Virus record (IMG/VR): IMGVR_UViG_3300028388_002689
Location: 1-29,552 of that record
Reading direction: 5' to 3' (one strand)
DNA from: a virus
Length of the DNA: 29,552 nucleotides
Positions within the stretch are counted from its first letter, which is position 1, and each line of letters opens with the position of its first letter. Shown piece after piece: positions 1 through 29,552 of this stretch. The notes under the pieces are model-generated. The model was not told the DNA's origin and did no database searches. It was given only the letters and a program-made list of their open reading frames with translations. The position numbers and the translations under genes were made by a program.

Positions 1-744
1 GGCGACGGGATCAAGGTCGAGGAAGTGCCGGATGGATTTGTGACTCAGGTAAACGGATATGAGTTCGCTGGGCCTGGAGTTGTGATTAGGGAATGGCCGC
101 TTCGAGGGGTTGCGGTTTGCCCGTATGGCGCAGACATGAACACCGAAAGTGCGCTATTTGAAAACGAAAAAGAGTTTGAGGCAACGGTCACAACGACCGC
201 CGAAAAACAGGAGAAAGATAAAATGGCAGATATGAAAAGCGATGAGCTAGTAGAAGTTGACGCCACGGTGGAAGAAACCGAAGCCGTAGCAGTTGAAGAC
301 ACAGAAAAAGAAACAGAACTTACTGAAGCGGAGTCCGTTGAAGTTGTAGACGCTGAGGCCGAAGAGGCTGTTGAAGCGCCCGAGGTAGAGGACGAGGCAG
401 AGGAAAAAGAGGAAACCGAGGAAGCGGTAGAGACAGAAATGACCGCTGAGGCTGAGGTTATCGAACAAGAGGAAGCCGCGCAAGAGGAAGCGGCAACAGA
501 GTTGAGTCGTGAAGACTTCCTGCAAATCGCCGACGAGTTTGGTGCGGACATTGCCGCCAAGATCGTTCGTGACGGTGGGGAGTATCTTGCGGCGTTGAAG
601 CTCGCACACAATGACGCCAAGAACCGCATTGCGGAACTTGAGTCGGAGTGTAAGGAACTTGGCGCCCGCCGCGCGGTATCGCCCGTGCCAGTTGTTGACG
701 CCACTGACAGAGAGAAAAAGAGCCTGTTCAAAACGGGCAAATAA
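1..744 (+). CDS. Prohead protease C-terminus fused to acidic scaffold (5' partial)
   Basis: The frame is open from base 1, so the gene starts upstream of the window. The first ~60 residues end in a hydrophobic stretch (REWPLRGVAVCPYGAD) that resembles the last strands of phage head-maturation proteases. It is followed by ~100 residues dominated by Glu, Asp, Val, Ala and Thr, then a helical C-terminus ending LFKTGK. An acidic, coiled domain directly before the major capsid gene is typical of scaffolding proteins, which line the procapsid and are removed by the linked protease. An internal in-frame ATG with a good ribosome site (see 223) suggests that scaffold is also made alone. The protease assignment is inference because the catalytic part lies outside the window; the scaffold role is more secure from composition and position. 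Confidence 0.7.
   Translation, partial: GDGIKVEEVPDGFVTQVNGYEFAGPGVVIREWPLRGVAVCPYGADMNTESALFENEKEFEATVTTTAEKQEKDKMADMKSDELVEVDATVEETEAVAVEDTEKETELTEAESVEVVDAEAEEAVEAPEVEDEAEEKEETEEAVETEMTAEAEVIEQEEAAQEEAATELSREDFLQIADEFGADIAAKIVRDGGEYLAALKLAHNDAKNRIAELESECKELGARRAVSPVPVVDATDREKKSLFKTGK
223..744 (+). CDS. Free scaffold protein from an internal in-frame start
   Basis: ATG at 223 is in the same frame as the protease/scaffold gene and is preceded by AGGAGA at 209-214, an ideal ribosome-site distance. The product would be 173 residues (MADMKSDELVEVDATVEE...), exactly the acidic domain plus the helical C-terminus, without the protease remnant. This nested arrangement matches phage lambda, where Nu3 scaffold is translated from inside protease gene C. 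Whether both products are made cannot be read from the sequence alone, but a strong ribosome site inside a coding region at the domain boundary is unlikely to be chance. Confidence 0.6.
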   Translation: MADMKSDELVEVDATVEETEAVAVEDTEKETELTEAESVEVVDAEAEEAVEAPEVEDEAEEKEETEEAVETEMTAEAEVIEQEEAAQEEAATELSREDFLQIADEFGADIAAKIVRDGGEYLAALKLAHNDAKNRIAELESECKELGARRAVSPVPVVDATDREKKSLFKTGK

Positions 745-756
745 TGGAGAAAGAAA

Positions 757-1713
757 ATGGCAGAATCCTATGACACACTCGCCGGTCTGGTTCAGTTGAA
801 CGATAAGAACCTGGCTGATCTCGAGATTTCGGATCTTCTTGATGACGCTCCGTTGCTGAAGGTTATGCATGCACAGGTAGCCTCGAACGGTACGCAGCAC
901 AAGTATCTGAAGCAGACAACCGCATCCAGCGCAGCGTTTCGCGCCGCACTGGCCGGTCTGGACAAAACGAAAAGTGCTGACACGCTGGTTACTGACACGC
1001 TGGCCATCTTGGACGCGTCGTTTGATACCGACGTTGCTTTGGCCAAGGGTTACAGCAAGGGCGTTGATGCCTGGTTGCAGCTTGAAACGATGCGCGCTTT
1101 GAAGCAGGCCTTTGCGGTTGCTGAAAAGCAGACAATCTACGGCACCGGCAACGATGCCAGCGGCTTCGCTGGTTTGGTTGACGATGGGCAGCTTGATGCC
1201 CTGTCCGATGCAATGGTTGTCAATGCTGGCGGCAGCAATGCAAGCACGCAGACTTCCTGCTTCCTGCTTCGCTCCGACATGGACAACGTGTCAATGGTTA
1301 TGGGTAATGACGGCAACATCGTTGTCGAAGAAGAACCAACCATCATCGAGAAGGTTGTGAACCCTGGAACAGATAACAAGGTCTATCCGGCATACTACGT
1401 GCCGGTGCTTGGCTATGTTGGTTTCCAGATTGGTGGCGCCTACAGCGCTGCTCGCATTGCTAACATCGAGTGCAACACGCTGACGGCAACCGATGCGTTC
1501 ACGGATGATGACATCTATGCAGCATTGTCGTTGTTCCCAGCGTCACGCCAGCCCAACCTGATTGTGATGAACCGCAACGCTCTGCGCCTGCTTCGGCAGT
1601 CCCGCACCAGCGTCAACGCGACCGGCGCTCCGGCTCCGCGTCCTGTTGAGGTTGAGGGTATTCCCATTGTGGTGACCGATCAGATTGTTTCGACAGAAGC
1701 GGTCGAGGTGTAA
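757..1713 (+). CDS. Major capsid protein
   Basis: A 318-residue protein beginning MAESYDTLAGLVQLND, with GGAGA at 745-749 just upstream of the ATG. Position immediately after the scaffold, the size, and the C-terminal pattern (YAALSLFPASRQPNLIVMNR, then RTSVNATGAPAPRP and VEGIPIVVTDQI) match major capsid proteins of siphoviruses in my recollection, of the HK97-like fold class. The C-terminal segment would form the axial domain strands. It would assemble into the icosahedral shell around the scaffold. No frameshift or extension is visible. A strong hairpin (1726-1751) lies in the short gap after the stop codon. Confidence 0.85.
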   Translation: MAESYDTLAGLVQLNDKNLADLEISDLLDDAPLLKVMHAQVASNGTQHKYLKQTTASSAAFRAALAGLDKTKSADTLVTDTLAILDASFDTDVALAKGYSKGVDAWLQLETMRALKQAFAVAEKQTIYGTGNDASGFAGLVDDGQLDALSDAMVVNAGGSNASTQTSCFLLRSDMDNVSMVMGNDGNIVVEEEPTIIEKVVNPGTDNKVYPAYYVPVLGYVGFQIGGAYSAARIANIECNTLTATDAFTDDDIYAALSLFPASRQPNLIVMNRNALRLLRQSRTSVNATGAPAPRPVEVEGIPIVVTDQIVSTEAVEV

Positions 1714-1725
1714 TTAGAACGGTGC

Positions 1726-1751
1726 GCCCTCGCCCTTTATCGGGCGGGGGC
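1726..1751 (+). terminator. Strong hairpin after the capsid gene
   Basis: Left arm 1726-1735 (GCCCTCGCCC) pairs with right arm 1742-1751 (GGGCGGGGGC) over ten pairs, one of them a wobble, with a six-base loop. No T-run follows, so it is not a textbook rho-independent terminator. It may partly terminate, or protect the 3' end of abundant capsid mRNA. Confidence 0.5.
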
Positions 1752-1754
1752 AAC

Positions 1755-1767
1755 CCGCTTGTAGCGG
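1755..1767 (+). promoter_or_regulatory. Small hairpin overlapping the ribosome site of the next gene
   Basis: CCGCT (1755-1759) pairs with AGCGG (1763-1767) across a three-base loop. The GGAGG ribosome site of the gene starting at 1778 occupies 1766-1770, so its first two bases are inside the stem. This could damp translation of the exported protein relative to capsid. The effect is inferred. Confidence 0.35.
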
Positions 1768-1777
1768 AGGTTAGCAA

Positions 1778-2197
1778 ATGAAAAAGGCAATTATATTGAT
1801 GGCGATGCTTGCCGCGCTGCCATGTCTTGCCGATAACGCGAAGCGCGAAATCGTCATTACTATGGGAACATCTACAGGCGGGACGCAGACACTGGAAAAC
1901 GTGCGGGGCTATATTGACTCCGTTGATGTTTCGGTGTCGGATGGTGTTTCGACCGGCGATGTTGTTGTTGCATACGTTCCAACGGATACACTCATTTCCG
2001 CTGTTAGCGTTGCGACAAATGCAGTAACCGGAACAAAGACCTTTCGCCCACGCGTTGACGGAACGGACATAGCAGGCGTTGACCTGAGCAGCGATCCACC
2101 AGAACCTTATATGGTTGCCGGTGATGGAGTTAGGTTTACTGTTACTGGTTCACCTACAGGGAAAACTTGGAAAGCAACAATCAGACTGAGGAAATAA
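1778..2197 (+). CDS. Small exported protein of unknown function in the capsid module
   Basis: 139 residues. The N-terminus (MKKAIILMAMLAALPCLADNA) is a clear Sec-type signal peptide: basic start, hydrophobic core and a small-residue cleavage region near residue 18. The mature part is rich in Val, Thr, Ser and Asp (GTSTGGTQTLENVRGYIDSVDVSVSDG, later GKTWKATIRLRK), suggesting a beta fold similar to decoration or adhesin domains. The ribosome site is GGAGG at 1766-1770. I do not recognise a family. It sits where many phages encode capsid decoration proteins, but a signal peptide is unexpected for a virion part assembled in the cytoplasm. Confidence 0.7.
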   Translation: MKKAIILMAMLAALPCLADNAKREIVITMGTSTGGTQTLENVRGYIDSVDVSVSDGVSTGDVVVAYVPTDTLISAVSVATNAVTGTKTFRPRVDGTDIAGVDLSSDPPEPYMVAGDGVRFTVTGSPTGKTWKATIRLRK

Positions 2198-2199
2198 AA

Positions 2200-2778
2200 A
2201 TGAAGAAAAGAGTACTATTCAACGCGGCGATCATTTTGGCTGTTGCTGGGATCGTTTACGCCGCACAGGACACGGCATTAACACAGCGCGAAGTGCGCGA
2301 TCCTATCAAGCTTGAATCGTGGTTGGAAACGAACGCGAGCGACGCACAGACGCGGTTGACGGCTGTTGAGGCTGGTACGGTTTCAGGATTGAATGTGTCT
2401 GGAACGTCTACCTTCAACAACTCCGTAACAGCGATCAGCACAAACGATGCGACGACCAACGTGATTGTGACTGTTGACGGTGAGCTTGACGGCGAAACGC
2501 TCGAGAATGATAGCGTCGATGATGATGCTATTGATTTCAGCGACGTGACCGGCGCCGACTTGACGTTGACTGACTGTACCGCGATTACGGCAAGTGGTGA
2601 TATCACGGCAAACGGGAACCTTGTTGGTGACGGTTCTACAATCGTTACGAACATCGCAGAGCTCTACATCGGTTCAACCGTAGGGATCAGCGCGACAATC
2701 ACGAATATCGGTTTTGGTTCGACCAATATCTTGGTTTACACCAAGGGTGTTCTGACGAGCGCAACAACTAACCCGTAA
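2200..2778 (+). CDS. Second exported protein of unknown function, beta-rich
   Basis: 192 residues from the ATG at 2200. This start is preferred over codons further upstream because GAGGA lies at 2188-2192 and translation there begins with a signal peptide (MKKRVLFNAAIILAVAGIVYAAQ). After cleavage comes a short helical stretch (LESWLETNASDAQTRLTAVEAG), then Thr/Asn/Asp-rich repeats such as SGTSTFNNSV, DLTLTDCTAITASGDITANGNLVGDGSTI. This pattern is common in fibre or adhesin stalks. It follows the previous exported gene by two bases and is probably co-translated. It may be a head fibre or a cell-surface protein; function unknown. Confidence 0.65.
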   Translation: MKKRVLFNAAIILAVAGIVYAAQDTALTQREVRDPIKLESWLETNASDAQTRLTAVEAGTVSGLNVSGTSTFNNSVTAISTNDATTNVIVTVDGELDGETLENDSVDDDAIDFSDVTGADLTLTDCTAITASGDITANGNLVGDGSTIVTNIAELYIGSTVGISATITNIGFGSTNILVYTKGVLTSATTNP

Positions 2779-2792
2779 GTAGCGTTTGGCCT

Positions 2793-2819
2793 GCGTCTGG
2801 CCCCCTTTGGGCCAGGCGT
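2793..2819 (+). terminator. Strong hairpin after the second exported gene
   Basis: GCGTCTGGCCC (2793-2803) pairs with GGGCCAGGCGT (2809-2819) over eleven pairs, two of them wobbles, with loop CCTTT. Only short T-runs follow (TT at 2819-2820, TTTATT at 2831-2836). It resembles the hairpin after the capsid gene in having a GC-rich stem and a T-containing loop, so the two exported genes are bracketed by similar structures. Confidence 0.5.
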
Positions 2820-2836
2820 TTGGCCGACACTTTATT

Positions 2837-3172
2837 ATGAGCGACATTTTCACAGATGCCTTTGACGCGATAGCAACTGCGCTTGCAGACATGGCGACCG
2901 CCACGATAAGGCGCGGCGATGAAACACCGATTGATGGCGTGCTGTGTCAGGGATTGGACAGGATGCGCGCGCAGGACGACTATGGCCGAATCATAGGCAT
3001 CAACGGATCTGTGCGCTTGAAGACATCTGAGGAACCGTCGCCGCTTTTCACCGAGGGCGATATATTGGATGTAACGCTTGACGCCGATAGCGTTACGACG
3101 ACAGTGCGTGTTATCGGCAGGATTTCCAGTGGCGGGATTACCAGGTTGACAGTACAAGCGGAGTATGAATGA
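2837..3172 (+). CDS. Head-tail joining (stopper-like) protein, probable
   Basis: 111 residues from ATG 2837 (MSDIFTDAFDAIATALADMATATIRRGDE). The start is chosen because upstream codons would translate the preceding hairpin. No good ribosome site is visible, which is unusual here. The short helical N-terminus followed by a small beta domain (VLCQGLDRMRAQDDYGRIIG ... EEPSPLFTEGDILDVTLD ... VRVIGRISSGGITRLTVQAEYE) resembles lambda gpFII-type stopper and head-completion proteins. Position between capsid and tail genes agrees. Its stop overlaps the next start (ATGA). The family is assigned by shape and position, not by a diagnostic motif. Confidence 0.5.
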   Translation: MSDIFTDAFDAIATALADMATATIRRGDETPIDGVLCQGLDRMRAQDDYGRIIGINGSVRLKTSEEPSPLFTEGDILDVTLDADSVTTTVRVIGRISSGGITRLTVQAEYE

Positions 3173-3888
3173 TGCCGGTTGCGTTGACTGTTGAGATGGA
3201 CAGGGAATCCGAGCGCGCGCTTTTCAATCAGATTGAACGTGCGCAGCGTGAGCTTGGAAAATCTCTGACACCTTCTATTCAGTGGGCCGCGCGCTTACTT
3301 TGCCGTTCTCTTTCTGGACACACAAAGCGGGCAAAGCAAAAACTTAGGAAGGTTGTTCAGAATCCAGATCAGAGATGGAAAACCGACAAGCGCCGCGCGC
3401 CGTTTGGTGTCATGGGATATAAAGATGGCAGAGAAAAGTTTATTCCAATCTATCGAACTGGCGAATATGGAAAACTGCGATTCTACGACAAGAAGACGCT
3501 TTCATGGTATGATAGGACAGAGAAGAAGTGGAAACGTATCAAGAGCGGGCCAGACGTTGCAAATCCAGGCATGATCATTCCTGGAATAATGGCAAGCCCA
3601 AAGCGCAGAGTCCCATATAGAGGATTGGCAAAGAAGGTTTGGCAGCGCGCGTCTTCATTCATAGGGCGTGGGGGTACTGCGCGGGCGATGGGTGTTTCAA
3701 ATGTCGCAACGGTTTGGATAGATCGAGACAAAGACAACCCGAGTGTGACAATCACCAATAAACTGCGCTATGCGATTGACGCTTTCGAGGGTGGCAGTTC
3801 TGCCGTGAGCGAAGCTATGGCCGCAGCCGGACGCCGCATGGAACACCTTATTGACAAGAAAATCGAAAAGAAAATGGGTGCGAAATGA
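3169..3888 (+). CDS. Neck or tail-completion protein (HK97 gp10-like position), putative
   Basis: 239 residues, highly basic, with two possible starts (ATG 3169 overlapping the upstream stop, and ATG 3172). The N-terminal helical part (MDRESERALFNQIERAQRELG) and the C-terminal segment (ITNKLRYAIDAFEGGSSAVSEAMAAAGRRMEHLIDKKIEKK) look like head-tail connector or minor tail proteins that close the tail tube. The middle contains a Lys/Arg/Tyr-rich region (KRRAPFGVMGYKDGREKFIPI). It sits between the stopper candidate and tail terminator candidate, in the order usual for siphoviruses. No exact family is recognised. Confidence 0.5.
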   Translation: MMPVALTVEMDRESERALFNQIERAQRELGKSLTPSIQWAARLLCRSLSGHTKRAKQKLRKVVQNPDQRWKTDKRRAPFGVMGYKDGREKFIPIYRTGEYGKLRFYDKKTLSWYDRTEKKWKRIKSGPDVANPGMIIPGIMASPKRRVPYRGLAKKVWQRASSFIGRGGTARAMGVSNVATVWIDRDKDNPSVTITNKLRYAIDAFEGGSSAVSEAMAAAGRRMEHLIDKKIEKKMGAK

Positions 3889-4367
3889 ACATTCCCGCTG
3901 CACTTGAACTAGCAATCGCCGACGTGATGAGAAATACGGCGGACGTTGGTAGCGGCACAATTATTCGGGCATGGCAGACGCTGACAGATGAACAGGTCAT
4001 AGCGATGAGCGGCGAGCGCCTTTTCCCAATGATTGATGTTCGCGCCAGCGCGCCGTCAACTGAAAACCAGATTACCTGGTATTGTGACGTTATGGTGCTT
4101 TGTGGAACGTACAACGACGACGATAAAAACCACTCGCAGATTTCTCTGCTATACGAGGCGGCGCAGACAACACTAGATGCTCTGCATAGCCAAATGATGA
4201 ACGGACAAACCGGAACGGCCTATGATCTATTCGTCGCCCGTATGGCGGAACTTTACCGGACATTTGTACTTGGCGGCTTTCAGATGGGCGGCGGCTCGCC
4301 ACCTTATGACGAGGGCGGCGTCAATTTCATGGGGCAATCCATACAGATACACTACTGCACAAGCTAG
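3885..4367 (+). CDS. Tail terminator protein, putative
   Basis: 160 residues, starting in an ATGA overlap with the previous gene. A helix-strand pattern (MNIPAALELAIADVMRNTAD ... GERLFPMIDVRASAPSTENQITWYCDVMVLC ... SLLYEAAQTTLDALHSQM) with an N-terminal helix, central strands and a long helix is what gpU-like tail terminators show. These form the ring that ends tail growth and docks the tail on the head. Order in the cluster supports this. No diagnostic motif is visible. Confidence 0.5.
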   Translation: MNIPAALELAIADVMRNTADVGSGTIIRAWQTLTDEQVIAMSGERLFPMIDVRASAPSTENQITWYCDVMVLCGTYNDDDKNHSQISLLYEAAQTTLDALHSQMMNGQTGTAYDLFVARMAELYRTFVLGGFQMGGGSPPYDEGGVNFMGQSIQIHYCTS

Positions 4368-4376
4368 GAGGGAATA

Positions 4377-5576
4377 ATGGCGGGAAGAAGGATAACGATC
4401 CTAGGGATGGGACCGAGTTCAAACGAACGCAAGCACGACATCGAGCGTTATTGCGTGAACACTGAGCTATGGGGTCTGAATAATGGATACCTGTTTTTCC
4501 CGCAACTTGACAAGAAGTGGAGCAGGTTCTTCGAGCTTCACAGTTACGACTATCTGAAAGGCTGGAAAAGCGGCGCGCCTTGCCATTTCTCTGCATTGCA
4601 TGGGCTAGATTGCGACGTTTACGCAACGCAACCACTGCCGATTATTGCAAAGCAGAAACTGGTTGACTTGGCCGCCATCGCGGATCACTTTGATTGCAAT
4701 TACTTTCTTGGTTCGCCGTCGCTCATGCTGATGGTTGCGCTATACGAGCACGATAACGGCCAGACAATCGACTATATACAATCATACGGGATTGATACAA
4801 GCGATCCTCAGCACGCGCAACAGCGCGCATCCTGGATGTTCTGGATTTCGCAGGCACACTCGCGCGGGATAAAACTTGGCGGAACAGCAACAGATTGTTT
4901 TGCAGAACGCGAAATTGATGAAGGCTTGATAGGTATGCGCGAGAATATTGGTGAGGAAATTGTGAAGCGTCGAGCGTCAAGAGCGCGCCCGCCCGTCATC
5001 GTAGCTGGGATGTTGCATTGCGGAACATCTATGCTGGCGCGTTGCTTGGCCGACGCAGGAATCAATATGGCGGGCAATAACGGCACAAACGACAATGCCG
5101 AGTGCATCGACATGATGAACGTAATACAAGCAGAATATCAGCGCCAAGGATTCAAGGCGCGCGAAGTGGACAACATGCTTGCTGCAGGTGAGGCTATCCC
5201 TAGCCCGACGCCAATACTTGCCAAGCATCTGCGCGAATACACGGCAACGCGGCGAACGGATGAGGCATGGGGGTTCAAGCATCCTTCGGCGTCAATGTTT
5301 GCGCCAGCATTTGCTGAGGTATTCCCAGAGGCAACGGTGATTCTTGCAACACGCAATGCAGAGGATCAGGCGGCATCGCGAGTTAGGCGCGGCATGGTGA
5401 GCCATGTAGGTGCAGGCGAAGCAGCATACCATGCGCGGCTGAAATACGCTTTGCAGAACTTTGCCAATGTTGTAATATACGACTACAACGGCAACCAAGA
5501 AGAAGAAAGCGAAAAACTAAGCAAGGCGTTAGGTGTCAAGGTTGACATCGGCGCGCGGTACATAACGAAGGAGTAA
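4377..5576 (+). CDS. Two-domain protein: Rossmann-like domain plus C-terminal sulfotransferase
   Basis: 399 residues; GGAGG lies at 4368-4372 before ATG 4377. Residues 5-180 start with a nucleotide-binding-like ILGMGPSSN turn and contain WGLNNGY, FFELHSYDYL and an LGSPSLMLMVALYE helix, resembling MptE/DUF115-type or phage glycan-related domains. Residues ~205-390 look like a sulfotransferase: 5'-phosphosulfate loop VAGMLHCGTSML (209-220), a WGFKHPS strand (298-304) and a 3'-phosphate region VILATRNAEDQAAS (321-334) carrying Arg326 and Ser334. Such enzymes move sulfate from PAPS to a hydroxyl or amine. It lies between tail terminator and major tail protein, a place normally reserved for structural genes. 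The target could be a virion or host-surface glycan; this is inference. Confidence 0.7.
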   Translation: MAGRRITILGMGPSSNERKHDIERYCVNTELWGLNNGYLFFPQLDKKWSRFFELHSYDYLKGWKSGAPCHFSALHGLDCDVYATQPLPIIAKQKLVDLAAIADHFDCNYFLGSPSLMLMVALYEHDNGQTIDYIQSYGIDTSDPQHAQQRASWMFWISQAHSRGIKLGGTATDCFAEREIDEGLIGMRENIGEEIVKRRASRARPPVIVAGMLHCGTSMLARCLADAGINMAGNNGTNDNAECIDMMNVIQAEYQRQGFKAREVDNMLAAGEAIPSPTPILAKHLREYTATRRTDEAWGFKHPSASMFAPAFAEVFPEATVILATRNAEDQAASRVRRGMVSHVGAGEAAYHARLKYALQNFANVVIYDYNGNQEEESEKLSKALGVKVDIGARYITKE

Positions 5577-5580
5577 GAAG

Positions 5581-6273
5581 ATGAGCTATGGAGCGACAAC
5601 CGACCCTTGGAGCTTTGCGGATACCACGATGCACTTGCAGAGCTACGAAGTAAACCCAGCGCCTGGTGGCGAAGCGCAGGCACAGGACAGCAACGGCGAT
5701 GTAGCGGCTAGCACAATGTATGACACCGCGAACTCGACCGTAAGCGCGACATACAAATCGTGCCGCGATGCGGCGCTTGTTCTGTACGATACGACCGCAG
5801 GCGTGGACTTCCGGCTTGGCAAGGTTATCGGCGGTAACGTCATCACAAAGATTGACGTTTCCACCAGCAACACCGACGGGCGTCCGACTATCGTCATTGG
5901 CGGCGAACACGCGCACGGCATCGCTGATTCGGCAATGCCGAAATATGATCCGAGCGACCTCGAAATTGCCATGACGCGCAAAGCAACCGCAATCGGCGTG
6001 ACTGTTGACACGGTGACAAACCTTCTAAGCTCAAGCGGTAGCGCGAGCGTTAGCGTAAGCAAAACACCAGACAGCAACGGAAACACCGCGTGCATGGATG
6101 TTTACGGTGGGCGCGTAGAGGCCAGCAATGAGTTGGTAGGCGTTACAGGTGCCGCTGGTGCCGCCGCCGCTGATACAAACTGGACTGTAAGCGCAGGCCC
6201 TTCAAACGCACAGACAAACACCGCATACGCAACCGGCAGCATCACCGTGTTCAAAAATCTGACCGCAATGTAA
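5581..6273 (+). CDS. Major tail (tube) protein
   Basis: 230 residues, starting four bases after the previous stop. The sequence is beta-rich with many Thr, Ser, Asp and Gly (MSYGATTDPWSFADTTMHLQ ... ASTMYDTANSTVSATYKSCRDAALVLYDTTAGVDFRLGKVIGGNVITKIDVSTSN), consistent with a tube protein. It ends in an Ala/Gly-rich strand region (GSITVFKNLTAM). Position before the chaperone-like pair and tape measure is diagnostic for the major tail protein. It would polymerise into rings around the tape measure. No Ig-like extension is evident. Confidence 0.7.
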   Translation: MSYGATTDPWSFADTTMHLQSYEVNPAPGGEAQAQDSNGDVAASTMYDTANSTVSATYKSCRDAALVLYDTTAGVDFRLGKVIGGNVITKIDVSTSNTDGRPTIVIGGEHAHGIADSAMPKYDPSDLEIAMTRKATAIGVTVDTVTNLLSSSGSASVSVSKTPDSNGNTACMDVYGGRVEASNELVGVTGAAGAAAADTNWTVSAGPSNAQTNTAYATGSITVFKNLTAM

Positions 6274-6282
6274 GGTGAGATC

Positions 6283-6453
6283 ATGCGAGAAGTTCTGACA
6301 AAAAAAGAAGTGATTGGCCCGCGCAAGGCCGCGCAAGCGGCCAAGGCGCAGGAAGGCAACAGTCTGGAAGATGAGCGAAAAGAAACATCTGCACCCGTTA
6401 GCGGAAGCGGAGATACAGGGACTAAAGACGGCGGGGATAGAACCGACGCTTGA
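6283..6453 (+). CDS. Small basic protein at the tail-chaperone position
   Basis: 56 residues (MREVLTKKEVIGPRKAAQ...), with AAGGTGAG just upstream (6272-6279). It overlaps the next gene, which lies in the +1 frame, by about 80 bases (from 6371) or up to 137 bases if the open frame from 6314 is counted. In siphoviruses the place between tube and tape measure holds a tail assembly chaperone pair (lambda gpG/gpGT) linked by a programmed frameshift. The composition is Lys/Ala/Gly-rich and probably disordered. It could be a reduced chaperone, or an independent small gene. It is shorter than usual chaperones, so confidence is moderate. Confidence 0.45.
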   Translation: MREVLTKKEVIGPRKAAQAAKAQEGNSLEDERKETSAPVSGSGDTGTKDGGDRTDA

Positions 6454-7081
6454 TGAATGTATCTGGATCAACGACTTAGCGCGCAAGGTTGACAATCCTG
6501 ACGGCGGCTCAACTACGGCAGCGGGCGAACCAGTGCAGGCTGGGAATGTGTGGCTATGGCCGTTTACCATTCAAGCCCGCATCTGGTACGTTCGCGTGTG
6601 TTCATGGTTTGACGACGTGCAGGACAGCAACGCCGTTCTCGCTTATGCTTTGGCACACTCGCGGATTGATGGTGCTTTTGAAAAGTTGAACACCTACGCA
6701 GCAATCAAGCAAACGTGTCTGCCGTGGTATGGTTCGCTTGCGTGCACCGATGATGAGCTCATCCAAGCGATTGATGCGGTAATAAGCACCGGCGTTGAGG
6801 ACTTACGAGAGCACGAAAAGAGCGAAAGCGGCAGCGAATCCCAGAGGGGATGGATGGATATTGTTGCGTTTCTTGTGCACCAAACAGGCATCCCGCCGGA
6901 GGCATGGACAACGCGCGTCACTTGTGATTATGTGATGCAGCAAGTGCGAACAGTTACCGCGCAAAGCAACGCAAACGGCGAAGCGCCAGATCCAGACGAT
7001 CCGTGTATAGTCGCGCAGCGCAACCTGGGAATCGCCATTTACAAGATCAAGCAATCGCGCAAGGAATCGGATGATGGATAA
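6371..7081 (+). CDS. Tail assembly chaperone-like protein
   Basis: 236 residues from ATG 6371 (MSEKKHLHPLAEAEIQGLK). The frame is open back to 6314, just after a stop at 6311, where only a TTG and arginine-rich codons occur. The protein is mostly helical and contains NVWLWPFTIQARIWYVRVCSWF and PDPDDPCIVAQRNLGIAIYKIKQSRKE. It is the gene immediately before the tape measure and overlaps its start by eleven bases. That position suggests an assembly chaperone that keeps the tape measure soluble. The ribosome site is weak (GGAAGG at 6351-6356), so expression by coupling or frameshift from 6283 is possible. Confidence 0.5.
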   Translation: MSEKKHLHPLAEAEIQGLKTAGIEPTLDECIWINDLARKVDNPDGGSTTAAGEPVQAGNVWLWPFTIQARIWYVRVCSWFDDVQDSNAVLAYALAHSRIDGAFEKLNTYAAIKQTCLPWYGSLACTDDELIQAIDAVISTGVEDLREHEKSESGSESQRGWMDIVAFLVHQTGIPPEAWTTRVTCDYVMQQVRTVTAQSNANGEAPDPDDPCIVAQRNLGIAIYKIKQSRKESDDG

Positions 7082-8639
7082 AAAAATACAGATTGTTTTA
7101 TCAGCAAAAAGCAAAATGAGCGCAGGGATAGCCGCCGCAAGAAAGCGATTGGGCAAGTTCTCCGCTTCGATGAAAAAGGCTTTTCTTGGCATAGCCGCCG
7201 CCGCCGGTACTGTTGCGGTAGGTTTCGCATCTTTGGCAAAGCGCGCGATTTCAGCATTTAGCATACAAGAAGATGCGGTCAAAAACCTAAGCGCAGCCAT
7301 AAGCCAAGTTGGCGAGGATGCTGATGCAGTAATTCCGAGGTTCAAAGCGTTTGCGGCAGAGATGCAAAAGCAAACCAAGTTTGGTGATGAGGCCATAATG
7401 TCAATAATGGCATACGGGAAGAATCTCGGTATTTCAACAGACAAGATGGAAATTGCCACACAAGCCGCGCTTGGGTTGGCGGCGAAGTTCAATATTGATT
7501 TGAAGACGGCAATGATGCTTGTCGGCAGGGCATCGCAGGGCCAGACACAGATGCTCACGCGCTATGGAATTGTGATGGAAGACACACTCACTCCACAGGA
7601 AAAGTTCAACAAACTACTTGCCATAGGCGCTGACAACTTTGGACTAGCACAGACGCAGGCCAAGACAACGGCGGGCCAGATTGAACAACTAAAAAACAAG
7701 TTTGGCGACGTGCTAGAAAAGATAGGCGCGGTTATTGTAAAGAGCGGAATATTTGAAAAGGCACTTACGTTTCTCAGCGAAAAGGTTGACATGCTGCTTG
7801 CTGGCGACAGGCTTCAAAAGTGGGCAGATAACGCAAAGACAGCATTTCAAGCGTTGGCTCCAGTTGTAAGCAAAATAGGCAAGGCGTTTTCATTCTTGAA
7901 GGGCGGCATCGAAAAAGGCGCCGCGTTTGCAGGCGCTCTTGCGGGGGGTTCAAGTTTCCGAGAGGCCGCCAACATGGCCAGAAATCAATCCTCGCCGTTT
8001 GCGTCTACGCAGCAGCAGGAAAAGGCATCGGCAGACGCCAGCGCAAAGATAATGAGTGATCTTGCGGCACAGAAGGTTGCACTTGAAAAAGAGGTTGCAA
8101 CGGCATCCGTAGACATAGACAAGGAAGCAATAGAAGCCAAGAAGAAACACGCAAAAGAACTTGCCGACACAATAAGAAAGCTAGAGCGCGAAAAGGCCGA
8201 TGAGATAGCGCGCCAAGAGGACGAAGCAAAGCAGGCGAGAATAGACGCAGCACAAGCGGCACTCGATAAGCAGAAAAAGGCCGCTGAGGAAGTGAAAAAA
8301 CTGGCAAACATGCGCGTCGCCGACTTCATCGAGCAGGCCAAGAAGGAAAAGGAAATCGAGGAAGAAAAGCAGGACGCACAAAAGCGCGCGACCAGGCTAC
8401 GCGAAAAGATAGACAGGGGCACCAAGCTATCGAAGAAAGACCGCGAGTTCCTGGATGCGTTCAAGGCGATAGAGGCAGCTCAGGAAAAAATCAAGGGTGG
8501 CCATGTAGCGGCAGACTTGCAGCAGAAAGAAGACGCATTGAGGCGCGCACAGGATAAGCAGCATAAGTCACTTATGAAGATTGAGGAAGAACTAAAGAAA
8601 ACAAGAGAAATGCAGAAAGAACTGCTTGCCCAGAAATAG
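7071..8639 (+). CDS. Tail tape measure protein
   Basis: 522 residues. Starts ATG 7071 or 7074, with AAGGA at 7061-7065; 7074 has the better spacing. The N-terminus (MDKKIQIVLSAKSKMSAGIAAARKRLGKFSASMKKAFLG) followed by a hydrophobic stretch (IAAAAGTVAVGFASLA, ~40-57), then the TAMMLVGRASQGQTQMLTRYGI and TTAGQIEQLKNKFGDVLEKIG patterns, are characteristic of tape measure proteins. The second half is a long coiled coil rich in Lys, Glu and Ala. Tail length scales with this protein at roughly 0.15 nm per residue, which would give a short tail of about 75-80 nm. It also enters the cell during DNA injection. Confidence 0.85.
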   Translation: MMDKKIQIVLSAKSKMSAGIAAARKRLGKFSASMKKAFLGIAAAAGTVAVGFASLAKRAISAFSIQEDAVKNLSAAISQVGEDADAVIPRFKAFAAEMQKQTKFGDEAIMSIMAYGKNLGISTDKMEIATQAALGLAAKFNIDLKTAMMLVGRASQGQTQMLTRYGIVMEDTLTPQEKFNKLLAIGADNFGLAQTQAKTTAGQIEQLKNKFGDVLEKIGAVIVKSGIFEKALTFLSEKVDMLLAGDRLQKWADNAKTAFQALAPVVSKIGKAFSFLKGGIEKGAAFAGALAGGSSFREAANMARNQSSPFASTQQQEKASADASAKIMSDLAAQKVALEKEVATASVDIDKEAIEAKKKHAKELADTIRKLEREKADEIARQEDEAKQARIDAAQAALDKQKKAAEEVKKLANMRVADFIEQAKKEKEIEEEKQDAQKRATRLREKIDRGTKLSKKDREFLDAFKAIEAAQEKIKGGHVAADLQQKEDALRRAQDKQHKSLMKIEEELKKTREMQKELLAQK

Positions 8640-8648
8640 GAGACTGAA

Positions 8649-8963
8649 ATGGCTTTGCGAGATACATCTTGGGCGGCGTCGAGCGGTAGCCCGCAGACCG
8701 CGAACGCCATATTGACAGACTACAAAACGATAGTCCAGCGCGCATATTTTTTCCCATCCGGCACCTATACGCGCACGCGGACAATCGTGACGCGGGAGTG
8801 GCTTGCAATGACACAAGCTGCGGCGACAAACGCGGTCGATACTCTGAACGCTGGCGATTCTACGGGATATGTGCAATATGAAGCGCAACAGACAAACATG
8901 ATAACCAATGCCTACAAGGTGATTCAGAATACGGACTCCTACGGAAACTGGACGGAAGTTTGA
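8649..8963 (+). CDS. Small tail-region protein, unknown function
   Basis: 104 residues with AGGAGA at 8637-8642 before ATG 8649. The start MALRDTSWAASSGSPQTANAIL is followed by a helical and strand mix with several aromatic residues (VQRAYFFPSGTYTRTRTIVTREWLAMTQ) and a C-terminus SYGNWTEV. No motif is recognised. Lying right after the tape measure, it may be a distal tail or tail-tip adaptor, or a small fibre-associated protein. Two bases separate it from the next gene. Confidence 0.5.
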   Translation: MALRDTSWAASSGSPQTANAILTDYKTIVQRAYFFPSGTYTRTRTIVTREWLAMTQAAATNAVDTLNAGDSTGYVQYEAQQTNMITNAYKVIQNTDSYGNWTEV

Positions 8964-8964
8964 T

Positions 8965-9306
8965 ATGGGATGGTTTCTAAAACGTAAGATGCAGAAGGGA
9001 ACGCCGGTTGCCGCAGTACCACACACGTTCTACAACGAAGTGGATGAGGTACTTTCCAAACTTGAAGTCTACAACGGCCACATTGAGCGCAATCAGACGA
9101 TATGGACAATCGTGCTCGACTCGCTAGGTTCAGAAAGCAATCCACTGAACAGTGAGCAAGTTGTGCGCGGCACCAAGGGGCTATTCAAGGTTATACTTTT
9201 GCGCGCTTATCTAACCGCTGATGACTCTCTTGTTGCGGTTGACGAATCATACGACGAAGGCACCATGTATCTATACCCGACGTGGGACTATCCAAGGGCC
9301 AGGTGA
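8965..9306 (+). CDS. Small tail-region protein, unknown function
   Basis: 113 residues (MGWFLKRKMQKGTPVAAVPHTFYNEVDEVLSKLEVYNG). A basic start leads into a helical segment and an acidic, aromatic C-terminus (DESYDEGTMYLYPTWDYPRAR). It sits between the previous small gene and the large exported protein, whose ATG overlaps its stop (TGATG at 9304-9308). A tail-tip role is inferred from position only. Confidence 0.45.
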   Translation: MGWFLKRKMQKGTPVAAVPHTFYNEVDEVLSKLEVYNGHIERNQTIWTIVLDSLGSESNPLNSEQVVRGTKGLFKVILLRAYLTADDSLVAVDESYDEGTMYLYPTWDYPRAR

Positions 9307-12014
9307 TGGTCATTTTTGTCATAACGCTTTTACTCGCGTCATCGTGCTACGGTTGGACTCAAGGCGAAGAACTTAGCGACCTGACGAACTGGTGGCCGAT
9401 CTATCGAGTCATGCGCGAGCGCTCAGTAATGAACATGCACGACGGAACGGCATGGAAGTGGCCAGGTGCCAACTACTACCTAGCGACATCAGGCTCCGCA
9501 CAGGTGAAACCAGACATTGATCCAACTTGGTACAACGCTGGCATATCGACAAATGGAGGTTGGATAAAGAGCGCGAAATACAATGCCGCCGGCAACGCAG
9601 ACACAACTGGCCGCGTCTATGACTTCACCGAGGGTGACGCACAGGCGCCGCTCATTGATTGGTTGCCGCGCGAGTTCCAAGCGCACATTTCGCAGTGGTT
9701 CAACGCGGGCCGCTTTATCGTGCAGGGCACCGAGACGAATTGGGACGGCGTACAAGGCGGCATCGAGCTTACTCTGTCAAACGCACTTGTATCGGCCGGG
9801 CTATCCTCAGACGGCGTGCGCGCGGCAAACTCTTATAGCAACGTGCCAGTGATAAATGTTTCTTCAACCGCAACAAACCTGACGCCAGACGTGTCCGGCA
9901 CATACGAGCTAACGCTGACGAACCTTTACACGAAATATACCGCAGGCGGCTCTAATGCGGTTGTATGGTTTGACGGCGCACCCGCTGGCCCTGATATATG
10001 GAATGTCGCGCTGACTGACGGCGGGGTTGGTTGGACAAACCTGCTTGTTGGCTATGATGAACTCATGGGCGATTATGCGCCAGACGCAGCCGGATATACT
10101 GGACTGATAACAATAGTAACAGGCACGCTTGAACGGTTGGAGGCAGAGTTTACTAACCGATGGATGGCAACCGGCGACATCGTTGGGTTATGGTTGCGTG
10201 ACGACGCTGCGGCGCTCTTGACAAATAGTGTCTATTCTGGTTGGTTCGAGCCGGATTTTGACGGATACACAGCAGAAGACGCGACAACGAATCTGCTAGG
10301 CCCAGAGAGTATTCCCGCCTATTTACGGAGCGGCAGTTATAGTCAGGTGGCAACTTGGGATGAGTATTGCCTGTTGAAACAATCCACGAACAAGGTGGAT
10401 CTGATTGTGTCCAACACTGTATCGCCAGAGTGCGATGGATGGTATTTGCGGGGGTTTGACGGATACTACGGGCGATTCTATCCGGCATATTCTACTCGAG
10501 TCGATATCGCTGGCAGCGGGTTTATCATTTACAATAGCACCAACGGATATATACGGGTTAGCTCATCCGATACCGCGCCGATGGTTGGATCATATACGAA
10601 TTGCAGCGGCCTTGTAACTAATCCGCCCTATGCGCGCGCGTTCTGGCAGATACGCAAGGACAGTGACACTGCATACGTCATTTATCGCAACGACACAAAT
10701 GAGTATCAGGTGGCGGTTACTGGTGACATTACGCCGAACATCACCGGCGTTTATACTGACGATGAGTTCCATTACGGGCCGAATGGCTCTTTCGATTACA
10801 ACCTTGCGCGCTATCCAGGAGAATCAAACTATCGCTTATATGAAACCGCAGGGCGCAGTATCTGGTTAGCACCAACAAACGGCGGCAGTCTAAATCCGGC
10901 AATCGGCGGCGAGTACGTTTATAATAACGACGACCTATACACCGGCGTAACGGTTAGCAACGCGCTCTATAGAACAAACCGCCTATTTTATGTCACCTAT
11001 TCATCGAACGCAACGGACATCGCAAATGCGCTTTGGTTCTGCGGCAACAGCAACGCACTTGATGAGCCGGTTGGCGTTTGGGAGCCGGTGAATCCTGGCC
11101 TCGTTACTGGTGAGCTCCATGGCGCCGTAGTCGAGTGGTCTGGCACCGGCGATACCATCTATGTGGAATATGAGCCACAATGGGCAGACCTAGATTTCAA
11201 CAGCGCGTCAGGATATGCGTATTGCATCCAGATGCCATCAGTGTATTCTAACACTTCGCTTGCAGGCACCTATGGCGGCATGGGTTCCTATACCGGCAAC
11301 ACCGCAGTTGTCGAAGTTGAATATTTCTACCGCGAAAGCACAAACGAGTTCGGGCCGTATGTTGCTATTGGCGACGCAACAGATGAGGGTGCAGGCTGCA
11401 CCGCATACGAGGGGCCGGGCTTTGTTTATGATGATTGGCCTTTTGACGATATTGACGACGGCGCCTTGACATATATTGCGAGCAATTATCCATCGTTGTA
11501 CGCATCAAATGTTGCAGCCATGGCCGGATTTGTGGACTCTGGATGGACTACGGGCGCCGATAAGGGCGGCCATTCGCGCGCCTTTACTTGGGATGCGTAT
11601 GAGGAACAATATGTGCCTGATCCGCCGTCGCCTGGTGGCGTAACAAATCAGATATGGTTGAACCTTTACGAATCCGACTCGAGGAAGTCTCCCGGCTGCA
11701 TCGTGGCGCAGAAGTTTGGCGACGGTTCAGCGGTTGCCGGTTCTCACGATTTGCCGAGCATTACGACGGTTTACCTGTTCACGCAAGCGGGTTATTATAC
11801 GAACACTTCAGGCTTGACGTATTCAGAGGGCAACAAGTTCCCAGAAACTGACGCCGATTTCATCAAGTTGCCAGAAACCAATGCCACCTATTTTGATTAC
11901 CTGTTTTCGGACATCACAAATAGCGGCGACCCAACCACATACGGTCCTTATGACGATGAGGGGATGACAACTAATTTTGTGGGCTGGACCATGACATTTG
12001 ACTTTGATAACTAA
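9306..12014 (+). CDS. Very large exported protein, beta-repeat, tail-tip or adhesin-like
   Basis: 902 residues from ATG 9306, chosen because it overlaps the upstream TGA and opens with a signal-type segment (MVIFVITLLLASSCYGW). The body is rich in Tyr, Trp, Asn, Thr and Gly. A module seems to recur: a strand with aromatic residues, then Y-x-IY-N, then P-x-x-x-G-x-Y. Examples are GSGFIIYNSTNGYIRVSS then TAPMVGSYTN; TAYVIYRNDTNEYQVAVTGD then TPNITGVYTD; and SIWLAPTNG then NPAIGGEYVY. This suggests a chain of small beta domains of ~60-80 residues, as in adhesins and receptor-binding tail proteins. Position between tail tube genes and fibre suggests host contact. No enzymatic motif was found. The signal peptide is unexpected. 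Confidence 0.6.
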   Translation: MVIFVITLLLASSCYGWTQGEELSDLTNWWPIYRVMRERSVMNMHDGTAWKWPGANYYLATSGSAQVKPDIDPTWYNAGISTNGGWIKSAKYNAAGNADTTGRVYDFTEGDAQAPLIDWLPREFQAHISQWFNAGRFIVQGTETNWDGVQGGIELTLSNALVSAGLSSDGVRAANSYSNVPVINVSSTATNLTPDVSGTYELTLTNLYTKYTAGGSNAVVWFDGAPAGPDIWNVALTDGGVGWTNLLVGYDELMGDYAPDAAGYTGLITIVTGTLERLEAEFTNRWMATGDIVGLWLRDDAAALLTNSVYSGWFEPDFDGYTAEDATTNLLGPESIPAYLRSGSYSQVATWDEYCLLKQSTNKVDLIVSNTVSPECDGWYLRGFDGYYGRFYPAYSTRVDIAGSGFIIYNSTNGYIRVSSSDTAPMVGSYTNCSGLVTNPPYARAFWQIRKDSDTAYVIYRNDTNEYQVAVTGDITPNITGVYTDDEFHYGPNGSFDYNLARYPGESNYRLYETAGRSIWLAPTNGGSLNPAIGGEYVYNNDDLYTGVTVSNALYRTNRLFYVTYSSNATDIANALWFCGNSNALDEPVGVWEPVNPGLVTGELHGAVVEWSGTGDTIYVEYEPQWADLDFNSASGYAYCIQMPSVYSNTSLAGTYGGMGSYTGNTAVVEVEYFYRESTNEFGPYVAIGDATDEGAGCTAYEGPGFVYDDWPFDDIDDGALTYIASNYPSLYASNVAAMAGFVDSGWTTGADKGGHSRAFTWDAYEEQYVPDPPSPGGVTNQIWLNLYESDSRKSPGCIVAQKFGDGSAVAGSHDLPSITTVYLFTQAGYYTNTSGLTYSEGNKFPETDADFIKLPETNATYFDYLFSDITNSGDPTTYGPYDDEGMTTNFVGWTMTFDFDN

Positions 12015-12025
12015 CGTGCTACAAT
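11998..12025 (+). promoter_or_regulatory. Promoter candidate for the fibre gene
   Basis: TTGACT at 11998-12003 and TACAAT at 12020-12025 are separated by 16 bases, close to a sigma-70 promoter. The -35 lies inside the end of the previous gene; the -10 is in the 33-base gap before the fibre ATG at 12048. An AGGAG ribosome site (12036-12040) follows. It would allow fibre expression independent of the tail operon. Confidence 0.45.
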
Positions 12026-12047
12026 AATAGATAATAGGAGTTCAATA

Positions 12048-14678
12048 ATGAGAAAACTTTTGCTTGCTTGCTTTCTTAGTGCCGCCAGTGCATTAGCCGC
12101 CGTGCCGCCTGTCATCTACGATGTAGAGGCCAATTTTCAGCAGACTCAGGAGCTTGATGATCAAGATTTCGTGCAAGGTGGCGGCGTCGTTATGCGCTAT
12201 CGGCTGAAATCAATGGGGCGCTGGTATTCGCTCGCGGGCCTTGGTGCACGTTGGGACGCACGCAGCAGCAGCACAAGCACGCAGGCGCTACAAGTGACGG
12301 CATCTGTAGTTACCAGCACGACGCCAGATTACTTTCAGATCACGCTGGACAGCGGCGAAACGGGAAGCGCGGTCACAAATTGGGCTTATTCATTTATCGT
12401 TACCGACGGCGGCATTGACTACGCTATTGGCACCGGCACGCTGAATATCGCGGAAAGCTCATGGACAGGCGCGGCTTCGGTTCTTACAAATGTGACAAGC
12501 AAAGCATATACGGACACGCAGATAACCGGCCTTTCAAACAGCCTTAGTGCAGAGATTATAGCTGCGACAAACGGTATCGGCAGCGATTTGACATATCTGA
12601 CGGCGACGCAAGCGGTTTTGCGGGCCAGTGTCACGGCGTTGACCGCTACGCAGGCGCTAGTATCAGCAACCGCAGACGCCAACAGTTCAACAGGTGCGCT
12701 TCATACTGCTAGTATTTCGGCTAACAGTGTGACTGGTGCAACCCATACTGCTGCTATATCTGCGCTAACAAGTACGCAAGTACTAGTATCAGCAACCGCA
12801 GATGCCAACAGTGCGACAGGTGCGCTTCATACTGCTAGTATTTCGGCGTTGACCGCTACGCAGGCCGTTTTGACGGCTGGTGCGGCGTCAACGCTCGCAA
12901 TCGCGCAGGCAAATAGCGCGACAGGTGCATCGCATACGGTTAGCATAGCGGCTAATGCTGCCGCAATCGGCGCGACAAGTAACGCCTATTTAGCGGCAGA
13001 CGCCGCCTTGAGCAATAGCGTTGCGGTACTCGCCGAGCAAAACGAGTTCAGCACCAACCAAACGATCAACCTTAGTGGCCTCGATCTTTCGGGCGGTTTC
13101 GCTGATGATGGACTTCGCGTGGTTAGCCGGTTGGCAGGTTCGACGCGACCATTGACTATCGCCAATATTGATCCAACCGCGCGCACAGGCGACGACGTAA
13201 CTTTGCGCTTTGGTGCTTATAAGGGTGCAATCGGCCCAGCGCCGACAGGCCCGTTCCTTTCACTGGTCGACATAGTTGGCGGGCGCGAGGGCAACTTTAG
13301 CAGTAGCGATACAAGCGATTCATACTTTGCCATCAGAACGCTGGAGAACAGCACGACCAACGAACGCTTGCGGATTGCGTCTGACGGCGACTTGGGCGTT
13401 GGCACGTCGGCACCAGACGCTAAACTGCACGTTGCTGGCAGTGCGATAGTTAATAGCGACGGCTACCGCGGCGGCTCAATCAGCGATGCTAACCGCTGGC
13501 TAGGCAGCAACGAGGTCTATTCTTTGTCTTTTGCTTTGTCCGATGCGAACACGACGTTGATCGGAGTAACAAGCAACGCCTATGTCGCGGCAGATGCAGT
13601 GGTGAGCGCCGCCTACCAAGCCGCCGATACAGCCAACTCCAACAGCCTCACAGCTGCATTTACGGCAGCCGATGCTGTGGTGAGCGCCGAAGTCGTAGCG
13701 GCAACCAATCCATATCCGGCAACATTATACAACAACGGCATAGCTGACGCCTTGCACCGCCACAGCGAGCTTGTGGCAAGCGACGGGTCGCCTGATCCGG
13801 CGGTGTCGGTGGATGCGGCTGGCAACGTGGGCGTCGGGACAGCCAGCCCCAACAACCTGCTGCACATATATGGGGATGACGCATCCCGCAAAGGGATTAT
13901 TGCTGAGAACGCTTCGACGGATGGAAACGCCTACGCTCAACTTCAGACGATAGTATACGGTGGGGCTTACACAAACGAAATGAGTGTTAGAGGAAATGGC
14001 AAGGCGTACATTGGAACGGTATCAGACAATGATCTTGCCCTCCAGAGGAATAATCAGCTCGTCCTTTACATAGACTCAAGTGAGAATGTCGGAGTTGGAA
14101 CTGGCACTACCCCGACTAGCAAGCTCGATGTGAACGGGGTGATTACGGGGGATGGTTTTACTAATAGTGGTACAAGCTACTTGGCGGGCAACGTTGGTAT
14201 CGGCACGGCAAGCCCAGACGCCACGCTACACGTCGCGGGAACATTTGAGGTAGACGACTTCGTGTGCGAGGCGGAGTTTGCAGACGACTATGCAATGTCT
14301 GTGGCTGGAGGTTCTTTCGAAATTATGACGAATTGGTCTGTGAATGTGCAGGATGCAGGATACACGGCCACAGAAAGCAATGCAACTGTTGCCGTGGCGG
14401 GCAGGTATAGAGCGTATATGTCCGCGTCTCTTGATACCGGTGGTAATAATGAAGTCGTCAAGTGTCATCTATACACCAACGGGGCCGCATACTCAACGGC
14501 ATCTGGTAACGAGGTCGGTTGGAACCACGATTCTACGGCCTCTACTGATGCGTTCGAAGTAGGGTTTACAAAGATGTTAACACTTGAAGCTGGAACCGTG
14601 GTTGATTGGAGGATACAAACTGATAGCGCGGCCACACTAAACTGGCGGCATAGTACCGTTGGACTTGAACGCAGATAA
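12048..14678 (+). CDS. Tail fibre-like protein with signal peptide, VGVGT repeats and C1q-like tip
   Basis: 876 residues. It starts with a signal peptide (MRKLLLACFLSAASALAA) followed by VPPVIYDVEANFQQTQ and a strand domain. Residues ~150-320 form a coiled stalk of repeats such as LTATQALVSATADANS and ALHTASIS. The centre carries four fibre modules of the type (L/V)G(V/I)GT..P...LHV: DLGVGTSAPDAKLHVAG, NVGVGTASPNNLLHIYG, NVGVGTGTTPTSKLDVNG and NVGIGTASPDATLHVAG. Such modules are common in phage fibres that end in an S74 chaperone, but no S74 domain follows. The C-terminal ~130 residues (FEIMTNWSVNVQDAGYT ... VAGRYRAYMSASLDTGG ... TLEAGTVVDWRIQTDS) look like a C1q/TNF-type jelly roll, a usual trimeric receptor-binding tip. 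It is probably the host-recognition fibre; export of it is odd. Confidence 0.75.
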   Translation: MRKLLLACFLSAASALAAVPPVIYDVEANFQQTQELDDQDFVQGGGVVMRYRLKSMGRWYSLAGLGARWDARSSSTSTQALQVTASVVTSTTPDYFQITLDSGETGSAVTNWAYSFIVTDGGIDYAIGTGTLNIAESSWTGAASVLTNVTSKAYTDTQITGLSNSLSAEIIAATNGIGSDLTYLTATQAVLRASVTALTATQALVSATADANSSTGALHTASISANSVTGATHTAAISALTSTQVLVSATADANSATGALHTASISALTATQAVLTAGAASTLAIAQANSATGASHTVSIAANAAAIGATSNAYLAADAALSNSVAVLAEQNEFSTNQTINLSGLDLSGGFADDGLRVVSRLAGSTRPLTIANIDPTARTGDDVTLRFGAYKGAIGPAPTGPFLSLVDIVGGREGNFSSSDTSDSYFAIRTLENSTTNERLRIASDGDLGVGTSAPDAKLHVAGSAIVNSDGYRGGSISDANRWLGSNEVYSLSFALSDANTTLIGVTSNAYVAADAVVSAAYQAADTANSNSLTAAFTAADAVVSAEVVAATNPYPATLYNNGIADALHRHSELVASDGSPDPAVSVDAAGNVGVGTASPNNLLHIYGDDASRKGIIAENASTDGNAYAQLQTIVYGGAYTNEMSVRGNGKAYIGTVSDNDLALQRNNQLVLYIDSSENVGVGTGTTPTSKLDVNGVITGDGFTNSGTSYLAGNVGIGTASPDATLHVAGTFEVDDFVCEAEFADDYAMSVAGGSFEIMTNWSVNVQDAGYTATESNATVAVAGRYRAYMSASLDTGGNNEVVKCHLYTNGAAYSTASGNEVGWNHDSTASTDAFEVGFTKMLTLEAGTVVDWRIQTDSAATLNWRHSTVGLERR
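12636..12865 (+). repeat. Direct repeats inside the fibre stalk
   Basis: A block of about 64 bases at 12657-12720 recurs at 12783-12846, offset by 126 bases, with very few differences. A flanking segment GCGTTGACCGCTACGCAGGC occurs at 12637-12656 and again at 12846-12865. The repeats encode SATADANS-GALHTASIS and ALTATQA units and could change stalk length by recombination in steps of 42 codons. Confidence 0.85.
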
Positions 14679-14702
14679 ATGAACAAACAATGGGAGGACA
14701 TC

Positions 14703-14972
14703 ATGGAGCTTTTCATCAAGGCACTTATCACTGCGGCACTCGTTGCTGCGTTCGCGTGCTCGATGGGTTGCGAGGACGTGCTTGACGATGACGATGGCGA
14801 CGACACGGAACAGTACGAAGAAATGCCAGATGGCTCAATCGTGGTGCGCGGCGACGCGAAGGACACCAAACTTGACACCGTTGGCGGCACCGTAGTTGTC
14901 GAGGGTGACGCGGAGAATGTGCAGGTAAATACGGCGGCAGCACCGAGCGAGGAAGAAAATGGTGAAGGGTAG
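14703..14972 (+). CDS. Small acidic lipoprotein candidate, possibly o-spanin-like
   Basis: 89 residues from ATG 14703, preferred over the ATG at 14679 because GGGAGGA lies at 14692-14698. The N-terminus (MELFIKALITAALVAAFACSMGCED) is a hydrophobic signal ending in two cysteines (C19 and C23); either could be a lipidation site, although the preceding residues fit the lipobox only loosely. The mature part is strongly acidic (DVLDDDDGDDTEQYEE) and then beta-like. It precedes a one-helix membrane protein, so an outer-membrane spanin role in lysis is possible, but it lacks the proline-rich core seen in many o-spanins. Unproven. Confidence 0.5.
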   Translation: MELFIKALITAALVAAFACSMGCEDVLDDDDGDDTEQYEEMPDGSIVVRGDAKDTKLDTVGGTVVVEGDAENVQVNTAAAPSEEENGEG

Positions 14973-15213
14973 CGGGGCGATGACAAACGAACAAAAAACA
15001 GGGGCGGCGTTGTTGGGCAGAATCATTGCCTATGTAGTGGCAGGCGCAACCGCGTTTGCTGCATTACAGACACAGGTAAAAGAACACACATGCAAGATTG
15101 ACGATCACGAAAAGCGACTGCGGCCCGTAGAGGTTGCCGTCATCGAGCAACGCGCCGACATCCAGTATATAAAGCAGGCTTTAGACGATATCAAGCATGC
15201 AATCAAGCCATGA
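14959..15213 (+). CDS. Small membrane protein with coiled coil, holin or lysis accessory candidate
   Basis: 84 residues from ATG 14959 (GAGGA at 14949-14953); an in-frame ATG at 14980 is an alternative. It overlaps the lipoprotein gene by 14 bases. One transmembrane helix is clear (TGAALLGRIIAYVVAGATAFAAL, ~14-36), followed by a charged helix (KEHTCKIDDHEKRLRPVEVAVIEQRADIQYIKQALDDIKHAIKP). The layout resembles XhlA-type hemolysins and one-helix holin-associated proteins, with the helix near the N-terminus. It may be the holin or an i-spanin partner. Start and role remain open. Confidence 0.5.
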   Translation: MVKGSGAMTNEQKTGAALLGRIIAYVVAGATAFAALQTQVKEHTCKIDDHEKRLRPVEVAVIEQRADIQYIKQALDDIKHAIKP

Positions 15214-15443
15214 AAGCGATCCTTATATTCGACCTTGAGGAAGACCGCTATCAATACAAGTGCGCCACAAACGGAGAAAACGCCGCCAGAGCGCTATGGG
15301 ATATCGACCAGTGGCTGCGCAATCAGGTGAAGTACAACGACGACCTTGAGGAAGACACCTATGATGCTTATGATAAAGCGCGATCAATCATCAGAGAGTG
15401 TTGCACGGATAAAGGATTCGACCTTGATAGCATAATCGAGTAG
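15210..15443 (+). CDS. Conserved small phage protein of unknown function
   Basis: 77 residues, starting in an ATGA overlap with the preceding gene. The pattern MKAILIFDLEEDRYQYKCATNGENAARALWDIDQWLRNQVKYNDDL...YDAYDKARSIIRE...GFDLDSI matches a small protein I remember as recurring in many phages, with an N-terminal strand and two helices. Its function is not known to me. Position in the lysis-like cassette does not settle it. Confidence 0.6.
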   Translation: MKAILIFDLEEDRYQYKCATNGENAARALWDIDQWLRNQVKYNDDLEEDTYDAYDKARSIIRECCTDKGFDLDSIIE

Positions 15444-15446
15444 GAT

Positions 15447-15752
15447 ATGCCGTACAAAGACAGGGAAAAGCGCCTCGAGTACATTCGGGAACGCCGCAAT
15501 AAACTACACGCATCTGGATACTGCACACGCTGTTTAGCAAATCTGGCGCGACCAGGCAAACGCCTTTGCCAAGAGTGCCTTGATTATCTCAATTCTGGTA
15601 AGAAAGAATACATCAAAGACAAAACAAAATGTTGGTCATGCGCCAAGCAACTTGACGAAATTAGCCTTTTGCAAGGTGCGCGCCGGTGCATGTGGTGTGC
15701 TGATAGGGTGATTCACAACAAAAGGAGGTCGCGTGCTCGTCAAACAACATAA
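15447..15752 (+). CDS. Small double zinc-ribbon protein
   Basis: 101 residues, strongly basic. Cysteine pairs occur as CTRC (27-30) with CQEC (41-44), and CWSC (62-65) with CMWC (81-84), making two probable zinc knuckles. The start MPYKDREKRLEYIRERRNKLHASGYC resembles phage proteins in which a KD.EKR.EY.R helix precedes a zinc ribbon, sometimes linked to HNH nucleases; no HNH residues follow here. It could bind nucleic acid. The C-terminus overlaps the next gene by 20 bases. Confidence 0.55.
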   Translation: MPYKDREKRLEYIRERRNKLHASGYCTRCLANLARPGKRLCQECLDYLNSGKKEYIKDKTKCWSCAKQLDEISLLQGARRCMWCADRVIHNKRRSRARQTT

Positions 15753-16599
15753 ACTGAAGTTCTCGAAGGGCAAGGCGACAAGCGAAATTATTTATGGAGC
15801 ATGCTGGCATATTGGCAATCCAAACGCCGATATTGACGCTGTAGGCGTTTTTATTGAGAGTGCAAGGCGTCAGCCTTGGTGGCACGCTGGCGACGTGATA
15901 GAGGCAATCGGGCCTGGTGACAAGAGATTTCAGCATAGCGAACACAAGGATACGATGCTCAATCAGATCGCGATTGCTGGCGATACGCTGGCAGTAGCAA
16001 GCAGAACTTGCCTTGGCCTGATAACTGGCAATCACGAATGGGGCGCAAGTGGCAGACTTGGTGACATAGCGGAAGACATCGCCAATAGGGCAAAGGTGCC
16101 GAACTTGGGCGCGTGCTGTTTCTTTGACATTGTTTGTCCTAAAGGCAAGGCTATAATATTCGCCGCCCACGGCAAGGGCAGCATGGGATTCAATAGCGGA
16201 TTCCCAGAGCGTGACGACGTAAACCGGCGAATGAAGCTGAGGCGGATATTGGACGGGTTTAGTTGCGACGCCAGCGCGACATCATCAGCAAAGTGCGTTG
16301 CCCACTATCATAGAACCATAATAGACCCAGCGCGCTACAAGTACGCGGCGACGGTTGAGGGCGGCAAGTTCAAGCGGCGCGCAGTTGAATTGCGCGAGTC
16401 ATGGGTTATGGCGTGCCCAAGCCTTTTCGGCAACTATGGCGACGGGCCTACAAGCTACGCCGAAATTGCGCTTTACCCGCCAACTGATCTTGGTTGGCTA
16501 GGCATATCGTTTGAGCGGAGTGGTAGGATTGCGTGCGTACGCGAATATACACCTAACGGGAACATTTCGCAGGAAATCGAGGAAGATGTGATGCGATGA
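15733..16599 (+). CDS. Calcineurin-like metallophosphoesterase
   Basis: 288 residues from a GTG at 15733, chosen for the near-perfect ribosome site AAAGGAGGT at 15721-15729. Metal-site motifs appear in order: CWH (24-26), where the canonical Asp of D-x-H is Cys; GD (53-54); GNHEW (99-103); H146 in AAHGKG; and HYH (191-193). These place it in the calcineurin-like superfamily, which hydrolyses phosphomonoesters or diesters. I recall phage members with the same Cys in the first motif, so it is probably active. The substrate is unknown; DNA, RNA or signalling nucleotides are possible. The next gene starts in an ATGA overlap. Confidence 0.7.
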   Translation: MLVKQHKLKFSKGKATSEIIYGACWHIGNPNADIDAVGVFIESARRQPWWHAGDVIEAIGPGDKRFQHSEHKDTMLNQIAIAGDTLAVASRTCLGLITGNHEWGASGRLGDIAEDIANRAKVPNLGACCFFDIVCPKGKAIIFAAHGKGSMGFNSGFPERDDVNRRMKLRRILDGFSCDASATSSAKCVAHYHRTIIDPARYKYAATVEGGKFKRRAVELRESWVMACPSLFGNYGDGPTSYAEIALYPPTDLGWLGISFERSGRIACVREYTPNGNISQEIEEDVMR

Positions 16600-17042
16600 A
16601 CCCTATCGGGAATAAATGCCCAAAAAAGTATCCGCTTATACCCGAACGCGAGCCACTGCTACGGGCGAAGCTGCATCCGAACGGAAAGAGTCTGTACGTT
16701 ATAGCGTACATCTGGCGCACCAAGGCAGACCAGCGCGCGGTTATAAGGGCAGTCGAGCCAAAGGATTGGGACGATTCTGTGCAAGCTATCTTTCACGAAA
16801 ATGAACCTGAGGACTACGATCTAGGAATACCGCGCAGACAGTTGGGAGAGATTCATTATCGTGCAAATATGATTACCGCTGGCGTCGTTGTCCATGAGTT
16901 CATTCACGCTGGACTAGCCTACGCGAAGCGGAAGCGGTGGAAGATCCAGGATGACGGTATGGACGAAGAACTGTTTTGCTGGGCAGTTGACACAATGGTG
17001 AACCCGTTCATGGTAGCGGTCGGAAAGGCGGGAATATTATGA
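16596..17042 (+). CDS. Zincin-like metallopeptidase (HEFIH)
   Basis: 148 residues with a typical zinc protease core: VVVHEFIHAGLAYAKRK (H100, E101, H104), followed by a downstream acidic helix DEELFCWAVDTMV (E124/E125) that can supply the third ligand. The region before the motif has strands (LYVIAYIWRTKADQRAVIRAVE). It overlaps both neighbours by ATGA. In this cassette it could cleave a cell-envelope or host protein, or be a lysis enzyme if it acts on peptide cross-links. No secretion signal is seen. Confidence 0.65.
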   Translation: MNPIGNKCPKKYPLIPEREPLLRAKLHPNGKSLYVIAYIWRTKADQRAVIRAVEPKDWDDSVQAIFHENEPEDYDLGIPRRQLGEIHYRANMITAGVVVHEFIHAGLAYAKRKRWKIQDDGMDEELFCWAVDTMVNPFMVAVGKAGIL

Positions 17043-17491
17043 CAATGCAAGTGTGGCCTAGCGCCAAAGCAGACTTGGCGCAACGGTTCTTCTACGGTTC
17101 GCCGCAGGTCGAGCTATTCACCGCAGGCAAGGCGAGACTGTTACAGCCGTTTGGATACTTGGCGAAGGACGGAAAGCGGCATATCGTGCCAAAGGGCTTT
17201 GAGTTTGACGGCGAAAGCATACCGCGCGTTTTCTGGCGGCTAGTCGGTGCGCCGTTTACTGGTTGCCCGCATGCGGCATGCGTCCACGATTGGTATTGCG
17301 AACGCGCAAACGACCTCACAGACGCAGAAGCGTTTGACAAATTGCGTGGCGATGCGGACAACCTATATCTAGAATGTTTGCAGGTATGCGCGGAGCTTGG
17401 TATTGGTGGGCGCCACTTTCTGCGCGCCAAGCATAGCGCCGTGCGTCTCGCCGGTTGGTGGGGCAAGATGCGGCGCCGGTTTGTTTTTTGA
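17039..17491 (+). CDS. DUF1353 family protein
   Basis: 150 residues. The signature VPKGFEFDGESIPRVFW (~50-66) followed by PHAACVHDWYC and a later NLYLECLQVCAELGIG...AVRLAGWWG matches DUF1353, a small family found often next to holin and endolysin genes of phages. Function is unknown to me, although position in lysis modules is recurrent. It ends the late block: the next gene has its own promoter after a 131-base gap. Confidence 0.75.
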   Translation: MTMQVWPSAKADLAQRFFYGSPQVELFTAGKARLLQPFGYLAKDGKRHIVPKGFEFDGESIPRVFWRLVGAPFTGCPHAACVHDWYCERANDLTDAEAFDKLRGDADNLYLECLQVCAELGIGGRHFLRAKHSAVRLAGWWGKMRRRFVF

Positions 17492-17622
17492 GCCGTAAGT
17501 ATACCTATGGTTTACTTAGTCGCGATTGCGCGTTTTAGTGGCGCAAAAAAAGTTGCAAAAAAATGTTGACGTTTGCGCGCGTTAGGTTGTAGTCTATTTT
17601 CAACACGAACGGAGGACCGCAA
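17492..17622 (+). promoter_or_regulatory. Early promoter region (TTGACG-18-TAGTCT)
   Basis: The gap holds two A7 runs (17545-17551 and 17557-17563), then TTGACG at 17566-17571, an 18-base GC-rich spacer and TAGTCT at 17590-17595. GGAGG at 17611-17615 serves the ATG at 17623. The upstream A-tracts could act as UP element. A small stem TGCGC/GCGCA ends in the first A7 and would be a terminator only for the opposite strand. A similar promoter occurs at 26884-26922. Confidence 0.6.
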
Positions 17623-17862
17623 ATGACAGAAGCAACCATCAATGAGTCAGTCATCTACTACCGCGAGGAAAACGCCATGCTCCGCAAGCGGTGCGATCGA
17701 CTGCAACAGCTCATAGACATTGAGCGCCAAGCCAACGAGGACTTGCAGATGCAGCTGGATGCCGCTGGCGAGGACGGCGCGCGCTCTGTTGAGTCCGAGC
17801 TTGACGCGGCGCTGATGGATGTGGTTGACAAGTTCAACCGCCGCGCGTACAACCTTGACTAA
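17623..17862 (+). CDS. Small coiled-coil protein, first gene of the early operon
   Basis: 79 residues (MTEATINESVIYYREENAMLRKRCDRLQQLIDIERQANEDLQMQLDAAG), a clear coiled coil with heptad leucines in its central half and an acidic end. The first gene after the early promoter. The family is not recognised. It may multimerise or bind a partner; early small phage proteins often modify host functions, but that cannot be shown here. Confidence 0.6.
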   Translation: MTEATINESVIYYREENAMLRKRCDRLQQLIDIERQANEDLQMQLDAAGEDGARSVESELDAALMDVVDKFNRRAYNLD

Positions 17863-17884
17863 CACACAACACAAGGAGGGAACA

Positions 17885-18127
17885 ATGACATCACCACTCG
17901 CAATCCTACAAGGCACAGAGCTTGAGTGCGTTGGCATCGCAATCGCTTGCGCGCTGCTTGGCGCGGCGCTTTCGCTGATACTTGATATCGCGGCGAAACT
18001 GCGCGCCCGCGCCGACTCAGAACCCATGTTGCCAGATAATCGCGATTTCTGCGAGGATCTGGCGCCAGAGGTCGAACAGCCGCCAATCCAGGCATACAAG
18101 CCGCCGTTGACTGACGTTTTGAAATAA
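17885..18127 (+). CDS. Small single-helix membrane protein
   Basis: 80 residues from ATG 17885, chosen for AAGGAGGG at 17873-17880. One hydrophobic helix (ECVGIAIACALLGAALSLILDIAAKL, ~14-39) is followed by a Pro/Glu/Asp-rich tail (PEVEQPPIQAYKPPLTDVLK). Upstream in-frame codons overlap the previous gene and are not needed. Function unknown. Confidence 0.6.
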   Translation: MTSPLAILQGTELECVGIAIACALLGAALSLILDIAAKLRARADSEPMLPDNRDFCEDLAPEVEQPPIQAYKPPLTDVLK

Positions 18128-18142
18128 GCAGGAGGGACGCTT

Positions 18143-18268
18143 ATGAAACACCATGCCGCATCGCTGATTGTTGGTGAAACGGTGGCGCAGTTGCTGCCGG
18201 CCAACGCAACAAACTCAATCCCTTATTTCAGTGCGTGCGGCTGCGATTTACATGGAGTAGCTATATGA
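18143..18268 (+). CDS. Small protein, 41 residues, unknown
   Basis: ATG 18143 with AGGAGGG at 18130-18136. The product is MKHHAASLIVGETVAQLLP... ending FSACGCDLHGVAI. No motif beyond a short hydrophobic stretch and two close cysteines. Its stop overlaps the next ATG (ATGA at 18265-18268), which matches the coupling style of neighbouring genes and supports that it is translated. Confidence 0.5.
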   Translation: MKHHAASLIVGETVAQLLPANATNSIPYFSACGCDLHGVAI

Positions 18269-18465
18269 TCACAAAACAACAATTCAGATCAGCGCAGCGG
18301 GCGTATGACAACCAGACGCCGCCCGAGGATACCGAGGTGCCGTGTCGATGGTGCAGGGAATGGACGTGCGCGGATGTTGACAGGTGGGAGCGCGAGGGTG
18401 CCGCCTGCGTGGATAATTGTAAGTTTCTGCGCGAGTGGCTGGAAGCAGGAAAGGGGCAGGGATGA
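18265..18465 (+). CDS. Small Cys/Trp-rich protein
   Basis: 66 residues from ATG 18265 (MITKQQFRSAQRAYDNQTPPED). Cysteines in C-RW-C-REWT-C and later VDNC could bind zinc. It ends EWLEAGKGQG, the last five residues being encoded by the boundary sequence GGAAAGGGGCAGGGATGA (18448-18465), which also supplies the next gene's start. Confidence 0.55.
   Translation: MITKQQFRSAQRAYDNQTPPEDTEVPCRWCREWTCADVDRWEREGAACVDNCKFLREWLEAGKGQG
18448..18465 (+). repeat. Boundary repeat, copy 1
   Basis: GGAAAGGGGCAGGGATGA. It encodes the end of the upstream gene (GKGQG stop) and the ATG at 18462 of the next. The core GAAAGGGGCAGGGATGA recurs exactly at 18970, 20837 and 21966, with a truncated copy at 19539. Confidence 0.9.
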
Positions 18466-18986
18466 AACCGATAAAAGCATGGCATTTCGTGGGCGACAGA
18501 CTGAGAGACGGCAGACCCGTCCCGAAGGATGGTGTGACGCTGAAGCATGACGGCGAGATAGAGCTCTGTGAAAGCGGCCTCCACGCAAGCAAGCGATTGA
18601 TTGACGCGCTGCAGTATGCGCCAGCAAGTACGCTATGCAGGGTTGAGTGTGGAGGCGAGATAATCCACGGCGACGATAAGTTGGTATGCACCGAGCGCAC
18701 GATCTTGTGGCGAGTCGATGGCAATGCGTTTTTGCGTCGAGCGGCTTGCATGTTTGCCTTGGAGGTGAAGCATCTTTGGAATATGCCTGAGATCGTTGAG
18801 CGTTATCTAACGACTCAGGACGAGAATATACGTTCGGCAGCACGTTCGGCATCAGATTGGGCAGAACTTTCGGCAGCACGTTGGGCAGCAGATTCGGCAG
18901 CAGGTGTGGCAGCACGAACAAAACAGAACCGCATAATCACAGCGATGGCGGTTGCGGAGCACAGGAAAAGAAAGGGGCAGGGATGA
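18462..18986 (+). CDS. KAWHFV-type phage protein (DUF7666-like), paralog A
   Basis: 174 residues beginning MKPIKAWHFVGDRLRDGRPVPKDG. The conserved N-terminal ~115 residues include ELCESGLHASKRLIDALQYAPASTLCRVECGGEIIHGDDKLVCTERTILWR, a pattern I remember from phage and prophage proteins of unknown function (DUF7666, by recollection). After NMPEIVERYLTTQDE comes an Ala/Ser/Trp repeat (SAARSASDWAELSAARWAADSAAG), then a basic end EHRKRKGQG. It is followed at once by a close copy (18983-19582). The low-complexity part varies most between copies. Function unknown. Confidence 0.65.
   Translation: MKPIKAWHFVGDRLRDGRPVPKDGVTLKHDGEIELCESGLHASKRLIDALQYAPASTLCRVECGGEIIHGDDKLVCTERTILWRVDGNAFLRRAACMFALEVKHLWNMPEIVERYLTTQDENIRSAARSASDWAELSAARWAADSAAGVAARTKQNRIITAMAVAEHRKRKGQG
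18970..18986 (+). repeat. Boundary repeat, copy 2
   Basis: GAAAGGGGCAGGGATGA, identical over 17 bases to copies 1, 3 and 4. It encodes the KGQG stop of paralog A and the ATG (18983) of paralog B. Confidence 0.9.
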
Positions 18987-19582
18987 AACCGATAAAAGCA
19001 TGGCATTTCGTAGGCGATAAATTGAGAGACGGCCGACCAGTGCCGAAGGATGGAGTGACGCTGAAGCATTACGGCGAGATCGAGCTCTGTAAAAGCGGCC
19101 TCCACGCAAGTAAGCTGTTGATTGATGCGCTGAAGTATGCACCAGCAAGTACGCTATGCAGGGTTGAGTGTGGAGGCGAGGTTATCCACGGCGACGATAA
19201 GCTGGTCTGCACCGAGCGGACAATATTGTGGCGAATAGAAAGCGATATGTTTATGCGTCGTGCTGCTTGCAGGTTTGCGTTGGAGGGAAAGCATCTTTGG
19301 GATATGCCTGAGATCGTTGAACGTTATTTGACGACTCATGATGAGAATATGCGTTTGGAAGCATATTCGGCCGCAGCTTCGGCATCGGCAGCATGTTCGG
19401 CATCGGAAGCATATTTGGCCGCAGCTTCGGCATCGGCAGCATGTTCGTTATCATTTTGGGCATCGGCAGCATGTTCGTCAGCACGAACAAAACGGAACCG
19501 CATACTCACCGATATGGCGGTTGCGGAGCACAGGAAAAGAAAGGGGCAGGCTTGCAGCGGTACGGAAAGTCCCCGCAAATAG
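18983..19582 (+). CDS. KAWHFV-type phage protein (DUF7666-like), paralog B
   Basis: 199 residues from ATG 18983. The first ~115 residues are nearly identical to paralog A (MKPIKAWHFVGDKLRDGRPVPKDG ... VERYLTTHDENMRLEAY), proving tandem duplication. The repeat part is different: ASAACSASEAYLAAASASAAC, Ala/Ser/Cys-rich, encoded by near-repeats of TCGGCATCGGCAGCATG. The end reads RKRKGQACSGTESPRK, because the boundary repeat is truncated at 19539-19550 and the frame runs on. Longer than A by 25 residues. Confidence 0.65.
   Translation: MKPIKAWHFVGDKLRDGRPVPKDGVTLKHYGEIELCKSGLHASKLLIDALKYAPASTLCRVECGGEVIHGDDKLVCTERTILWRIESDMFMRRAACRFALEGKHLWDMPEIVERYLTTHDENMRLEAYSAAASASAACSASEAYLAAASASAACSLSFWASAACSSARTKRNRILTDMAVAEHRKRKGQACSGTESPRK
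19346..19493 (+). repeat. Ala/Ser-coding near-repeats in paralog B
   Basis: Short units such as TCGGCATCGGCAGCATGTTC recur around 19378-19397, 19429-19448 and, degenerate, 19457-19476. Each encodes ASASAACS-type residues. Unit order and spacing differ from the corresponding part of paralog A (18836-18922), which indicates repeat turnover since duplication. Confidence 0.7.
19539..19550 (+). repeat. Truncated boundary repeat
   Basis: GAAAGGGGCAGG followed by CTTG instead of GATGA. The upstream flank (CGGTTGCGGAGCACAGG...) is the same as at copy 2 because the paralogs were duplicated together with it. The start codon part is missing, so paralog B runs past it. Confidence 0.8.
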
Positions 19583-19608
19583 ACAGAACCAAACAAAGGA
19601 GAATGAGG

Positions 19609-19794
19609 ATGCACGATCAGCAAACACCAGTAGACAGAAGCACGCCAAATGAACAGGAAATAGAAAACATCAAGACGGCAATCAACAACCTGATATGGAT
19701 GTACGCACCGCACCATTCAACATTGGAGCAATGCGAGTACATAGCATCGAAGATGTTGTCTATGGTCATGTACCCGGCGGATTATCAGGAATAA
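19609..19794 (+). CDS. Small protein, 61 residues, unknown
   Basis: ATG 19609 lies seven bases after AAAGGAG (19595-19601); ATG 19603 is in frame but too close to it. The product MHDQQTPVDRSTPNEQEIENIKTAINNLIWMYAPHHSTLEQCEYIASKMLSMVMYPADYQE is helical with a C-terminal amphipathic segment. Preceded by the octamer GACAGAAC (19582-19589), also seen at 19806, 20820 and 21846. No family recognised. Confidence 0.5.
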   Translation: MHDQQTPVDRSTPNEQEIENIKTAINNLIWMYAPHHSTLEQCEYIASKMLSMVMYPADYQE

Positions 19795-19857
19795 CCGTCC
19801 CATTAGACAGAACGAGAGCAACGCCGCACCAGCGGCAGAGGCGGAAGGAGAGACAAA

Positions 19858-20853
19858 ATGAAGTGTTTTTATCACAACGACCTAGACGGACATGCGGCTG
19901 GATTTTGCGTCCACGCATGGGCAGGGATACATGGGGCACACGACCAGAACAACTGCATGAAACCGATCAACTACGGGAAGCCGTTTCCATTTGAAGAGAT
20001 ATTGGCCAACGAGCAGGTTTGGATCGTCGATTATTCGATTGAGCCGGACGAGATGCGCAGGTTGCTGGAAATCACGCAGAACGTGTACTGGATCGACCAT
20101 CACAAAACAGCCATCGAGAAATATAGCGACTTTGACATCCAGATCCCCGGATACCGTTGTGACGGAGTTGCTGGGTGTGTCTTGACGTGGGAGTACATGC
20201 ATTGGCATTCAGGACGCGGGAGCAACCCAGTAATCCTCGAGGGTATGCCTGATACGCCAGAGATAGCAAAGGATTACCCTGTGCCAGAGATGATCAAGCT
20301 AGTTGGAGACAGGGATGTGTGGGCGTGGAAGTTTGGCGACACAACAAAGCATTTCTTTGCTGGGGCGCAGATGCACGACACGTCTCCTTCTTCAGAGTTC
20401 TGGTGGCGTTGCATGGAACACGAAACTAAGGACCTACCGTTGCCCAATACTGGAAACAGAGATGCCCGTATCCGAGGTGAAAAGTGGTGGGCACAGTTAT
20501 TGCATGACGGTGAAACTATTGAACGCTACAAGGCTCAAAGCGACAAGGGCGTCAATGAATCTATCGGGTACGAAGTAGAGTTTGAGGGCTATCGTTGCTT
20601 TGCCTGTAATCGTGCACGGGTAAGTTCAGATCGTTTTGGGGGCCTTGATGATCAATACGACATCCTGTTGCCGCATTACCACGACGGCAAACAATGGACG
20701 GTTAGCCTGTACTCGAAGACGGTGGATGTAAGCGAGATCGCAAAGGCAAGAGGCGGCGGGGGACATAAAGGGGCAGCAGGATTCCAGTGCTCATCCCTTC
20801 CGTGGATCGATAGCAAATCGACAGAACAGAGCAACGGAAAGGGGCAGGGATGA
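19858..20853 (+). CDS. DHH/DHHA1 family phosphoesterase
   Basis: 331 residues. Motifs in order: HNDLDGHAAG (6-15), VDYS (57-60), IDHHKT (79-84) carrying the DHH, then a long insert and the substrate-binding DHHA1 signature GGGGHKGAAGF (299-309). This family includes nanoRNases and cyclic-dinucleotide or linear-dinucleotide phosphodiesterases, which need Mn or Mg. All main metal-binding residues are present, so it is probably active. An AAGGAG lies at 19845-19850. It ends SNGKGQG through boundary repeat copy 3. The substrate is not known; short RNA recycling, or removal of nucleotide signals, fits an early phage gene. Confidence 0.8.
   Translation: MKCFYHNDLDGHAAGFCVHAWAGIHGAHDQNNCMKPINYGKPFPFEEILANEQVWIVDYSIEPDEMRRLLEITQNVYWIDHHKTAIEKYSDFDIQIPGYRCDGVAGCVLTWEYMHWHSGRGSNPVILEGMPDTPEIAKDYPVPEMIKLVGDRDVWAWKFGDTTKHFFAGAQMHDTSPSSEFWWRCMEHETKDLPLPNTGNRDARIRGEKWWAQLLHDGETIERYKAQSDKGVNESIGYEVEFEGYRCFACNRARVSSDRFGGLDDQYDILLPHYHDGKQWTVSLYSKTVDVSEIAKARGGGGHKGAAGFQCSSLPWIDSKSTEQSNGKGQG
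20836..20853 (+). repeat. Boundary repeat, copy 3
   Basis: GGAAAGGGGCAGGGATGA, identical to copy 1. It encodes the end of the DHH gene and the ATG (20850) of the next gene, and is preceded by GACAGAAC at 20820-20827. Confidence 0.9.
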
Positions 20854-21065
20854 GCCGATTCATAATAAACAACGACAGCAAACTCCCCGATGAAACAGCG
20901 ATTGCTATGGTTTGCGAAGTCATTGACAAGGGCAAGATCAGCAACTATGGCAAGCAATATTGCTATGCGACAAGATACGCAACGGCAGAAGTGTATGCAG
21001 ACCTGAGAAGAAGCGGCACGCACAGCTTCCGTGTAGTAGATCCACAGAAAGGCAATAAGGAATGA
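20850..21065 (+). CDS. Small conserved phage protein, unknown
   Basis: 71 residues (MSRFIINNDSKLPDETAIAMVCEVIDKGKISNYGKQYCYATRYATAEVYADLRRSGTHSFRVVDPQKGNKE). The FIINNDS start with a following helix and GK.YCY..R strand resembles small phage proteins I have seen with unknown role. The start comes from the boundary repeat; the stop overlaps the next ATG. Confidence 0.55.
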   Translation: MSRFIINNDSKLPDETAIAMVCEVIDKGKISNYGKQYCYATRYATAEVYADLRRSGTHSFRVVDPQKGNKE

Positions 21066-21484
21066 GCAAAGAACAACAACCACTATTCAGTTGCGTGAAC
21101 TGCCGTGAGGATTACTCATGGCCCGAGTCTGACCTGCGGGTTTACGAAGGTGAACTCTGGTGTCAGATCTGCTTTGATGAGTCGGACATGGTTTGGAGAG
21201 ACAGTCTTTTGATCTGGTCAGATCTGCCGCCGTTTGTGCCAGAGTTCAAAAAGCGCATAGCCGACCTTGAGGCCGAGCTGGCCGAGGCACAGAAGGGCAG
21301 CGAAATGCTGGTTTATGATGTGCTCACGGCGCAGACGGAGCTTGACGCTGTGAATGCCCATATTGATTCGCTTTGCCAATCCAAAAACATAGACACAACG
21401 CTGCCAAGAGTGATGAAGTTAGAGTTGATTGCAGCAACAGAAACGGCGGTGATCAAAACGTCGCAGGCGGCACTGGCTAGGTAA
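21062..21484 (+). CDS. Zinc-ribbon and coiled-coil protein
   Basis: 140 residues. CVNCREDYSWPESDLRVYEGELWCQICFDE forms a treble-clef-like zinc ribbon (two CxxC pairs, residues ~11-14 and 34-37). It is followed by a coiled coil (PEFKKRIADLEAELAEAQKGSEMLVYDVLTAQTELDAVN). Function unknown; zinc plus coil suggests an adaptor or nucleic-acid contact. Starts in an ATGA overlap. Confidence 0.55.
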   Translation: MSKEQQPLFSCVNCREDYSWPESDLRVYEGELWCQICFDESDMVWRDSLLIWSDLPPFVPEFKKRIADLEAELAEAQKGSEMLVYDVLTAQTELDAVNAHIDSLCQSKNIDTTLPRVMKLELIAATETAVIKTSQAALAR

Positions 21485-21513
21485 GGCAGCGGAACGACAG
21501 AGGGGGCGACGAA

Positions 21514-21882
21514 ATGAGCTACGACACAATGGACAAACTACAGATAGAAATTGGTGGGTGGGGAGAGCGCACGTTCAAACATCACCTTGAGTGTTTGCCA
21601 GCTATCCACGCTCATCTCGCCGAAGAGGTAGAGGAGCTTGAAGAGGCGATAACGTGCCATCTCGACAGCACGCTCGACTATAAAGGAAGCGTAGCCGAAG
21701 AATGCGCCGACGTGTTCATTCTTCTGTGCAGCATCGCTCACCTATGCGGGATCAATCTTCGGCAAGCCGTCAATTTGAAGATGGCAGAGAACCATGCTCG
21801 CAAGTGGGGAAAGCCGGAAGCTGACGGCAGGATTCATCACGTTCCGACAGAACCTTGCAAACAGGAAGGAGAGCAGCGATGA
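21514..21882 (+). CDS. MazG-like nucleotide pyrophosphohydrolase
   Basis: 122 residues with the all-alpha NTP-PPase pattern: HLAEEVEELEEAI (34-46, E37/E38 and E41), then EECADVFILLCSIAHLCGI (62-80, acidic E62, E63, D66), a third helix and the closing KMAENHARKWGKPEADG. These enzymes hydrolyse NTPs or dNTPs to NMP and pyrophosphate; in phages they can protect against mutagenic or modified nucleotides, or lower host alarm signals. It ends in an ATGA overlap. AGGGGGCG upstream is a fair ribosome site. Confidence 0.75.
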   Translation: MSYDTMDKLQIEIGGWGERTFKHHLECLPAIHAHLAEEVEELEEAITCHLDSTLDYKGSVAEECADVFILLCSIAHLCGINLRQAVNLKMAENHARKWGKPEADGRIHHVPTEPCKQEGEQR

Positions 21883-22070
21883 GCGCAAAGGACAAGCAAC
21901 GGCTGGACTGGTTGCAGCGGCACTTGCGAAGCACAGCGAAACGACAGACAAGGAGGCGACGAAAGGAAAGGGGCAGGGATGAGCAACATCCACGACAAAG
22001 CATACCTGGTGCGCTGTACGCAGTGCGGGCACAAGTTCAAAACGAAGTCCTACCGTCCATGCTGCTCTAA
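21879..22070 (+). CDS. Small basic protein, likely truncated remnant
   Basis: 63 residues (MSAKDKQRLDWLQRHLRSTAKRQ...). The DKQRLDWLQ start is frequent in small phage proteins, but here the sequence turns into an Arg-rich tail and reads through boundary copy 4 in a different frame. Its stop at 22068-22070 lies inside the next gene. I suspect the original C-terminus was lost at the boundary insertion. An alternative frame through 21982 ends in KGKGQG but has no start codon after 21882. Confidence 0.4.
   Translation: MSAKDKQRLDWLQRHLRSTAKRQTRRRRKERGRDEQHPRQSIPGALYAVRAQVQNEVLPSMLL
21965..21982 (+). repeat. Boundary repeat, copy 4
   Basis: GGAAAGGGGCAGGGATGA with the ATG at 21979. Just upstream stands an older ribosome site AAGGAGG (21950-21956) with GCGACGAAA behind it, the same leader that precedes ATG 21514, so the repeat appears placed between a normal leader and its start codon. 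Confidence 0.9.
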
Positions 22071-22110
22071 GTGCAAGGCCAAGGGCAAGGTGGAGTACGT
22101 CGAGAAATGA
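21979..22110 (+). CDS. Small zinc-ribbon protein, 43 residues
   Basis: MSNIHDKAYLVRCTQCGHKF... with CTQC (13-16) and CCSKC (28-32), two knuckles spaced as in a rubredoxin-like zinc ribbon, then a basic tail. Start supplied by boundary copy 4. Its stop overlaps the next ATG (22107). Too short for gene finders that use longer limits, but motif and coupling support it. Confidence 0.6.
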   Translation: MSNIHDKAYLVRCTQCGHKFKTKSYRPCCSKCKAKGKVEYVEK

Positions 22111-22241
22111 AGCACTGGAAGCTCATAATCGTGGACGCAGTAGACTGGATCATCGTCGCCGTGATGATGTGCACAGTTATCCCGCTGATGATGGCGCTTA
22201 GATTATTCGTTGCGCTAACAGACAAAGGAGAGAAAAGATGA
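22107..22241 (+). CDS. Small membrane protein, 44 residues
   Basis: MKHWKLIIVDAVDWIIVAVM... forms one transmembrane helix (about residues 7-36) and ends TDKGEKR. Both ends use ATGA overlaps (22107-22110 and 22238-22241). A possible inner-membrane peptide of unknown role. Confidence 0.5.
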   Translation: MKHWKLIIVDAVDWIIVAVMMCTVIPLMMALRLFVALTDKGEKR

Positions 22242-22453
22242 AGTGGAATAGGGATAATAACGGAGACTGGAGCGTGAGGGATGAATATGGGGACGTGGTT
22301 TGGAATGCGTACCTCGGGATCAAGTTCTGGCGACTCACAAGGGATTATGAGAGCGGGTTTCCTCAGTTGATTGGGCTGTTTAGGACGCTTAAAGATGCAA
22401 AGCTTGTTGCTGAGTATATCAGCAAGAAGGAGAAGCAATATGGCACCGGGTAA
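22238..22453 (+). CDS. Small protein, 71 residues, unknown
   Basis: MKWNRDNNGDWSVRDEYGDVVWNAYLGIKFWRLTRDYESGF, with an AAAGGAG at 22225-22231 and an ATGA overlap. Trp/Asp/Gly-rich strands followed by LFRTLKDAKLVAEYISKKEKQYG. The layout is similar to small phage proteins with a 'W.v....v....v....sl..Ak..ae' pattern. It overlaps the following gene by 14 bases. Confidence 0.5.
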   Translation: MKWNRDNNGDWSVRDEYGDVVWNAYLGIKFWRLTRDYESGFPQLIGLFRTLKDAKLVAEYISKKEKQYGTG

Positions 22454-22766
22454 ACACGCACATAACAGCCTAACATTAGAACACGGCGCCCAGCGCGCGC
22501 TTGAGATTTTGGTTGATCATTGGTGCAAAGTGGCCAATCGCGAGCTTTACGTTCGCCATGACAAGACAATAGTTGTGCCGTCGGTCGGCGTCTTCGTCAG
22601 GCTCAGTGAGTGCGATGAACTGCGGTGCGGCATCAGCGATTATGGCAGCAGTCTTCACCTATCGTTTTCTGAATCGTACCTTGCCGAGCGGCAGGGCGCG
22701 GTTATGAAAACGCTCGCTGAGCACATCGATAAAATAGATGTTGACACCGACGAACGAGAAGCGTAA
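22440..22766 (+). CDS. Hypothetical protein, 108 residues
   Basis: ATG 22440 follows AAGGAG (22427-22432). MAPGKHAHNSLTLEHGAQRALEILVDHWCKVANRELYVRHDKTIVVPSVGVFVRLSECDEL, a helix followed by a beta domain and a closing acidic helix (KTLAEHIDKIDVDTDEREA). No family recognised. It precedes the recombination gene by 32 bases. Confidence 0.5.
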   Translation: MAPGKHAHNSLTLEHGAQRALEILVDHWCKVANRELYVRHDKTIVVPSVGVFVRLSECDELRCGISDYGSSLHLSFSESYLAERQGAVMKTLAEHIDKIDVDTDEREA

Positions 22767-22798
22767 ATTGTCGCGTAACACAAAGGAGGGAATAAAGA

Positions 22799-24322
22799 AT
22801 GTACGCCTACTTCATAAACGGAAAGCAGCACCAGCAACGCGAAAAGCCAACGCATAGCGATGGCGACTGGTGGCTGCATTTCGATGAGGCCGCGCACACC
22901 TACACAGACTCAAACGGCGTTCGATATATGAGCGCAACCGCGTTTGTTGCATCGCTACACGAACCGTTCAACGCTATGCAGGCCGCGATTGAGTGCGCTA
23001 GTAGTACCGCTGACAAGTGGCAAGGGCTGGACACGGCTGACGCTGTTCTTGGGCGTTGGGAAGATCAAGCCAACGAGGGCAGCAAGCTACATGCGGCGAT
23101 TGAGGAGATGATTTGCAAATGCTACAACCAAGGCGACAACCTATTATATCAGCCGCTAATTGAGCAGTTCTGCGATTGGGCTAACATATATCGATGCGAT
23201 AATAAGATGCGCTCAGAAGTGATCCTGTGGTCACGCTCGCTTTGTATTGCTGGAACGTGCGACATCCTAACTGCTTGCAAAGACGAGATAATACTTGACG
23301 ACGTAAAGACCTACTCCAAACTAGATTATGATCGCCAGACAAAGGCCGCAGAGCAGCTAACGCTATACGCCATGATGGTTGAGGAGATGACCGGACACGC
23401 GGCCCAGGTCGGCGGCATTGTGCTTTATGAAAACTACTACGAACTACGCAACAAGTGCGTGATGCGTTTTGTGGAGATGAAGGACAGGCGCGACCAAATG
23501 CAGCCCGCAATCTGGGCGCGCGAGTATAAAGTGCGGGCAAAAAAGGAGGGCGAAGAAATGGCGCTCAATATCACAAATGGAGCGGGCCACAAGCCTGCGC
23601 GAGTAGTTGTCTATGGTACGGAGGGCATCGGCAAGTCTACGTTTGCAAGCCGCTTCCCAAAGCCGGTATTCATTGACACGGAGGGTAGCACTGTCGAGAT
23701 GGACGTGCAGCGTTTGGAGACACCGCGCGATTGGCAGGCGGTTATCGACTTGTTGCGCGATGTGTACGCAGAGGATAGCGTGCCTTTTAAAACGCTTGTA
23801 ATTGACACAGTTGATTGGCTAGAAAAGGCATGCGCTGCGATGGTTGCAAAGTCAAAAGGCAAGAAAAACCTTGCCGACATCGGTTATGGCAAAGGCGAAC
23901 TTGCGCTTGCCGAAGAGTTCAAGCGCCTACTTGATGGACTTGACGCGATCCAATCAAAGCACAACTTACATATAGTGCTAACGGCGCATAGCTGGGTGAA
24001 ACACTTTGACCCGCCAGACATGCCAGAGGGTTTCGATCGCTACGAACTAAAGCTGACGAAGCACGTTGCGCCGCTTGTGCGTGAATGGTGCTCGATGCTC
24101 TTGTTTGCCAACTTCTCGAGCCAAGCGCGCAAGACTGACAGCGGCAAGGCCAAGGGCGTGGGCGACGGGAACACGCGCTATATCTACACGCAGCGCACCG
24201 ACGCATTTGACGCCAAGAACCGGCACAACATGGAGCCGGTGTATAGGTTCGCTTATTCGGAAATTGCGCCGTTTATCGAGGGCACGGAAACAGTAGCAGC
24301 AACAGAAGAAGGAGACAAGTAA
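22799..24322 (+). CDS. PD-(D/E)XK nuclease fused to Sak4-like RecA ATPase
   Basis: 507 residues. Part 1 (~1-250) is a RecB/Cas4-like nuclease: EGSKLHAAIEEM (93-104), AGTCDIL (151-157, D155), ILDDVKT (165-171, D168 and K170) and QLTLYAMMV (186-194). Part 2 (254-507) is a Sak4-like annealing ATPase: VVVYGTEGIGKSTFASRF with Walker A (273-281), IDTEGST, Walker B TLVIDTVDW (332-340), then VLTAHSWVKHFDP. An exonuclease and an annealing protein normally act as a pair in phage recombination; here one chain carries both. AGGAGGG precedes ATG 22799. An internal start gives the ATPase alone (see 23558). An SSB-like gene follows. Confidence 0.8.
   Translation: MYAYFINGKQHQQREKPTHSDGDWWLHFDEAAHTYTDSNGVRYMSATAFVASLHEPFNAMQAAIECASSTADKWQGLDTADAVLGRWEDQANEGSKLHAAIEEMICKCYNQGDNLLYQPLIEQFCDWANIYRCDNKMRSEVILWSRSLCIAGTCDILTACKDEIILDDVKTYSKLDYDRQTKAAEQLTLYAMMVEEMTGHAAQVGGIVLYENYYELRNKCVMRFVEMKDRRDQMQPAIWAREYKVRAKKEGEEMALNITNGAGHKPARVVVYGTEGIGKSTFASRFPKPVFIDTEGSTVEMDVQRLETPRDWQAVIDLLRDVYAEDSVPFKTLVIDTVDWLEKACAAMVAKSKGKKNLADIGYGKGELALAEEFKRLLDGLDAIQSKHNLHIVLTAHSWVKHFDPPDMPEGFDRYELKLTKHVAPLVREWCSMLLFANFSSQARKTDSGKAKGVGDGNTRYIYTQRTDAFDAKNRHNMEPVYRFAYSEIAPFIEGTETVAATEEGDK
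23558..24322 (+). CDS. Sak4-like ATPase alone, from internal start
   Basis: ATG at 23558 is in frame with the fusion and preceded by AAGGAGG (23543-23549) at ideal distance. It would give 254 residues (MALNITNGAGHKPARVVVYGTEG...), about the normal length of stand-alone Sak4-like proteins, which begin just before the Walker A strand. The ribosome site looks like an ancestral gene start kept after the nuclease lost its stop, or a device to make extra ATPase. Confidence 0.65.
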   Translation: MALNITNGAGHKPARVVVYGTEGIGKSTFASRFPKPVFIDTEGSTVEMDVQRLETPRDWQAVIDLLRDVYAEDSVPFKTLVIDTVDWLEKACAAMVAKSKGKKNLADIGYGKGELALAEEFKRLLDGLDAIQSKHNLHIVLTAHSWVKHFDPPDMPEGFDRYELKLTKHVAPLVREWCSMLLFANFSSQARKTDSGKAKGVGDGNTRYIYTQRTDAFDAKNRHNMEPVYRFAYSEIAPFIEGTETVAATEEGDK

Positions 24323-24323
24323 C

Positions 24324-24791
24324 ATGCCGGAGGAAACAATGAAAATCACAGACATAACAGAGGGCATCAACGGCCTTGTGTCGTTCGTATGTTTCGACAT
24401 GGTGGGCCAGAAAAATACGCCGACAATCAAGGTTGTCTGTACCGATGAAGACGGGCGCACAGCGCGCGGCGATATCTGGTGCAGCCTAAAAAACCTTGAC
24501 CGCGCCTGCGAAACACTGAAGGCGCTTGGAGTACCTGGGCGCGACAACCGCGAGATCATCGCTAACGTAGAGGCACACTTGCAGGACGTGGAATGCACGT
24601 TTGATACCGAGGAAAGCCGCGACGGGCAGTATATCAACGCCGTGAGCATTAGAGCGCGCGGTGATGATAAGCCAACCGGCGGTTTTGGCGTATCGCATGA
24701 CGCTTTTACGGCGGCCATCTTCGGCGCGGCACCAGTGCCGTCAAGCAGCAACAAAGAAACGAAAGCGGCATCAGATGACTTTCCTTACTAA
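24324..24791 (+). CDS. Single-stranded DNA-binding protein-like
   Basis: 155 residues. ATG 24324 has AAGGAG at 24309-24314; an in-frame ATG at 24339 follows GGAGG (24329-24333) and is an alternative start (MKITDITEGIN). A beta-rich core (GLVSFVCFDMVGQKNTPTIKVVCTDEDGRTARGDIWCSL) is followed by a Ser/Lys-rich linker and an acidic-aromatic tip SDDFPY, the hallmark of SSB proteins, whose last residues recruit partners. Position after the Sak4-like gene fits. It is not a standard E. coli-type SSB, but a phage version is likely. Confidence 0.6.
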   Translation: MPEETMKITDITEGINGLVSFVCFDMVGQKNTPTIKVVCTDEDGRTARGDIWCSLKNLDRACETLKALGVPGRDNREIIANVEAHLQDVECTFDTEESRDGQYINAVSIRARGDDKPTGGFGVSHDAFTAAIFGAAPVPSSSNKETKAASDDFPY

Positions 24792-24887
24792 CCAACGGCC
24801 CTAGGCTCCCTCCCCCTATAATGGGCCGACAGGAGCGCCGCGTGCCTGTGTGTGAAACAGCGGCATCTAACACAAAAGGAGAAGACA
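24792..24887 (+). promoter_or_regulatory. Gap with a perfect TATAAT and a GC stem
   Basis: TATAAT lies at 24817-24822; no convincing -35 is found 16-18 bases upstream. It sits in the loop of a possible stem CGGCCC (24796-24801) with GGGCCG (24823-24828). A weak promoter for the gene at 24888 is possible. AAAAGGAGAAG (24874-24884) is the ribosome site. Confidence 0.3.
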
Positions 24888-25448
24888 ATGACAACAGCGA
24901 TTCAGACACAGAAATATATTGAGCAGTTCAGAGACGCATTCACAAGCGGTATTGATAGCATCGTGGAGTCAGCCAAGATATACGTCGAGGCGATAGAGGA
25001 CGACCCAAACAACAAGTCGAAGTTTGTAGAGGCGTTTGAAGATGTTATTCCGGTAAGCGCATGGAGCGGATTTGAGGCAGTAGGCCGAAAGTGGATGCAC
25101 CCGAAGCTATTACTTGGCGGCGGAAAATATGCCAGCAAGATAAAGCGACTACCGTACAGCGACCAGGAACGTATATTTGAAGGCGCGCGTTTCGATATGC
25201 TGACCAGTGACGGGCAGACTCTAAAGGTTGATGTTCGTAACATCACTAAAGAGCAAGCAGATCAGATGTTCAACAATACACACATACGGACGCTAGCGGA
25301 GCAGAAGGCATGGATTGAGTCACGCAAGGCAGAGCCAGAAGAAGTTGTTGAGCTTATCCCTTACACAATCAGCGGAAGCAAGGTAAGGTTTAGGCGCAAC
25401 GTAGAGCTTACTCGTAACGAGCTGAAGCGCATACTCCAGGATATGTAA
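24888..25448 (+). CDS. Hypothetical early protein, 186 residues
   Basis: Starts at ATG 24888 (MTTAIQTQKYIEQFRDAFTSGIDSIVESAKIYVEAIEDDP), chosen by ribosome site. A helical N-terminus, then SAWSGFEAVGRKWMHPKLLLGGGKYASKIKRLPYSDQERIFEGARFDML, a short beta part and a helical end with a basic FRRNVELTRNELKRILQDM. I recall similar phage proteins next to replication genes, without known function; a DNA-binding role is only a guess. Confidence 0.6.
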   Translation: MTTAIQTQKYIEQFRDAFTSGIDSIVESAKIYVEAIEDDPNNKSKFVEAFEDVIPVSAWSGFEAVGRKWMHPKLLLGGGKYASKIKRLPYSDQERIFEGARFDMLTSDGQTLKVDVRNITKEQADQMFNNTHIRTLAEQKAWIESRKAEPEEVVELIPYTISGSKVRFRRNVELTRNELKRILQDM

Positions 25449-25449
25449 A

Positions 25450-25800
25450 ATGAACAAGGTATGCGTACAATGCGGTGCTGAGTTTGATGCGCGCGGCAGG
25501 AGTAAAACTTGCGGGAAGAAGTGTGGGCGTGAGCGTGAGCGTGAGCGTGATCGTGAGTGGAAGCGTGAGCGATATGCAACAGACCCAGCGTATAGGGAGC
25601 GAAAGCGTGAGCGTTATCGTGAGCGATATGCAACAGACCCAGCGTATAGGGAGCGAAGGCGTGAGCGGAATCGTGAGCTATATGCAACAGACGCAGTGTA
25701 TAGGGAGCGTGTGCGTGAGCGTGCGCTTGAGCGTCACTATAACAAATCCAACGCATGCGACTTCTTCCGCACACTAGCAATGGCAGACGCCATAAAGTAA
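25450..25800 (+). CDS. Zinc-knuckle protein with Arg/Glu tandem repeats
   Basis: 116 residues. The N-terminus has CVQCGAEFDARGRSKTCGKKC (C5, C8, C21, C25), a zinc knuckle seen in phage proteins and HNH-type genes. The middle consists of repeats RERYATDPAYRERKRERYR, RERYATDPAYRERRRERNR and RELYATDAVYRERVRERAL, three 18-residue units encoded by 54-base DNA repeats. Highly charged helix; likely binds nucleic acid. No HNH site follows. Confidence 0.6.
   Translation: MNKVCVQCGAEFDARGRSKTCGKKCGRERERERDREWKRERYATDPAYRERKRERYRERYATDPAYRERRRERNRELYATDAVYRERVRERALERHYNKSNACDFFRTLAMADAIK
25571..25732 (+). repeat. Three 54-base tandem repeats
   Basis: Units begin near 25571, 25625 and 25679 with ATATGCAACAGAC.CAG.GTATAGGGAGCG. 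The first two are nearly identical; the third has diverged more. GTGAGC hexamers also repeat at 25528-25560. They encode the YATDPAYRER helix repeats. Confidence 0.85.
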
Positions 25801-25808
25801 CTGGCCTC

Positions 25809-26342
25809 ATGACCGCAAACCTAACCATAGCCACCGACAGCCGCGAACAGAAACCGCACCACTTCTATGACGGCAAGAAGCATTGCAGCACGCTTGTCAA
25901 GTACACAGAAGCGGCACTTGATACGTTTGACTACTGCGTGGAAGGTGATTGGATGCCCACCGACACGCCGACGCTTGTGCGGCCCAATTTCGCAATCGAG
26001 CGCAAGAGCATAGCCGACTTCATTGGCTCATGGTTCAACAAGGACAACCGAAAGCGAGAGCTTGAGAAAATCGAGCGCGCTAGGAACTGGCAGCGAGAAC
26101 TAGGATTGCCCGTCGTTTACGTTTTGGACGGCGGATGGACCGAGATCGCGGACTACGATTACAACCGCTTCCCGTCTGGCCAGGTGACTGCAAAGGTGGT
26201 TGCGGCGATGGTTGACGACTTGACATACGAAAATGTGCTAATCCGGCTTTCGCAGTCGCGCCAGCACGCGGAATACCAGATTGTGAGCCTGCTAAAACGG
26301 CGGGCGCGGGATATAAAGGCGAGGGAGAGGGCCAAGGCATGA
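25809..26342 (+). CDS. ERCC4-type (XPF-like) nuclease
   Basis: 177 residues from ATG 25809. DSRE (10-13) and the core PNFAIERKSIADFIGSW (59-75), with ERK (64-66) and D70, give the V-ERKx3D motif of structure-specific XPF/Mus81 nucleases. These cut branched DNA, which suits phage recombination or resolution. No good ribosome site is seen; an upstream in-frame ATG (25755) lies within the previous gene. Ends in an ATGA overlap. Confidence 0.75.
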   Translation: MTANLTIATDSREQKPHHFYDGKKHCSTLVKYTEAALDTFDYCVEGDWMPTDTPTLVRPNFAIERKSIADFIGSWFNKDNRKRELEKIERARNWQRELGLPVVYVLDGGWTEIADYDYNRFPSGQVTAKVVAAMVDDLTYENVLIRLSQSRQHAEYQIVSLLKRRARDIKARERAKA

Positions 26343-26518
26343 GGGAAGTAACCCTACGAGTAAGCGAACCACTATGGCGCGAAGTCAAAAGCTATGCGCG
26401 CGCGCATTATGGAGCCGCTAACCGCCAGACGATCACGCGGTTTATGCTTAGGTGTCTACGCCGCGCCATGCTGCCGGAGCAGATGGAGGAAAGAATGCAC
26501 GAACGGGGGGAGCCATGA
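26339..26518 (+). CDS. Small ribbon-helix-helix-like protein
   Basis: 59 residues. MREVTLRVSEPLWREVKSYA shows the strand-helix start of Arc/CopG-type regulators (alternating VTLRV strand, then helix), followed by RQTITRFMLRCLRRAM as second helix. It probably binds DNA as a dimer, perhaps regulating the adjacent promoters. Starts and ends in ATGA overlaps (26339, 26515). Confidence 0.55.
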   Translation: MREVTLRVSEPLWREVKSYARAHYGAANRQTITRFMLRCLRRAMLPEQMEERMHERGEP

Positions 26519-26676
26519 GTAAGAATCGTGGTCGTTTTATAAAGATGACGCCAGCAAACAGGTTGCGCGCAGTTATTATGAGGTCGCAGGGATTCACATA
26601 CGACCAGATATCTGAGCGCATAGGGTGCTTCAATCTCACTGTGGCTAAATACATAAGAGGAGTAACTTGGAAATGA
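26515..26676 (+). CDS. Small helix-turn-helix protein
   Basis: 53 residues. MTPANRLRAVIMRSQGFTYDQISERIGCFNLTVAKYIRG is a classical HTH (first helix AVIMRSQG, turn, DQISERIG, recognition helix NLTVAKYIRG), like resolvase or terminase-small-type DNA-binding domains. The DNA target is unknown. ATGA overlap on both sides. Confidence 0.6.
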   Translation: MSKNRGRFIKMTPANRLRAVIMRSQGFTYDQISERIGCFNLTVAKYIRGVTWK

Positions 26677-26897
26677 GTATAGATCTGCAGAGCAACTATT
26701 ATGATATCGGGGGTATAGAGGTGAATGACGTAATTCGCGCCAAGCTTACCCGTGAGCAATATATCGGGTGGCTCATGGCCTCGGTCATCAAGTACGCTTG
26801 CCGCGCCAACTTCAAGCACGACACGCCAAAGCGCGATGTTGAGAAGGCCGGTGTTTACCTGGGGCTGCTAAAAGAGGAACTGGAAAAAAACGGTTGA
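26673..26897 (+). CDS. DUF3310 family protein
   Basis: 74 residues from ATG 26673 (a TTG at 26667 in frame, nearer the GAGGAG at 26656-26661, is an alternative). The pattern Y..GGIEVNDVIRAKLTREQYIGWLMASVIKYACRANFKHDTPKRDVEKAGVYLGLL matches DUF3310, a small family widespread in phage replication regions. Its function is not settled. Its stop codon is inside the -35 of the next promoter. Confidence 0.75.
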   Translation: MSIDLQSNYYDIGGIEVNDVIRAKLTREQYIGWLMASVIKYACRANFKHDTPKRDVEKAGVYLGLLKEELEKNG

Positions 26898-26922
26898 CCA
26901 CGCGCGGCGGTGGTGCTATCTT
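26884..26922 (+). promoter_or_regulatory. Promoter (A7, TTGACC-17-TATCTT)
   Basis: A7 at 26884-26890, TTGACC at 26894-26899, a 17-base GC-rich spacer and TATCTT at 26917-26922. It matches the early promoter at 17557-17595 in A-tract, TTGAC and GC-rich spacer. It would drive the genes from 26935 to the helicase. Confidence 0.6.
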
Positions 26923-26947
26923 TGAATCGGCAACATGGAAACAGCTA

Positions 26948-27052
26948 ATGAAACTTTCGCCCCCAAAACGAGAATGGAAAGGCAGCGCAAAGCTGCGCCA
27001 TGTTGCACTCGTGGAGGGGGCTTTTAGCTTGCAAGAGCAAGAGAGCGCATAG
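26948..27052 (+). CDS. Possible short leader protein, 34 residues
   Basis: ATG 26948 opens MKLSPPKREWKGSAKLRHVALVEGAF... and stops at 27052, where AGGAGGA (27051-27057) begins for the next gene. A second start at 26935 in another frame gives 30 residues. The RNA can form a GCAGC/GCTGC stem (26982-26996). The stretch could be a true small gene or only a leader. Evidence is weak. Confidence 0.3.
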   Translation: MKLSPPKREWKGSAKLRHVALVEGAFSLQEQESA

Positions 27053-27061
27053 GAGGATATA

Positions 27062-27731
27062 ATGTCGGCAGAGCAAACCACTATGTTTGATGTTCCTGTA
27101 GTCGAATCAAAAACCAACATAAGTGCCAGTGATTTCATAAACATTCAAGCACTATCTGATCTAACCAGAGACGAACGAGTAGGAAGCCATAAACCAAATC
27201 AAGATTGCTATTCACGAAATTAGCCCATTCAAAAGCGAGCCGGTTGATTGTGTTGTTTGGGTAAAGGCCGATAGTGTTTCCGCAAACGATTACAACCCTA
27301 ACGCAGTTGCGCCGCCAGAGATGGAGTTGCTTAGACATTCAATCAACCATGATGGATACACGCAACCTGTGGTTACTTGGAGCGACGACAACTCAAGAGA
27401 AGTGATCGACGGGTTTCATCGTACAAGAGTATGCAAAGAATGCGACGACGTTCGAAAACGTGTACACGGATATTTGCCAGTCGTTACTATACGCGAAGAT
27501 TGTAAAGAGCGCAACGACCGCATTGCCAGCTGGCACGACAGGGGGTATGATTTAATTCCTGATGAAGCACCAAAGATTCTTGAGGCGAAATGTTGGGCGC
27601 CTTCTTGGAGAAGATTGTGCCGATGTATACTCAGAAATGATTACTGGTGTAAGGGTCTCGGTCAGTCGCAGCCAAAAAGCGATGCTTACAAGCGATTCAA
27701 AGAAATCAAAAAGAATATGGTGAAAAAATGA
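27062..27731 (+). pseudogene. Frameshifted ParB-like gene joined to a PAPS-reductase-like C-terminus
   Basis: AGGAGGA (27051-27057) and ATG 27062 begin MSAEQTTMFDVPVVESKT ... ALSDLTRDERV, then the frame fails (stop 27221). The next frame continues it from 27183: EAINQIKIAIHEISPF, VDCVVWVKADSVSANDYNPNAVAPPEMELL, DGYTQPVV and IDGFHRTRVCKECDDVRKRVHGYLPVV, a typical phage ParB/Srx domain. One extra G in GTAGGAAGCC (27179-27188) explains the shift. After DRIAS (about 27533) the sequence changes to HDRGYDLIPDEAP then PSWRRLCRCILRNDYWCKGLG, the C-terminus of IbrA/DUF3440 PAPS-reductase-like proteins. So an ancestral ParB-like and reductase-like pair seems fused by deletion. A shortened product could start at ATG 27321. 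Confidence 0.65.
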
Positions 27732-27889
27732 CCGATAACGGCATACCATTCAACGACTTCGCTGCCCAGGTATTCGGCACAGTACCGCCGCCAGAGACGC
27801 CGCCAGAGTCCACACAGCAATCAGAGCCGGAAATCGCTCGCAACGCCAAATTGAGGCGTACTACGACGAACCGCGCAAAGAGTACATAA
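27728..27889 (+). pseudogene. N-terminal fragment of the replication helicase (frameshifted)
   Basis: ATG 27728 overlaps the upstream stop. It reads MTDNGIPFNDFAAQVFGTVPP..., a proline-rich linker, then EIARNA and breaks. From ~27848 the other frame continues QIEAYYDEPRKEYIIRNADQRWIRMNEG into the helicase. Restoring one C in GCCAAATTG (27845-27853) gives a continuous EIARNAQIEAYYDEPRKEY and a protein of about 465 residues. The extension looks like the start of D5-type primase/helicase proteins. Confidence 0.55.
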
Positions 27890-27918
27890 TACGCAACGCC
27901 GACCAGCGATGGATTCGC

Positions 27919-29124
27919 ATGAACGAAGGCCAGATCAAGCGCCGACTCAAGCGAATAGGCATTTCTACGCGATGCAAAGACGGCGAGAAGATATCCGAGG
28001 CCGACGAATGGCTCTGCGAAACAGAGGACTACTACGATATCAAGTATTCTGGAGCCCTAGCAGGCCGATCAGAGGGCTTCTATGAGGAATTGGGTAGCCG
28101 CATACTGGTTACAAGCTCCCCGCGCTTTATAGAGCCGAAAGCGGGCGACCCAACGCGCATACTAGAGTTCATTTACGGCCTACTCGACGACCCAACGCAC
28201 GACCAAGCCATTTATCTGCTTTGCTGGCTCAAAATCGCATACGAATCATTCAAAAACCAAGCCTACCGACCAGGACAGGCGCTTGTAATAGCTGGCCCGC
28301 GCGATTGCGGCAAATCGCTGTTGCAGCGCCTTATCACTGAGATCCTTGGTGGCCGCGCCGCGAAGCCTTACCAGTATATGACCGATAAAACGGCGTTCAA
28401 CGGCGATCTGTTCAGCGCCGAGCACCTCATAATTGAGGACGACAATCCGCATATTGATACCAAGTCTCGCCGCGCTTTCGGCCAACAAATAAAGTCGTTC
28501 ACAGTAAACCTTGATCACCGTTGCCACGCCAAAGGCCGCGACGCCGTGACCATGCGCCCGCTATGGCGTATATCTATCACGCTCAACGATGAGCCGGAAT
28601 CGCTGCTAATCCTGCCGCCAATGGACGAATCGCTGGAAGATAAGATGCTAATTTTCAAAGCGGTAAACGGCGCCGTACCAGAAATGCACACACAAGAGGA
28701 CTATGACTCAATCTGGGCCGGTTTCGCGTCCGAAATCCCGCATTTGCTGCACTACCTGTCACACTTTGACATTCCAGAGCAAATGCGCTCGCGCCGATTC
28801 GGCGTAAAACACTTTCACCATCCGGCTATCCTAGAGGCGCTTGCCGAAACTTCACCAGAAATCAAGCTGCTTGAACTCATAGACGGTTTCATTATCAAGG
28901 GCCTAATGCCTTGGCGCGGCACCAGCATAGAACTCAAAAACCAACTAATCGAGGAAGGCGGCGCTTGCGCTATGGAAACGCGCGCGCTTCTACACTATCC
29001 GTCCAGCACAACAAAGTATCTGTCCAGGTTGAAGAAGTCATACCCACTCAGATTTGACACAGAACGCTTCGAACACGGCAGCAAAGTGCGCTGGATTATC
29101 GAGAAGGCACCAGACAATGATTGA
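27919..29124 (+). CDS. D5/SF3-type replicative helicase (primase C-terminal)
   Basis: 401 residues from the first ATG of the open frame (27919); coding similarity extends upstream to ~27848, so the native start is likely 27728 (see that entry). Walker A GPRDCGKS (126-133), Walker B HLIIEDDN (169-176) and a following RISITLND strand are typical of phage SF3 helicases of the DUF5906/D5 type. A C-terminal part (TSIELKNQLIEE ... TTKYLSRLKKSYPLRF...VRWIIEKA) resembles a winged-helix domain. It should unwind DNA at the phage origin, and an origin-like region follows directly. Confidence 0.75.
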   Translation: MNEGQIKRRLKRIGISTRCKDGEKISEADEWLCETEDYYDIKYSGALAGRSEGFYEELGSRILVTSSPRFIEPKAGDPTRILEFIYGLLDDPTHDQAIYLLCWLKIAYESFKNQAYRPGQALVIAGPRDCGKSLLQRLITEILGGRAAKPYQYMTDKTAFNGDLFSAEHLIIEDDNPHIDTKSRRAFGQQIKSFTVNLDHRCHAKGRDAVTMRPLWRISITLNDEPESLLILPPMDESLEDKMLIFKAVNGAVPEMHTQEDYDSIWAGFASEIPHLLHYLSHFDIPEQMRSRRFGVKHFHHPAILEALAETSPEIKLLELIDGFIIKGLMPWRGTSIELKNQLIEEGGACAMETRALLHYPSSTTKYLSRLKKSYPLRFDTERFEHGSKVRWIIEKAPDND

Positions 29125-29261
29125 GGGTGTACCCAATGTCTTTAATATAGAACGGGTGTACTCAGGTGTATCGTGTTTTTAACTTCATAATTTTTTTTAT
29201 AATAATAAAAGTATATAATAAACGATACAGACTCAGAAACACTATACACCCGACTACACCC
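29125..29261 (+). other. Putative replication origin or operator region
   Basis: Half-sites GGGTGTA at 29125-29131 and 29154-29160, GGTGTA at 29165-29170, and the inverse TACACCC at 29245-29251 and 29255-29261 flank an AT-rich core (29175-29221 has only 4 G/C in 47). Perfect 8-base inverted arms TGTATCGT (29167-29174) and ACGATACA (29222-29229) enclose it. Iterons, inverted repeat and AT-rich DNA next to a helicase gene are origin-like. A divergent operator is an alternative. Confidence 0.55.
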
Positions 29262-29299
29262 AGCGAGACAATGAGACACTGAAAGGAAATGCAGAATAT

Positions 29300-29479
29300 A
29301 TGGACACAACACCAGAAAGCACGCTCTACTCGAACTCATGCAGGCTACGCATGTGCACGTCTTGTCGTTGGCAGCATACGCTCAAGTGTACCATTAGGCG
29401 CTCAACATACCTGGACGGTTGTTGGGAGCGCGGCACGTTCGATCAATTCTCAATAAAGAGAAAACGCGGCGTAATTTGA
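29300..29479 (+). CDS. Small cysteine-rich zinc protein, 59 residues
   Basis: ATG 29300 (AGGAA at 29284-29288). MDTTPESTLYSNSCRLRMCTSCRWQHTLKCTIRRSTYLDGCWERG has cysteines at 14, 19, 22, 30 and 41, a probable zinc finger. The WQH.LKC..R....DGCWERG pattern looks like a small phage protein I have seen, of unknown role. It lies between the origin candidate and the next open frame. Confidence 0.55.
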   Translation: MDTTPESTLYSNSCRLRMCTSCRWQHTLKCTIRRSTYLDGCWERGTFDQFSIKRKRGVI

Positions 29480-29552
29480 AAAACCCTAAGAAAAAACGGG
29501 TCCTTCTGGACGATTTCGGCTCGGTACCACATTTTGCCTCAAGAATCTTTGG
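29476..29552 (+). CDS. Start of next gene (partial), unknown
   Basis: A TTG at 29476 overlapping the previous TGA opens a frame to the window end: LKNPKKKRVLLDDFGSVPHFASRIFG. The basic start then FGSVPHFASRIFG looks like the beginning of an HTH domain, and the position after replication genes fits a terminase small subunit or regulator. Only 25 codons are visible, so this is tentative. Confidence 0.35.
   Translation, partial: MKNPKKKRVLLDDFGSVPHFASRIF

Follow-up and report, generated by a model that had tools for sequence, protein, structure and literature searches.

The window, by which we mean the whole stretch of 29,552 bases of a virus contig that was analysed, contains four exact copies of the 17-mer GAAAGGGGCAGGGATGA, all on the + strand and confined to the region of non-structural genes. 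The first copy (18449..18465) closes an ORF at 18265-18465 (...EAGKGQG*) and opens a DUF7666 gene (gene a; 18462..18986, +, 174 aa; Pfam PF24703, E 2.4e-13), and the second (18970..18986) is the junction between gene a and gene b (18983..19582, +, 199 aa), a tandem duplicate of gene a that matches it at 89% in the first 300 nt. The third (20837..20853) joins a gene for a DHH-family phosphoesterase (19858..20853, +; phrog_4771, E 1.4e-38) to a 71-aa ORF (20850-21065), while the fourth (21966..21982) opens a zinc-ribbon-like ORF of 43 aa (21979..22110, +; weak Pfam matches below the cut-off) and lies 3' of a second Shine-Dalgarno (SD) sequence, AAGGAGG (21950). A fifth copy at 19539-19555 has three mismatches and an intact stretch of 12 nt at its start, leaving a shortened motif, GAAAGGGGCAGG, at 19539..19550 (+). 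At up to three mismatches, five matches were found in the window vs. 0.06 in shuffles, which confirmed the four exact copies and the truncated one listed in the earlier note. As 17 bp is shorter than the usual assembly k-mers, we regard misassembly as an unlikely source of these copies.

The 17-mer is made up of an SD sequence, GAAAGGGG, a spacer of 5 nt (CAGGG), which is an ordinary length, and an overlapping ATGA. In all four exact copies the ATG of the next ORF is supplied within this overlap, just as had been claimed. Each of the four exact copies has a predicted SD duplex with the 16S tail of -11.7 kcal/mol, a value that ranks in the upper third among 40 leaders when calculated with a generic anti-SD, which may not be that of the host. 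In other phage contigs of IMG/VR the 15-mer core was located between two open frames of at least 50 codons in 22 of 104 cases, vs. 6% for random ATGA, an enrichment implying that it is a usable, ordinary ribosome site. No excess of sigma-70-like promoters or terminators was detected in the 17.4-24.5 kb region, so these genes are likely to form an operon; no Rfam RNA family was matched, and no tRNA was found. The 17-mer likely serves translational coupling inside this operon. These data agree with the proposal that the junction does not reflect protein homology, as the same coupled stop, SD and start is common to unrelated genes. The statement that the upstream frame is always closed by KGQG and a stop held at 18449, 18970 and 20837; at 21966, however, a plausible upstream gene reads through the motif.

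Three of the five sites are closely linked. A direct repeat of 300 nt (89%) begins exactly at 18449/18970, and a repeat of 88 nt (90%) finishes exactly at the '...GGGGCAGG' of 18970/19539. When genes a and b were aligned together with their flanks, the left edge of homology coincided with the motif's first base, with no clear homology further upstream, and the right edge fell after GAAAGGGGCAGG; that is, the duplicated DUF7666 block is bounded on both sides by the same short sequence. The sites at 18449, 18970 and 19539 are thus the start, middle and end of one tandem duplication, and the coincidence of its edges with the motif implies that at least 12 nt of the motif flanked the gene on both sides before the duplication. 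In the simplest history, X-motif-a-motif-Y would have become X-motif-a-motif-b-motif-Y, after which the rightmost motif would have lost its final 5 nt. The earlier count of four junctions between unrelated genes stood in that unrelated genes do share the motif, but not as a set of independent junctions, since these three sites stem from one event. The 3' halves of the two DUF7666 genes (18830-18913 and 19351-19482) contain arrays of short repeats of 12-48 nt that encode Ser/Ala-rich sequence and whose number differs between a and b. No DUF7666 relatives were found in genome_contigs.

The copy at 20837 lies at the very end of the DHH gene. Residues ~317-331 of the protein (...IDSKSTEQSNGKGQG) extend past the point where conservation in the family ends, and they contain the motif, giving the window protein a tail of 15 residues whose last ones are KGQG. 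When C-termini were compared, none of 13 DHH relatives carried KGQG, and most of them stop within ~10 residues of an ELPF-like end (...GFQCKELPF or equivalent); one relative (L019) has an unrelated C-terminal extension past the conserved end. The absence of the tail from the relatives implies that the motif at 20837 sits in added sequence.

On the other hand, the surroundings of the copy at 21966 are less clear. A short ORF with a strong SD (21879..22070, +) has a good start at ATG 21879, overlapping the stop of a MazG-like gene; it reads the motif as RRRKERGRDEQ, ends at 22070 and may be a truncated gene. The frame that ends in KGQG (21794-21982) is without a supported start, even though its codon score is higher than that of the 21879 ORF, and we consider it doubtful as a real gene. 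The motif at 21979 had been described as standing between an ordinary leader and the start codon, as if inserted. Indeed, this leader resembles the one at 21514 (GGGGCGACGAAATGAGC vs. GGAGGCGACGAAA[...]ATGAGC; score 31); but ~0.3 pairs as good as this one are expected by chance among 666, and the likeness is only suggestive.

Together, these observations point to what is probably, as far as can be judged from the sequence, a single translation-initiation junction that short-repeat duplication has multiplied locally and that was retained for coupled translation. In this junction the last four codons and the stop of one gene overlap an extended SD, GAAAGGGG, followed by the 5-nt spacer and the next ATG, and a ribosome finishing the first gene could restart on the second via ATGA. 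All the copies would descend from one sequence duplicated within the small-gene region of the phage: the DUF7666 duplication would have arisen by slippage or annealing between two short repeats, and the 20837 and 21966 copies by further local copying or together with small inserted genes. The copies would be retained because each of them keeps its downstream gene translated and coupled. The second SD upstream of the 21966 copy and the ambiguity of its upstream gene count against this reading. The finding is real and non-random, albeit modest: a copied junction and one gene duplication bounded by the motif. It represents a small case of the repeated start-site sequences known in phages, with no evidence of a dedicated gene-cassette system.

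Among known elements, the closest functional match is the Start-Associated Sequences (SAS) of cluster K mycobacteriophages, a 13-bp sequence present in 11-19 copies per genome, kept across many phages and accompanied in about half of the cases by a 17-bp inverted repeat (PMC3203893). Both are short asymmetric SD repeats located a few nt before the ATG of non-structural genes only; SAS are mostly in one orientation, sometimes include the upstream stop and are not found in the host. The 17-mer is likewise in one orientation and can include the upstream stop, and it is rare in a likely host phylum. In contrast to SAS, the 17-mer spans 17 bp including stop and start, occurs as four exact copies in one phage and shows no inverted repeat; by inspection, GAAAGGGGCAGGGATGA did not match the SAS consensus GGGATAGGAGCCC at up to two mismatches (consensus from PMC3203893). 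This likeness raises the alternative of a cis-regulatory start under active, sequence-specific selection of the kind proposed for SAS, either because a phage factor binds it or because it tunes the translation of some of the genes. Such a role would account for exact conservation beyond the bases that pair with the 16S tail, CAGGG included, for the restriction of the motif to the non-structural region and for its being unchanged between DUF7666 copies that have diverged by 11%. We nevertheless consider it unlikely: there are just four exact copies, two of which open the duplicated DUF7666 genes; at 11% divergence, 17 positions would all stay unchanged with a chance of ~0.14, which is unremarkable; and neither ESAS-like inverted repeats nor any other companion element was seen.

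For the DUF7666 duplication, the closest match is the gene 67/68 region of phages Island3 and Brujita, where a boundary repeat of ~50 bp was recognized by comparing the two phages (PMC3029335, which also cites earlier proposals that conserved boundary sequences are recombination points). There, as here, the C-terminal codons of two neighbouring genes lie in a repeat, and its position on either side of a gene accounts for the gain or loss of that gene; the present repeat differs in its length, 12-17 bp, and in that the inference comes from a single genome. If our interpretation is correct, the window offers a natural example of a gene boundary acting as the duplicated unit, with stop, ribosome site and start all contained in the repeat; any event beginning and ending in it thus leaves both neighbour genes expressed. 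Phage mosaicism via recombination at boundary repeats thereby becomes testable at a single site, on the evidence of one genome.

The earlier note went further and proposed a portable cassette junction, in which the 17-mer is a recombination handle and small genes are exchanged between phages while remaining translationally coupled. This idea is favored by the different gene pairs that flank the motif, by the duplication edges falling at it and by a fused exonuclease/Sak4-like annealing protein encoded beside the region in one ORF (22799..24322, +; phrog_124, E 1.2e-44; phrog_298, E 2e-20). Further support comes from one of the only two other IMG/VR contigs with the exact 17-mer (L005 and L006, unrelated genes): L005 has a second site, AGAAGGGGCAGGGGTGA, that also closes a frame with KGQG and is followed by a gene opening with GTG. 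In L006 the gene after the 17-mer looks like a putative prohead protease, from its sequence and position. However, neither contig shares any gene of the motif region with the window, two such contigs are about the chance level by our own estimate for a collection of this size, and a second exact copy of the 15-mer was found in none of the 106 IMG/VR stretches carrying it. The search in other phages thus did find the 17-mer beside different genes, but the portability claimed for it is not supported. A dedicated system would combine a multicopy site across genomes with a recombinase of its own; no second contig with multiple copies of the 15-mer was found in IMG/VR, and no integrase was identified among the proteins scanned around the motif region, which are part of the window genes. 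We therefore regard exchange of cassettes between phages as improbable.

The length of the repeat bears on the same question, and on the shuffling of cassettes that had been suggested. The minimal pairing length is 31-34 bp for RecA and 23-27 bp for Red-beta (PMC3945230), and Sak4 by itself is a weak annealase, that of HK620 being aided by its SSB (PMC5928155). Since 17 bp is below these minima, efficient recombination at the motif is unlikely, although rare events of slippage or annealing do not require such efficiency. The exonuclease/Sak4-like fusion is a possible agent of short-homology recombination; that the stop/SD/start junction serves as its short-homology handle, with small genes being gained, duplicated and lost as coupled units, seems to us quite improbable.

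A very improbable explanation is convergence, either by the independent evolution of a good SD in ATGA overlaps or because the 17-mer is a common ribosome site of the host. While the motif is a functional-looking SD, drawing leaders from the base composition, column by column, of the 36 remaining starts gave an expectation of 0.0009 identical pairs and 1e-7 identical triples among 39 leaders, and the latter value leads us to reject convergence. In addition, the synonymous codons for KGQG are identical at all four sites (P ~1e-4 for two further independent copies). Regarding the host, MCP relatives were found in Planctomycetota bins and an isolate, and on this basis we searched the phylum of Thalassoglobus as a likely host phylum: AAAGGGGCAGGGATGA occurred exactly in one of 149 genomes, and five genome bins that contain MCP relatives yielded a single occurrence at up to one mismatch, so the alternative raised in the note, a 17-mer common at host ribosome sites, does not apply to this phylum. 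Finally, selection for KGQG as a C-terminal protein tag, although (G/R)KGQG ends three genes, can be dismissed given that the same synonymous codons are used, the less used GGG and GGA included, that nucleotide identity extends past KGQG into ATGA and the upstream GA, that a stop just 5' of the 17-mer leaves KGQG untranslated at L005:8455 and in L006, and that the DHH relatives lack the tail.

With regard to the phage itself, blastn against 50,697 phage records revealed no close relatives. MCP relatives were 62-80% identical in IMG/VR and 46-75% in genome bins, several of them Planctomycetota, and their fragments end short of the motif region; queries with the MazG-like protein and with ORF 21062 gave no relative. 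Since none of these searches produced a relative sharing the gene order of the window, what stood at each junction before it received its copy was not seen, which counts against the reading of local copying. One contig (L164) with a phage major-capsid relative (75%) is in a Candidatus Thermoplasmatota bin and was probably misbinned, as the other relatives are mostly from Planctomycetota.

To place the motif in context, leaders (40 nt plus 6 coding nt) of non-homologous genes were compared within 94 phage fragments. At least one non-homologous gene pair reached a score of 33 or more in 13 of the fragments, and at least three pairs did so in 3/94 (L013, L068 and the window), implying that repeated leaders are uncommon, though not unique to the window. 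Of 135 loci, only the window and L068 have 14-mers ending in ATGA with at least three occurrences. L013, the fragment on which the closest DHH relative is encoded, is much richer in repeated leaders, with shared terminator-like and SD blocks; many of its genes at 567-10702 have the common leader blocks TTTTGAAAGGAGAA, ATTATGGAAAC and AACAAGGGCTCTTTCTTTTT. In L058 a repeat of ~27 nt, CACAAAGAAGCCAAGCGGGTAAAGGAG, precedes two non-homologous starts (6108 and 6579) and is a possible boundary repeat. Like the window, the unrelated phage fragments L013, L058 and L068 have an SD-bearing leader common to several non-homologous genes; their sequences differ from the 17-mer, and L013 has terminator-like and longer blocks.

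Within the window, GACAGA or GACAGAAC is found upstream of the SD in leaders of consecutive genes (19582, 19806, 20820, 21496, 21846 and 21943). All four occurrences of GACAGAAC in the window lie in leaders (19582, 19806, 20820 and 21846), but as a longer shared leader this box was rejected as marginal (~0.03 after correction for 589 repeated 8-mers). Outside the motif region, tandem repeats of 54 nt at 25543-25733 code for an Arg/Glu-rich stretch that follows a Cys-rich N-terminus.

Follow-up and report, generated by a model that had tools for sequence, protein, structure and literature searches.

The window analysed here, the whole 29,552-nucleotide stretch of a 29.5-kb viral record, contains a fused gene on the plus strand (22799..24322) that opens with ATG and extends for 507 aa without an internal stop. 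From profile matches and codon usage, the gene is predicted to encode an N-terminal PD-(D/E)XK exonuclease and a C-terminal RecA-like annealing ATPase of the Sak4 type. The Shine-Dalgarno (SD) sequence of the full-length product, AAGGAGG, lies at 22783..22789 (plus strand; -11.8 kcal/mol). A second AAGGAGG (23543..23549, plus strand) is located inside the nuclease-coding part, at its 3' end, and precedes an in-frame ATG at codon 254 (23558..23560, plus strand), the predicted start of a free 254-aa Sak4. The preliminary description had placed a nuclease and a Sak4-like ATPase in one frame, with this internal ribosome site at the exact domain border, and both statements hold: the open reading frame is uninterrupted, its halves match phrog_298 and phrog_124/AAA_24, respectively, and the internal ATG aligns with the starts of unfused Sak4 proteins.

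The N-terminal half (residues 1-253; 22799..23557, plus strand) is a predicted PD-(D/E)XK exonuclease of the phrog_298 type with intact catalytic motif residues, as judged from a profile search, a 28-row alignment and Foldseek. In frame 0, residues 10-244 match the phrog_298 exonuclease profile with an E value of 2e-20, and the nuclease motif residues H98, E102, E140, D155, D168-x-K170 and Q186-x3-Y190 are all retained. The motif residues, including H98, E140, D155, D168-x-K170, Q186 and Y190, are invariant in the alignment. An AlphaFold model of the separately modelled nuclease half is of moderate quality (mean pLDDT 67), and a Foldseek comparison of this model with the PDB matched human MGME1, Cas4 and E. 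coli RecE.

The C-terminal half (residues 254-507) is a predicted Sak4-type annealing ATPase, with the Sak4/AAA_24 RecA-like domain encoded at 23558..24319 (plus strand). Residues 252-484 match the phrog_124 Sak4-like annealing protein (E 1.2e-44), and residues 266-476 match Pfam AAA_24 (E 2e-46; 158.5 bits against a cut-off of 27). The Sak4 motifs are intact and comprise the Walker A sequence YGTEGIGKST at residues 272-281 (23612..23641, plus strand) and the Walker B Asp336 (23804-23806, plus strand), so that profile and Walker motifs agree on the membership of the family. Only the Sak4 half was used from the full-length AlphaFold run, in which the nuclease rows were misaligned onto Sak4; between about residues 271 and 490 most pLDDT values of the ATPase block exceed 90, and the top fold match of this half in the PDB is the phage Sak4 structure 8rc5.

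Directly downstream of the fused gene lies a candidate SSB-like gene (24324..24791, plus strand) whose 155-aa product has an acidic DDFPY C-terminus. This protein has no Pfam, PHROG or phage-record match and is probably a highly diverged SSB. As many as 80% of sak4 genes have an SSB partner, whose acidic tail, NDYPPF, stimulates Sak4 (PMC5928155). Other parts of the window contain features of separate interest. The open reading frame at 25450-25800 begins with a zinc-finger-like CxxC..C start, which is followed by 3.2 copies of a 54-nt repeat (25552-25722; 88% matches) encoding RERYATDPAYRERKRERY-like units. A sulfotransferase-family protein (Sulfotransfer_3/_4; 4377-5576) is an unusual cargo amid phage structural genes, and a DHH phosphoesterase-like phage protein of phrog_4771 (E 1e-38) is encoded at 19858-20853. 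The major head protein (phrog_212; 757-1713) has a sole phage-record relative, Akkermansia phage Chantilly, at 30% identity, which hints at a Verrucomicrobiota host.

Is the single frame across the junction a property of the gene or of the record? The junction is known from one metagenomic record only, and a frame-2 TAA at 23527, shortly 5' of the internal SD, lies near a possible end of an unfused nuclease. A one-base error was therefore considered, in which a sequencing or assembly indel upstream of this TAA joined a nuclease gene to a normal Sak4 gene. The position of the TAA suits such an error, given that homologous nucleases mostly stop at about residue 237, and the homology model gives no frame decision past about residue 203. 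However, frame 0 has the best codon-usage log-odds in each of the 45-nt segments between 23339 and 23743. Frame 0 scores +16.9 bits over 23410-23527, compared with -23.3 and -20.9 bits for the other frames, and +4.3 over 23527-23557, compared with -4.6 and -5.4. Moreover, the frame-0 phrog_298 match continues to residue 244, and the longest homopolymer within the fused gene, A6 at 23539, is downstream of 23527. Because codon usage favours frame 0 across the whole junction, the fusion is taken as real, and a frameshift in the record is very improbable.

The internal ribosome site has the anatomy of a gene start. The spacer between AAGGAGG and ATG 23558 is 8 nt long, and the anti-SD duplex energy at this ATG (-11.8 kcal/mol) is the top value among the 379 internal ATGs of the window in any frame, tying with the best annotated start, which is that of the same gene at 22799. 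The window contains three copies of the arrangement AAGGAGG-N(4-10)-ATG where 0.41 would be expected, and the two copies besides the internal one precede the start codons of open reading frames; by its sequence, the internal AAGGAGG-ATG is not a chance occurrence as a start site. The 60-nt mRNA segment around ATG 23558 has little predicted structure (-8.1, compared with a gene mean of -13.1 and -7.5 at true starts) and ranks 49th of 468. When Sak4 proteins are aligned, M254 falls where the unfused ones naturally begin; most of these have their first residue no more than 10 positions from this point. The ATG sits 18 codons before Walker A. A strong SD, proper spacing and an in-frame ATG at the domain border thus coincide in the window gene. 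The codons of this gene alone are no proof of selection, since the peptide RAKKEGEE gives a strong SD with most synonymous codons (synonymous-codon test, p = 0.41).

The two activities are normally encoded by separate genes, as the preliminary description had stated. Among 185 Sak4 open reading frames in the fetched loci, a nuclease fusion is found in the window frame only (0/184 others), and separate exonuclease genes adjoin Sak4 in many loci. Three layouts are common among relatives: Sak4 is preceded by a gene for an SbcC-like ATPase (in Bacillota phages), preceded by an exonuclease gene of the Cas4-like or DUF3799/ExoVIII type, or followed by an exonuclease gene. In a set of Verrucomicrobiota prophage-like loci (L291, L294, L295, L297, L301, L302, L314 and L315), only a short gap separates Sak4 from the exonuclease gene of the DUF3799/ExoVIII type that immediately precedes it, which is the gene order of the window in unfused form. 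Long Verrucomicrobiota Sak4 frames were also considered as nuclease fusions and were rejected, as they represent inteins in Walker A or a spurious upstream frame. The intein-like insertion, of ~330 residues and ending in HN, splits the GK/ST of Walker A in Verrucomicrobiota Sak4 genes (L315, 2236-4002, minus strand; L316, 1666-3471, plus strand; L317, 2975-4372, minus strand; L319, 1-1582, minus strand).

A second phrog_298-Sak4 fusion was not found by tblastn of phage records, by IMG/VR scans with full, half and profile queries, in genome contigs, in 388 genomes of one phylum, that of a Verrucomicrobiota locus, or with other window genes used as bait. This result would fit a recent accidental join, in which a single substitution removed an in-frame stop between two adjacent or overlapping genes; the original Sak4 start would remain in use, and the fused chain would be a by-product of reading on, tolerated but not selected as a design. 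Adjacent or overlapping exonuclease-Sak4 gene pairs do occur, the ribosome-binding site and ATG 23558 resemble an untouched gene start, and the codons AAA, AAG, GAG, GAA and GAA just 5' of this ATG are one change from a stop. However, frame-0 codon usage persists throughout 23410-23557, and the tail preceding the ATG is therefore not fresh intergenic sequence. Furthermore, the fusion architecture can be stable, as it spans phrog_8097 proteins down to about 40% identity. A recent accidental join is an unlikely origin of the window gene, although it deserves more weight than a frameshift in the record.

Fusion of a nuclease to Sak4 is, as such, already known from phrog_8097. This family, annotated 'exonuclease', is a PDDEXK_1-AAA_24 fusion with the same nuclease-Sak4 order as the window gene, and it is carried by Paenibacillus phage Wanderer (gp51, YP_010080272.1, with an SSB gene next), Staphylococcus phage PI-Sepi-HH2 (QPB07656.1) and many IMG/VR contigs. 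The window gene has the same architecture and, judged by profile, is not a member: it matches the phrog_8097 profile in its Sak4 part only (residues 265-385, E 1.2e-4), and its nuclease half is unmatched. Because only the ATPase half matches phrog_8097 and this half shares 41-46% identity with unfused phrog_124 proteins, the window fusion appears to be an event separate from that of phrog_8097.

The internal start of phrog_8097 is conserved at the nucleotide level. The search found 263 relatives, of which 80 were read. The preliminary description had proposed to look among relatives for a stop between the domains; the collections searched yielded nothing closely related to the window gene, and in phrog_8097 a single frame is open across the border in 84/84 loci read (71 distinct proteins). 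Each of the 71 distinct genes has an in-frame ATG at a distance of exactly 21 codons from the Walker A downstream, and in 56 of them this ATG outranks every other internal start in the frame. Across 41 representatives with less than 80% identity, this ATG forms the sole invariant Met column, the next best being conserved in 38/41. The SD-forming Gly codon next to the border is GGA or GGG in 49/51 genes, compared with 25/115 other Lys-Gly pairs (Fisher 7e-21) and 42% of all other Gly codons. The entropy of this codon (0.87) is the lowest of 14 conserved Gly columns, the others of which range from 1.13 to 1.95 under the same ancestry. Synonymous resampling gave a combined Z of -7.4, against an average of +0.07 for 419 control Mets; the per-gene p value is below 0.05 in 3/41 genes, the signal being cumulative over members that share ancestry. 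In a +/-150-nt profile, mean mRNA structure is weakest exactly at the border ATG, in part owing to a lower local GC content (0.33 vs 0.40). A few members, such as L303 and L401, have weak SDs.

These data also bear on whether the internal site serves translation at all. The fused protein could be the sole product, with the Met and the SD-like sequence kept for protein or ribosome-pausing reasons, since most synonymous spellings of the window peptide KKEGEE resemble an SD and some residues of the protein, such as G, M and L-P, are conserved at the phrog_8097 border. However, the 41 diverged phrog_8097 genes combine, at a single point, synonymous conservation, a sole invariant Met, a suitable distance from SD to ATG and weak mRNA structure, which makes a fusion-only gene a highly improbable explanation. 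The preliminary description had weighed a recent stop loss against a real design. The latter gains strong indirect support from phrog_8097, which keeps the same internal start at the nucleotide level; taken alone, the window gene, with a synonymous test that is not significant and no close relative found, does not decide between the two. The conserved start in phrog_8097 is the strongest and most general result of this study, and the window gene is probably a second, independent case.

Thus, we propose that the window gene is a two-product recombination gene that specifies both a fused chain and a free Sak4 ATPase, an interpretation that we consider fairly likely. Both products are probably made, because the window gene keeps a strong internal start and phrog_8097 has a conserved start in the same place in 71 genes. 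More generally, phrog_8097-like fusion genes with an internal start probably make both the fused protein and the free ATPase. Initiation at ATG 22799 would give the 507-aa exonuclease-Sak4 chain, in which the Cas4/RecE/MGME1-like PD-(D/E)XK nuclease would cut back DNA ends and deliver single strands to the covalently attached RecA-like annealing ATPase. The internal AAGGAGG would drive separate initiation at ATG 23558. If free Sak4 is made in this way, annealing subunits would exceed nuclease subunits and could join the fusion on single-stranded DNA, and the SSB-like protein from the next gene may act as a cofactor alongside the fusion and free Sak4. The sequences show the anatomy of the gene and, in phrog_8097, the conserved start; the making of two products, their ratio, their co-assembly and the feeding of the ATPase by the nuclease we infer. 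We also lean, somewhat less firmly than for the two-product gene itself, toward the view that exonuclease-annealase fusions arose at least twice, each keeping a dedicated internal start, and that they represent a recurrent, selected way of fixing nuclease:annealase stoichiometry.

How a nuclease hands DNA over to an annealing protein, and in what ratio the two are needed, is a lasting question for exo/SSAP pairs such as lambda Exo-Beta and RecE-RecT, and efficient recombineering needs matched pairs. If the free annealer is indeed made from it as well, a natural fusion would offer a simple, testable answer on both hand-over and ratio, and the fusion gene is a compact candidate recombineering part for Gram-positive bacteria. 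In addition, more than 70 public phage sequences that are annotated or read as one 'exonuclease' would encode two proteins. No description of the internal-start signature of nuclease-Sak4 fusions was found in the literature searched; a 2021 Firmicutes survey of annealing proteins, including Sak4, contains neither 'fusion', 'fused' nor 'bifunctional' and does not mention dual translation (PMC8093625).

The closest architectural parallel is phrog_8097, which shares with the window gene an N-terminal PD-(D/E)XK nuclease, a C-terminal AAA_24/Sak4 domain and an in-frame border ATG with an SD. The phrog_8097 nuclease, however, belongs to another lineage (PDDEXK_1/Cas4-like with C-terminal cysteines), its Sak4 is a distant branch, and the border ATG precedes Walker A by 21 codons rather than 18. 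The phrog_8097 records are annotated 'exonuclease', 'NTP-binding protein' or hypothetical and leave the dual start unmentioned. Sak4 annealing proteins, such as phage HK620 Sak4 (AAA_24, phrog_124), have in common with the window gene the RecA-like core, the Walker motifs and an SSB-like neighbour with an acidic tail, but Sak4 is normally a free-standing gene, whereas in the window it is translationally fused to the nuclease. Likewise, phrog_298 exonucleases of the RecE/Cas4/MGME1 fold resemble the window nuclease in catalytic motif residues and fold, but the homologues found are free-standing proteins of 216-230 aa. The use of one gene for two in-frame products also has precedents. T7 gene 4 yields its 63- and 56-kDa primase-helicase proteins in one frame by means of an internal start. 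The 56-kDa component is mentioned in PMC9198812, and in cas8/cas11 an internal in-frame start yields a second product, Cas11b (PMC11899642). The enzymes of T7 gene 4 and cas8/cas11 are unrelated to those described here, and the internal site of the window gene differs in that it is predicted from sequence to divide two whole enzyme domains.
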